From positions 1 to 64,000 of the forward strand of contig JADLSH010000314.1 in NCBI GenBank assembly GCA_016169945.1: a stretch of 64,000 bases of DNA, given 5' to 3'. This document shows positions 1 through 64,000 of the stretch, one piece after another. Origin of the DNA: Trachythela sp. YZ-2020 (taxonomy: Eukaryota; Cnidaria; Anthozoa; Malacalcyonacea; Clavulariidae). The number at the start of each line of letters is the position of its first letter. Position 1 is the first letter of the stretch. Made by a program: the position numbers and the translations under genes. The notes beneath the pieces are model-generated. The model did no database searches. It was given only the letters and a program-made list of their open reading frames with translations, and was not told where the DNA came from.

Positions 1-3000
1 CGGTTACAAGACTTGCAGAAAAATGGCTCATCTTCATCGACAAACCGCACCCCATTTACATAAAATGAGCCACAGAGAATCCTGACAATCGTTAAAACAT
101 GATTAGCCATTTCGAAATTTTCCTGACTTAGAATAAACCATGCGTTGGGTGTTGATTCTCGAATAACGTGATTGTATAATCGCAACTGTTTATAACCCTG
201 GATTTTTCCTTTCCATAATGAATTATCTAGGCGTTTTATGTTGTCAATAACTATTGTTTTCCACAGGTGCTTACTAGGAAACTCCCAGTTTGCAAGAAGG
301 AATCCATATGCTCCCACAGGTCATATTTCTCCAAAATTTTATGATATCCGGTATGAAACCAGTCATTTTGTCTGGGTTCCATTTCCATCTGATTAATCGT
401 AATATAAATACTCTGCGATAAATGATATGTTCACTTGCGCATATCATTCGTCTGAGGAACATAAGTTTACGTTTGTCAATCTCAGCTTGAATAGACCAGA
501 GTCCAAGAATTCCGCGCGCAGCAGAACCCGAGGTTCCTCCCAGTAATCCCAAACAAATACGGAGAAATGTATTTTGTACCTTTTCTAGTTTTTGCAACTT
601 CGCTTGATTAAGTTTCCAGAGCTCTGATCCATATAACAGTTTCGGTAGGCCAATCCTTTTCCATAACTTAACAGCTACCATTGGACTTATTCCATTAGTC
701 CTGCAACCCAGATTGGCTAAACCTATCCCAGTTGCCTGGCCCTGTTTAACCGCCTCCAAAATTGGAACTAAGCTTGAAGAATCTGTGTGCCAAACTTTTC
801 CAAGATTATGCCAAACTTCTTTCTCTGCAACTTCTTTATTCCCGATAAACCATTTTCTGTTTGTTTCTCCTTTACGCCTTTTCTCCCCATATGTTAGAAC
901 TACCGTTTTCCTTCGTTAAACGAAAGTCTCCATTTAAGGCTATATTCATGTAAATGAGAGAGCATACGATCAAGTCCTCCTTTTAATCTCGACATTAAAG
1001 TTAAATCATCAGCAAACATTGGGGATCCTACATACAATTTGTTAATTATTATTCCAGCAGATAAATGATCCAGTTCCTTGATCAAATCGTCTATAAACAG
1101 AAGAAATAACCATGGTGACAAACACCTCCTTGTCGCGTGCCTTGTAAGATGCTATAATGACGGGAACATATTCCACGGTAAAAGACATATTCCTCCATGT
1201 TTGAGTACCAGTTTTTAATGAGTCTCAACACTTTCCTTGATTTTTGCGTTATAATACAGCTTGAACAGCATTCCGTTTATCCATAACTTGTCGAAGGCTT
1301 TAGAGACATCAACAAAACAGGCGAATAATTTGTCATTTTCTTCACAGCAATGTTTAATTGATTCATCGATTACAAATGAAGTTGTCAACGCATCACGTTC
1401 AGATTGATAGGCACCTTGTAGTCCATGAGGTTGACATCGTGGCTTACTTTGAATTCTGTTAAGCATGACGCGCTCGAGAACCTTGTTGAAGCAACAAAGC
1501 AAAGTTATGCCTCTGTACTCATCAAATTTTGAAGCAGAAGGTTTCCCCCCTTTCGGTATTGATATCTTAATTCCCAGTTTAAATTGTTTGGGAATATACT
1601 CAAATTCAACAATCTTGTTATAAAGTATTACTAGTTTACTCACAAACATACCGCCAGAATACTTAAAATGTTCATAAGTTACTCCGTTATCGCCAGGTGC
1701 TTTGTTGTTCGGCAATGTTGCAAGAACGTTTTCTATTTCTGTTGAAGTTATGGGATCTTGGAGAATATCGTCAAAATCATCCACCGAATTATCTGCTATG
1801 TTCTTCACCTCGTTATTAATGTATTTTTCAAAACCATTATCAAAATCTGCATTTACCTGTGGAGTTAACAGTTCTTCATAGTATGTGGCCCACAGATCAG
1901 CAATCTTTCCTGGTTCTGAGACAGACTTATCATCGCCAACGTGGAACACGTTTGTCGATTGCATTTTCTTCTTTCGACGTCTATTAACATATTTCCAGAA
2001 TTTGACGTGGTCGATTTCAGAAGCATCACTAAGTTCTTTAAAATCGTCCTCCTCTGTCTTTTGCGCGAGTCTACGTTGCTCTCTTCGAAACAGGCGCTTC
2101 GCTTCTTTATACTTTCGAAAGCTCTCATGATGGTGTCCTCTTGGCCGTCCTTCTGCGATCCATTTCGCATGAAGATCCATACAAGCGGTTTTTAATTCAC
2201 TAAGTTCATTGTTCCAGTATGGCTTCAAGAACTTTTAAATCTCGCACGAGGCAAACATTGATCACTGTTTTTCATGCTGGAGCAAATTCTGCGATAGTAT
2301 TCTTCTACGTCATTAGGGTCATGTATGGCAGTATCATCTATATCCGCTAACGCTACGTTCAATCTTCTCTGAAACTCAAAAGTTGTTCTGAGGTGCAGTG
2401 CTTCCATGCAATGCGTTTGTATTCATTTTCCGAAGACGAGTCTAAGTAGTCAGTGTTGGCACCACAAGTCGTTTCAATATTAATAATCAGCGGTAAGTGG
2501 TAGGATAAGTTACACGGGTGTTCGTCAAGAACTTCGACTTGCTTTATACTATTCTGCAAACTTATGTTCGTAAATATATAATCCACCACACTGTTGCCAC
2601 AACTTGAAAAGTAGGTGTAATGTGGTCCAGTGCAGGCCAAATTCAAGTTTACCGGAAGCATATCAAGTTTAGCAAGCATTGTAGACACAAGACTGCCTCG
2701 TTTGTTTTCCGACTGTTTCGAGCGTGCGTCCAACAAATGTGCATTAAAATCCCCAGCTATGATAATGTTTTCCCCACTATAGTTAATTTCGGTACATATT
2801 TCTTCAGAGTAGATAGTGTTTCTGAAAACACAGTCAAACTACTATTTGTAGAAGGAAAATACACGCTAATAAAGACAAATTGTTGATTATTTGCTCGAAC
2901 ACGAACGGCAACAATCCTATCATTCCCCAGGGACAACGGCTGGACTTTGAGACCCTTTCTCCATAGGACTGCAACGCCCCCTTGACCCCTTTTCCACCTT

Positions 3001-3191
3001 GAGTTAATATCGTTTAATGCGCTAACCTTTGCGTGATAAAAAAACTCATTATGTAAATTACCTAGGAACGGCAACTCATCTGAATATAACCAATGTTCTG
3101 AGATTGCTACGATATCGACATTGTCAAGCAGATTTTTTGCGTAAACAAAATTTGATTTAATCCCCCCACAGTTCCAACAAGCAATTTTCAT
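1..3191 (-). pseudogene. LINE ORF2, endonuclease / reverse transcriptase, frameshifted
   Basis: It starts at the ATG at 3191-3189. The first ~140 codons are an AP-type endonuclease (start MKIACWNCGGIK; AISEHWLY; GQGGVAVLWRKG). The frame shifts near 2770, where the endonuclease resumes (AGDFNAHLLDARS; YIFTNISL; EHPCNLSYHLPL), again near 2380, and again near 2228. The reverse transcriptase runs 2228-900 (NNKAPGDNGVTYEHFK; YRGITLLCCFNKVLERV; VDVSKAFDKLW) with the catalytic FADD at 1016-1005, crossed by a further shift near 1130. The thumb and C-terminal part (LPKLLYGSELW; LEKVQNTFLRI) follow at 759-274, and a cysteine pair (FFCKSC) is encoded at the window edge. Not functional as read. Confidence 0.85.
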
Positions 3192-4717
3192 GAAGGACGC
3201 TGTTTGGAAGAACCTGTGTTTTTAACTGTTCGTTTTTCCCACTCAGTTTTCGACAGCCATTCCCTAGCGTATACGTTTTTAGGCCAGAAATTGGGTTCAA
3301 GAACTGTCCTAAGATCTGCAGCTTTGATGTTAATTCGCACAGCAACTGTGCCAGTACGCTTGCTCTGCATTAACCGTATAAATGTTGGATAAATGTCCTT
3401 TCCCTCTACAAACGCTTTAATAGTATTCGAATCAACCCCATCCTTTACACCCCCTAGATATATGCGCTTTATGTGGTGCCGTTCCACTCCAACGAAATCA
3501 TAGCTGCTGTCATTCTTGTTTGAAAGAAATGGATTAGTGTGTGTATCTGGGCTACTTGCGTTAGCGCTGGTATTGTTCTCTTCAGTAACAATGTCATAAT
3601 TAGCCGGTGGTGATGATGAATTAATTAAGATAATATCCTCATTGCCGGTTGTATGTTGTGTGCGTGCGTGTACGCTACTTGCATTAGTGCTGGTATTATT
3701 CTCTTCAATAACAATGTCATAATTAACTCGTAATGGTGATAAATGAGATAAACCAGTATCCTGATTGTCAGTGGTGTTTATTGTGTTTGTATTAATGCCT
3801 AGCAGTGTGTTATTATGCACGACTTGGGCAAAGGTCCCTTGAGATCCATGAGTATTTTTTTGTATGATATTTTTATGGTAATCTTTCTTAAACTGTTCTA
3901 GGTTCACCTTTGTTTTTGAATTTACAGTTGATATTTCCCCCATAGTTTTGGTAATAACTTCCATTCCCTCGCAAATACTTTCGACTTGGGCCGTCAACTG
4001 TTCCTTTGAAACTCGACAGTTGGCACGCAACGTCGATATTTCTGATTCAAGAGACGAAATCTTCGCACATTTCTCAGCCATTTCTAGACGTACACTGTCG
4101 ATATCCCCATTCAATTTATCGATTTCCGATTTTTGCTTAACACTCGATTCAACAAATCTAGCCTCCATTTCTTCCATGGTTCTAAGCAACCTTTTGAAAC
4201 TGGGATGCTCCAATAGACTTGCATCAGCTTCGTGACCGACTGCATACGTTGTTCCGTTGCTTTTGTCTTTATGAAATATCTCATTTAGCTCTTGGCTTGC
4301 TTCGCCCGACTTGTAGAACTTGGCAAGTAAAACAATATCTTGCCCAAGTTTTTCTGATGCTGAAGTCCCGCCTGTTCTTGTAATTCTACGCATTAATTTA
4401 CCCTTTGGACACCAACTCCACTTGTTACGAGCAAGGTTTAGAACACTGTCCCTTAGCTGTGTTAATCTTGTAGAGTACTTGGTGATTAGTTGTCTAACAA
4501 CCGTTTCGCTCGCCGTATTTTGAAGTTGAATAAATAAATCCTCAACTAAAGTCTCTACGGATAGTACGTCTTTTCGCTGACTATCACTATTACATTGTGA
4601 TGATCCCTCGGCAATCGCTGTTAAATTATCAGCCACTAATTGAGAAGAATGATGGTTCCTTCTCATAGCAGGAGAGGAGCCATGCAGAGCATGACCGTCC
4701 GCCATATTAGGACTCAA
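3188..4717 (-). CDS. LINE ORF1 protein (coiled coil plus RNA-binding-like C-terminus)
   Basis: An uninterrupted 509-residue frame. Residues ~175-275 have the charged heptad character of a coiled coil (EEMEARF, EIDKLNGDID, KISSLESEISTLR), as expected for trimerising ORF1 proteins. Residues ~425-490 (RIYLGGVKDGV, TGTVAVRINIKA, FWPKNVYAREW) look like the RRM-like C-terminal region of metazoan LINE ORF1 proteins, which coats the RNA. Residues ~322-392 contain an imperfect internal duplication around NYDIV-EENNTS-NASS. The stop codon overlaps the ORF2 start in an ATGA. The intact frame contrasts with the broken ORF2, suggesting a fairly recent copy or sequence errors in ORF2. Confidence 0.8.
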   Translation of the reverse strand: MSPNMADGHALHGSSPAMRRNHHSSQLVADNLTAIAEGSSQCNSDSQRKDVLSVETLVEDLFIQLQNTASETVVRQLITKYSTRLTQLRDSVLNLARNKWSWCPKGKLMRRITRTGGTSASEKLGQDIVLLAKFYKSGEASQELNEIFHKDKSNGTTYAVGHEADASLLEHPSFKRLLRTMEEMEARFVESSVKQKSEIDKLNGDIDSVRLEMAEKCAKISSLESEISTLRANCRVSKEQLTAQVESICEGMEVITKTMGEISTVNSKTKVNLEQFKKDYHKNIIQKNTHGSQGTFAQVVHNNTLLGINTNTINTTDNQDTGLSHLSPLRVNYDIVIEENNTSTNASSVHARTQHTTGNEDIILINSSSPPANYDIVTEENNTSANASSPDTHTNPFLSNKNDSSYDFVGVERHHIKRIYLGGVKDGVDSNTIKAFVEGKDIYPTFIRLMQSKRTGTVAVRINIKAADLRTVLEPNFWPKNVYAREWLSKTEWEKRTVKNTGSSKQRPS

Positions 4718-4817
4718 ACGGATTTTACCAACTTAACATATGTAGATGTTGATGTTGAGCCATAATTTAGATCTCATCCACTCAATTAAGTTTCCCCAGT
4801 TTATTTGTTTGTTGTAG

Positions 4818-7800
4818 AGATTGTATTCGTGGATTATTATCCGACCGGTTAGTTGTCCTAACGACACATGCTACTCGGTACTACAGAGAAGCTGATTATA
4901 TTGCTCAGTTGGAAGGAGGATCGATTGTCGCCCAAGGAGATTTTGAAGCTGTGAAAACCACACTTGGACTTAAAGAATCAAATATTGGCGAAGGTAGTGC
5001 AAAAGATACCAAGGTAACTAGTCAACATGAAGTATGGAGCCATACTAAAGAATCCCGGGGAGGTGCGAACCTACAAGAAGAAACGGAAGAAAGGAAAATT
5101 GGAAAAGTTTCACCAAGGGTCTACATTGAGTACTTCCTATATGGAGCATCACCATTGATCATATTGGTTATCCCTGTGCTGTTTTTCTCTGGCGAAGGTT
5201 AGTTACAAACACCACATAATATGATTTTTAAGAGGTACTATAGACTGACGTTTTACTGAAGTAATGCTGTAGGTTATAAAAATTACATTAAAAGTAGTTT
5301 CAAAATGTTAAAACAGTACTGATTATATTTTTAAATTAAAGTAATATAAATGAAAAATTCATCTTTCTGATTGGCAAAGAGCAGGGTAATCTTACTGTAA
5401 TTCAATGTAAAAAGTACGTCATTGGCACAAATAGAAAAATATATATGTTTATTCACTTTTCAGTTATGTCACTTGAACAAAAACCTTTTGATATTGAGTT
5501 TTATGAAATAATAACATGAATGCTGGACAAATAGCATTGCTCGTCTGGCACGCCATCTTGTAAAAACGCAATGGTAACGGTGGCAGAATATCAAGCAGAG
5601 AATGTGCGCAATGGTGAAAGAATATAGAAACACTTCAACGTAGCGCCGTTTTTTTTCAAGCAAAGACCTTTCTTCAGGAATTGGCTCGAAGGCGCATGAG
5701 TGTTAATATGAAAAAGAATGTCACTGGGTATCAATCAAATGTCATACGCTGACTAAAAAGGAACTGTTGACCAGATTCTATTATTTCAAACAATTATTAT
5801 GGCTTTCTATTCATGTGATTTAGAGTTTTCTAGGATTTATTCCATTAGTCAAAAAGAACAGGCATAGTGGTAACCTGTAAAGGTACCATAGTGGAGGCAT
5901 CTTAATTCGGAATTTTAATATTATGGAAATTTATTACACACACTGAAACTAAATGTTTTCGTAGTTTTTTGCGAGACTATAATTTTCAAATCGTCTTTTT
6001 TAACAGGTTTGTTAGTTGTGGTAGACGTCCTTGCTACCCATTTACCAAAATTATCAGGAGAAGGGAGGGATATATTTGAAAGAGCGTTAAATACGTACAC
6101 TGTTTGCCTCGTTTTGGCTGTAGTACTGACGATTGTGGGTTCCCTGTGCATTTTCCTGCTATTTATGAATGCGGCATATATGGTGAGTCATTTGACGGAA
6201 GAGAGAATCTTTCCTAGTATTACACAAAGCCACATCGTCTTGAAATGGATATTATTTATGTGTTCATTCCAAGGAAATCTAACGTTTTTCTAATAGACCA
6301 AACTACATGAGATATAAGCAAAGCAAGAGCAAACTTTTGCTCAGGGTACAGTTACGTATATTGTAAATGGCATAACAATGCCATGAGTCTTTTCTGACAT
6401 TTTCAAATTTCTTTCAGATTCACAACACAATGATGACGCGCATTATGAAAGCGCCTTTATCTTTTCACGCTGCAAATCCTGTTGGTCGAATTATAAACCA
6501 CTTTTCTCAAGACATCAACAACCTAGAGGAACAATTGCCTTACTATTGCTACATGACATGTCACTATATTTCGCCTGTCATTTCTGCCACTCTGCTATCT
6601 TTCATCACCAATCCTTGGTTAGTCCTCCCAATTCTATTATCTTTACCGCTCTTCTACTTCATTGCAAATATTTACTTTATTTCATCTTCTGATATCAAAC
6701 GTTTGATGTTGATGGCAGCAGATCCCATCTATTCTCATTTCTCTAACACAATGGAAGGATTAAGAACTATCAGAGTTCATGCGAGACAGAAAGAATTTGC
6801 AGAACAAGTCTTTAGGTATATGCTGGCCTATATATAGTTTATGTTCTTTACTTGGTTCTGCATCCGTAGTTAAATCTACTGCCTTTTACACGCCGGCTGG
6901 GGCATATGCTACCAATGCGATGAATCTCGCACCCCGGGAAGAGTTAACGGCATACAAACAAAGGAGCTACTTCAACTAGTAAATTATTGAACAGTAAAGT
7001 AAAACAATACTGTTTAATAATTTTCCAGTAATTATAGTAGCAACCATTTCATCTTTACATCATGACCATTAGGAAAAGGGTATATACATGTACTAGTAGC
7101 CTTGATCGCGATCCACCAACCTATTATAACTTTAAATTTTTCAGACACATTGACAACCACAGTGCGGCTATTCTCTCATTTTATCAATCAGTCCGATGGT
7201 TTGGTATGGCCTGCACCAGTATAGCTACATTTGTGGCAGTGATCGTGACATTAGCTGTCGTTTACTCTATTAATGATGCGTACACGGCAGGTATGTTTTC
7301 TTACATTATTCTGTTCAATATATTCACACGCATGCGCAGATGAAAAACACACGTGTCTGGTCAAAGATATAGTGAAATACGATTCTGATATTTCTTGTAA
7401 AGGGCGCTCGAGCGTCAATGCTATTAATAATGACCGCATTTGACACGTACAAAATAACAACATACAAACGCCAAAAATATCTTCGGCAGTGCAGTTCTAA
7501 GGGAAAGAAATTTTCAGGTTGAATGAACCGTTCCTAAGTAAGAATAAGTTGATCTTCTCCGGTGGAGAGATTTTCTGTAAGGTCAGTTCAAACACTGTCA
7601 TCGTTTATTTCTAGGCCTTGCTGCAGTCACCATCCTCTACGCGTTTAGCGCAAATCAATCAATAGCCTACATTGTCCTATGCGCCGCGGATACCAACTCT
7701 CAGATGACTTCTGCCGAGCGAGCTTTGGCATACACAAAAATTCCACCTGAACGCGGGCACGATCTGCCGAATTCTCCTCCTGAAAACTGGCCTAACGCGG

Positions 7801-8525
7801 GTGGAGTTGAGTTTCGAGGTGTGTCGTTGCGGCACTACACTGGTGGCCCTAAAGTTCTGAAGAATATTTCATTTATGTTAAATCCAAACGAGAAAATTGG
7901 AATTGCAGGAAGGACTGGAGCAGGCAAATCATCACTTGTAGCAGCATTGATGAGACTTGCGGAAACTGAGGGGGATATATATGTTGATGGCTGCAATATA
8001 AGAGAACTAAATGTCCTATCTTCTCGTCAAGTAGTATCCGTTATTTCCCAAGCTCCAACTTTGATTCACGATACAATCAGAGTTAACCTTGATCCCTTTG
8101 AAGAACACAGTGACGCTAAAATATGGAATGCTTTGGCTCAGACTAAAATGAGTTCTGTTATTTCAAGTCTGCCAAGAAAACTTGAGAACGAAATTAATTC
8201 TACTGATTCAAATTTCAGTTTGGGTGAACGACAACTGCTGCACTTAACGAGAGTTTTACTAAAAAAGAACAGAATTGTTGTTTTTGACGAAGCAACGGGT
8301 AAGGTGGATGGAAAGACAGATGAAGATATACAAAAGATTGTTCAAGAGGTCTTTAAAGATTGTACTGTAATCACTATTGCACATCGTCTTAGTACAATCT
8401 TAGGTTGTGACAGAATTATGATTTTAGATCAAGGAGAAATAGTTGAATGTGGCACACCTCAAGTACTATCAAGTAAGGAAGATAGTTTACTGAGAAAATT
8501 ATTGGAAATATCTTCAGAAAACTAG
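4818..8525 (+). CDS. ABCC/MRP-type ABC transporter, C-terminal half (5 exons; 5' part outside window)
   Basis: Exons 4818-5197, 6007-6182, 6418-6815, 7145-7290 and 7615-8525 join in frame to 669 residues ending in TAG. Exon 1 holds the end of NBD1 (CIRGLLSDRLVVLTTHATRYY, with the H-loop His), the linker and the first helix of membrane domain 2. Exons 2-4 supply the other membrane helices (for example NPVGRIINHFSQDI, typical of MRPs). Exon 5 carries a complete NBD2: Walker A GRTGAGKSS (7908-7934), signature FSLGERQLLHLTR, Walker B RIVVFDEAT, H-loop TIAHRLST. The layout best matches ABCC4-like exporters of organic anions and conjugates at the plasma membrane; the substrate cannot be read from sequence. 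The NBD2 catalytic residues look intact, so it is probably active. All introns are GT-AG. The upstream intron appears to hold an antisense LINE. Confidence 0.93.
5198..6006 (+). other. ABC transporter intron
   Basis: Lies between the donor GTTAGT after codon GAA and the acceptor TTTTTTAACAG. No further coding signal or recognisable repeat was seen in it. Confidence 0.6.
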
Positions 8526-8707
8526 CAGAAGCCTGCACCGGCTGCACGATCATATATCAATTCTATTTTGCCTTGTTGAATCTGATCAACAGCTGATCTT
8601 ACAGGACTTCTAAGAAGTATTCTTGATGGTACAATTATTGTTGACTAAGAAAGCTGGTTTTGCTGATCTATTAGAATATTCTCAGAATTTGACTGGTGGT
8701 GTTTATA

Positions 8708-8888
8708 GGCCGTTTGCAGAATTACTGGGGTGTATCATTATACACGCAAAGCCTCGACTTCATTCTTTTAAAAAAGGCAGAAACTTAAAACTTTACGTAA
8801 GATTGAATAAAATTCAAAAGAAATCATAGAATGAAGTCGAGGCTATGCGTTTATAATTCTACCCTCCGGGAATTCCGCAAATGGTCTA
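8708..8888. repeat. Imperfect inverted repeat (MITE-like hairpin) in ABC transporter 3' region
   Basis: Arms of about 62 bp, 8708-8770 and 8827-8888, share the core GCCTCGACTTCATTC and its complement. It lies about 185 bases after the ABC transporter stop codon. Confidence 0.75.
8806..8811 (+). terminator. Possible poly(A) signal AATAAA of ABC transporter
   Basis: AATAAA 281 bases after the stop codon at 8525, in the loop between the arms of the 8708-8888 inverted repeat. Position and orientation fit, but AATAAA is common in AT-rich DNA. Confidence 0.45.
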
Positions 8889-9374
8889 ATTTCTCAATCT
8901 GCATGGTAGGAAATAAATTTTACCGTTTTTTAAAAGAGCATGGTAAAGGGAATTAATTAGTATGAAAAAATTGTTCTCTGTCTCATTAAATATGCTAATT
9001 AGCCAATATGGCCGCCGTCAAATTAGTGAAAATCCGCTTTGCGCTGAACATCATAACTTGAGAAACAATCACTGTAATGCCATAAATGAGATATTTTTAG
9101 AAAGCTTACAACCTGATCTAGTGCCTGACAAAATGTAAATTTGACCTAACATTTCGAATTTTTAATTGCTAATTAGTAGGGAAATATGCCATAATTAACT
9201 AATAATAATAAATCTTGACATTTGAAGAGCGTCAGGCCCTAGCTTAAGGTATATACAAAAAGTATACCAAGTATCAACCTTTTAGCTCAAATATTAAAAA
9301 AGTGATGTTGTCACAAAGATTACTCGTGATTGCAAAATCATCGAATAAGGAAAATGTAATGTTAAAGTTTTCTT
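8889..9374. other. Intergenic, nothing recognised
   Basis: AT-rich sequence between the ABC transporter 3' region and a decayed transposase. No ORF, repeat or RNA signal could be supported. Confidence 0.5.
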
Positions 9375-10206
9375 TCATGTTTTTCTTTCATGACCTTTTC
9401 TGTGCACTTTTTGGCCGACAGTTTGATTCGGATGGCGTTCCAGTCTTGGGCACCTTGGCGTAATATCCAAGTCCTCAAAGATTTTTAGGAATGAAATATC
9501 TCCATCTTTAAACTTCATGACATCCAAATAAGTAGCCAGAGCTACAGTTTCTTGCTCCACATATGTTGTTTTAGGGTATCTGTCCCAAATCATACCGTCC
9601 AAGCATTCGTTAACACTCTGCGTCAAGCGCTATCCTCTGGCAAGTGCCATCAAGAGATATCCCGCACTCTCCTTCGTCATTTCACCCTTCTCTTTAACTT
9701 CCATTACACTAGTGTTCATGCTGTCATTTGCTAGTTGTTTAACAATTGGCAAGAGCTTTTCATTTTGGATCTTGGTAAAGTTACGACGAGTTGGAGGTGA
9801 AGGCATATTCAAAATTTTGGTAAAGGTTGTCATAGCATGAAACTGCTCTGACATTAATTTCATAGGAATGCTCTTGCTTGTTTGATATATTGAAACAATA
9901 CTTCCATTCACATTCCAAACTTTGACATTCCAAGACAATATAATGGGAAAAGCCATTGTTACAGTACCACCACATGTTATCACCACATTCACGCCATTTC
10001 AAAATGCCATCAAACAGACTAAACAATACAGACAAGTACATAAATATCGTTATACCTGCCTTCACAGCGTCAATCGTTTCCGTATTATAACCTCCAAAAT
10101 TGGCACTTTGGTCACCAATTTTAATTCCAGAAGGTACAGGGTTTTCATTACTGGGACCGCCATCTTTAAATTTATTTGCAGTCGTATGCATCTTTGCATG
10201 TGTCAA
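9375..10206 (-). pseudogene. Mutator-like DNA transposase remnant, internally deleted
   Basis: Three overlapping frames on the minus strand together give the N-terminal and C-terminal ends of a transposase type widespread in cnidarian genomes. The N-terminal part has a cysteine-containing zinc-like region (VLECQSLECEWKYCF), then HSYEINVRAV; after a frameshift comes FTKILNMPSPPTRRNFTKI. The sequence then jumps, after about 30 residues, to the C-terminal part (SVNECLDGMIWDRYPKT). The central DDE catalytic region that normally separates these motifs is absent. Family assignment is from motif recall and only moderately certain. Confidence 0.55.
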
Positions 10207-10224
10207 TATGTCATTGGCTGGGGA

Positions 10225-10495
10225 CTAAGATGCCTCTAAGACATTAATATGTACATTAAACAAAATAGGTGATATAACTGAACCTTGCGACACGCCGTAA
10301 GAACAAGGCGCAATTGACGACAGGATTCCATGTAAATTGACTTGTTGGATTCTACCTGTAAGGAAACTCCTTATCCACAACCAGAATGATTTATGAACAT
10401 TCATAGATGCTAATTTTTCTGAAAGGATGTTATGGTTCACCAAATCATAAGCCTTTCGGAAATCAATAAATAGGACATGGACACATTTTCTACCA
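10225..10495 (-). pseudogene. LINE reverse transcriptase fragment
   Basis: About 90 residues of RT palm: HVLFIDFRKAYDLVNHNIL (catalytic motif A), SFLTGRIQQV, then SQGSVISPILFNVHINVLE (motif B). It ends before the YADD motif, abutting the transposase remnant. An isolated, truncated copy. Confidence 0.8.
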
Positions 10496-11829
10496 GACTG
10501 AGAGTTATCCGTCGCATTGTACCAGTTCTGTTAGGCCGTCAGCTAGTGCACAAAAAGATGGCTAGAAAACAAATTTCTAGATTAACTAACTTTTATAGAT
10601 TAAAACACGCTGAATCCAAATCTAAAAAGTTCTTGCCGATATACCTTCCAGTTTTTTTGTATTTCTTGATTGAAATCTTAAAAATTCACTGTCGCGTGAT
10701 TATGTTTATTAGCAGTTTCGCGAAAACACACCTTTCAAAAATCATTCTTCCTGTACGAACATGCGCCGATTATGTGTCGGTTTCTATTCGACTTACAGGC
10801 GACAGCTGTTTGAGGTATGTCTTTTTATTTTTTTATACATTTGTCAATGTGCGAGAAATACAACTCAGTGGAAATATCATATTGCATATCTTTCACCTAA
10901 ACTTTCTAATTTCAGAAGTATTTGTCTAAACACTATGTTTGTCTAAACACTATGTCTTTATGTATTATTTATATTCCTCATTGTTCACTGCAATATATAT
11001 ACACAGTATTTTTTTAGTCCTAGAGATTTGTTCTATGTATTTTAAAGATCCCAAAAGTCTTGCTATTATGTAGATTCATATTTCTATATAGTTTAATTAA
11101 GATTTTACTTTACAGGAAACACTCCTGGAGTAAAAAAGTAAAAGGAGATGCATTTGAGCATTTGGTATAATATGTGACACGATTCACGTCTATAATGCTA
11201 TATTCTGTTGGACTATTCTGCCCTGTCGACATACTTTCAACTGATGTTTCACTGGGAGATGGATCATAAATATCGAGTCTTCAGATTATTTATAATATTC
11301 GTGTGCTTTGCCAAAACACAATTGCATCGTTTATTGAAGCAATGATATTTATTTAAACTAGAAGATATACATAAGCCAAGCTTTTTTCAATTCGTTGTGT
11401 GTTCCCAAGTGTTTAATTTCGTGTGTGTTGTCAGACTTTGTTTAGACCATCCTTTGCAAACTTTCTCGCACAAACTACAAGGAAATAACTTCTCTCCGTC
11501 AATTTTTTAGCGCATCAGAAAATTGGGCAATAGTCATAAATACCTGAAAGTTAAACGGATCTTCGTATTCGAAATAGGGCGAACGCTAATGTCAGGAAAG
11601 TATCCACGTGTTGGCCTTCGACTTCGTTTCCCCGTCGAAAACTACATTATCCTCTGTCAATACGCCTTACAAAGCCCTCGATATCTTTGCGAAGCTCTAC
11701 TGTTTTTAAAGAACTTTGGCCAACTGGAGGAGGGCAGATATCTGACGTCATTTTCAATGTCACTTGGATTTTGGACATTAACAACAGGAGACACCAACGC
11801 ATGTTTATAGAGTGTCGGGTTTACTTACA
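10496..11829. other. Intergenic AT-rich sequence
   Basis: Several short plus-strand frames occur here (for example 10477-10929 and 11523-11810), but they lack domain motifs and splice context and are judged chance frames. Confidence 0.4.
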
Positions 11830-12110
11830 TTGTTTTATACTGGTAACAACGATATCATGAACTACAGGAGGGTCGTCACAGAATCTCTTGAGCAGTCATG
11901 CCGTTATCTTATCTACTCCAGTCGCCTTTCTAGGTTTTAGGTGCTTAAGACAATTCTTAACTTGGTCTTGTACTCTTAAGTAGATGATCTACTTGGTTGA
12001 TATCTATTACATTATTATTTGAGAGATTCTTCCAAGGTTTTGTGAAGGCCACTTGTAGCTGATGAGCAAACTCAAATACGTCATCACCGGATTGGTTTCC
12101 CAAGGTATTT
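11830..12110 (-). pseudogene. LINE fragment, N-terminal RT region
   Basis: Minus-strand translation gives SGDDVFEFAHQL and, after frame breaks, LKPRKATGVDKITA, the finger-region signature before the RT palm. Short and decayed. Confidence 0.6.
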
Positions 12111-12129
12111 GTTCCGTTAATAGCTCCTT

Positions 12130-12292
12130 GTGGAAAATATAGCGCTGTGAAGTTGGTAAATTTTGTATATTTTTGTATTACGCGAGGTAAACGGTTAGCA
12201 CTTTTAAAAAAGTGGTAACCGTTTTGCGTGCGTAATACAAAAATATACCAAATTTACCAAATTCATAGGGCTATATTTTCCACATTTTACAA
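12130..12292. repeat. MITE hairpin
   Basis: Near-perfect palindrome with arms of about 80 bp. The outer ends are TGTGGAAAATATAGC and GCTATATTTTCCACA, with the centre near 12210. No coding capacity. Confidence 0.85.
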
Positions 12293-12547
12293 CATTTCGC
12301 AACCAAACTTTGCAATTTTACTAAACTTAGGATGCTCTTTCCAGCTGTACTGATACAATTTCCTAGTTCAAAAGTTAGTTTAATAGGGGAATGGTCCATT
12401 AAAACAGGCTTGCCTCATATTTTACGAATTTCGATCATATAATTTATCTCCTTTTGTCCTTTTTGTAAAGTAAAAGCTAAAAAAATCATTTCACGGCTCT
12501 TCCCATCAAACGACTTCTCATCCGTTTTTTTACACTCCTGACAATCA

Positions 12548-12722
12548 AATTTGAGATGAGTGGGAAGTCCAGCCATGCAACGGTAAGCCCATGGCGACGC
12601 GCCCGCGATAATTGATGGACTTTTAACTACTTTAGCAGCCGAGCCGAATTAGTATCCTCGCTCCGGGCTATCACTAGGAACGGCGCTGACTCGCCGTTGG
12701 CTCGGGGAAAATGTTTCTCGAA
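12548..12722 (+). repeat. GC-rich dispersed repeat, copy 1
   Basis: Related in the same orientation to 57775-57935. Both contain a CGCGCC(C)..TTGATG block, then TTAGTA-CCTCGC-CCGGGCT and CGCCGTTGGCTCG near the end. GC-rich against an AT-rich background; possibly a SINE or a non-autonomous element. Confidence 0.6.
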
Positions 12723-13350
12723 TTTAATTGGCTGTTTCCAATGCAGTTAATTCCAAACAGCAGTACAAAAATTTATGATCACAGGGCAAAAATGTGTACT
12801 CACAGTACACAGTGCAAAAGTTTGCCATGCATACGAATGACACATAGAATGAGCGAAAACTTTATCGTGGTTCGCCGAAGATTCTAAGTTAAAAGAGTAG
12901 TGGTCTCGAACCATTTTTGCATGTTATTAGTAAGTAATAGCGTATTTCTCGTGAAATTAGGATAATACATGCAATCGTGAGTTTTTGAAAGACCTGAAAA
13001 GGCACTCGTCCTTCAGACTCGTGCTATTTTTATAGTCTTTAAAAAAGTCACTCGTGCATATTTTATCCAAATTGCACTCGAAACCATGCCATAATAACCC
13101 ATACTAATTTATATTTAATTTCTATTTTTTAACCAGATGTGAGGTGATTCAAATCGGAACTGAAAAACTTTGAAAAGAAACCGATGAACTTTTATCGGAT
13201 TATTCGACGAGCTAGCTTCACCAATAAGATCAAGAATATTCCTGATATGAGAGTAGATGAATAATAGGAAAAATAATCGGAAAGATAATAGACTAGACTT
13301 TGATTTTCGGCAGTGAAGTCGCACTAGCGTTATAGGAAGTTAATATTTAG

Positions 13351-13503
13351 CAATTATTGAACGAGCTGAGGTTGAGCGTGATATGAAGAATTATCATGTC
13401 CGAAGTTTGCCGTTATCAACCGAAGCCGCAGGCTGAGGTTGATAACGGCAAACTGAGGGCATGATAATTCTTCATATCACGCGAAAACCGAGTTCAATAA
13501 TTG
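13351..13503. repeat. MITE hairpin
   Basis: Palindrome from CAATTATTGAAC to GTTCAATAATTG, with an inner stem GAAGAATTATCATG and GTTATCAACC around a short GC-rich loop near 13425. Confidence 0.85.
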
Positions 13504-13505
13504 TT

Positions 13506-13769
13506 TTATTATTTATTTAAAAAATTAAAAATATCTTGCGTGCTAGACAGTCAAGAATTACGAAATGCGCGAGGTCAACAAAGAAGTTGCATAACATGAC
13601 AACGAAGTCATATTGACGCGTCAATAATTATCATATTGACTCGCTTGACCATATTTGGCAAGCTGTCGCCGCGTAAAGAGCCTGGACACGAGATTGTTGA
13701 GTTGATATGACGATTTCACAGTTGGCTGTTAGCCAATCAGAAACCAGGAATTTTTTAAATAAATAATAA
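13506..13769. repeat. Inverted-repeat element next to the hairpin
   Basis: Terminal inverted repeats of about 21 bp (TTATTATTTATTTAAAAAATT and its complement at 13749-13769) enclose about 220 bp with no ORF. It may form one composite element with 13351-13503. Confidence 0.6.
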
Positions 13770-13819
13770 TGAGTGATAATATTTGGTCCTCCATGCAGAA
13801 TAGCTGGCTACAAACATGC

Positions 13820-13825
13820 TTTATT
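13820..13825 (-). terminator. Poly(A) signal of EGF-synthase gene
   Basis: AATAAA on the minus strand (TTTATT on plus), about 127 bases after the stop codon at 13952, the usual spacing for a short 3' UTR. Confidence 0.6.
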
Positions 13826-13951
13826 GGTTTACAATTATACCATACAGAACATACATAAGGCTAATACATTAAGTTGTGCAAACACATGTAAATTAAGGAT
13901 GTCGATATGTAACTAAAAAGAATAAACTCGTTAAATATTCTAGAGAATTAC

Positions 13952-14275
13952 TTAGTTGAAGTAAGTTGGACCAGCGTTAGGCCCAATATTGGGATCTCCA
14001 TCCTCGTCAATTGGTGTCTGAACCACACGGCTGCCATACACAATCAAAGATTTCATCAGACCAAACGTGTCATCAAACCTGTCAACATTACCATCAAAAA
14101 CACTCTGTAATGTCTCCAATAACCTCCTGTACATGGTATTGAAGGCTTGTGCGTTCTTGTAAGCCATACTATCAGGTCTGTACTTCGACATCTGGGGATT
14201 GTTCACCACAGGCCAAACCCCGGTTTCGAAGAAAGAAATTTTGTCACCTGCGTAGACATAGTTCTCGTGGCATTC
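13952..14275 (-). CDS. Synthase exon e (C-terminus, stop codon)
   Basis: 324 nt, phase 0 start after acceptor ACCAG, TAA stop. It encodes [20 protein letters not shown], ending a ferritin-like domain of this family (the 'GV-PV-ddP' and 'AFN-MY--LL--L---FDG' pattern), and finishes with a short NAGPTYFN tail. Confidence 0.88.
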   Translation of the reverse strand, partial: ECHENYVYAGDKISFFETGVWPVVNNPQMSKYRPDSMAYKNAQAFNTMYRRLLETLQSVFDGNVDRFDDTFGLMKSLIVYGSRVVQTPIDEDGDPNIGPNAGPTYFN

Positions 14276-17200
14276 CTGGTAAAAAGATATTAAGATAACT
14301 AATGATACCTAAATATTTATTTCTGTGAACGAGTATATGGTGAAGTTTAATGGATTGTATACTACAGGGTGCCCAAATACAAGCAATTATTTACTGTTAG
14401 CGTAAAAGAATAATCAAACGCAATGTACGTATGTGTGTCTGTAAACACGCGATAACTAAAAAAAATCAAACATTTTGATACGCAATTTCGTACAACTAAT
14501 GGACATAGGCCAAGGACGAATTGATTAAATTTCGGTTAAGTTTGGGTGAGAATTAGATGCGAAATTTACAAAAGTTTGTCTTGCTTTCTCCAACTGAACA
14601 AACTGAATGCGTAATTAGTTCATGTATAATTTATGCGTGATATACGGCTTGCCTTGTTTACATATTGTGAACTTAAAACAAGGTAAGGAAAGGAGTCAAA
14701 ACTTAACTTAATCACGCTGGCGGAGGTATGCAGTCTCTGTCGATCTATTCTAAAACTACATCCGAATGACAGATGAGTAACAGGCGAGTACAGACGACTA
14801 CAGACGAGTGACAGACGACTGCAGACGAGTAACAGACGAGTCTAGACGACTACAGACGAGTACATTTTCCAAATACGACTGACATTCAGGTACATACAAG
14901 TTCATACGACCATAGGCGGCCCAAAAATTCGGGTTTTTAATCTTTTCTGAAAGCTTTTCTTTGATATATTCACTTGATAAAGCTTCAAAACACGCGAGCG
15001 TGAAAATCTTTCATGCTCGCGTGACGCTCGCGCGCGTGCACACAAGTCTAAACTCATCTACAACTTATTTAACTTTTGACTAATTTAAATTTGCCTTGTT
15101 AAGCCTATACTTTCCATTTCAAGATTGTCGTACCAAAACGTAGCGTATTTCTTTGTTGTATGTATGAATTTTATTTAGACACGGAATCTCATCATTTACA
15201 AAATGCTCTTCCTGAGAGCAGTGCATGTATAAAAAGAAAAACAAACTAAACTGTTGTGTGAGCTATCGTGTTGAACTAATGATTTTAAGGCAAAATAATA
15301 CACTTTAATTGTAGTGTTTTGTTCTGTATTTATCAATGTATTATATTATAATATATACAGTGGTGCATGGTTGAAATACAATATTATTGTGATGGTGTTA
15401 TAAAATTGTGAGTGTTGAATCTATGTTTTAAAATATGGCGAAGTAATACATCATACACGAGAAGGAGTTTATTATAGTGATTTGAAACACCGAAAAGTGT
15501 GTTGAAAAACAAGGCGCTAGTCGAGTTTTTTAACATACTTTGAGGTGTTTTTAAATCACTATAATAAACGACTTCGAGTGTACGATATAGCTTCTCAAAC
15601 AAACCAGTATATTTAAAGAGAAATTCAACGCGAAAGTTGACTTAATTTATGGGTTTTATTACCGTGGTATCAAGACAACGATACGGTGGTGATTTCCTTT
15701 GTGTTTTGCTCATGAATTGTTAATGAGTTTGAGAATTAAGTTTAAATATCAATCGTAGCAACAAATTTGGTTAATTTAAAAAAATTACGGTGTTGAAATT
15801 TTGTTAATTCGGCAATTCCTGAATAACTTTATTTAATAATACGCTAACCCGTACAAATGATAAATCTGCAATGTATACAAAGAATAAAAGGCTGCAGTTA
15901 TACATTAAAGTACAAAAGACACAAATTTAATTTACATATAATAAATAATATTTAAGTGATAAAATTTTATAATTCTACATGAGAATATCATACTATTAGA
16001 TTACTCAATTATTTTTTAATTCGCAATTTCGAAGATTTCGAACCTGTTCATGATTTGCACAACCCACAAGATGCGAACTGGACCAGTTCCTGGTCAGTTC
16101 CTGCCTCCTAAGCCAATTCCTGGGCCAGTAGTACGATTCGTAATGTTTATCATGCTGCAGGTCATCCTCCGAATGGCGTACGATCGCACGCGCACGCCTT
16201 TAATTTATATTCGTAAAACAATAACAACATATATATTTATTTTTTTTGTGAGCGGGCGGTATCCTACGCTTTCCTGCAATTTGATTGGCTACTTGAGCGG
16301 GCGGTTTTTTACGATATCTGACCACGGTCAATGGTCAGTCCTAAATTTCCGTATAATTTTCTGTTATAAGCGATAAAAAAATAAAAACGTTATTTACCGT
16401 TTAGGTCGGTCCGTACTGAAAAAATATTTTCCCTCGGTCTCAAAAACAGCCCTCGGCCTTCGGCTTTTGAGACCTGGAAAATATTTTTTCAGTACGGACC
16501 TCCCATCCGGTAAATAACATATATTTATTAAAAAAAATGGAAGCTAATAATGAGGAGATGCATGTGCAGTCATTTAAACGTTATGCGACAACTAAATATT
16601 ATAGTTGCATCCTAGCACTAAAGAGCTTGCAAGAAGTAGGAATTAAATGCCTGCTGTATATTGGGAATAAGAAACGTTTCGCACGGCATTCCACGCCTTA
16701 AGGCTGATTTCCATTCGGTGCAAAAAGGTCGCGCGAGCGACCTTTTGCGACCTGGAACGGATCCGGTCGAGGGCCAATAATTCAAAAGAAAACGATCGCA
16801 AAAGGTCGATCGCGCGACATTTTGCACTGAATGGAAATCAGCCTCTACAGGCTCGAGGAGTGCGATCCATGGAACCTCAACCCTTTTCTTCTTGGGATAT
16901 CCTGAAACCTGATCAATTTGGTTAAAATAGACCCATGAGTGTATACCTACTGTTTTCTCCCGACCCTATCGAACAAAACTATACCTACTTCGTTCTTGTT
17001 CAAAGTTCCCGTTTCTGGTTGCAACGAACAAAATAGAAAGCATTTATAGCTCTGCAGAAACTAATCAAAATTCGTCAAAAATGCCAATCGCAGTCTCTCA
17101 ATTAATGTGATATGATACGACACGACACGACACAACACATCACAACACAACACAACACAATACCATATCTTTAGTTTACCTGTTCGTTCTTGTTGTGTAC

Positions 17201-20200
17201 ATCTTCAGCGGTTATGTTTGCGTTGAACGTTGTTATTTTTCTGCCATGAAATATTGATGAAAACTTGAAATAATGGGACAACTCGGATGAATCAGCATTC
17301 TGCTGCAGAGGATTGTACGGCGACGCGCCTTCACCTTGATCTACTATAGTTTTAATACCTTCCAGAGCATCTTCATAATTATGGACCTCTCTCACATTTT
17401 GGGTGTCGGCCCATTTCAGTTGAGTGGTCGTGCCAGTGAAGAGGTCTTTCTTGCCACAAATAGATAATTGTCCAAGGATGTAGACAACAGCCATATATAA
17501 ATCGCCGATTGTTTTATGGTTTTTCTCAGTTAACATTTTGTTTGGAAGTGGAAAAAAGTCGAGAGCTTCACTGCATTGTCCTTGATAACCCCCTTGAAGT
17601 TCACATAAAAATGAAAGTATAACTATGAGTAACAGAGACATCACGTGTGAGTCATAGGAAATCGAATGTGAACACACGTCCGGTCATAATAATGGCTTTG
17701 CTCTACTTTTGGGCCTGTGTGGAAGGAATGAATTGGTTTGTTCTGAAGTTTAATAATGCAAGCAACGAAATTGTCCCAAAATATCATCAGAAAAAGAAGA
17801 CCAATCCAAATATACATTGCCGTGAGTGCCAATGCTTGAGTTGTTCGAATAAATCCTCGAAATGGTAATGTGCATATTTTGCACGCCTATATTAAATTGC
17901 AATGTTTACATCTATTTGTAATATGTATATACATGTAAGTAATAAAATATGTAGGCTAACGAGAGGCTAAAACACAGAGAGAGTCATAAGACGCCATTCA
18001 TTATATACTATACAATACTGTATAGTCATAATTTAAACCAAAAGGCAATTAAAATCTAAATTACCCAGTAACGATTAATAACTTTCCGATTTTAATCCAA
18101 AAATGTTAGATCTTGATCAAATGCATGCGAGTTTCAAACAGCTAATTGGATCTTTCAGGACATCGATGCTTTCGATTCATTAAAAAATTTCAAAAGGTAA
18201 AATGCAATATCTAATAAAGGCCAATTGGCGTAGAGTAATTCTTACCTGGGTTAGCAGATTCCAATGGCTTTAACTGAGCTATAGAAAGGAAAATATAGGT
18301 AGTGAGCGAATATTGTCAAATCTAAAACGGTCTTGCGTCTACTATTACCAATTTTTCAACGCGCATCAGTATCAGATAAAAGATGATCTGTCTCTGCATA
18401 ATTATATACTATCATTATTGCACCGGGCAGGGGTCAGGGCGACTAATGCGTTGAAGAAGTTGAGAAAATGGAGGGTTGGGAAACTCTTGAGTTGAGAAAA
18501 TGTAGCGGGGGGAGCGGGGTTACCATTTATTGAACATTTTAAATTGACATTGATAATTATGAAGCGTTGATCACAAGAATGAAGATAGTTTCATATGTCG
18601 ACCTGCTTGTGTTTCTGCTGAGGCTTAAGGCGCAGACAGACTGGACGCGATTCTACAACGCGGCACAATTTTTCGATTTTCACTGACATGTAACTTAGAT
18701 CCAATTTTATGTTTTTTAAATATTCAGAAGCGCTATAACAGTTTGAGTTATTTGGTCTGCATATCTTTTTAAAATTCCTTCCATAGACGGTTTTATTTAC
18801 TTTTAAAAACTGAAAATTCGCATCGCTTGCCGAATCGCGTACCGAATCGGTGTGTCTGGGCATTAATTCATTTGCACTTTATTCAGGAGGCTTAAAAGTG
18901 TTCTTGTGCGTGGTTAAGGTTTAATTGGCAACATTAAGGATTGTAGACGTGGTTCTCTCCCTTAACGCAAAAATAACCGATTCCGAAGACTTGAACTACA
19001 GATATTTTCCTATGTGCATGGCTATAGTGCATGCCTATGGAGCCTCCCGTTTCTTCCAAAAAACTTTCTCTAGGCCCCATCATCCCAATTTTTAAAAAAT
19101 GACGAAGGCGCTGACAAGAGACACATAATTTGTTTACGGCTACATATGAAAATATATAAATTAATGGCCATGCAAAACTGACGTCTTAAAGTTACAAGTG
19201 CCGAGAAATGGCATTATTATGTTTAATATTGATGCGGGATAGATAATATAACAGGCGAAATAATAGAATACGTGCTAATAGTGATTATAATAAGCACCAA
19301 AGGATGATACCTGAAGATATTTTGTTGATAAGTGCAACCAATTCGTGTTCTTTTAGAACATAAGAGGGCTCTTCAATTTGCATATATACATCGTGAATTT
19401 GCAGAGGAGAAATTTTGTTGATAGTTGCAATCATATTAGGTCGACATCCTCCTGGGAGAGGACTTGGATAAGTAGGAACAAATGTACTCCCCAAAAGATA
19501 TGGCCGCCCTCCAAGTCCGTTAATGATATTTGCAACTTGAGCAAAATGAAACATTTCGTCCACGATTATCTGATGTAACATCTTCTTAATGTCCTGATTT
19601 TGCCAAGGTTTTATCGAAAAAAATCCGTTCAGGTAAACTGGTATTGTGGCATGTTCCAGTTCAAGTGCAGTCTGAAGCATGTCCAGCAAATGTTGCTTGG
19701 TTAATTGTGGTTGGTGTGTCAGGCCCAATTCAGGGTTATCTTCATCCAGCCACTTTAAAATCATTTCCGTTTTCTTGGGTGAGAGATCACGTGTCACAGG
19801 CATGAACTGTGGATCCTGGAAATCTAACGACATCGCTGTGATTATATGACATTTCTTCTCAACTACGTTGTTGAAATCCGCAAGATCTAGGAAACTTCGC
19901 ATTACTGGGAAAAGGTTGGCATAAAGCTGGAAAACAGGTTGGACGTGTGTAAGCCATGTTGTTCGTTTACTTGGGGGCACTTCGTCGTAGACAAGGATAA
20001 AAACTGCAGTGTTCATTGCTTCGTTTCGATCTGGATTTAACGGATAACCATTGAATGTGTATTGTAGTGCATATATTTGTCCATCAATAATCTTTCGGAT
20101 GTTGTTAGGATTTGTTCTGGCGTAAAAGTAATAGTTGTAGATGCTGGCATCTTGGGTATCTTGGAATAACCCAAATGGTTGGGCCGGATCTAGGGTGTGA

Positions 20201-23200
20201 CCTCTTATAATTGAATCCGCAGTTTCCAACTTGAGGTCAAAATTTTGACCCTGTGCCTGACTCGGATTTTTACCAAAAATAGTAGCAAATAAGTTGCCAT
20301 ATACGATTTCTTGATATTGTGCTCGGAATATGAAATGACTATTTGCTCGGACATTGATGCCCTCCTTGTGTTCAGCAAGTACAATTTTCTGGCAAGATCC
20401 ATCTTTTTCAATCTGAAAAATGATAAATAACAATTTCTACACCGTGACCAAGTAAAGTGGCAACTTTAAGGAATGGATAGGACTCTGTTAGTTTTCACAT
20501 GCAGAACTCCAGCGTAAGGCCAACGGCTATTAACGTACGCAGTAAATTAAACGAAAATTAAATAGATAAATATTTAAAGTTGTCAGGTACGTACTTTTAG
20601 ACCTTGTTCAAGGGCCTTTATGCTAAGGTGACATACGGGACCATTTACTTCCGGGCACCATTAAATAATCAGGCAACTAAGGGGGGAGAGGTTTTGCGTA
20701 CGTCTATTGCTTGATTGACGTAATTTCTATTTTTCTTTGCGTACAAGGGGGGGAGGAAGTACAATTTTCCAAATATTTTGCGTACGTACTAAAATGAATG
20801 ACACCTTTGCTCAAAATTTGGCACGACCCTGAAAACATTGGTACCGTACCAGATTTACCAGTGGTAGGACTACCTAAATAAAATAAGCGTAGTGTAAACG
20901 GGACTCGCATGCACGTTTTCCCGTCTTGTACAGTGTGTAAATCGGCTTTAGGTCGTTCGAAAACGATCATGAGTACAACCTTTCTGAATGGTGATAAGCC
21001 ATGAATTAGGTTTTGAAATTGTATTAACTTCATACCATGGTTAAAACAGGACACGGTTTCGAAACCATCACTGATTTTTCATCACTGCTAACTATGTTAG
21101 CGTTCTCCATGCTCTTACTCACTATATGACGTTCACGTAATTTGTGGTGTCCAAACGGGGTTGAGTTACATGCTGAGACATTCTATTCCGGGGAATGGCT
21201 CAACTGGAGATCGAACCCATAGTCTCTGGCTATATAAACCCGCTATTCAAACGAACCAGAAAACTTGGGATCGAATCGCAGTTTGTTAGTTAGTTAGTTA
21301 GCAACTTTATTTCACGAGGGTAAACACACATTACAGCCGAAGGCTGAAAAACTTGTGGCCCTCACTACACTAAGAATATTACAGGAAGCATGCACTATAA
21401 TTATTATATACTTATACTATGTTACAAACAGTAAAATGTTAAAAGTGATTTAAATCTAGATATTGTTCAGTTAAAAATGTTCGGTATTATTTGGATATTC
21501 GGAATTAAATTTTTCAGAATAATATTCAAATCATTCCTCGCAATTGTATGTTTTCTAATCACACCCCTTGATCAGCTAAATTTGGCCCCTTGGTCAAGCT
21601 AGTTATGAAACCGCTTATTGGTGGGAAGATATTATGCTGGAGTGTCGAAATTTCGATTTTGAATTAAATTTGTCCTGAAGTTACACTAACCATTCGCTTA
21701 AGCCAGAGTAGCGAAAACATGTCTGATATTATACCTGGCTGCCGTGAACTTTAATATATCAGTATCTCGAGTTCTTTAAATAGAAACTGTAAAGGACAAC
21801 GTAAGAGATTTCTATTTTAATCATAGCGCGCGTTCAAAGCGACAAATATACACAGTACATTACATTGACTGTTCTACTAAGGAATGAAAAGCTTTGTCTT
21901 TGTGCCCCTTGCAATTGCGAATTTGAAGAAATCCTCCGTGATTAAAATGTGGGAATTCTATAATCAATTCGTGACTGGCAACGCATTGAACTACCGCACA
22001 AATTGATTTGTTTCAATTATCGAAAGATCTGGGCTTACGGGCCGAAAACTTCGGATAAAATATCGTCGTGGTGTTTCCACAGCTAGTCAATATATTTGTT
22101 GCTATCCATGCAAACCCATAAAGAACCTATTACTACACGACTTTACTTACCTTTGCTAAAACAAATTGTTTTTCAAGCGCTTTTGCTTCCTGCAGGTGGC
22201 CCGGAATATCGACTACGTTTATCCCAGACGTGAAATGATATCCACCCCATTCGTTGTAGTAAATTCTTGCAATCCACGTAATTTTATCCAGGCAATTGGG
22301 AGTATCTGTTGTGTCTTTGCCCGTATTCGTCTTGGTGTCTTGCCTAACGCCAAGAGCCAATTGTCCAACTGAAATTAGGACATTGCCATTTCGTCCAATA
22401 GCAAGTGTGTTCCCTAAGTCAATATATATCTTCTTTTTATTTTTAGTTTCAAATACTGTAAACGGTGCGTAGCTAAGTTCATTTGCGGCTGATAAGTGGC
22501 GTAGCAATCGTCCATGGTCAAAGAAATTCGGTGCTTTTTCACCGGCTAATCCAATTGAACCTACGATCCTAGCGAAACTATAGTTAGCAGCGGGATGTTC
22601 GCCCATCATGTCAATATTGAAACATATAGATAGTTTTTGATTCGGTCCTATATTTTCTTTTAGTTGATTAACAAGTGTAGACTGAGGATTGTATTCGGAG
22701 TCGGAGAACTGGACATTGTTGAGAACACTTTGAAATCTCGAACCTTGACCATAATCATCGTTGGGCTCATCTATCATTTTATACCACAATGATTGGAATG
22801 AGGCACGTTCCATATCACCCTTGAAAAATCCTCCCACATCAATAGACATTCCATATATCTCCGAAACTCTTCCTTGAACTTCTATATCGAGATCAACAAT
22901 CTTTTCAGCAACCTTTCCGTTTGCTTGGTCTGAAAATAAAGAATAATGATGCTTTATCATCTACGAGGGAGCGTTCAATAATTAGGTCGCAGGGGGGAGG
23001 AGGGGGGGATACAAGGGGTAGCTTAAAGAAAATTGCAAGTTGAAATACAGGCGCGTCGTCCATAGGGGAGGCCATGTACTCAAGTTTTTATGATGGAAAA
23101 ATATGTTAATACCGTTCGTAAGATCAGATTTAAAACGCCAGTGTTCTCTTCTGAAATCTCCCAGAACAAAGAAAGTGCTATTTTTGAGATATTATACCCT

Positions 23201-26200
23201 TTGGCCCCACCCCTACACTACGATACCAGGTGTGTGTTTCATCCTTAAAAACAGATTACTGTTCTCCTTCCCGAACTTAGAGACGGTTTAGTACTTCTCA
23301 GACCTAGCTAAGAGGGATTTCGGAAGAACAATATTAGTAGTTTGTGTATAGTAAATAAGCGGCTGGAGAAGGTAAGTTCTTGATTTATTTATTTAAAATA
23401 TTAAAATCTCCCAAAAGGGCTTTTCAGATATTAATTACAAAGTTAAAAAACTAATATTCATTATAAAATTGTGCAAAATATACGTCCTGAGAACCGTTAT
23501 TTTCGGATTTAATGTGGTCAGGTAAACAAAAAAGAACGTTGGCCAGTTGCTGTTCGATAAAGAGACACGTTCAACATGTCCTTCTTTCTTGTAACGCGAT
23601 CATGTATTTGCGATCTTGTAATGTACCTTTTCGTTAAGTATTCAGGAGCACAGCGGCGCCATTCAAACATTTGCAGTATGCTAACATAATATCTCTGAAA
23701 CGCAATGTGATATTTATTGGTAACCAACGGAGCTGTTTTAAAAATGGCGTAATATGATCGAACTTTCTCGAGCCCGTAACAATACACGCAGCAAAATTTT
23801 GCACATTTTGCAGCTTTCTTAGGTCTTGTTTTGACATATTTGCCCAAACGGTTGAGCAATAATAAAGCTTCGGGAATACAAGAGCGTTTAAAGCTGTCAA
23901 AAGCGATTTCCTGTTAAGGAGGTACTTTACACGATTTTTTTGGCATAAACTTGCTGTACATTTAAAAACCACATCCGTAACATGCGTATTGTAGCACAAA
24001 CATGAATCAAGCGAAACGCCCAAATATTTTGCCGATGGTACAGGATATATTTTTTCCCTAGAAGGGGAACACAAAAATATTCAGGTATTCTCTTAAGCAT
24101 CTGGGGTGTTCCTAACAACAAAAGTTTCGTTTTGTCAGGGTTGATTAACAAACTATTTTGGCAACACCAGGCCGCAATTCTTTATAGGTTCTCATTTAAT
24201 TGGCTTGCCACATTTTCTAAATCCTTCACTGCAAATGACAAATACGATTTGGAATCGTTAACGTATGACTCAAGTGAACACGTTTTGGGAACACATGGTA
24301 AATCGTTTATATAAATATTGAAAAAGGCTGGTCCCAAAATTGAGCTTTGTGGCACACCGTGTTAAGGGCAACTCGTTCACATATCTTTAAGAGTATGGGA
24401 AATAGCGAAATAGGACGATTGTTATCAGTCTCTCGATGGTCTCCTTCCTTCAGCATAGGGGTAACCTCAGATCTTTTCCATGTTGATAGAAAACAGATGT
24501 CATGAGAGAACTGTTGACCAAATTTGTAATTATGGGAAGAATGGCAGATAATGAGTCCTTTATAAAATTAACCGTAACCATATCCCAACCATGCGCTTCG
24601 TTTGGTTAAAAATGTTCAACAATCCTGCGTATGTCCTCTGAAGTGATAGCATGGAAATCAAACTCATCAGTTTCATAAATAGCAAAATTCTGAGGGAGCA
24701 GTATTTGAAATAAATTATACTCTGTTCCTAACTTCTCAGACAAATTTGTAGTTCGTACACAAACTGATGTGAAAAATCATTAAATTCCTCGGCGAGCAGC
24801 TTGTTATCCTTTATGTATACGGGTTTAGTCACTTCTTTGCGTGGTATGCATTTTCGTATAACTTTAATTCCACATGGCGTTACTGCTTCGGGTTTTTTTT
24901 CAAACCTTAACATATTTTCTTTCAGACTCACGCAGCTTTCTCTTAACGTCATCGCGCATCCTTCTGTACCGATTCCAGTCAAACTAAGTATCAGTCTCTC
25001 AGGCATCCTTGTGCACTTGGTCTCTCTTAGCCATAAGCTCTTTCATGTTTTGATCTATGAAGGGCGTTGAACGATATTTTATTTTCCTGGTCTTAATGGG
25101 TGCATGCTTCTTTAAAACCTGAAGAAAGTGTCATTAAATTGATCGACTTTATCATTGACCATAGTTAATAGAGATGAAATGGTTAGGAAACTCGGTATAT
25201 TACAAAGCAGCTAGCAATTGAATGGGATTTATGTTGAACGGTACCTAACCGCACACAAATCTTTTGTTTTACGTTCATTAATATTTCAGAAACACGGTCT
25301 GGAGATTAAGCCCGAGCATTTCCATTGGTCGATTCATAAAAATACAATATATTCACTAACCGTGACCGTGCTCAAATGCAAAAAAAAACATAGAACAAAA
25401 CGGAAAGCCGAGTTTCCTAACCATGTCATCTCTATTAACTATGCATTGACATCGTCTACACATAGAATCCCTTGCGACGGAATTTCAGCAAAGTCATTCA
25501 CTAAATGCTTCGTCTGATAGTGCTTGTAACTTCGTGTGTCCAGTGAAACAGTTGGTTGCACATTGCTATAAGTTCGAGTTTGAATATTTAATAAGTTAGC
25601 TATCATATTTACACCGAAATTTCGCTTCGCCGAGACTGTGCGGTGTCGATTTCCTATTGTAGGAATTAAATAAACCTGATTTAAACATCTTTTCCTCCCT
25701 CCTCTTGATCCTCTTGTCTTTTCCAACAACCTGAAAAGCCGAATCCTTGTCCACATACAGGGTGAAATAGGCAGCGAGACCGCAGTGTTCGATTCAGTGC
25801 ATATGATATTCTTCGATTCCAACAACTTCGCAACGAATGAAGATCATTTCTCGAATACATGAACATGTTTCAACCAAAAGTTAATCTTTAAATATTTCCA
25901 AACGTCCTTATGATGGCTTGCCAACAACAAAAATTAAGAAAACTACCAAGGTTTAGGAAAAATAAAATACAATTGGAGAGCTAAAGATTTGTGCAGCCGA
26001 ATAGGCGCATTTACAAGTGCCAAGTGTTACGCCTAAAGGAAATTAACTGTTAATACTATTTAGCGTGGTTAGATTAGTTAAGGTGAGGCCATTTCCTAAA
26101 AGAGTTAAAAACTAAAAATTATGTTTGTAAACGTTCCAAAAGTTCCTTGCGCGCAAACAGGAAACCGCATAATATGCGCGTAGTTAAATCGCGTGACGAG

Positions 26201-29200
26201 ACACTACAGTAGCCCCCTGTTAGTATCGTTCATCGTTAATATTCATTAACATCGTTTGCAGTTTGCAGATTTGCAATTTGTGTCACATTCAACACTTCAC
26301 ATCGGATCTCCCACCCAGAGGACTGACAATAAGTTACATATACTAATGGGACTGCTCATTTTATAACATTACGTATTAATCCTACCATTCACGGGGGCTC
26401 CAGCAATAGGATCGGCGTGTGATAGATAAACACACCACCCTTCTTCATAGCAAACTCTTGTCACAGAGACATCTACCAGTCGAAATTCACTAGATCCTGG
26501 CGGATTCCAATTTTCATTGGTTATTTTAATGTCGGCGGTGGTGAATGTTTTCGTATCAAAGTTGTCAAACACGTTGTTTAGGGTCGCAGAATCTATTTGA
26601 ACTTTTCCTGCGAAGTGGATCCTCGGGAACATAATGTAGGAATGGTACTCTAGAAAGAAACAGTCATTTTGTTAGCAACATAATTCATTTCAACAAAACT
26701 TATAGGGTGTCGATTTTCCCATTAACGAATACGGAGTAAATGAGAAATGAAGAATTAAGATTTTGTAACTACATTGATTTCTTGAGATTTTTAAGCGAAA
26801 ATTGACACCGGCCAATATCATGATGTTAATCTTCCACTCACTTTCTTTCTTTGCCGTTACAGCCGTGTAGACACATTTTATTTCTCCTGTGGGATATTTC
26901 CTTGCTCGGCATTGTTGTCCAGTCACCTCACCTAGAAAGGAACAAAAAGAAGTAAATCCTCTCCCCGAATTTGGTTACTGTATAATATGTAAAGGTATAT
27001 ATATCTTTGTGATTCTCAATAATAAGCAAAGGAAATCATGACCGTGAAGGAATTAAAATTAATTTATTTCTGCATAGTGAATATTATCAGTCATGCCATG
27101 ATTTGGAGGTGAACCGCAATTTATCTCCAATGGAAAATCCACGTGCAATAGCTTTCGGTTTTGTCCTATAAAAAACTTTTAACATATGTAAAATCGAACG
27201 TCCATTAAAATACCAAAAACAAGGCAAAAAGCCTAAAATATACCGAATTCAAATAGAAATATCGTTTAACGGTTTAGCCTGTAGCTAACTTTAAATGTTT
27301 TAATGAAGAATCTTACTCTTCTTAAGCTTTGTCATATTAATCCTTCCTCGTGTCTTTAATTTGAAAACAAGGTGAGCGGATCAAACAAATTTCTTTGTTT
27401 TTTTCTATATTCAAGAATTGCTTGACGCGATTTTGAAGCTGCAGTCAGAATGACCTTTGCTCCTGACGTGTATTTTCGACCAATCAAAATGCTTCAAAAT
27501 GTTTTCAGAAGCGGACATCAAATTCGGAAGTATAAGAAACAAAGTTTTAGACCCACCAAAATGCTTCAAAATGTTTTCAGAGGTGAAAAGCAATGCACGG
27601 CAGCGGCCAGGCGACCAATCAGAACAATATACGGAACACATTTATGGGACAACGGCAGTTGGCAACAATTTTCCATGAATTCAAAGAACAAAGTGATTTT
27701 CGCCATGTTGAATGAAATTTGCATTTCAAACAAGCGAAATCCTTTGTAAAGTTCGTCCAACATTGGGCGATGGCATCATATGAGAAGTTCAGAACCTAAT
27801 ACTGCAATTAGCCATTCTACAAATTATTCACTCTTAGATTCATTCTACTATTGCGAAGAAACCTAAAAAAGCAATACTGCATGTACGTAAAATGTATACT
27901 GCATGTACGCATATGAAATACATTCTTACCATCGCTGTTAGTCGATGCTCTGTAAGCTATATATATTATATTGGATGAAATAAAAAAAGACAAATATGAA
28001 TAAATTAGTTTTGTAATATATAGTTTCAATAATTATACAATAATGTTATGCCCTATGGGGCTTCGGTGGCGCAGTTGACCTTTCACCTCTGAGTCTTGAG
28101 TTCGATCTCACTGAGGACATTACTCATCACACTCATGTGAAAAGAGTAAGTCAACGCTCTGACGAAAGTCGTAGGATTTCCTCGGACACTCCGGTTTCCT
28201 CCCATATAGGGAAAGTTAATTGGGTGGGCTAGGATATACAGATTAGGAAAGTAATATCACAATTGTTGTAAAATATATAGTGTAGGCTAAGTACATAATA
28301 TAGGTACTAAGCGAGATACTCGACGTAATCGGTCACTGAAAATCCCCAACGGGGAGTGAGCTGAATAATGTATGTATATGTATGTATGCAGACGGGAAAT
28401 GAAAAATTCTGGGAATCATGGTTTAGATAAAATCTGCTGAGGTCTAAATAGTAAATATCACATCAGGTTATGTCAAGGCTGCTTCCCAGTAATGAGTTTC
28501 ATACGTACGTATGGAAACAAGTTAATTTCATTCTCATATAATCAAATCGAGTTTGTGATTTGCGAGTCTGGGAGCTGGGAGTTGCGAGTTATACGATTCT
28601 GTGTGTTGCAGAGTCTGCCTGTTACGAGTCTCCTTATTGCGATTCTGTCAGTCTGTAATTGTTTCTGATATTTCATTGGGAATATATACAATGATAGTCC
28701 TTGAAGTCAGTTGATGAAAAGAAAAGCAGTTTCCAATAATAAATATAGGCGTTTTATGCAATGATATTGTAAACACAAAATAGACAATTAAGGAAGGAAC
28801 CTTCGGCAATCCGCTATCCTAAATGTGCATTGATTATTATACAACAAAATTACAAAAATATAGGCGCCAAGTCATATCAGGTTTTATATCTTCAATATTG
28901 TTGAATGTTGATTTTGACATGCATGTTTTTTCCCACGACTTTTGCAAGACACCACCAAAACTCAGTCGCAAACAGGTTTTTCACTTGTTCATAACTTTAT
29001 GATAACATGGAACATAAAAATAGGAGACGTCATCTTTTGCATCAATGAAATGCTTGCGTTTGCCCATTGCCATTGCTCTGACAAATCTTCGACGAAAGAA
29101 ATTAGAGATATATTTTCATGGTGAATTAGAACGCATGCTTGTAACTCGCAACTCACAGATTGGCAACTCACAGACTCGCAAAGTGGCCGACCCCTTTTTG

Positions 29201-32200
29201 CGACTTACCAGATATTTCAGCTGGTTATATAGCAACTTAATACGATAAACGTTGTCTTTGCTTCATAAACTTAATGTTTTAAACGGCACAGAACTTACGT
29301 TTTGGGCAAGAATATACTTTTGGACAATTGTTGAGGTTATTTGAATTTTTTCCTACGGAAACGAAATAACACTTATTATAGAATTAAATTCGGATATTAA
29401 AGTATTAAAATATAGTCTAACAAATAGTTCATTGCCTACATTTTCAAGGGTAATCTTTATACAAAGGTGAAGTAATACGAGCAACAAAATTGCTGCAACA
29501 TCCAACAAAAGTTGCTTTCAACGTTACTTATGCCTGAACATTTTTAATTAACATGCGTTGAAATCAGCTTTTGTTGCAAGTGCAGCAAATTTGCTGCCCG
29601 TAAGTACTTTGCCTTTAGTCAACTAAAACACACGCAGCTAGAGAAGTCCAGGACATGATCTTTGGAATATTTGAGTGCACAGATTTGCCTCCACATTATA
29701 GAACTTAAAATAGTTTACAGCAAGACCTTGGGTTCATATTTTCCCGTACAGCCCTCACTCTCTTGATTAGTAAGTGGTTATTATTATATGGCAAGTGCTT
29801 GTATTGGTGAATCTCGCAATCTGATTGGTCGCTGACGAGGCAGGATTTTCCCGTATTGCCCACGGGCAATACGGTATTCTTATTGCCCTGCGACGACTTG
29901 GACACATTTCAAACCAATAAAAGCATTAAAAAATCCTTAAAAATAATTTAAAACAATGAAAAATAAACGGAAAATACGGAAAAGGGATAACTACAAGGGA
30001 TAAAATCAAGTTTTGTTGGCTCAAGTCGAAATATTAAGGTAAATTTTACGATGTTTTTTAACTAAAACAGTCAAGAATATTTTTGTTTTTTCGAACATGC
30101 AAAGTTGTTTTTGTCCTTGATCCGATAGCTCAATATCACTATATTTTCTATTAATTTTATATTTTATTCTATAAATGGTACTGTAGAGTAGTTTTTTACT
30201 AAGCTAAGATTAGATAGATTTGTAAAAACTATAAGACAAATTCGTATCATTGAAATTATTTTGACATTTGAAAATGACCGGCTTTGAGTTTCGGACTTCG
30301 CCCTCGCGTGACCAATTTTTGGCAAAATGAATTGTTTTTTGTTGTCTGAAATGCCATATAATAAACAACTTACTAACTTCGACTGTTCGGTCTGTACGGT
30401 AAAATATCAAGCCTCGGTCTTGCTGTATTGACCTCGCTATCGCTCGGTCAATACAGCAAGACCTCAGCTTGATATTTTACCGTACAGACCTCACGCTCAG
30501 TTAGTAAGTAGTTAATATTCCGCCAACGCTGGAACCCCAAGTGTTAAGCCCGTTTTCCACTAGTCGAATTTGTTCGCGCGAAGCGAAGCGAAAAACAAAT
30601 TTCGGCAACGTGATTGGTTAGCGAAAAAATTTTCCGCGAAGAGCTTTTTCGCTAACCAATCACATTGCTGAATTTGTTTCTCGCTTCGCTTCGCGCGAAC
30701 AAATTCGCCTAGTGGAAAACGGGCTTTAGGCTTCCATCTATGCCTCCTATGTTTTTGGCCCTGTGCCTCTGGGGCCATAATTGTAAAAAGAAATCTTCCG
30801 CCTGTCCTTCTAAGGCACAAACGTCTATTGGTTTTCATGTTTTGCGTTCGCTTCTCTGGTTTTAACCAACCTTTTAATGAATTGTTAAAAACATCTCTTA
30901 ATTTCTTACCTATATTGTTACATTTCTCCTTGCAAGTCTCAACTAAAGGAAATAATAAACAAACACTGTTATAATTATTATTATAGAGAAGAACGGATCA
31001 TAAATATAAGCTAATATAATACTATTATGATTTTGATCATTTATTTATTATTATTCAATATTATTGTTATTGTTATTAAAATGTTTCTTAATTCCGACCA
31101 CAAATTGTAAATTTCGAAGAAGGAACCAGGTATATATATAATAATACATAAAATTTCTATAGTGCTAAATCGGCAATACTCTATAAAGCGCTTTACATGC
31201 AGGTCGCATTAAAATGTTACCAAAACCTACTTTACTTGCAAGAAAGTTTAAAAAGGTGCGTTCTTAAATGTCTTTTAAAAATATTAAAACTCGTTTCAAG
31301 TCTTTAAGTTGTCTGGTAAATTGCTCCATAATGTTGGCGCCGATATATCTTCAAAAACTTCGTCCACCTTTTGTAACCTTCTTAACCCTTGTGAAACCAA
31401 AACCTTTTCATCATCCGCTCTAGTGCCTTTGTTTTCACTGTTTTCAAGCAATTCGGTAAGTACTCTGGTACAGTTCCTTGGAGACACTTAAACACAAGGA
31501 ACAGAATTTGTACTCTATATCCTCTTTCTCACTGGTACTTTCTTGTTTCGGTGATTAATCTTGCAGCCAACTTTGGGACAAGATATAAGTTGTCCAAATC
31601 ACAATTTGGAAGCCCATATAGAATAGCATTACAATAGTCAAGCGCTGACGTACCATTATCTTCGCTGCATCTTCAGTAATATATACATTGTCTAATATTA
31701 TACATGTTACGGAGCTTGAAAAAACAACTTTTCGCAACAATACGAACATGATTCTTTAAGGTAAGCTTGTCATCTAATTCAACTCCTAAGAGAGTTACTG
31801 ATTCTGATTTAACAATACCTTCATTTCCAGTTGTCAGGAAAGGAAAATCAGAACAGTCTCGACGAGGACCTGTCAAAACCAGGAACTTTGTTTTATCCGA
31901 TCATCATTGAGCTTAATCATGTCATCCAAGTTTTTATGTCATGCATCAGGGACTCCATCCTATCAACGGTTCCAGTCGAAAGTAAAAGTCGAGAGTCGAG
32001 AGTAAAAAGTCGAGAGTCGAGAGTAAAAAGTCGAGAGTCGAGAGTAAAAAGTCGAGAGTCGAAAAATTCACTAGATAAGGCCATATTATAAGATGTAATG
32101 CTTAGATGCATACCCTAGCATAGTTTGCAGGATGAGACACGCTAAATATATCACGAAACATGAAAGACGTCAATTGAAAGTTTTGTAACATCTATTTCAA

Positions 32201-35200
32201 AATATCAATATTATAATACTATACTTTATATAATAACTTTTAACGTATAACAGAGCGTAACTACGCGATAGGTTGTCCGTTTTGGGACATCCTGTACTGT
32301 ACTGTACTGTACTGTACTGTAGAACGTACTATAATTGTTTTTTTCTATTTTTGGGTAATTGATTTATTATACTTCTGGGATTATATGTAATATGTAAACT
32401 TTAATATTTATTCCGCCTAATAATTCTCGCATATTTGGAAAAAAAATACAGGAATAGGGCTCGTTCAAGCGGTTTACATGTGCGTGAAAGCCAGGATATC
32501 GCCGAATATATCCGTTTCGCCATATTCAAACAGATGTGAAACACTAAAACCAATATATCGCAACTTTAAGAGCTGTGAAGTCGACTCGTAAGAGCGTGTG
32601 TTGGAGGTGAAAGTAACTTGAACCAACTCAAAATAAGGTGTTGGGTATTGTTATATACAGTTTGCCTTTGCCGCTGTTTCAGAGTTTGCTATTGATGGGT
32701 GACGGAAGAAATGTCGGGGGATCGTGCTTTTCTTCTTTTTCAACAGCTTTTAGCTCACGCTTTGTGAGAACAGGCGCTACACTCGTGCTTTTTTTCACAT
32801 GGGTTGAGTTATTGGCAAACTGACAATTTTCGGAGCGCATACATCTAATTCTATTGCATGAAATAGTATCACTATTGCGTATAACCAAACGCAGCCAAGA
32901 AGAAGTTTTTTTCAGAAAACTAGAAGTTTTTTTCCATAAAAAACGAAGTGCTTCAAGTTGCACTAGGGGACGAAATATACTCCGTTTAAATGGCCATGTG
33001 CGTGAAAGCCAGGCTGTCAGACTTTCTACATCGATCGGCTTCAAACTCATTGCCTGGAAAATGCCTGCCAAGAGTACACTTATATATTAAAGCATGCTTA
33101 TACTTATTTAAAACACTTGTCTTGATTTCATAGCTATTTGGTAATTGCTGCGGTAGCGAGCGAGCCTGAAGCGAGCGAGCGGACGCAGCAGATCTAATTT
33201 GTGTATATAGGGGATTTGTGAATGAATACTATTGTCATGCATATTATTGTCATGATATGGTCTCAGTTCTGAACGCACTAAGACAAATATTCGAATGGCA
33301 GTGGGTTGAAATGAGTTGTGCTTTACATGTAGGTGCATGACTAACATATCCATCAAAGTAAAAAAGAATGATGAAACAACACTTTCGTTTCATAGCTTTG
33401 CAAATGCAAAATTATTTCGCGCACATGTATATATTTTCAACACTTTTATGCACTACAAAAATATGCAAATTTTCTTGCGTAGCAGTGTCATATTACTCAT
33501 CGCAGTAAATATGGGTTTCATGTGGGAATTCCATGTGGAAGAACAATACAATACATGGAAAATATTGATATTTTGAAATAGATGTTACAAAACTTTCAAT
33601 TGACGTCTTTCATGTTTCGTGATATATTTAGCGTGTCTCATCCTGCAAACTATGCTAGGGTATGCATCTAAGTATTACATCTTATAATATGGCCTTATCT
33701 AGTGAATTTTTCGACTCTCGACTTTTTACTCTCGACTCTCGACTTTTTACTCTCGACTCTCGACTTTTACTCTCGACTCTCGACTTTTTACTCTCGACTT
33801 TCACTCTCGACTTTTAGATAAACTCTGAGGCGACAGGTTAACAATTTTTTATATAATCGGAAGTAAGGTAGGAATACAGTACATTGCTTTAGAAGCCGAG
33901 TTGGAATTGGATCGAGTTCACATGATTTTTTGTTAGTTAACCGAATAAGGTTTTCAATCTGGTGCTCAGAAACTGGGCTAAAATATTCCATCTTTTTGAC
34001 AGTTTTACAGCAATATTCGACTTCTTCTGTCAAATTATCAACAGTAGTCAGATCTGGTTGAGAGCGAATGATCTCAATTTTACGAACGTATCTAGTAAAT
34101 TTGAAAACTCACAAACGTTATGGTTTGTTGAATCATCTGTACGAAAGTTGAAATCTTCCATAATTATAAGGACCTCGCCGGGCAGCAACACTACATGTTC
34201 CAAATATATTGAAAACTCACTTAAAAGCAACGACACACTCAAGGCATTTACACTTGAAGGAGGAGGTCGGTAAACTACACCAACTCTTATCCACACGGAG
34301 TCAGATTTGAGAAGACGTTCAATATATTCAAATGAGGAGAAAGTGTTCACAGATTAAATCGTTTTCAAGTCAAGAGTCTCTTTGTGCAATATACCTACAC
34401 AACCACCCCTTTGGCCAGAACTCCGTGGAATATGAACAACCTTGTAGCCTTTTGGGCAAGAGTCCCTGATTAGACAAGGATCTTTCAATTGGCAGTCATG
34501 TTTCAGTAATACCTATCAAATCGTAGCCATCGTCAACAACATAATCCTTTAACTTAAAGCCATTTCTATTTAGTAAACGACAATTTACATGTGCCATTGT
34601 CATGGATTCGACTGGCCGTTTTGGTCTGTTAACCTCAGATAATGGCAAACATTGAATATGGGTCAGATTTGTAAAATCTGCATGACGAAAATAATTCTTG
34701 TTATACGATACTCTACGACAAGCCTGAACAGAAATTTGATGAATTCGCTGTTTTTTCCCAGCTCTAGATCCTCTTTACTTAAAAAGCATATGACTCTTTA
34801 ATAAGGCCAACAATATTGAAGAAACAGGAACCTTGATAAGCTGTGAACGAGAATAATTTATCGCAGAACCACCTATGCAAAACGAAGCCATAGTTTGCAA
34901 ATGCCCGTCATTTACAGAGATCTTACCCCAATTGCGCTAATTTCCATGATTAATAGCAGGTCCTGGATTAATTTATTAACTTCTCCAGTATATATAAAAA
35001 AATCCTATTTACAAAATTTGGCAGGAACACCACAACAGCATATTGCCAATTACTGCGGGTCCAATAATTAGTTTAAATATATAAGAACTGAAACAATAGC
35101 AAACAGTTAGTCAAACTAACGAACATGCAAACTAACAAACGTATTTGCTATAACGAACTACTAATAATATCTAATAACAGCACAATACAGTCGATACTGG

Positions 35201-38200
35201 ATATGCAAGACTACGCACAGAGTTGCATTTCAGGCATATACGGTAGTTTTAAATGTTCGAGGATTATCAGGGTCATGAAGATTGTCCGTGTCAAAATTTA
35301 GTTCATCTACAAGACTGTTCCATATTCGACAAGTTCTAATGAGGAATGATTGCTGGTAGGTAGTGGCTTTGCATTTACAAATAACATGTCGTTCTGTGTG
35401 TAGCACGAATGACGGGAAGAGCGGACATTTCCACGAAGCCATGGGTGATTTTGAAGAAGAGGGTAGAAAGAAGATGTACGGATTGTAATCTTGTACTATA
35501 GTTCACGTCTGTCGAAAATGGCAGGTTTAAAATATATTTAGTTGCGCGTCTCTGAGTTCTTTCTAACATGTTGATAAGTTCAATCGACTGCGGTGCCCAA
35601 ATCTGTGAGCCATAGCCGAAATGAGAGCGAACCAGTGCAAGATATAATGTTCGTCTTGGTGCTATATCTGTTACAAACATGGTATTCAGTTCTCCTGATG
35701 TAGTCTAGCAGTTTGTTTGCTTTCGACGCTTGTTGGTGTATTTGCGTTTCCCACGTAAGGTTAACTTGTAAGTTGACGTGATTGGCCTAATCTTTCTTGT
35801 TATTCGTTGCTGCTTACACTTTGATTCATTGAACGTCAGACCGGATATAGACGACCAGTGTTCTAAGTTTCTAAGATCATTTTGGAGTAACACAGCGTCG
35901 TCTTGACATTTGATACCCGAGAGTAACTTCGTATCGTCAGCAAACATTGCTACTTGGCTGGTCGTTACTGAATCGGGAAGGTCGTTGACATATAGCAGAA
36001 ACAGAGCTGGTCCAAGGATAGAGCCTTGCGGGACACCTGATGATATAGGAGTGTGTTTGAGGTAACACCAAGTACTGCTACACGTTGGCGACGGCCTTTT
36101 AAATAAGACTAACAGCAACTTCAGTAAACTACCACCAAAGCCGTAATTCCTCAATTTGGTGATCAATTTTTTAATGACTAATCCGGTCAAAAGCTTTAGA
36201 CCTATCAAGATAGATGGCATCCACCTGTCCTCCATTGGTATATAATCCTACAAATGTAGTCAAACACTTCTAAAAGATTTGTGACACACGATTTACCTAG
36301 AAGAAAGCCGTGGTGACACTTGTCTATAGTTGGGATAAGCGAGACTTGATGCACATGAGTACTATGCGTTCTAAAATTTTAGAAACGATCGACAACAGTG
36401 AGGTGAGTCTATAGTTTTTCGAGATGATCTTTATCACCTTTCTTATATAAGTGTACGACATTTGCTAGCTTCCATTCTTCCGGAACTGTTCCTGGACATA
36501 ATGATTTATTGAACAATTTACAAAGAGAGGGAACAATTATGGAGGCCATAATTTTGAGTAAGCTGGCTGGGATTTCATCCGGTCCGGTTGCTTTATTGGT
36601 AACGAGGGTTTTAAGTGTATATTCGACTTCAAGTTCACTTAGAATTAGTTCAGTCATGAAAAGGTCAGGACTTTATTCTTCAGATGGATCAGATAGGTTG
36701 TCAGATGCAAATGCTGGTGCAAAGTAAATATTGAACATTTCGACTATTTGAGCAGGCTTCATGGCCGTCGGTCTAACTGAGGATGTGTCAATTTGGTCGG
36801 TGAGGCTGGATGTTGCAGGCATAGAAATACAATCTGGGATGCTGCAGGTTTTTGATTTCTGTTTTAGGACAGACCAAAAGCGCTTAGGGTTGTTTGCAAA
36901 GCTATTGTTAATCGAGGAGAAACATTTATCACGACTTTCGCGCAGCAATCGTTTAACTTCTGAACGCATTCTCTTGGGAGCGGCTTTCAGTCTTCGTCGA
37001 ATGGAATGGAATCTTTTTCTTGATATGATGAAGAATATTGCTGTTAATCCATGGTAACGGATTCTGACCTCTCAGTTTCTTCTTCGGAATGAATGCAGAA
37101 ACAGTTGATAGAAAAGTTTCCTTCCAACGCTTCCAGTCGGTATCAATGTCATCAGACGATTCTGAGATAGTTGAAGACAAGTCCTTCTCTCGTAAGGCAG
37201 AAAACAGACCTTCAATATCACATTTTGTATAGTCATATTTTGTTCTGACAGACTTTCTTGTTTTTTTGACAAAAGCGGCAAAATGGTCGGTAAAAACAGA
37301 TGGTCGGTAAAAACGGATTCTCTTCTGGAGACAACATCTGCGTCAAGGTAACATGATCAGGCACATTTGTGATAACAATGTCCAGTATGTTATGTCCACG
37401 TGTGGGAATGTTGTTAAATTGAGATAAATATAATTATTCAGCAACTGCGCGAAGAAAAGTTATTTTACACCAGCTGCATTTTCCATCTTTTTCCATTGGA
37501 TGTTTGGAAGATTGAAGTTCCCCGCAATTACAATATTTTCATAGTGGTCACAGATGGTATGCAAAAAGGTGTTAAATTTATCCATCCAACACAGGTAAGC
37601 ATCAGGAGGACGGTAACAACAACAGTAAAGAATTTTCCTGTTCGTGACTGTTCTCAATTCAGTTGATAAAATTTCTAATTCGTGTAGATCATCTCCTAGA
37701 CAGATTTAAAATAATCCGTTTTTATGCCAATAAGGCCTTCACCATCGCATCGGTCTTTGCGATCTATTCTGAAAATGGTGAAAATGGTATAGTGTCATTC
37801 AGCCATTTTTCGTTCACACAAATAATATCAGCTAGAGTTTTCATTATACACGAGGTCTTGGAAGCGTTGGAGATTACAAACTGGTATGTTTAACATTTCA
37901 TCTCTATGAATGCTCTTTAGACTCCTTGCATTGAGGACTAAACACTTAACTTCGCTGTTTAGAGAACGATTCCTCTTCAAATTGCTACACAAACAAGGAC
38001 CAGGATTTGTAGCCACATCACCAGCGAGTAAAATGAGTAGAAAAACGTGAGATAGTTTTTTATACATTTGTAGGTTTTTAATCCATAACGATCGTTAAGC
38101 GGGTAGTTAAATTTCCTCATTCTCAAATCACGAGTAGCGGCCCAAACACAACACAGCTTTTTCGGTAAAATTGCGAGTTCAGAGTTGATTACAACGCCGT

Positions 38201-41200
38201 CTAAAGTAGGTTTGTTAGGAATATAGCATGGTTTTAGTTTTGAGCATAGCCAGAGAATTGTTAAAACAATCATAAAACTCTTTACTCCGTCCCTTATCCA
38301 GTTGAAATACCTTCGTAACTTTGATGAAATTTCCAGGCGAATTGCATGTAATTACTTCCATAATTAGTGGTGCACGCGCACCTTTCCAACCAAGCGCCCT
38401 GCTTCCAACGTTTAAACGTGCGCACCTTCGTCAGCATATACATGGCGTAATTGCTTGCGGACGTGTAGGGCAACCTTCCAACTGATCCAAAATCGACAAA
38501 TCGAACAACAAAAACACAAAATAAACAATGTAGAAACAAACAAAACTTTATACAAACTTCAAATTTCAACAGACGAATAACTTATCAAGCACTGTAGATG
38601 GTATTTGCTGAAATATCTTGATCGGATTAGTTAAAAATGCGAAAAAATCGTAGAGCACTTTCGTGCGCGACCGCAGTGGTCGCGTCACGTTACGTCACGC
38701 TTAGGATGGATATTCGTACATGTCGTAACATATATTAAAGCGCTGTGTGCGGATATACCGTTTTGCCGTGTTTTGACCATTTAGAGATGCAAAAACCAAT
38801 TCGATAACGAGAGTCCTTAATGCAATTAACATGAATTACAAGATATTCACATTACTTTCATTTGATGTAATAAGATTATCCAAAGAACGTCTACTAATAC
38901 CAATCGAAACTAAAATGCACAGAGCTCGGAATTACGTGGCAGCCATGTTGAGCGCCGTATACGCGCCGTATGGAACAAAATATTGCACACTGCAATTGAA
39001 TGAGTACGTTGATCCAATTTATTTTTGGTATTGTTAACCAATACCAAAAATAGGCCAGTTCATAGACATGCTTGCAACTATGCCGGAATGAAATATTTGT
39101 GTAATACAATTCCCTAGCTAATGTGCAGGAACGATGAGGACGATGGGCGCGGTTGATAAGATTTTAACGGCTAGTTTTGTCGAGATTAGCTCTTGCACAG
39201 CTTTGCTTACACCTTTGCATCCCTAGCATACACGACATACAACATAAGGCGGGTTCAAGTATAAATTAGTTCCCTTACGAAAATTTCACATATGATTTCA
39301 CTTGTTAAAACGACTTTTCACGTGTGAACTGTTCCAATTTCACGTATGAAATAATAATTTGATGAAATTGATTTTCACCTGTCAACCTTTACTTCCGTGT
39401 GTGATACAATATGTGAAACTTAAATGTGAATTTCACATATTACTATGAAATGAGCATTATCAAATGTTCCAGAATCCATTTCCAGTCGACAATTTTAGAA
39501 AATATAATATAATACAAAACATACTCTGAAGAAGAGCATCTTTTGCGCTCAAGATTTGAAATATAAACAAGATTGCACAATATGCGGTGATATATCGATT
39601 TTATTTCAAAATCATACTATGATTAATATCTTGAAATTTCACGAATGTCAGCAAGAAAGGTATGCTCAGCATGCATTTAATAAAATAATATGGAGTAAAA
39701 TGTCTACAATTTCATAAACTGACTAAATATAAAAATCCCTTTCGACACCGACGTTACATTTATAGATGACGTTGTACTAATTCGTCCTCTAGACATCTTC
39801 GGCATCCGCTAATTTTATTTTCCGGTATATATATACTTCAAAAAACAACATGTCGGATCCTGAAGAGGTTTAAAGGACGAAACTAGTATAACCGCAATTG
39901 GTCGGCCAAATTTATGGTTTCGGGAGTGACAAGTTCCTGTGTCCCAGGAAGACATTTCCCAGTCTATATATGCCGCATAATTAATAGGCGTTCTCTCTAT
40001 ATCTGGATGCCGGAGGCAAATTTCAAACTTTTTATACTCTTCACGTTGTTACTTTTTTCTCCCATTTATTATTACCTGTTGTTTTGCATGGTGTCATACA
40101 AGTTGTCCAAGGTGTCGGTGTTTCTATAAAAATATAATTGAAAATTAATGGTTACGAACAATTGTATAAAGGCATAAATACAGTGATCGAATACATTTAA
40201 ATTTTGACAAGAGAATTAAACAGTCAGTTAATGAAGCTTGGTTTTGCGATGTATACTAGAAAAACATGATATTTATCATAACATTTTCTGTAAAAACGTG
40301 GCAAATCTTTTTCATAATAATATACTAAAATTTGCAAAAATGTAAAATATACTCCGAAAATAGCATTTTGGTATTATATCGCAATATTGTATTATTTTAC
40401 ACATGGTTTTGACATTGTTGGTGTTACGTTATTATGATTGGTTATCTAATTCGTTTTTATCGTTAATGCATTAGCTTAATTTGTGTCTAGTTATTATACC
40501 ATAAAAGAAGCGTTTTTGTTTGTATCTTCCTACTAATTAACGTTCCTGATAATGGACTTTCAATAATATGTAGTTTCTGAACGTCTAACATGAAACTTCA
40601 AGCAACTTTCTATCAAACTTACCTGTACAGTCAGCACTTTTGCATTGGTCATAGTTTGCTAAAAAACAACGAGCCTTTCATCAATAACGGAACGAACTTT
40701 TACGTAAACATGCATAACTTTAGAATAATCTTGTTTCTGCCTGCAGACCGGTTTTAGGGGTTTTTCATTGTACAAAGTAAATCCGAATTTTTGGACATTC
40801 ATTGTTTGTCCAAAACAAAAAGGATCTATATAATCGTGAAGAGTACATTTTTTCACACAAATTGCGTATTCTAACTGCCGTTGCTACGGACAATAGGGTG
40901 TTTATTTTAATTACAAGATATTAGTAAATTCGATGACCTTTTAAAAGAAAATGTCATGCGCAAACAATTATTACGAATAGTCACGCACATTTTCCTAATT
41001 CGTTCATAATACTTGTTTCGACATCTTTCTAAATTGCCCAGCTAATTCAAAACACTTGCCCATTGTATGAGATAAATATATTGGTGTGACCGAAAATACT
41101 TTCGAGTTACTATCCACCTATCGAAAAGTCACTGTTATCATAGCAACGGTATTTGCATGAATCTAGCTTGTGAAAAATTTCAATCTGTTTAGATAATTTG

Positions 41201-44200
41201 ATATAAATGAGATGCTCCCTCTTTCAAAAAATATAATTGTCCAAAAATTCCATCTAAGTTGTAAATGTTCTATTTGTAAAACAAAAGTGTAAGGAGTAAA
41301 ACATTAAATGAAAGAAACATGAAAGAACTTCAGGATAATGAGTATATAAGTTTAGAACATTGAGGTTATTGAATATAACAGTGAATAAGTATCCAATTAT
41401 GTCTGTTCCAGTGACTATCTATTTTATGAACTATGTTAAAGCTGTCTGGTTGCAGAGGCCCCTGGCTACGACTGATTTATTTCATGCAGAATTTGGAATT
41501 CTACATAAATTTATGCTGTTTTCCCACCAAGTCAAATTATGAAGCTTTAAAATACGATCACCATGTATTTCACCAGCTTTCAATTATCATAATACAAAAA
41601 GGTAAAGTTAGCTACGTTTCATTAATTAACAATAACGAGTACAAGATGATTAGAAATTGACCAAATTGTGAAGATTTACTGAGTACCAGCTTCTCATAAA
41701 GAAATTTAAATTCACAATATCTTACCTGAATTTTCCGTACAGAGATCGCAAAATGTTTCTAAAATTGAAATTATACAAATAGACTTTCATACCATAAATT
41801 ATTTTATACCAGGAATTTAATAACTAGCTGCTTTGTGTAAAGTACGATATTGACAGTTTAAGTCACAAAAAGGAAATTTGTGATTGCTGATTATATCGCT
41901 ACTTTGTTAACACTATATGATCGTTTTAATTACCGCAACGAAAAATGCAAATTCTGCATGCAAACTTTATTCACTAACCTGACTCGTCAAATATTTGCGC
42001 ATTTGATACATATTACATTGTTGTACCTTACCTAACCGATCACAATTTGCTTTACACATCGTGTCTATAATATAATATATAGCATTCAGTTTGATTTCCG
42101 ATCATTTCCTGTTTGGCATTTACTACCAAGAAAGTGTGCAGCCAATTACAATCACTATCAATGTTCTCATGTTATGTCGATTCACAAAATACATGCTGAA
42201 AATAAACGACTCTCATTTAAGCTATAAACCTATAGAGCCTATATAAGTCTGAAACACTATAAAGGTTACTAAAACGGTTTGTTTACCAAGTTGTATTTTC
42301 TTTAATTAAATTGGTACAATAAAAGCCTATGTACAATACTACTCACATGCTTCCTGGCAGCAACCTTTGCAATTATCTGAATTTGAATATAAATGGTTTA
42401 AATAGAAGAATAAGTTCATGTAAGTAAAACGATCCCGAAGAAGCATGATAATGCTATAGGACTGATATATATTAAGTTTTACGAAATAGGGTTATATGAG
42501 AGATGAGTGTGTGGTCAGTTATTAGATAACTTTTCTAAAATTTAAACGTGCAATTCAACTACTCAGCGCAATTCAATTAGGCAAAGACTCGTGGTACTTG
42601 CAAAACGCAGTAAATTAAGGAAGAATTAAGAAAAAACACAGGATATCAATGTTGATTACATAACTGCATACAAGCACCAAATCAATAAACTGGTGGCCAA
42701 CATCATGTATTTCTTTATTGAAGGTAACAATTACTGTTTGGCACGGCTTATATATATTTATACATTCGAACCTCTATTAAACCCTCGGGAATGGCATTGT
42801 CGACATTTAATGTAAGAAGGGCAACAGTGGACATTGGGTGTGGTTAAGTGTCGTTCTTTTAAATAACAAGTAAAATTCAGTTTAAGAACATAAGTTGGTA
42901 AACGGTCATCTTGCGGTAAAAATTGTGCATAATAAAAAGCTTATTTTGTAAGGATTCCAATGGTGTTAATTTCATTGCTAGTGGGTAAATATTTGCAAAG
43001 GAGATCGTACTCAAAGTGCTCTTGCGACAACTTGCGACAACATAATTAAAATGCGACCGACCAGAAAGAGTTAACCTCTAATAGGCGGCCACCCTCCATT
43101 GAATGGCCACCGGTCAAAGTCCCAAAAACATTCCCTATCAATATTAACTGCAAATTATCCCTCTATTAAACGGCCAACTACGAGCTAATTTATGATGCTT
43201 AATTGGTATTGGGGTTTTCCTCTATTAAGCGGACAGCCTTATTTATTAGTGGGTCGACTATATAGTAAACTGTGATTTAAAAAAGCATGCGATTATGAAA
43301 TTGAAATGAAAATATTCGGGATATAGAATCTCACCAGCATCTGCATAACACTTCTTGCAACCATCTACATAAATTGAAAACAGTTCTATTTTAACAAACA
43401 TTTCAACTAATTCCTTCATTTGGGGGTTCTCAAGCGTCGAAGGTGGTGTTCGGGAACTGAAAAAATCCCATCCGTGGGCCGTTTCAATGGCCGTGTCATG
43501 AAGAATCATATCAATTAATATCACAGTCTAGACATTTGAAGTCGCCGCTATTCAGGAGATAGCATGAAGTGGCCATTCATTATCTTAATTACCACATGCA
43601 CTTTATGCTGATTGAATTAAATTGTAGGAATAACGAAAACGCCTACTTGATGATGGACGATGAATGACCAACGACATAGGAAACAATTAAGGCAACTGTA
43701 CCACACACAAGCAACAAAAATAATACGGGTTATGAACCAAAGCGACGTTTTCGGCATGAGTTGAGATATTATATCAAAATAGATATTCTGGATATATTTG
43801 TTCGATTGAGGCCAAGGAGCTACGGTTAAAATAAAAACATGCTAAAAGTTATACAAACGAATTTTATTGAATATTATTATTAGCTGAAATCTATGAATAA
43901 AATTAAGTTAAAAACCAATGCTGTGTGTAAAAAACAATTGATATGGCTAGAACAATAGGTCTGATAATTCGCTGCATTCCTGCAGTCACAGCGAATTATC
44001 AGACCCATTGTTCTAGCCATATCAATTGATTTTTACACACATATATGAAGCACTTATAACTAGACATTACAGAGTAACTTTATGTCTCTGATGATATATG
44101 TCGTAGTTCGACGAAAGCTAAGACACTAGATTTTTTAACTTTTTAACAAAATTCGTTTGTAAAACATTTAGCAGTTTTTATTCTAACAGTAACTCCTTGG

Positions 44201-47200
44201 TCTCAATCGAACAAATATTTACTTAATACAATGCTACTGAAGGACAACTACCTACGTTTAATTGAGACTCTATTATATCTGTAATTCAATATTCAATTTA
44301 AATATTTCCAAATTCGTCGTATTTTTTTATTTATCATTCATTTTTTTCAATTTATTATTCTTTATCGCATCCATCATAAAACCGTTGTTCATTATTCCGG
44401 ATTTTTTAAACTCAAATATTCATTTTGTACACGAATTCGAACCTCATCATTTATTATTCCGCTTCAACCCCCGAAAACATGAATCGTACAATACAACTAC
44501 TTTGGTAAAATAATCGAATAGCGTAGTTTCAATTATATTTTTCCAAGAAATCATTGTTTAGCAGCAGCAAATCGTGTGAGCATATATAGCCAATAGAATA
44601 AACAAGGTTAGGAATCTCAATGGAAATACAAGATAACTCAATTCTATGTTGGTTTACGTTTATGCAAAATTATGGTCGTTTCATCGTTACGTGTCTATTG
44701 TATTTTCGCCAAATCAGATATCACAGATGGGTACTTAAACCACATTGCTATGGTTGGTTGGGAAAAATACAATACACCACGTGACTATGAAACGACCATT
44801 TTCTTCATGAACCTAAACATAAAGTAAAAACATAGTAACGAGTTATATTATAAATCCGGCATCGAGTTTCCAAACAAAGTTTCGTATCCAAGAATGACTA
44901 AAGGTTCTTTCATAGTGAAAGGGCAAATTAAATAGAAATAAAATAACTAAGTCGCACCTCTCTCCAAGATTGTTTGCACCACTGGACAGAAACTTTTCTT
45001 TTCTGGGGCATACAGAATATCTTCACCGACTAAGAATTATAGATACAAAAACTTACTAACATTATTTTGTTATTTGATCGACTTTCACGCCGAGGAGCAC
45101 ACATAACATATGATAAAACATAACGTATGAAATAACCTAATCACCAATAATTTAAGTAAAAATTTCTATTATTCAACTAAATTTGCTCGTAAAAGAAACT
45201 TTTAAGTTTCGTATTCTTATAACGCTATCCATCCAATATTCATTATAAACTGGTGCATGCTGTTCATATTAATATATTCGGTAGGCTAGCTACTTCATTG
45301 TTTCATCGAATGGCCCTGTACAGGGTAATGATATCGAGTATGTCGAATATATCAAACAGACAGGGGTGATTCGATTAAAGCAGTTTGAAACGTCGAATGA
45401 ATTAGAGGCAAATTTAAAGATGATGTTTCCTACACGATTTTTTGGTGGCTGCAGCTTGTAGGTTGCTTTTGAACGAAATGGCTCCGATATGGGGGCGAAC
45501 ATTTTTATTTGAAACAGGAAATAGCGGATTTCACAATTTTTTCATAGATACGATTTATCCACACAGAAAAGATTAAGGGAACTTTTAACTAGTACATGTA
45601 GATGCAATTGCATGATATTCTGTGTATGGTGACAAAATGGTGCCGTAAGAAGTAGGCGACATGTGAATACGCTTGCGAAAAGTAATCAAGAACGACCAAG
45701 AACAAGAGAATAAGCATTTCAACTGAAGATCGCGGATAAATAATTTTTTCAGTATGAAACTTCAATGATAGTTGTTTGTACTAGAATAACTAGATTGCGA
45801 GGTCGTCGATGCAAATTCTATATGAGTGTATATAAATGCCAAATTATATATTGAAAAATAATATTCTCATTGCTTTCTTGCATTAAGTTTTATTTACCTT
45901 TGGTTTCACAACTTGGTCCTATATATTCTGTTTGACAAATACATTTGATTTTTCCGCCATGTACTTCGCATGTCCCATCATTTTTGCAAATATCGCTGGT
46001 GCAATCGCTAACTATAATATTAATGGAAAAGCGAGTTACGATGAAGTAAGTAATGGATCCGGATGGGACACAACTCTTCGACGATGAAAACCTATCTCTT
46101 CATAAATCTTAGCAGTTCTTTTGATGCCCTATTCTACCCATATATTTTTATAAGAGAGATAATTTGAACTATACATGCATGCGCTAAACCTTCGGCTATT
46201 TAACCAAACAACGAAAGTTCTTAAACGCTGTTCCAACATGTAGTATTTCGCATTAAAAACCGTTGACCAAATAATTGTAGCGAGATCAGGTAGCGATAGC
46301 TTCATTGACATTGCCGTATAAATTTGATGATCCCAAACAAATACTTTTAATTAAAAGGTTACTTTTAACTATGGAAATACCAATTTCGGAAATATAAACA
46401 GTAGAGTAAGTATGTTATTAAGCATTCTATTAGGTTCAATTAAATGTCAAATTCAATCTACGACAACGTTACGTAAAATCTTTCGAAACATTTCGCTGCG
46501 CGCCTTTCGGGCAAGAACTTCGACGTTTCGAGCGAACGGAAGGACCTTTGTCTAGAGGTTAGTAACTTCAGAGTATTTATCAGATAACACGTTTTGTTCG
46601 CCAGTCAAAATTGACACCACATTGGGATATTGCCCAAGATATTTGGAATTTTGTCCCCAATTAACTGGACAAAATGTGGCTCAAATGATAAGAAATTTGT
46701 TTCAAAATGTCGTAATAAGCCAACAGGAATTTAGCAATTTAGTTGTTCTTTGAAATACTCGGGCTGAAATATTTAAACGCAGCCCGGGCTGAAACTTGCC
46801 ATGTAATTGAGAAGCAATTTCAGCTTGGTTAGCCGGACCGTAAGCCCCGAAGAAGAGTGTTTCAAATCGTTTCACTTTTCGAACGTGCGGTGCCAGTGTG
46901 GGTAGAGTGTAACAGTTAGTAACTTCCAGACGAAGGGCCTTCGCTCGAAACGTCGAAGTTCTTATTGTGTTTTTCAGGTAGTTACACAACAGTCAACCGC
47001 CGTTTCTCTTTTACCTGGGGTTTCACAGTGAGTTCCAGTATATCCAGCGTCACATATGCAAGCAACATTTCCATCCAGGTCTGTCCTACACAATCCTGAA
47101 TTGCAAGGGTTGGAAGCTCTGCAGTCATCTAAAGATAATTAAGATACATTTAAAATTTAAAACTCACTATAATAAACAGGGCGTCTCAACATTCAGATTG

Positions 47201-50200
47201 GTCGGGCAACTTTTCTCACACGTGGAAAACACACCCATTTTTCTCGTCTTAGCGTATTGGCTGGTGTTTTCTCGCTCATATTTGTAAACATGGCATCCGC
47301 TTTGGCAAAGTCGCCGAAGTGGGACGGTTTTTTATTAATTTTACCCTAATGAAGCAACTATGTTGTCATCAAGAAAACACCCTGCAAGGTTGAAAATCGA
47401 AATAGTAAAGAAAAATCCCCTTCTTTGGAATCCTAACAAAAAAGAAGAAATTGATGGTAAGAAAAATTGAAAATCTCTCTTGAAGTTAGATATAATTGCT
47501 ATTCGCTTCAGCGTTGTTCGCCCTGAGCCTGTCAATGTCAAGTGTTTATCTCTAAATTAATATTCATCACAACTTACTCATAAATTATATTGGTTCGTTT
47601 GCAGCGATCCTTCACAAATCATAGAAGTCATACGCACTCACCAACCATAAAGTATCCTATAATTATTATCCATTTTACTATGACCAAAATAGCATCGCCA
47701 CTTAAAATTATACGCACTATATCGATTGACTAAAATTAAGAATAAGGAGGAGTTGTGAAGCTATGCCGGATTGCCCAAATAATTTTACGGTAAGCTAGAA
47801 TGGTCTGGACAGATTAGTCAGTAGCCTATATGTTATAGGCCTACTGCGAACGATCAGATCTACCGCAGTATATGGACTACGGCTGGTACTTAATTTCATA
47901 TTCACAATTCACATAATTTTTGTTCATTCTTAAATCAGAGTTGAGCACGCACCTTGCACTTTCATATCAACGTTTGTGGTTATGTCTTGACCGCAGGGAA
48001 ACTCTAAAAATAAAATATAAAGATATATGCCGCCGTTAACATCTGGAAACTTTCTCGAATAGCCAAACATTTCGCCTCGAACTGAACTAATTGCGCGGAT
48101 TGAATATTCGGTAATTGTCGGATTTGATATATTACATAAACTACAAGTCAGATTACCCAATATACCGTTATACATTATCAGTTGTGCATGATTTTGAGGT
48201 AAACCGCAATTGATCTCCAATGGAAAATCGATGTCCAATGGGTTTGATATTTGTTAGTCTTGTTACTTACCGAACTATTAAGAATAATCATGTGTTTGTG
48301 CTTCGTAAAAACTGCTTTCAACTTCGGCATTGTTTATAAATTTCGACGCCATTTTGAAAATAGTGAATTTTGCCAAATATTTTGAGAGAAAATTAATAAA
48401 AAAGCCAATAGTAATGTAATTAGCCAATGAAATTGCTTATCGCAGGTGAACATCAAAAGTAAACATCAAATCTAGCAGGTAAGCATCAAATCATTCCAGC
48501 AGTCCGTCGGCCAATCAAAACAGTTCTTATATCTCAGTTATGGGACAATAACACATGTCACATTATTGACGCATGCATTACCTATATAAATTATATATAC
48601 AATACATGAACGACATGTCACGTTACCTATATACTGTAATACATACATCAACTACAAATCACTTTACCTATAATTTCGCAATTGATTCCAGAGTATCCTG
48701 CTGCACAGCAACACTTGTACGACTCTCCGGCAGGAGTACATTTACCACCATGTTCACAGGGATTGTTGTCGCAAGTGACTGGATATTATAGAGAATATAT
48801 AGAACACATCAATGTTTAGAAAATACTAATGTTTAGTATCAATGTTTAGTAAATATCAATATCTAGAAAATATAGATGTTAAAAAATATCAATGTAAAGA
48901 AAACACCATAAGAAAACAAGGGGGAATTTCGTTTTGAGCCAATCAGCGCGTTTGTTTACATTTTGGCTCTCGATCAATCAGAATCCGTAAAATCCAAAAA
49001 CTTCAACAAAAGGAGTGCGAAAATATGAAACTGTTTTAAGCTTTCCGGACAAATCCTAATAAAACATGCTTAAATCTTGAATTTCCTCGTGGGCATTTTT
49101 TAATTTCGACTTAGAACGCGAGATATTTATGTTTGAATAACCGCGTTGCGAAACGCGTAATGTCGTGATATTTATTGCTGTCATTGATCACTTATATGAG
49201 AAAGTGCATGTGTATCGTTAGGTAATTTTGTAGAGTGTATCTTTATTTAATACTGTACACAGGTAATAATACAATTAAAATTATATTTAGAGTAATATCA
49301 TGATGAAATGCGTGTCGAAAGTGCGTTAAAGTTGTGGAAACGGAAGTCAAAATGTGATATCCGGCGCGCGAGAACACTTTGCACATTTCAGTACAAAAAG
49401 CTTCGAAACACTACAAAATTATGCAGATCAACGTAAGAAAACAATGTATTATATAATTAAATTTTGTTTATTGTACAACTTGTACATTTGTATACCTGCA
49501 TGTGTGGAGTGCTAGCTTATTTTATATGGGTTGAGAAGTAAGTTTCATTCTAATTCTACGATTTAATATTCATTTATTTTCAGTTTGCGGATATTTTAGA
49601 ATATTAAATGATCATTTACATTCCTTGATTTCCTTTCGATTAATTTAATGTGAAAGTAGTTCTCATTTATATTTCTGGTCTGGAGTTCGGTGTGTTCCAC
49701 CAATAAAGGGCCTGGGGTATGATTTCCCAATTTTTGTCATATTTCTAAACCTATCTTTCAAACATAGTGTCATATTTTTTTTTGCAGGTATCTTATTTTC
49801 AGTTTTTTATACTATATGTTAGCTCCCAAAGAAAGTGGGCAATGTTTTGTGTAAAGAAGATTAGTCCAAGTTTCCACGGTATGTGGATACAAGGGGCCAC
49901 TGTATCAAGTTTACTTCCAGTATCAAATTTTTGTTGATCGAAATATGCTTTAATATAATCTTTCCAAGACGCGCCTTGAATTGAAAAAGGTTGTGTTAAA
50001 GTGTACCATTGCCATAATAATCACATAAGCTTTGATAATGTAAACCATGCAGTTTAAGATAGTATTAAGGTGCCCTCATTTCTTATTCAGATACTGGCAC
50101 ATTCTGGAGAGTATCCCGGTGCCCCCTCCCCTTTTGGAAAACAGTGAGGAGAAAATACTCAAAATCCCTTGTGTGATATAGCATGCATTAACAAATACCA

Positions 50201-53200
50201 TATCATCTTACATTAACACAACTGTTTAATTAGAAAAGTTTCCTGTGAAATATATAATAAATAATAGACTTGACCTGACTTCCTCCCTCCCCTCTGTAAC
50301 GGTTTGTTCGCATTTATTCGCAGCTATTCTTTCAATGCATCATCCTCAGAAAAATCAACCTGGCCTGGGTGGCAGACGTTGGCTGGAGTTAATATGTGTC
50401 TTTCCTCAAATCGCAGGTCCTGAGCGAGAGCGGCAGAAATTGACTTTTCCCAGAAACATCTAAAGATTCTGAACTACCCACCCATCTGCACTCACAATTG
50501 GTTGTTTTTTGCCTTTATGAAAGGCAGCTGTGGGGGTGGGGGAGGCAATTGTTCCACAGTTGACTTATTGAATTACTAAAGCATTACTCCAACTGTTTCA
50601 CCCACACCATAGCTCAATGACCCTGCTTGGAAGCCACGTGTGGCCAACTGCAAATTATTTTGCTGTTTTCAGTGTGTTTAAAATTTATTTCCTTATGGCC
50701 TTTAATATGCCTCGCCACATTCTTTGGCAGCAAACATTGAAAATAATACTGAAAATAATACCTGCCATAAAAATATGACACTATGTTTGAATGATAGGTT
50801 TAGAAATTTGATGAAAGATTATGCAGTCATACCCCAGGCCCATGGTAAGAAATCTCCAATCCTGTAATTGCGGAGCACACCTAACTCCAGACCAAAAATA
50901 TAAATGAGAACTCCTTTCACATTATATTAAATCGAAAGGAGATCAAGGTATATAATTGATCATTTAATTAATATTCTAAAATTAATATCTTCTAATCTGA
51001 AATTATAATACTTAGGCACTTTGGACACAGTGGCAGATACTCAGACAGTTCTATTTTATAAAAACAACTGAATATTAAATCGTAGAATTAGAATGAAACT
51101 TACTTGAAACTTCTCAACCCATATAAAATAAGCTAGCACTCCACACAGATAGGTATACAAATGTAAAAGTTGTACAATATTAAACAAAATATTATAGGCC
51201 TATAATACATTGTTTTCTTACGTTGATCTACATAAATATCTCGCGTTCTAAGTCAAAAATTAAAAATGCTTAGAACAGAGTAATATTTTCTCGCTCTTTT
51301 TGTTAATGTTTTTAGATTTCACGCATTCTGATTGGTCGAGAATCAAAATGTAAACAAACGCGAAATATGTAATCAAAACGAAATTCTCCCTTGTTCCATA
51401 TGAATGTTTAGAGATTATTAATGTAAAGAAATATCATTGTTCAAAAATATCAATGTTTATAGAAATTATCCGAGAAATGTTTATAGAAATTGCCCAGTGC
51501 TTTTGAGATTTTTCTCGAAATTTTAATAGATATTCTGGCTTCATTTTCTTGGGATTTTCCAGAGATGGAAAAAATTTTGAAAGATATTTTGAGATTTATA
51601 ATCTAAAACTGGGATTTTTAGGGATTTAATGGGAGTTTTTCGGACTTTTGGATTACAAAGATTTTACAAATTTTGACAGGATTTCGGGATATTTTGGAAC
51701 ATTATTTGGGAATTTTGAGAACGTTTACGAGGGTTTTTGGAGTATTGATAAAGATACTACATCTTTATCAGCTCTGATACCAACTACAGCAATCAATCTT
51801 ATTTGCAGGGGAGAAAAAGTGATAAAATATATTCAACTATTTAATATTAAACTTGCTAGTGCAGTTTTGAATAATGCTACTCCCACCGTGATAACAAGAT
51901 ATATAGCAACATGTGGCAATTGCTTTCTTTTTGTGGATGCGCGAAAATATTAAATATAGACACAATCCCCTTCACGTTACCATGCAAGTGCCGTTAGCTA
52001 ATATCTTGTTTTCCTCTACTTGCAGTTGCTATGTCTCTAAAACCGACAAGTGAATAGTGTCCTCGAATTAAACATAACGCCATGCGTCTTATCTCAGGTT
52101 ATTGTCGTTCCTACTATGTGTTGTTGTGGTGTACAGTAACCATTTTGTTACAGGGAATCTTGAATCTTTGTATCCAAGGATATAATTTAATTGTGTTGGT
52201 TTTAATGCGGCCAGAAATGTATTCAAATATTAAACTTTTGTCGTAGACGAAATTGTTGTGAAGAGGTCGCTTACCAAAAATACATGCACAGGCGAGCAAT
52301 TTTTGTCTACACAGTATACGTATCATTTCCACAATTCCACTCCATTAGCACCAGCATAATTAACCTTCGATAAATGCTACTGAAAATTACTTTCTACAGA
52401 TTTTTGGATCCAATTTGAGAATTACCGTTGGTTCCACAATATTCTCCGACGTATCCATTTTGGCAAGTACATTTGATTTTTCCGCCTTCATCTTCCATAC
52501 AGATTCCATTATTTTTACAAACATCGCTGGTGCATTTGGTAACTACAATATTAATACAAAATTGTACCTAGTCAGGAATTAGGTGGAAAACTTATCTAAG
52601 TATGGGCATCTATAACATTGTTAAGGTTAGGTTAGTAAAGGCCTTGCTGGGCAAACTACAAAACACTGTTGCAGAAGCATTGGAGAATCTTCGTAACTAT
52701 ATTCCTGCTTGGCCGCAAAATTATTGCTACAGACAGAATACTTTCTTCTACGCGAGAGAATTTACTATTTGTTCACAATCTGGATATCCCTGCATCTAAG
52801 GAGCAATATAATTATGTATGAAACATTTTTATATTTTTTTACCGCTTCATATAAAAAAGCCCGCAAGTGGCTCTAGCCGGCATTGGGAATGAGTCCGGTG
52901 TCTGATATGTTGAAACAACAGAGATAGCGCAGTATATGGTGGTCATTTCTATTCGTACCGTGAGTTGTAAAAGTGAGTGCATTTTCATTATAAAAGCATT
53001 GTTATGATTGTGGTAGTAGAACTCGGGTGAATTAATTTTAGGTGACGCTACTCTGATTGACTCCACCGACACCGGGCATGCTGAAAATTGCTTGACCGCC
53101 GTGGGATCCGAATCTGTGACCTTTGGTTTGATAGAGCATTGGACTAGCATACCAAAGGTAACAGGTTCGAATCCAACCGCGGTGAAGCAATTTTTTAGCA

Positions 53201-56200
53201 TTCCTGGAGCAGCATCACCTCAAAATAGAATCATTGTTCATTATGATATGAGCATTCCCAGAACTGTGTCGCTTCATATAAAATAGCCCTTACTAAAACC
53301 CTACATTTCCTAACATACATTTCCTGCAACAGGGTTGATGGCCTTTGTACTGGGACATCAGACTGAAATTGATATAGTTCTTGAAACCCATTCCTTGTTT
53401 TACCAATCGTTGTAAACATCGCTGAAAAACAATGCTTTCTAATATGCGCTTCACATAAGGAATAATAACATTAAACACGTGGTCTGTTGGTCCTCCTAAA
53501 ACCTGGACCTCAGTAAAAAATTATTTTCAGATAATTTTTTTAATACCTGCGTTGTTACAATGTTCCCCAGTATATCCAGTGTCACATACGCACACGACTG
53601 TTACATTTGTATTTGTCGTACACAATCCTCCATTTTCGCAAGGGTTGGGAGAACATTTATCTACAATAAAAACATCAATATTGCTATACTGACACACAGT
53701 GTATATCAAACACTTAGCCACATCAGATACAAAGATAGATGCATTAATTTAAGTTGCTATATTTCAAGGTATTAAATTACAGACAGACATAAAATCACTT
53801 AGCCACAACAGATACAAGAATAGATGCCTTGCCTGTTTGAAAAAGGTTTGAATTTAGCGATTAAAAGACATTCGCGAGTTAGAAGTTGATCAGGGTTGGC
53901 GCAGGAGGAAAGAATTTTGAAGTCATCAATTGAAGCTGTGTGGCCAGTGGTACTGAGGTGAGACAGAATGCCTGTGGATGTGGGATTGCTGCTCTCTTTG
54001 CCTGTTAAGGTGAAACACTTAGATGTTCCGATACTCGGGTGTGTAAAGGACGGACCGTTTGGCCCACTCTTTTCTTACTCTGATTCCTGCCCCCCCCCTC
54101 TCATTTCCTTTCTTTTTGTGTCTGTGTCTGTAATATAATACCTTGTAATAATTATAGTAACCTTAATCATAAACCTTGTAATTGAACTTTTATTGTTAGT
54201 CTGGAATCTGGATATGTCTTAAGTTAAGACGAAATGTCGCTTTTAATACTGAAAACGTTTGGATATATTTGTGTGTATCGCTCTATTTAGAGTACTATGC
54301 TGGACTTTTATTTTTATCATCAGAATACGTTTCCCACCCGGAAAATCACTCGTGAATACAAAGATATATATAAAACTTTACTTTAACCACGAGGGCGTGT
54401 GTTTAAATATATTATATTTGATGTATATTATATTAACAGTGTAAAGGTAACTCTTCCATCTGAGCATTTAAAAATGTCAACATAGACAAGATCTTTCAAC
54501 TATTTAGAACATATATACCTGTACTTCTAATGACATGAGCAGCAATTTATACCTCAAATATTGGTTTGGACCATAGTCAATAGAATAAACAAAGTCAGGA
54601 AGCTCAAGGGAAATACAAAATTAATACACTCATTATCTATGTTGATCGACATACGTGCAAAATACGGTAGTTTTCGCCTCGTTTATATTTCGCCATGAAA
54701 TCACCAACAACGTTTAAAACCGACCATTGCATGTGTAATATCAGATGGGTAATTAAACCACATCGAGTTTCCAAACCTTGTATTCTATTGACTATGTTTA
54801 GACTCAACCCTCAATAAGGGCCCCATCATACATCAAATTTATTTTCATATAGATACAATTCTGATAGCAATTTCCCTACTACTATAAAATTTAGATAATA
54901 TTTAGGTAATATTTTCCAACTGGAAATACATTAATACAAGCCATTCCTTTAATAACTAGAAATACATGCATGCCGCAACCCCTCGCCACAACTAAACAAC
55001 GACAGTTTCCAAACATTTCTATGCTTTTTCGTCACAAAATCTGCTATGCAAAGGATGATTAGCTCGAAACCGGAACAGACTTTGTCATAATAGGATCGTT
55101 GCAACAGCATTTTCCTGCTGGAAATGGCATTCGGTAAATTAGTGGCCAATCATATTACTGTAATTATTTGGAAGGAAAACAAAGGAAAACTGGAAGGAAT
55201 TCTAAATATATGGGAAAATTAATTATTTAAGGATAAACAATGATAAACAAATTTCTCTTTACAGTTTTTAGGGTACAAAACACTACAACACCGGCAAAAA
55301 TAGTGACAAGATTAGTAGTTTTAGAATAGAATGCTGAAATATATCATGTAGGTATGTTATTATGTATTCTATAATCTTCATGTTAATGTAAAATTCAACC
55401 GTCCATTCAATTAATAAAGCGTTAAGAAAATTTCACAAAACAAAACTCCATTTTACCGATAAATTCTATTGAAAATATTCACTTTCTCTCGTAAAAATGA
55501 TTTCGCTTTCCTGTAAATTTATTGCTTTTTGATGACATAAAATATAGGATACTTAAACTGGAATTAAGGACAAGGTGGCTTCCTAGGGTTTTTGCATTAT
55601 AGTACATTATTGTATTCAAGAGGCTCCTGTTTCTTCATCTTGGATGATACACTAAGGACGAAATTCAAAGCAAACATCGAGAATGCTCTCCTGAAGATTT
55701 TGGTTTACCACCTTTGTGTTTAAAGTCCGTTACCATGGCAACAGCATACTTAGAATAAAGCTTACTTTTTGTTATCTTCCTGTCATTTTAAGAATATAAG
55801 TCGATAAAAAATTTTAAAACTTTGCATAGGAAATAATATTGTAATTCAAAAATGAATATTCAGAAATTTTCCTTCGATATAATTTTAAGAAAAATTGACA
55901 TTACACCTATTAGGCCAATATTACTAAATGTACAAAGTTTTAGAAAAATTCACCGAATGGAACGGGAGAAATTTGAGATATATTTTGAGTTTTTTTGGAG
56001 CTGTGATGTCATACAATAGTCGCAAATCTCGTTTCTCGCGTGGGGTCCCAGAGACCCAGATGCATTCGTGGAGAATAATGAAAACACGCGAGTCTTTCAA
56101 AGCATGTTTTATTGTTTTTCAAATTCCGTATATAGTATATATAGTATTTGATCTACTCTCTCCGTTTATGGCCAACTAAATGTGGATTATTGCATGTAAG

Positions 56201-59200
56201 ATCGAAGAAAGTGTTGGATATTTACTGCTTATGACTTGTTACAGCTTTCTTCTAACAGCTAAGACATTCATCATCGGTTCAATCACTTTACCGGCGTCCG
56301 ACGTTTTCGCAAAGCGGCCGCCGGCCGTTGAAATTCTGTTTTTTATGACAGCTGGTTGTACGAGTTTCGATCCTGCTCGTTTCACGCATAGAGGAAGAGT
56401 TTTCTTCATTATTTGAATTATCTTTATTGTCAGAAGTACTGGTCAATAGAGCTTGAAATACTACAAATACGTGCAGAAACCTTATATCCCAATGTTCGCG
56501 ATACGACCCTCACGCACGGCGGTCAAAAACGGCCAACAATACCGCTTGCAAAAGCAAATTTACACTGTTGTTTTCTCTGATGTCACTTCCAGATATCGTT
56601 GTGGATTTTAGACTTATTTTTATGCTTCGCATTTGTTTGAAAATAGTTTTTTGGAAAAGAGACGCTATATTTGTTTATATTTTGAAATCCTGCGATTTAC
56701 ACGCGATATCTAAAGTTCTCGCCACAAATAGGAAGAACATAATCGCCGGACATAAAACCCTAGGGAGCCACCTTAAATGAGACTATGTATATAATGTAGG
56801 AGTCAATCATCTTTTCGAAAAAAAAAACATGGTCAAATACCCATCTGCATCGTAAGATTCCCATTTATAAATTCTTAATGTGTACGTGAAGAGGACCAGG
56901 ACTTTAAATGTATTTTGTGTGAATGAAACAATGTATTACTTTTACCATTTTTAACAACTAGGACATAAATTAAAATGCTCTAACAAAACAAAACAAAACG
57001 TTTTGTTCATGTTACATGCATGTATACTTGCTGTCCACACTTTTCAAGCTGCCAGTCATGCAGAGGGTACTGATCTTTTTAATAGAGAGCATAAGCAATC
57101 GCCGTTTTTGATTCACGGACGTCAACCGGGAGTAAATTGAGCCGTTATAGATGGTGACAGCCGTTCTTGTTTGACATCACGAACGTGAATTAGATTGGCT
57201 ACCATTCTTGATTTCAAGCAAGAACTGCTAACACCATAATTAACGGCTAAGTTATGTACGCATATTGCAGCTGTTCTATAAACATCTCTGGTGCGGTTCC
57301 AAACTTTATACAAAGGCATTTTTAAGGCAGGACTTTACGCAATAAATTTCCACATTTCCATGTGAAAACTTCTCAAGCCAATAAAATTAGTCGATTATGA
57401 AGTTCTAAGCACGACCACTGACAAATTTTGCACGACCGCGAAATGAGTCAAATGCCCGACGGGGTAGAAACGATTTCGCGTCAAATTCTGGCCTATGCAG
57501 AATTTGAAATTCTGGTCAAATCTTTGGGGATGATCGCAGTTGGAATTGACTCATACATTGTTAATAGAGCAACGATGCCAACAAATATATCAACAAATAT
57601 ATCGCCCATATATCTCTCCTTATCCTTTTATATAAAGTTAAAGCGATAAATTGGTCCCCCAGTTCTTCCTTAAGTCCCCAAAAGCGACTTTAAAATCTCA
57701 TGATTTTAAAATCTCGCTCATTCTGCTCGTGACACTGAATAAAAATCCGCGGATATCCGCGAAACCTTCGTGAAAGGTCCGCCGGTAAGTCATAGCTATG
57801 CGCCCACGGCCATTGATGAACTTTGAAATCGGCTAATCTCCTTTTCGCGGGTATAAATAGCAAAGCAGGATTAGTACCCTCGCCCCGGGCTTACACCCGG
57901 AATGGCGCTTCTTCGCGCCGTTGGCTCGAGGATTAGTGAACATATCTGGAGTGAACCTTGATTTTCATTCTAGACTTTTTTGGTTTAGATGAGGATAGTC
58001 TATTATGCCCCTCTATTATATTTTATTTCACCCGTATCGCTCCCACATAAATTGCATTTTTCTACGTTGAATATAAGGATATCAGGCTTTCCTTTTTTTT
58101 TAAAAACTTATAATATCTTTGCAGTTAGGATAAACAACAGCTCTGGATACACATATAATACTAGTCATTTTTCTGATTTAATGTTTTCGGATTTATCACA
58201 AAGTCTAAAGGAAAATATAGTAGATACCCAGTTTGGTACTGAAGTGAAACCATTGGCAAACCTATTCATTTGCCTCTGGCTTCAGCTGACTGACACTATT
58301 AGTGTCGGTAAGGTAAATTTTGGATGTAGGAAAAATGGTAGTGCAGCGAAGTAGAAGATGAAAGAGTATTAAGATGGATTGAAAACCGTATGTGTAAATT
58401 AAAAATAAATTTGTCAAAATAATTTTCGTGCTTTTTCGAACTGTTAAGTCCCCCCCCCCTACCCCTCATCTTCACCACATACCTTTATCCTCACAGGTGG
58501 TACCAATGTATCCAGTCAAACATTCACACGTAAAACTTCCAGTGTTGTCGGCTGAACAGATCCCATTGTTATGGCAAGGATTGTCAATACAAGGATCTAA
58601 GTTTAAAAAAGGTCGAAAACATCAACTAACCTGTTGAGAGTGACCTAAAGGCTCACTTGTCACTCACTGCTACTTTACCAAAAACCACGGCCGGCCAACA
58701 ATTTCAAAAACTACATTTTAATTAATGTTAATATAAAAATCGCTGGTTTAGGTCATGACTTATAATTATGATGAATGTAATGAAATGTAGTGCATTACTT
58801 TCGGACGTTTTGGTCTGGCAGAATGAACCGAGAAACTCGGTGCTGGTGCAGTCACATCTGTAGTCTAGTGTAGTGTCTTACTTTTGCTCTGGTAGAATGG
58901 ACCGACAAAATCAGTGTTGGTATACAGTCACATCTATAATTTCTAGTGTAGTGTCTTATTTTTTGTATGGCAGAATGAATCGACAAACCCAGTGGTGCAC
59001 AGTCACAACTATAATTTCTAACTGTGTAGTGTCTTACTTTTGACCTGACAGAGTGGACCGACAACTCGGTGTAGCGATGCATTCACATTATCATTTCTAG
59101 TGTAGTGTCTTATATTTGATCTCGCAGACAGGACCGACAAACTCGGTGTAGCGATGCATTCGCATTTATCATTTCTAGTGTAGTGTTTTACATTTGATCT

Positions 59201-62200
59201 CGCAGAAAGGACCGACAAACTCAGAGTTGGCATATATTCACAGTTTCTTACTTTCGATTTGGTATAAAATGGACCGACAAGCCCAGTGTTGGTATATATT
59301 CACATCTATAATTTCTAGTGTAGTGTCTTATTTTGACCTGGCAGAATGACCGACAAACTCAGTGTTGGCATACATTCACATTTCTAATTTCTAGTGTACG
59401 ATCTTACTTTTAATCCGGCAGATATTTCACATCCATATTTTGTTGTGCAGTGTCCTACTTTTGGTTTGGCAGAATGAACCGACAAACTCAGCGTAGGCGT
59501 ACAGTCACATTTATTATTTATAATCTAGTCAAGTCGAGTTTACTGTATTGTCTTACTTTTTGTCTCACAGAATGGACCGACAAACTCAGTGTTTGTATAT
59601 ATTCACATCTACAATTTCTAGTGTAGTGTCTTTTGGTTTATCAGTCAGAATGAATCGACAAATTCAGTGTTGGTGTACAGTCACATCTATAATTTCTATT
59701 ATTATACTCTCACATTCTTTCACATACAACTGATCAATCATAAGTCTTTAATAGGGTCACGTGTCTGTGCGACAATTTACGATGTAGGACAGGAGCATAT
59801 TAGACGGTAGCTTATCGCCGCTGTTTTTACTTGTTTATCTCACCTTTTTACCTGTTTTGTTAATTTTCAACACAAAATAAACGGTATGGCGAAGTAAAGT
59901 AAGGCAAAGAAAAGGATTTGGAAATTTAAGTCGTTTATTTTTTCAGTTTTGTTTAAAAATAAAGCGCGAGGAAAATTATCCTTGAAATTCATTCATGAAA
60001 TCATCTTAAAACAGACTAAAAGAAGTTAGTTTTATTAAGGCACACTTTTGCTTTCTTTGAAACTAGATTTACTTTTTGTTTTGTATATTTAAGCAAATTC
60101 GCGGATTACGCTGTAGTTTTATCGCATTGTTGTTGTATTATTCTCGCAAAGTGTTTCTTTTCGATATAATAAAACACCTATTGGATTCATCTTCACCCAA
60201 TATGGCAAAATATTGAGGTCTCGACTTAACATTTGCCATATTGGGCTCAGAAGAATCCAATAAGATATAGTGTAGTGTCTTACTTTTGACCTGGCAGAAT
60301 GGACCGACAAACTTAGGGTTGGTGTGGAGTCCCATCTGTCATTTCTAGTCCGATGTAATGTCTTACTTTTGGCCTGGCAGAATGGACCGACAAACTCAGT
60401 GGTGGCATATATTCACATCAATTATTTCTAGTGTAGTGTCTTACTTTTGATCTTGCAGAATGAACAAACAAACTTTGTGTTGGTATGCAATCACATCTAT
60501 AATTTCTAGTGTATTGTTTTACTTTTGGTCTACCAAAATGAACCGACAAACTCAGTGTTCGCATGCAGTCCCATACGTAATTTCTAGTGTAGTGTCTTAC
60601 TTTCGATCTCGCAGAATGAACCGATAAAATCAGTGCCTGTGCAGTCACATTTATAACATCCACTTGAGTCCACTGGTATACAGGTTGCATCATTTTCGCA
60701 AGGTATTTTGGTACATGGATCTAAAATTGAAAATAAAATAGGCTAATGATGAGTATTAAGATAATAAGTCAACAGAGACAGACACCGTGATACAGGTTCT
60801 CGACAACTAATGAAGGCATATAAGGGTCAGTTTTTAGTGAGAAAGAAAACCGGAGGTCCTCGAAAAGAATCCCTTCAAGAACGGACGATAACCAACCAAA
60901 CTCTTCATACATATTACGAATTTATGATTATTCCGACAAAATTGCAGAAATAGATGTGCCAACTCGTGTGACCAGACGCTCTAGTTCTACGGCAGAGATT
61001 CTCCTTCAAATTGCTAAAACAAATTATGTTTGTATTTTATTGGGAAACCATTGAATGAATGAAGACTTTATTTAACGAGAGTTATACACATGATGCCAGT
61101 TTACACTGATAAATTTGTAGCTCTCAAACTATTCTAATATACTAACTATGAACCTACGAACTAATGTTTATATTCTGTACATATTTCTAAACTCTATATA
61201 GTTAAAAGACTATTATACTATATTACATCTATTATATATATAAGATTATATGATACAATGATCAACCCATTGTTGGAGCCTCGGTTCTGTGAGCACGCCC
61301 TGCCGTTCTGAGTAAAATGTAATAAATAAATAAATAAACATACGAGTTCTCAAGTACAGGGGAATTACCCAACCTAATAAATCATCTACCCTCGAACTGC
61401 AGTGGCAGATTTTATCGGGCGATACAGGGCAGCGCCTTATATATACCGTTTCTGCCACATGTGCTTCTGTCCGATCACATGTGTCAAACTAAAAAAACCA
61501 TGCGATTGGGAAGGAAGACTAGAAGATCATTACCACAAAAAAACGCTTGGGCCAGAGACGTTCTCTAAAACAAATATGAATAATCATGCATGGAAACTAT
61601 CTCACATAACTGTATCTTCAGCCGTTGTTGGCCGACGACTTCATGCCTCGACTGCCTCGATATTCCACTCATGATGAAGTCACTATACCAGAGGGTAGAA
61701 TCTTGGAAAGTTAACGCAATTCGACTGGGAATTGCATTTCTTTGCTTAAACATTCAATTCGTCGAAACGTAATACTTAAAGAACTCTTTATATCTCACGA
61801 ATGTTTGGCTTTGTATATATGCAGGTATTCCCAGGTTCTGAAACGAGCGTTACAAGTTGGATAATAACAAGCTAGTCTACCAGGTACTTGACGCAGAGAG
61901 AATTGAGAAATACCAGGACCTGCAGACAAGCGAAATCAGCAAGATTATTTGAAAGTTGTACCAAAGTATCAATCGCACCAATTTTAATTGAAGCATTATA
62001 TGATTTATGGCAGCATAAACTGGCGTATGATTAAATAAAACTGATGGGGAGGAACGTCCCAACTTGACACTCGAAAAGTTTTAGAATATAGAAAGGTCGA
62101 CAAGGAAAATCCAATTTTGTTATGGGCTGTAATTATTCATTGATTTATTTAGCCCATAAAAATATACATTTCAAGTAAAAATATTCAATACAATAAGAGT

Positions 62201-62724
62201 ATTACGGGCTGGGGGCCTTTAGAAAGTCCTATTAGGCTTTATTAGTTGATAGGAAACTACGGATAGTCGTTGAGAGATACACTGTGAAAAAGCGAAAGAA
62301 AAAGAAGAACTGCAGAAGATGAAGGAAGAGGAAGAAGAAGAAGAAGAAGAAGGAGAATTTGTTTCCGAATGCCCCCGCTTTGATTAAAAATTTTAAATTT
62401 GGGCCATTTGTATTATACGCAAAGTTTTAAGAACGCGAAGAAAGTTCGAGCTTCACTTATTTGCAATTTCCCTATTTTCCTACTTGGACCACTTTTAACC
62501 TCCCTCCACACCGTTTCTTGGAAGCGCCCCTTAAAACACTTGTCAAGATGCAAATTTATAATGTACATGAAAAATTACACCAGAAAATGTGATCTCGTAT
62601 TTCTCCCAACAAATGACAATATTCCTTGTCCTAGGATATTGTATACATATACCTTCAGACTGGCATGTAGGGCCAATTCTGCCAGCTTTACATTCACATG
62701 AAAATGGAGTTGGAGAACAAGGAT
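13952..62724 (-). CDS. EGF / cysteine-microexon / iminophenyl-pyruvate dimer synthase-like fusion gene (N-terminus outside window)
   Basis: Twenty-five exons join without a frame break to about 1,418 residues ending in TAA: eight EGF exons (62653-62724 to 45898-46011), eleven microexons of 18-54 nt (M1 at 47953-48003 sits between EGF exons; M2-M11 run 45002 to 27930), a 90-nt exon, and five exons of a ~960-residue domain (26649 to 13952). The last part matches the VioB/RebD/StaD family along its whole length: PRIHFAGK start, the [12 protein letters not shown] region, and a ferritin-like bundle with [19 protein letters not shown] and ELSHYFKF. Bacterial members couple two indole-pyruvate imines. 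EGF modules imply secretion, so the natural substrate may differ. All boundaries up to the synthase are phase 1. The start exon and signal peptide are not in the window. It could be two genes if an unseen promoter precedes 26649, but phase and frame continuity argue for one. Confidence 0.82.
14768..14866. repeat. Short tandem repeat, ~10-bp unit
   Basis: About ten imperfect copies of CAGACGAGTA / CAGACGACTA, in the last intron of the synthase gene. Confidence 0.85.
15451..15587. repeat. MITE hairpin
   Basis: Arms around GTTTATTATAGTGATTT and its complement AAATCACTATAATAAAC, about 60 bp each, intronic. Confidence 0.8.
16389..16518. repeat. MITE hairpin, GGTCCGTACTG type
   Basis: Arms of about 55 bp containing GGTCCGTACTGAAAAAATAT and its complement, flanked by TTATTTACCG / CGGTAAATAA. 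Related in design to the hairpin at 30362-30516. Confidence 0.85.
16701..16844. repeat. MITE hairpin with AGGCTGATTTCCATTC ends
   Basis: Terminal inverted repeats AGGCTGATTTCCATTC / GAATGGAAATCAGCCT and inner inverted repeats around GCAAAAGGTCGC. Non-coding. Confidence 0.85.
17112..17162. repeat. ACACA/GACAC pentanucleotide microsatellite
   Basis: Tandem GACAC followed by AACAC units immediately downstream (minus sense) of synthase exon d. Confidence 0.85.
17180..17592 (-). CDS. Synthase exon d (second half of ferritin-like bundle)
   Basis: About 413 nt, phase 1 to phase 0. The donor CAG/GTAAAC is clear; the acceptor is less certain, with 17592 (CTTCAAG) chosen because it gives phase 1 and an open frame. 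It encodes [22 protein letters not shown] (third metal-ligand region of the family) and [15 protein letters not shown] (fourth). These pair with ELEHA and DEMFH from exon c. Confidence 0.8.
18591..18870. other. Intronic, weak inverted repeat
   Basis: The ends resemble each other in inverted orientation (GCAGACAGACTGGACGCG and CGCGTACCGAATCGGTGTG) but match only partly. A 90-residue minus frame here has no domain motif. Probably a decayed MITE. Confidence 0.3.
19311..20412 (-). CDS. Synthase exon c (end of N-terminal half and start of ferritin-like bundle)
   Basis: 1,102 nt, phase 0 to phase 1, acceptor TTTTTCAG, donor TCAG/GTATCA. The first ~230 codons complete the beta-rich N-terminal half. 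The ferritin-like part begins near 19720 with [19 protein letters not shown] (ligand Glu and His) and continues with [19 protein letters not shown] (DEMFH at 19546-19560) and the family hallmark PSPLPGG. A Glu-to-Asp change at the first position of the E/D-E-M-x-H motif is conservative; the ligand pair E..H is kept. Confidence 0.9.
21285..21420 (-). mobile_element. LINE 3'-end fragment with (TTAG)n tail
   Basis: On the minus strand the sequence ends in CCCTCGTGAAATAAAGTTGC followed by CTAA repeats, the arrangement of a non-LTR element 3' terminus. Similar in design to 61055-61330. Confidence 0.5.
21421..22150. other. Synthase intron, nothing recognised
   Basis: AT-rich intronic sequence between a LINE tail and the donor of exon b. 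No exon, repeat or RNA gene could be supported. Confidence 0.4.
22151..22929 (-). CDS. Synthase exon b (N-terminal half)
   Basis: 779 nt, phase 1 to phase 0, acceptor TTTATTTTCAG, donor AAAG/GTAAGT. It encodes [20 protein letters not shown], the conserved 'G-K-VDLD---Q---EIYG' stretch of the VioB/RebD N-terminal half, followed by [11 protein letters not shown] and [16 protein letters not shown]. No metal ligands are expected here; in RebD-like enzymes this half accompanies the catalytic bundle. Confidence 0.85.
23380..25860 (-). mobile_element. Decayed CR1/L2-like LINE in synthase intron
   Basis: Minus strand. 25825-25450 gives a 5' leader-type sequence ([16 protein letters not shown]). After a nested MITE, 25160-24360 gives the connector and RT finger regions. 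24360-23630 gives the [21 protein letters not shown] stretch, [25 protein letters not shown] and a thumb region ([16 protein letters not shown]). The endonuclease is missing and stops are frequent. The 3' end near 23380 is marked by TTTA repeats. Confidence 0.8.
25160..25442. repeat. MITE, ATAGTTAATAGAG family, nested in a LINE
   Basis: Inverted ends of about 35 bp (ATAGTTAATAGAGATGAAAT ... / ... TCTCTATTAACTAT). Related ends occur at 44587 and 54572. It splits the LINE between its leader and connector regions. Confidence 0.8.
26386..26649 (-). CDS. Synthase exon a (N-terminus of enzyme domain)
   Basis: 264 nt, phase 1-1, acceptor TTTCTTTCTAG, donor AATG/GTAGGA. It encodes [20 protein letters not shown], then [20 protein letters not shown] and DPIAGAPVN: the start of VioB/RebD-type proteins, where 'PR-HF-G' follows the initiator methionine. 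The methionine directly before FPRIHF therefore coincides with the ancestral start, now buried inside a longer protein. Confidence 0.88.
26842..26931 (-). CDS. Cysteine exon joining microexon array to synthase
   Basis: 90 nt, phase 1-1, acceptor CCTTTCTAG, donor GAAA/GTGAGT. It encodes [19 protein letters not shown] followed by [10 protein letters not shown]: two cysteines 12 residues apart. It joins in frame to M11 and to synthase exon a. Family not recognised. Confidence 0.75.
27095..27175 (-). pseudogene. Possible duplicated/alternative exon, copy of 48.2-kb segment
   Basis: Minus strand translates [17 protein letters not shown], nearly identical to [17 protein letters not shown] at 48238-48185. 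It has an acceptor (TTTTTTATAG) in the correct phase, but the frame ends after about 40 codons at a TAA that overlaps an AATAAA. Either a decayed exon copy or an alternative terminal exon. Confidence 0.35.
27463..27585. repeat. 25-bp direct repeat
   Basis: CAAAATGCTTCAAAATGTTTTCAGA occurs twice about 75 bp apart (near 27486 and 27558), intronic. Confidence 0.75.
27930..27947 (-). CDS. Microexon M11 (18 nt)
   Basis: Acceptor CTTACAGAG, donor GATG/GTAAGA. Phase 1-1, encodes STNSD plus split codons; no cysteine. The competing acceptor two bases upstream would break phase. The smallest exon in the chain, so the least certain. Confidence 0.5.
28057..28385 (+). mobile_element. tRNA-derived SINE
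   Basis: The head contains a pol III A-box match (TGGCGCAGTTG) and, 30 bases on, a B-box-like GTTCGATCT, as in a tRNA-derived promoter. The body (TCCGGTTTCCTCCC..GGGAAAGTTAATTGGG) is followed by an (ATGT)n tail at 28370-28387. Confidence 0.8.
28557..29182. repeat. Inverted-repeat element
   Basis: Ends around TTGCGAGTCTGGGAGCTGGG (28559) and the complement-like AACTCACAGACTCGCAAA (29165). About 630 bp, no supported ORF. Confidence 0.6.
29299..29352 (-). CDS. Microexon M10 (54 nt)
   Basis: Acceptor TTTCCGTAG, donor AAAC/GTAAGT, phase 1-1. It encodes [17 protein letters not shown]: an Asn-rich lead followed by a C-x5-C pair with a Pro after each cysteine. Confidence 0.72.
30362..30516. repeat. 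MITE hairpin, GGTCTGTACGG type
   Basis: Long palindrome: arms include GGTCTGTACGGTAAAATATC and its complement, ends AACTTACTAACT / AGTTAGTAAGTAGTT. Confidence 0.88.
30546..30729. repeat. MITE hairpin, AAGCCCGTTTTCCACTAG ends
   Basis: Terminal inverted repeat AAGCCCGTTTTCCACTAG / CTAGTGGAAAACGGGCTT with inner arms (GCGCGAAGCGAAGCGA; TGATTGGTTAGCGAAAAA). TTA/TTTA at the flanks may be a target duplication. Confidence 0.88.
30910..30942 (-). CDS. Microexon M9 (33 nt)
   Basis: Acceptor TATTTCCTTTAG, donor ATAG/GTAAGA, phase 1-1. It encodes [11 protein letters not shown]-x3-C. Strong splice sites on both sides. Confidence 0.78.
   Translation of the reverse strand: MRLARRNVTI
31979..33815. mobile_element. 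Foldback element with 21-bp repeats at both ends
   Basis: Arms 31979-32212 and 33561-33815 are near-identical inverted copies. Each outer end is an array of GTCGAGAGTCGAGAGTAAAAA units (about 3.5 copies at left), then a unique stretch (ATAAGGCCATATTATAAGAT; CATAGTTTGCAGGATGAGAC). The 1.35-kb centre contains two direct copies of CATGTGCGTGAAAGCCAGG (32479 and 32995). No transposase frame. Confidence 0.85.
32292..32323. repeat. (TGTAC)n microsatellite
   Basis: About six tandem copies of TGTAC inside the foldback element. Confidence 0.9.
35230..38560 (-). mobile_element. CR1/L2-like LINE with 2A-like motif, near full length but frameshifted
   Basis: Minus strand. A hydrophobic stretch and GDVATNPGP (2A-like) at 38033-38007. 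Endonuclease parts follow at 37980-37460 ([41 protein letters not shown]); the connector at 37280-36670; RT fingers at 36657-36409 ([18 protein letters not shown]); RT palm at 36235-35705 ([32 protein letters not shown], catalytic FADD); thumb and C-terminus at 35680-35230. Frames change at least five times, so this copy is dead as read. Confidence 0.88.
39285..39455. repeat. Cluster of TTTCACRTRTGAAA-like motifs
   Basis: About six variants of the palindromic motif TTTCACATATGAAA / TTTCACGTGTGAAC in 170 bp (for example 39286, 39316, 39339, 39434). Intronic; could be a decayed tandem repeat or a cluster of protein-binding sites. Confidence 0.5.
40076..40123 (-). CDS. Microexon M8 (48 nt)
   Basis: Acceptor ATTTTTATAG, donor ACAG/GTAATA, phase 1-1. 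It encodes [15 protein letters not shown]: a Thr/Pro-rich lead (possible mucin-type glycosylation) and C-x3-C. Confidence 0.72.
40623..40658 (-). CDS. Microexon M7 (36 nt)
   Basis: Acceptor TGTTTTTTAG, donor ACAG/GTAAGT, phase 1-1. It encodes [12 protein letters not shown]-x4-C. Strong consensus donor. Confidence 0.78.
41726..41758 (-). CDS. Microexon M6 (33 nt)
   Basis: Acceptor TTTCAATTTTAG, donor TCAG/GTAAGA, phase 1-1. It encodes [11 protein letters not shown]-x2-C. It begins with AA, so joining it directly to M4 (which ends in T) would form TAA. Confidence 0.77.
42032..42064 (-). CDS. Microexon M5 (33 nt)
   Basis: Acceptor ATTATATTATAG, donor TTAG/GTAAGG, phase 1-1. It encodes [11 protein letters not shown]-x3-C, close in pattern to M9. 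Its first bases AC rescue the split codon left by M4. Confidence 0.75.
   Translation of the reverse strand, partial: TRCVKQIVIG
42347..42376 (-). CDS. Microexon M4 (30 nt)
   Basis: Acceptor CAAATTCAG, donor GCAT/GTGAGT, phase 1-1. It encodes [14 protein letters not shown]. The only exon of the chain that ends in T, which makes some junctions create a stop codon. Confidence 0.75.
43335..43364 (-). CDS. Microexon M3 (30 nt)
   Basis: Acceptor CAATTTATGTAG, donor GCTG/GTGAGA, phase 1-1. It encodes [10 protein letters not shown]-x2-C. Same length and layout as M4, suggesting tandem exon duplication. Confidence 0.77.
43793..44217. repeat. MITE with nested near-perfect hairpin
   Basis: Outer inverted repeats around TATTTGTTCGATTGAG-CCAA and its complement near 44215. 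The inner palindrome at 43921-44040 (CAATTGATATGGCTAGAACA and complement) is almost perfect, arms of about 55 bp. Confidence 0.85.
44587..44900. repeat. MITE, ATAG(T/C)CAATAGAATAAAC family
   Basis: The left end TAGCCAATAGAATAAACAAG matches the left end at 54572; the right end (GAGTTTCCAAAC) is decayed. Confidence 0.55.
44958..45002 (-). CDS. Microexon M2 (45 nt)
   Basis: Acceptor TATGCCCCAG, donor GAGAG/GTGCGA, phase 1-1. It encodes [14 protein letters not shown] with a single cysteine. The donor is weaker than in the other microexons. It follows directly on EGF8. Confidence 0.62.
45898..46011 (-). CDS. EGF-like module exon EGF8
   Basis: 114 nt, phase 1-1, acceptor AATATTATAG, donor AAAG/GTAAAT. 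Six cysteines in EGF spacing: [28 protein letters not shown] fits the O-fucose consensus C-x4-[ST]-C. No calcium-binding signature. Closely related in wording to EGF5. Confidence 0.9.
46511..46963. repeat. MITE with GAACTTCGACGTTTCGAG ends
   Basis: Terminal inverted repeats AAGAACTTCGACGTTTCGAG / CTCGAAACGTCGAAGTTCTT enclosing about 400 bp without a supported ORF. Confidence 0.75.
47015..47128 (-). CDS. EGF-like module exon EGF7
   Basis: 114 nt, phase 1-1, acceptor TTATCTTTAG, donor [38 protein letters not shown]: six cysteines. Lies between M1 and EGF8. Confidence 0.9.
47953..48003 (-). CDS. Microexon M1 (51 nt)
   Basis: Acceptor TTTTATTTTTAG, donor CAAG/GTGCGT, phase 1-1. It encodes [16 protein letters not shown] with one cysteine. 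The reading frame stays open for another ~78 codons upstream through the predicted acceptor, so a longer exon form is possible. Confidence 0.62.
48004..48238 (-). other. Open frame upstream of M1, possible exon extension
   Basis: In frame with M1: [44 protein letters not shown] partial copy lies at 27095-27175. No acceptor of phase 1 was found; CCATTGGAG at about 48210 would give phase 0. Coding status is undecided. Confidence 0.3.
48668..48778 (-). CDS. EGF-like module exon EGF6 (seven cysteines)
   Basis: 111 nt, phase 1-1, acceptor ATAATATCCAG, donor [37 protein letters not shown]: a normal EGF plus one extra cysteine in KCCC. Confidence 0.9.
   Translation of the reverse strand, partial: SLATTIPVNMVVNVLLPESRTSVAVQQDTLESIAKL
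48807..48912. repeat. AT-rich minisatellite, left part
   Basis: About six copies of AATGTTTAGAAAATATC-like units. The same type of unit resumes at 51400-51480, on the far side of the foldback element. Confidence 0.75.
48914..51395. mobile_element. 2.5-kb foldback element
   Basis: The ends AACAAGGGGGAATTTCGTTT and its near-complement AAACGAAATTCTCCCTTGTT begin arms of roughly 850 bp on the left (to about 49795) and 620 bp on the right (from about 50775). Shared internal blocks include GTTTGTTTACATTTTG and AGTGCTAGCTTATTTTATAT. No transposase frame; the centre (49.8-50.8 kb) is single-copy here. Confidence 0.85.
52426..52542 (-). CDS. EGF-like module exon EGF5
   Basis: 117 nt, phase 1-1, acceptor AATATTGTAG, donor [38 protein letters not shown]: six cysteines; a close relative of EGF8. 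Confidence 0.9.
53077..53201. repeat. Hairpin with tRNA-like arm
   Basis: Arms 53077-53127 and 53151-53201. The right arm contains CAGGTTCGAATCCAACCGCG, a perfect pol III B-box. The repeat is flanked by direct copies of CGCTTCATATAAAA at about 52843 and 53270. Not a functional tRNA. Confidence 0.65.
53547..53660 (-). CDS. EGF-like module exon EGF4
   Basis: 114 nt, phase 1-1, acceptor TTTATTGTAG, donor [38 protein letters not shown]: canonical six-cysteine EGF. Confidence 0.92.
53661..54571. other. Intron, nothing recognised
   Basis: AT-rich sequence upstream (gene sense) of EGF4. No exon with cysteine codons and matching phase was found on the minus strand. Confidence 0.4.
54572..54796. repeat. 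MITE, CATAGTCAATAGAATA family
   Basis: Ends CATAGTCAATAGAATAAACA and TGTATTCTATTGACTATG. Best-preserved member of the family seen at 25160 and 44587. Confidence 0.8.
55572..56774. mobile_element. 1.2-kb non-autonomous element with AAGGTGGCT ends
   Basis: Terminal inverted repeats AAGGTGGCTTCCTAGGGTTTT and AAAACCCTAGGGAGCCACCTT. No convincing ORF between them. Confidence 0.7.
57775..57935 (+). repeat. GC-rich dispersed repeat, copy 2
   Basis: Related to 12548-12722: TTAGTACCCTCGCCCCGGGC then CGCGCCGTTGGCTCGAGG. Contains TATAAATA at 57855. Confidence 0.6.
58483..58596 (-). CDS. EGF-like module exon EGF3
   Basis: 114 nt, phase 1-1, acceptor TTTAAACTTAG, donor [38 protein letters not shown]: canonical six-cysteine EGF. 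Confidence 0.93.
58786..60600 (-). repeat. ~78-bp minisatellite derived from the end of exon EGF2
   Basis: About 17 units (12 at 58786-59700, 5 at 60262-60600, split by ~560 bp of other sequence containing a hairpin at 60177-60260). In minus sense each unit carries a diverged copy of the last ~45 bases of EGF2 (TTTGTCGGTTCATTCTGC...), the donor GTAAGACACTACACTAG and the adjoining intron. The array begins exactly at EGF2's own donor. Confidence 0.88.
60601..60720 (-). CDS. EGF-like module exon EGF2 (seven cysteines)
   Basis: 120 nt, phase 1-1, acceptor TCAATTTTAG, donor [24 protein letters not shown] (fits the O-fucose consensus), [16 protein letters not shown] with one extra cysteine. Its 3' end seeded the minisatellite downstream. 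Confidence 0.9.
61055..61330 (-). mobile_element. LINE 3'-end fragment with (ATTC)n tail
   Basis: On the minus strand it ends in CTCTCGTTAAATAAAGTCTT followed by CATT repeats, like the fragment at 21285. The body has no ORF. Confidence 0.45.
61331..62650. other. Intron between EGF1 and EGF2
   Basis: Contains an (AAAT)n run near 61320 and a (GAA)n run at 62322-62352. No cysteine-bearing exon of phase 1 was found. Confidence 0.4.
62653..62724 (-). CDS. EGF-like module exon EGF1, internally truncated (four cysteines)
   Basis: 72 nt, phase 1-1, acceptor CTATTTTAG, donor [29 protein letters not shown] then TC: Cys 1, 4, 5 and 6 of the EGF pattern are present, while the ~14 residues with Cys 2 and 3 are missing. 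Splice sites and phase are intact, so it is probably still used. Confidence 0.75.
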
Positions 62725-64000
62725 CTAAAATAGATAGCAAGTCAAATGGCATTAGTATACGATTTGATGAATTTAGTATATTACAGTATATTGCCTCGCA
62801 TAGTTTTTTCTACTATTTTTGTTGTGTGTTCAGAGGCGTAGTCACTGGGCCGGGGGGACGAGATATATCACAATTCACGGAGTGGCATGCTGCATCATTA
62901 CATAGTATTATTCTGAGAGTTATATTTTCCTAAGACTTCACCATTCAGCCTCCTAAGTCGCCAGCAATCAGCATTAATCGCACATAGATTTCAGTTCGTC
63001 TTCCTAAATTCGTCGTAATAATTTTAAAATTTCGCATCAATTTTTACAATTTTTCTTCTCAACCTTAAACAGTTAAAGCACCTGTCTTTACTGCAATATT
63101 CATAAAAACACTTAGCAAAATATTTTTTAAGTATTTTTATGAATATTGCAACAGCAATCAGCCGAGCTACTGAGCTACTGAGCTCTTCCTCAAACACATT
63201 CGATTGTCGAATTCGATTAGTTCTTGCATTGGTTGATGATAATCGCCGTTTGGATGCTCTGTTTTGCTTCTTTCAAATGTCTTCGATTCCGCCCAAAACA
63301 GTACCGAGTCCTGTATGCCATCTGCTGATACAAGGGACGAGATAATCGCTCGAACAAGGAGTGGTCGAATTAGTCAGAGACCGAAGTATGTGAACGATTA
63401 CTATACCTAGTGGACAAATAAGCTAGATAGGAAAAAACATGTTTCATAAAAGCACTTAAAAAATATTTTCATGCATGCATAATTAACTTGTCGCCTATTT
63501 AAGCAGTGTCAAATAAGTTTTAGTTTGTAGTTAGCAAATAAATTGATTATAAAAGTCGGCTTTAGCTATAATTTCTTTCTTGTCAGCGAAACATGGACCT
63601 ACCCTCACCAAACTGTACTAAATTCATACGATGGATAATACACGTCAATTATTCTCTAATTGTATCATTTACTTCAACGAGTTTGTTTCGGCCGTTGTTG
63701 TCGCGTTGCTGTTCTGCATGCTATGTGACTGCCGTCAGCATTTCAAGCTTGAAGTTAAGAACGACAATCTATGCAGTTCACGTTTATGATTTCAAGCACA
63801 ACGTGCTGTCGCGAGCATTGACGGCTTGGTTTTTACGCACGACGACCGTATCACAGATAAGGAATGTAGGATTAGGAATATTTGAAGATATATTTATTAT
63901 TAGAGTTTCTAAAATTCCCCAAGCGATTTTCAATTTTGGAGACTTGAAATCTAATGCCAAATTTTCCATAAGTTGTTCGAATTTTTGGAACGCAAAAATT
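62725..64000. other. Upstream region/intron of EGF-synthase gene
   Basis: No exon could be supported. Further upstream exons, including the signal peptide, are expected beyond the window. Confidence 0.4.

Follow-up and report, generated by a model that had tools for sequence, protein, structure and literature searches.

We examined a minus-strand gene of the octocoral Trachythela sp. in which ten very small segments, M2 to M11, are, with moderate confidence, genuine and normally included exons. They would encode one fixed, disulfide-rich orphan domain lying between EGF repeats and an enzyme. The window, the whole 64,000-nt stretch of DNA analysed, contains the modelled gene from 62724 to 13952 (~49 kb). 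Its predicted product of ~1,420 residues (coding sequence ~4.3 kb, 396 nt of it M2 to M11) carries EGF repeats, the cysteine array and a ferritin-like enzyme domain, PF12902, in that order. The joined EGF stretch matched PF00008 in seven stretches (107.7 bits, cut-off 21.5), identifying an EGF-repeat protein, and the two halves of PF12902 scored 106.5 and 46.9 bits (cut-off 22.3). A first model in which X13 was the final exon was overturned by the PF12902 exons downstream of it. The array domain would span ~130 residues, with 18 Cys over M2 to M10 and two more in the closing exon X12, and most microexons would each supply one cysteine pair. Counterparts of the array were found in two other genes of the same genome, C155 and C22, and in a database-predicted protein of Dendronephthya gigantea, LOC114515704 (P0001).

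Table 1. Exons of the modelled gene, with counterparts in C155, C22 and D. gigantea where these support the exon.
Exon	Position	Strand	Description	Basis
E0	62653..62724	-	short EGF-like exon, 72 nt, 4 Cys, uncertain	sequence and splice signals
E1	60601..60720	-	EGF exon	exon model; Pfam EGF in joined EGF stretch
E2	58483..58596	-	EGF exon	exon model; Pfam EGF in joined stretch
E3	53547..53660	-	EGF exon	exon model; Pfam EGF in joined stretch
E4	52426..52542	-	EGF exon	exon model; Pfam EGF in joined stretch
E5	48668..48778	-	EGF exon	exon model; Pfam EGF in joined stretch
E6	47015..47128	-	EGF exon	exon model; Pfam EGF in joined stretch
E7	45898..46011	-	EGF exon, last ahead of array	exon model; counterpart in C155
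M2	44958..45029	-	probably 72 nt; 45-nt form (from 45002) nested within	D. gigantea alignment; 72 nt in C22, 78 nt in C155
M3	43335..43364	-	30 nt, CKKC	sequence; C22 and C155 counterparts
M4	42347..42376	-	30 nt, CKGCC	sequence; C22 and C155 counterparts
M5	42032..42064	-	33 nt, CKANC	sequence; paralogue counterparts
M6	41726..41758	-	33 nt, CDLC	sequence; paralogue counterparts
M7	40623..40658	-	36 nt, CKSADC	sequence; paralogue counterparts
M8	40076..40123	-	48 nt, CMTPC	sequence; paralogue counterparts
M9	30910..30942	-	33 nt, CKEKC	sequence; paralogue counterpart
M10	29299..29352	-	54 nt, CPKVYSC	sequence; paralogue counterpart
M11	27930..27956	-	27 nt, 0 Cys	27-nt exon in C155; 18-nt acceptor absent in C155
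X12	26842..26931	-	90 nt, 2 Cys, end of cysteine-rich region	sequence; 67% identical to D. gigantea; paralogues
X13	26386..26649	-	enzyme part begins	exon model; D. gigantea alignment
X14	22151..22929	-		exon model; D. gigantea alignment
X15	19311..20412	-	PF12902 first half	Pfam; exon model
X16u	18246..18278	-	33-nt phase 1-1 microexon within enzyme, apart from array	sequence; exon model
X17	17180..17592	-	PF12902 second half, weak acceptor score	Pfam; exon model
X18	13952..14275	-	terminates at TAA stop	exon model

All ten segments were present with AG/GT borders, lengths in multiples of three and phase 1-1 throughout, and the cysteine wording of M3 to M10 was unchanged. The original prediction of an unusually finely split coding region, built of symmetric exons with mostly one cysteine pair each, was thereby upheld. 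Its lengths stood for eight of the ten exons (M3 to M10), and M2 and M11 were revised. M2, given as 45 nt, is probably the 72-nt exon, judging by the D. gigantea protein, which aligns across the added residues, and by the lengths in C22 and C155. In all three genes the 45-nt form is open as well, and in C22 its acceptor scored 6.5 compared to 3.8 for the 72-nt form, so both forms may be in use. M11, given as 18 nt, is replaced by a 27-nt exon that C155 shares; the AG needed for the 18-nt form is missing from C155.

Although AT-rich introns make spurious short exons seem plausible, we give practically no credence to the segments being chance open stretches or decaying exons. A scan for phase-1 open segments of 18-60 nt with at least two Cys and acceptable splice sites, its thresholds chosen after a first look at the region, returned eight segments on the minus strand of 27000-45100 (M3 listed first as a 51-nt form) and none on the plus strand there. 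Elsewhere in the window it returned none, in 1-26000 on either strand or in 45000-64000 on the plus strand, and 100 dinucleotide shuffles gave a mean of 0.04 and a maximum of 1. The pieces also recur at three loci and in one protein with their Cys retained. Chance exons were ruled out by the shuffles, the opposite strand and the paralogues.

Scans of the same genome, covering phase 1-1 exons, found all ten array exons in C155 and nine of ten in C22, where M11, which itself has no Cys, was not found. The D. gigantea protein aligned with every piece of the array, showed the same domain order and cysteine array, and was 70% identical to the window gene over the enzyme part. Its paralogues P0002 and P0003 are without the array; their modules include EGF and fibronectin III. 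Exon lengths in the window gene, C155 and C22 shifted in threes only (M2 72/78/72, M7 36/36/42, M8 48/48/42, M9 33/33/30, M10 54/57/51). The Cys count was identical in the four sequences, at 17 in M3 to M10 and 20 from M2 to X12. Nineteen of 21 Cys columns were fully Cys in all four; the other two arise from a two-residue shift in the position of M7's second Cys. Outside the Cys, identity among the copies was 0.37-0.45 in five of six pairs and 0.70 in the remaining pair. At the sequence level, then, piece number and Cys are nearly fixed, while loops change fast and exon lengths shift by whole codons. Because enzyme-part dS between C155 and the window gene was 0.08 and dN/dS 0.60, we favour C155 as a paralogue rather than a divergent haplotype. 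C22 is unaffected by this question.

A near-identical exon set in two sister genes and in the protein of a second coral suggests a fixed small domain. The original prediction had envisaged a linker whose length and disulfide content could be adjusted through copy number, with arrays of different copy number to be sought in relatives; instead, the piece set was near-constant and the Cys count equal across the paralogues and the D. gigantea protein. A spacer tuned by skipping or duplicating microexons, as in schistosome micro-exon genes (MEGs), is therefore unlikely. Its attraction is that every exon is symmetric, so skipping would keep the frame; the whole-codon drift between paralogues and the failure to find M11 in C22 also fit it. 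However, the Cys total would become odd if M4 (three Cys) or M2 (one Cys) were skipped, the shared pieces lack only a Cys-free exon in one copy, and the small exons have the higher donor scores. Donors of exons of 60 nt or less scored 5.7 compared to 3.2 for longer exons (p = 0.008; 10 exons, M3 to M11 and X16u, vs 14), on the same score by which the exons had been picked. Acceptor scores, compared in the same way, were alike (p = 0.86). Stronger donors are as expected for constitutive inclusion of tiny exons. In the fixed domain, Cys count and piece number would be nearly constant, with loop residues and whole codons free to vary.

The repeated cysteine wording had been taken to indicate tandem duplication of a microexon. 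This was not borne out in the window gene: with Cys set aside, the mutual similarity of its exons did not exceed that of shuffled residues (z -0.43; 661 of 1000 shuffles reached the observed value). The corresponding z was 0.8 in C22, 1.4 in D. gigantea and 2.7 in C155 (8 of 1000 shuffles); C155 alone leans towards the duplication idea. Lys directly followed the first Cys in 18 of 32 exon-by-gene cells; among non-Cys positions the frequency of Lys was 0.19. Direct repeats of at least 24 nt in 40000-45100 amounted to one two-copy family (29 nt, 72% identity). Recent tandem duplication was rejected on the few direct repeats and the chance-level likeness of the window exons, with C155 as the exception; an ancient duplication, prior to the split of these genes, is possible. 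With all exons in phase 1-1, the most likely origin of the set is growth from symmetric modules, predating the split of the gene family, rather than random insertion of introns into a ready-made domain. More tentatively, the array may be an octocoral-specific domain built stepwise, by single cysteine pairs, from phase 1-1 microexons serving as disulfide staples, the exon borders marking the building units, with piece number frozen and loops diversifying at or above the neutral rate. In that case a free-living cnidarian would be making constitutive use of micro-exon gene architecture within a large extracellular enzyme.

Searches for relatives were consistent with an orphan domain. With model residues 286-543 as query, none of 195 candidates reached E ≤ 0.1, and residues 360-520 of LOC114515704 retrieved only that protein among 43; both searches were confined to proteins having short words in common with the query and a length 0.55-1.75 times its own. 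The genome was also searched at the DNA level for near-copies of 40560-42440; this search, which scored 40 of 103 candidates and for which C22 is too diverged, gave, besides the query itself, only C155 over the microexons among the 54 matches listed; the other 50 matched the intron between M6 and M7. From M2 to X12 there was no Pfam match above cut-off, and the best PDB sequence match had an E of 0.28. A single-sequence AlphaFold model of the D. gigantea segment (mean pLDDT 62, weak) placed helices at about M4 to M9 and strands at M11 to X12, with exons mapped by eye, and fold comparison of it returned generic helical hairpins only. The probable form of the array is a stalk, mostly helical and stapled by disulfides, that would keep the enzyme at a distance from the EGF rod.

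It is quite doubtful that the CxxC and CKxxC pairs instead hold metal, perhaps for the adjoining ferritin-like di-metal centre. The 17 Cys within ~99 residues (M3 to M10), often followed by Lys, and the neighbouring PF12902 domain would suit such a role. The N-terminus of LOC114515704, read by eye, is hydrophobic, and secretion is predicted; with the adjoining EGF modules this indicates an oxidising setting, which, like the even Cys count, argues against metal binding. A further point against it is that none of the three Trachythela genes has a CxC motif anywhere from M2 through X12.

Rates of change bear on a further reading, which we regard as improbable: a secreted recognition or effector region diversifying fast under positive selection, its cysteine scaffold kept. 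Protein change in the array exceeded that of all overlapping enzyme windows of equal size (0 of 818 reached it for C155 over M2 to M11, 0 of 849 for C155 without M2 and M3, 0 of 810 for C22), enzyme codons being drawn from X13, X14, X15, X17 and X18, with gapped and stop codons dropped and X16u left out. The dN/dS at non-Cys positions was 1.35 for C155 (M2 to M11, a set that adds M3 and 22 M2 codons aligned from the 3' end to an earlier one lacking M2, M3 and one M10 codon) and 0.93 for C22 (equal-length exons M2 to M6, with M7 to M10 dropped). Differences between the window gene and C155 numbered 54/396 in the microexons, summed by hand, compared to 640/8484 in chained aligned introns. However, whole-array dN/dS was below 1 (0.95 in C155, 0.43 in C22), and the C155 ratio was unremarkable, being reached by 299 of 818 enzyme windows (0 of 810 for C22). 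When all 100-nt flanks were globally aligned the excess was gone (55/396 vs 230/1907, p = 0.31), an outcome decided by three of the twenty flanks, with >30% mismatch. The EGF exon E7 changed as fast (15/114), and the tests were post hoc. The dN values and chained intron alignments are suggestive of positive selection, but the result shifts with the flanks chosen. The fixed domain accommodates fast loop change as well.

Schistosome MEGs string together very small symmetric exons, most of a length divisible by three, across long introns, and their secreted products evolve fast (PMC10526429, PMC4350168). The coral gene resembles them in its row of very small phase 1-1 exons (M3 to M11, 27-54 nt); unlike in MEGs, where microexons make up most of the coding region, they occupy a small part of a modular gene. 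MEGs produce variant proteins by alternative splicing; the coral array was read from genome sequence. The two array protein searches gave no sequence relation to MEGs. Another described system, from a different phylum, joins a microexon stretch to an ordinary domain, as in the coral gene; the domain differs, and the passage describing it makes no mention of cysteine pairs. Aphid bicycle genes combine many small internal exons of one phase with cysteine motifs and rapid divergence; their family, made up of putative salivary effectors, has hundreds of members and a CYC motif (PMC9168663). All coral array exons likewise start at codon position 2 (phase 1 introns), but no CYC occurred in the M2-X12 stretch of the three Trachythela genes or in the D. 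gigantea exon peptides, and three array-bearing loci were found in the coral genome. Plant microexon clusters share the conservation of tiny coding exons as gene structure, but comprise 1-15 nt exons of mixed phases (PMC8831610), with no cysteine array mentioned in the parts of the account used. Searches of the open-licence PMC literature turned up no matching microexon array in cnidarians or octocorals.

The split-gene style of MEGs and bicycle genes thus appears in a free-living cnidarian and in another use, near-frozen in number and within a multidomain enzyme. The gene lends itself to the study of how new disulfide-rich domains arise, since it allows direct comparison of exon borders, of cysteine pairs and of paralogues that differ in age. 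It also poses the question of how 30-nt exons separated by introns of up to 9 kb are all recognised. Searches of the open-licence PMC literature for coral VioB-like or ferritin-like proteins turned up nothing on this gene. Its enzyme part, above the cut-off for the PF12902 ferritin-like proteins that include VioB (iminophenyl-pyruvate dimer synthase), scored 19.4 bits against TIGR04492 (cut-off 1250), placing it outside VioB itself.

The array of cysteine microexons is real, as the original prediction held, conserved and unusual. It lies on the minus strand of the window (C233:1-64000) in a gene modelled, 5' to 3', as EGF exons E0-E7, microexons M2-M11, X12, which closes the cysteine-rich region, and an enzyme part, X13-X18. 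E0 is short and uncertain, and the first exon lies outside the modelled part. Simple splice-site scores were used to scan for open segments in phase 1 that measured 18-60 nt and encoded two or more cysteines. Eight were found at 27000-45100 on the minus strand, compared with none on the plus strand there, none at 1-26000 on either strand and none at 45000-64000 on the plus strand; 100 dinucleotide shuffles gave a mean of 0.04 and a maximum of 1, at thresholds fixed following a first look at the data. The predicted lengths of M3-M10 were recovered; for M3 the scan kept a longer version of the exon, extended to 51 nt. M2 is now read as 72 nt and M11 as 27 nt. A 45-nt M2 likewise stays open in the window and in paralogous arrays on contigs C22 and C155 of the same genome; its acceptor in C22 outscores the one that gives 72 nt, so both forms could be made.

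The closest protein was from the octocoral Dendronephthya gigantea: P0001 (LOC114515704, 1488 aa) showed 70% identity across the enzyme part, and every microexon peptide had an aligned counterpart in unchanged order. No array counterparts were found in the alignment of its D. gigantea paralogues, P0002 and P0003. An enzyme-part search of the same genome as the window revealed the loci on C155 and C22, together with a group of more distant loci on contigs C244, C310, C243 and C3. Flanks were scanned for phase 1-1 exons only; M11 was not found in those of C22, and no array exons were found in C244 671001-678000, the sole distant-group locus scanned, a stretch ending just beyond the enzyme start.

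From M2 to X12, all four copies (window, C155, C22 and D. gigantea) carry 20 cysteines. Cysteine was invariant in 19 of the 21 alignment columns containing any; the other two reflect the second cysteine of M7, shifted by two residues. Outside the cysteines, identity of window and C155 was 0.70, and the remaining five pairs ranged from 0.37 to 0.45. A linker of adjustable length and disulfide content had been proposed; present evidence instead favours an octocoral cysteine domain that is fixed and encoded in microexons. The D. gigantea enzyme part was closer to C22 (~76%, from best pieces, partly overlapping and with some exons missing) than to the window gene, so C22 may be its direct orthologue and the window gene and C155 a later, faster-changing pair.

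Between the window gene and C155, the enzyme part (939 codons, five exons) showed dS 0.080, dN 0.048 and a ratio of 0.60, compared with 0.152, 0.144 and 0.95 for M2-M11 (121 codons); the ratio for non-cysteine array codons was 1.35. Counted without M2 and M3, the array ratios were 0.82 overall and 1.26 for non-cysteine codons. Against C22, the enzyme part (871 codons) showed dS 0.679 and dN 0.116, and the array, counted over the equal-length exons M2-M6 (61 codons), dN 0.326 and a ratio of 0.43 (non-cysteine 0.93). Protein change as fast as in the array was seen in none of the overlapping enzyme windows of array size (0/818 for C155, 0/810 for C22). The dN/dS ratio of the array was ordinary for C155, being reached by 299 of 818 windows, and not ordinary for C22 (0/810). 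Window and C155 differed at 640 of 8484 sites (0.075) in chained intron pieces and at 54 of 396 in the ten microexons. With 100-nt flanks aligned globally, 230 of 1907 flank sites differed vs 55 of 396 in microexons (p 0.31); the discrepancy with the chained introns was due to three flanks that barely align. By these comparisons the array loops evolve at roughly the neutral rate or perhaps faster; positive selection is not established.

Exon-to-exon similarity inside one gene, measured against pooled-residue shuffles with cysteine positions held, gave z values of -0.43 (window), 2.71 (C155), 0.81 (C22) and 1.40 (D. gigantea). Counterpart exons of different genes were clearly similar (mean score 18 v 1.3), and any duplication inside the array is therefore probably old. 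Lysine directly followed the first cysteine in 18 of 32 exon-by-gene cells. Random intron insertion into a finished domain is disfavoured: the eleven introns that flank M2-M11 are without exception phase 1, in a gene that also has phase 0 introns. Class 1-1 modules are described as the rule among shuffled extracellular domains (PMC8001218).

In gene style the array has much in common with published descriptions of schistosome micro-exon genes (MEGs), VAL-6 and aphid bicycle genes (PMC10526429, PMC4350168, PMC9168663); protein searches with the array found no sequence relation to them. MEGs are described as consisting mostly of microexons, whereas the window gene does not. Searches of the open-licence PMC literature found no matching report of microexon arrays in cnidarians or octocorals.

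The enzyme part matched PF12902 (ferritin-like) in two pieces (106.5 and 46.9 bits; cut-off 22.3) and scored 19.4 bits against the VioB profile, under its cut-off of 1250. A search with the whole part (1000 residues) gave 134 protein matches among 4329 candidates; corals, lancelets, an acorn worm, a sponge and many bacteria were represented among the matches listed (120 of 134). Pfam detected no thyroglobulin type-1 domain in P0001, and the frame of that type upstream may or may not belong to the window gene.

Paralogous arrays and features in and around the window gene
Feature	Position	Description
Array on C155	fetched flanks	M2 78, M3 30, M4 30, M5 33, M6 33, M7 36, M8 48, M9 33, M10 57, M11 27 nt
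Array on C22	fetched flanks	M2 72, M3 30, M4 30, M5 33, M6 33, M7 42, M8 42, M9 30, M10 51 nt
Thyroglobulin type-1 frame	L009:3029-3331 = C233:67029-67331, minus	37 bits; upstream of EGF exons
EGF-like frame	~64529-64404	past the window; Pfam EGF; candidate part of window gene
Tandem 76-78 bp repeats	58808-59422, 60268-60656	introns around E1/E2
Near-perfect inverted repeat (by eye)	43905-44045	M2-M3 intron
Open frames	33791-38094, 23637-25042, 1218-4732 (minus)	within introns and downstream
Matching inverted ends	31970-33815	long M8-M9 intron; TCGAGAGT-type runs and longer inverted match (by eye)
Dispersed ~145-base repeat	28056-28200	intron immediately upstream of M11
Another 33-nt phase 1-1 microexon	18246-18278	between ferritin-like domain halves; high-scoring splice sites
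Model 3' end	13952	TAA
ABC transporter ATPase domain	7581-8522, plus	PF00005, 86 bits; neighbouring gene, opposite strand to window gene

The dispersed repeat has at least 39 other copies on many contigs at 85-90% identity (40 of 1489 candidates scored); tRNA-like A and B boxes were recognised by eye, and it is thus perhaps a SINE. Translation of the tandem repeats resembled the 3' half of E1, as if, judging from this likeness, amplification of the end of an EGF exon had given rise to a minisatellite. By eye, the M8-M9 intron feature resembles a transposon whose terminal inverted repeats are long, and the open frames resemble those of non-LTR elements, reverse transcriptases and their partners. 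The inverted repeat in the M2-M3 intron is possibly a short inverted-repeat element.
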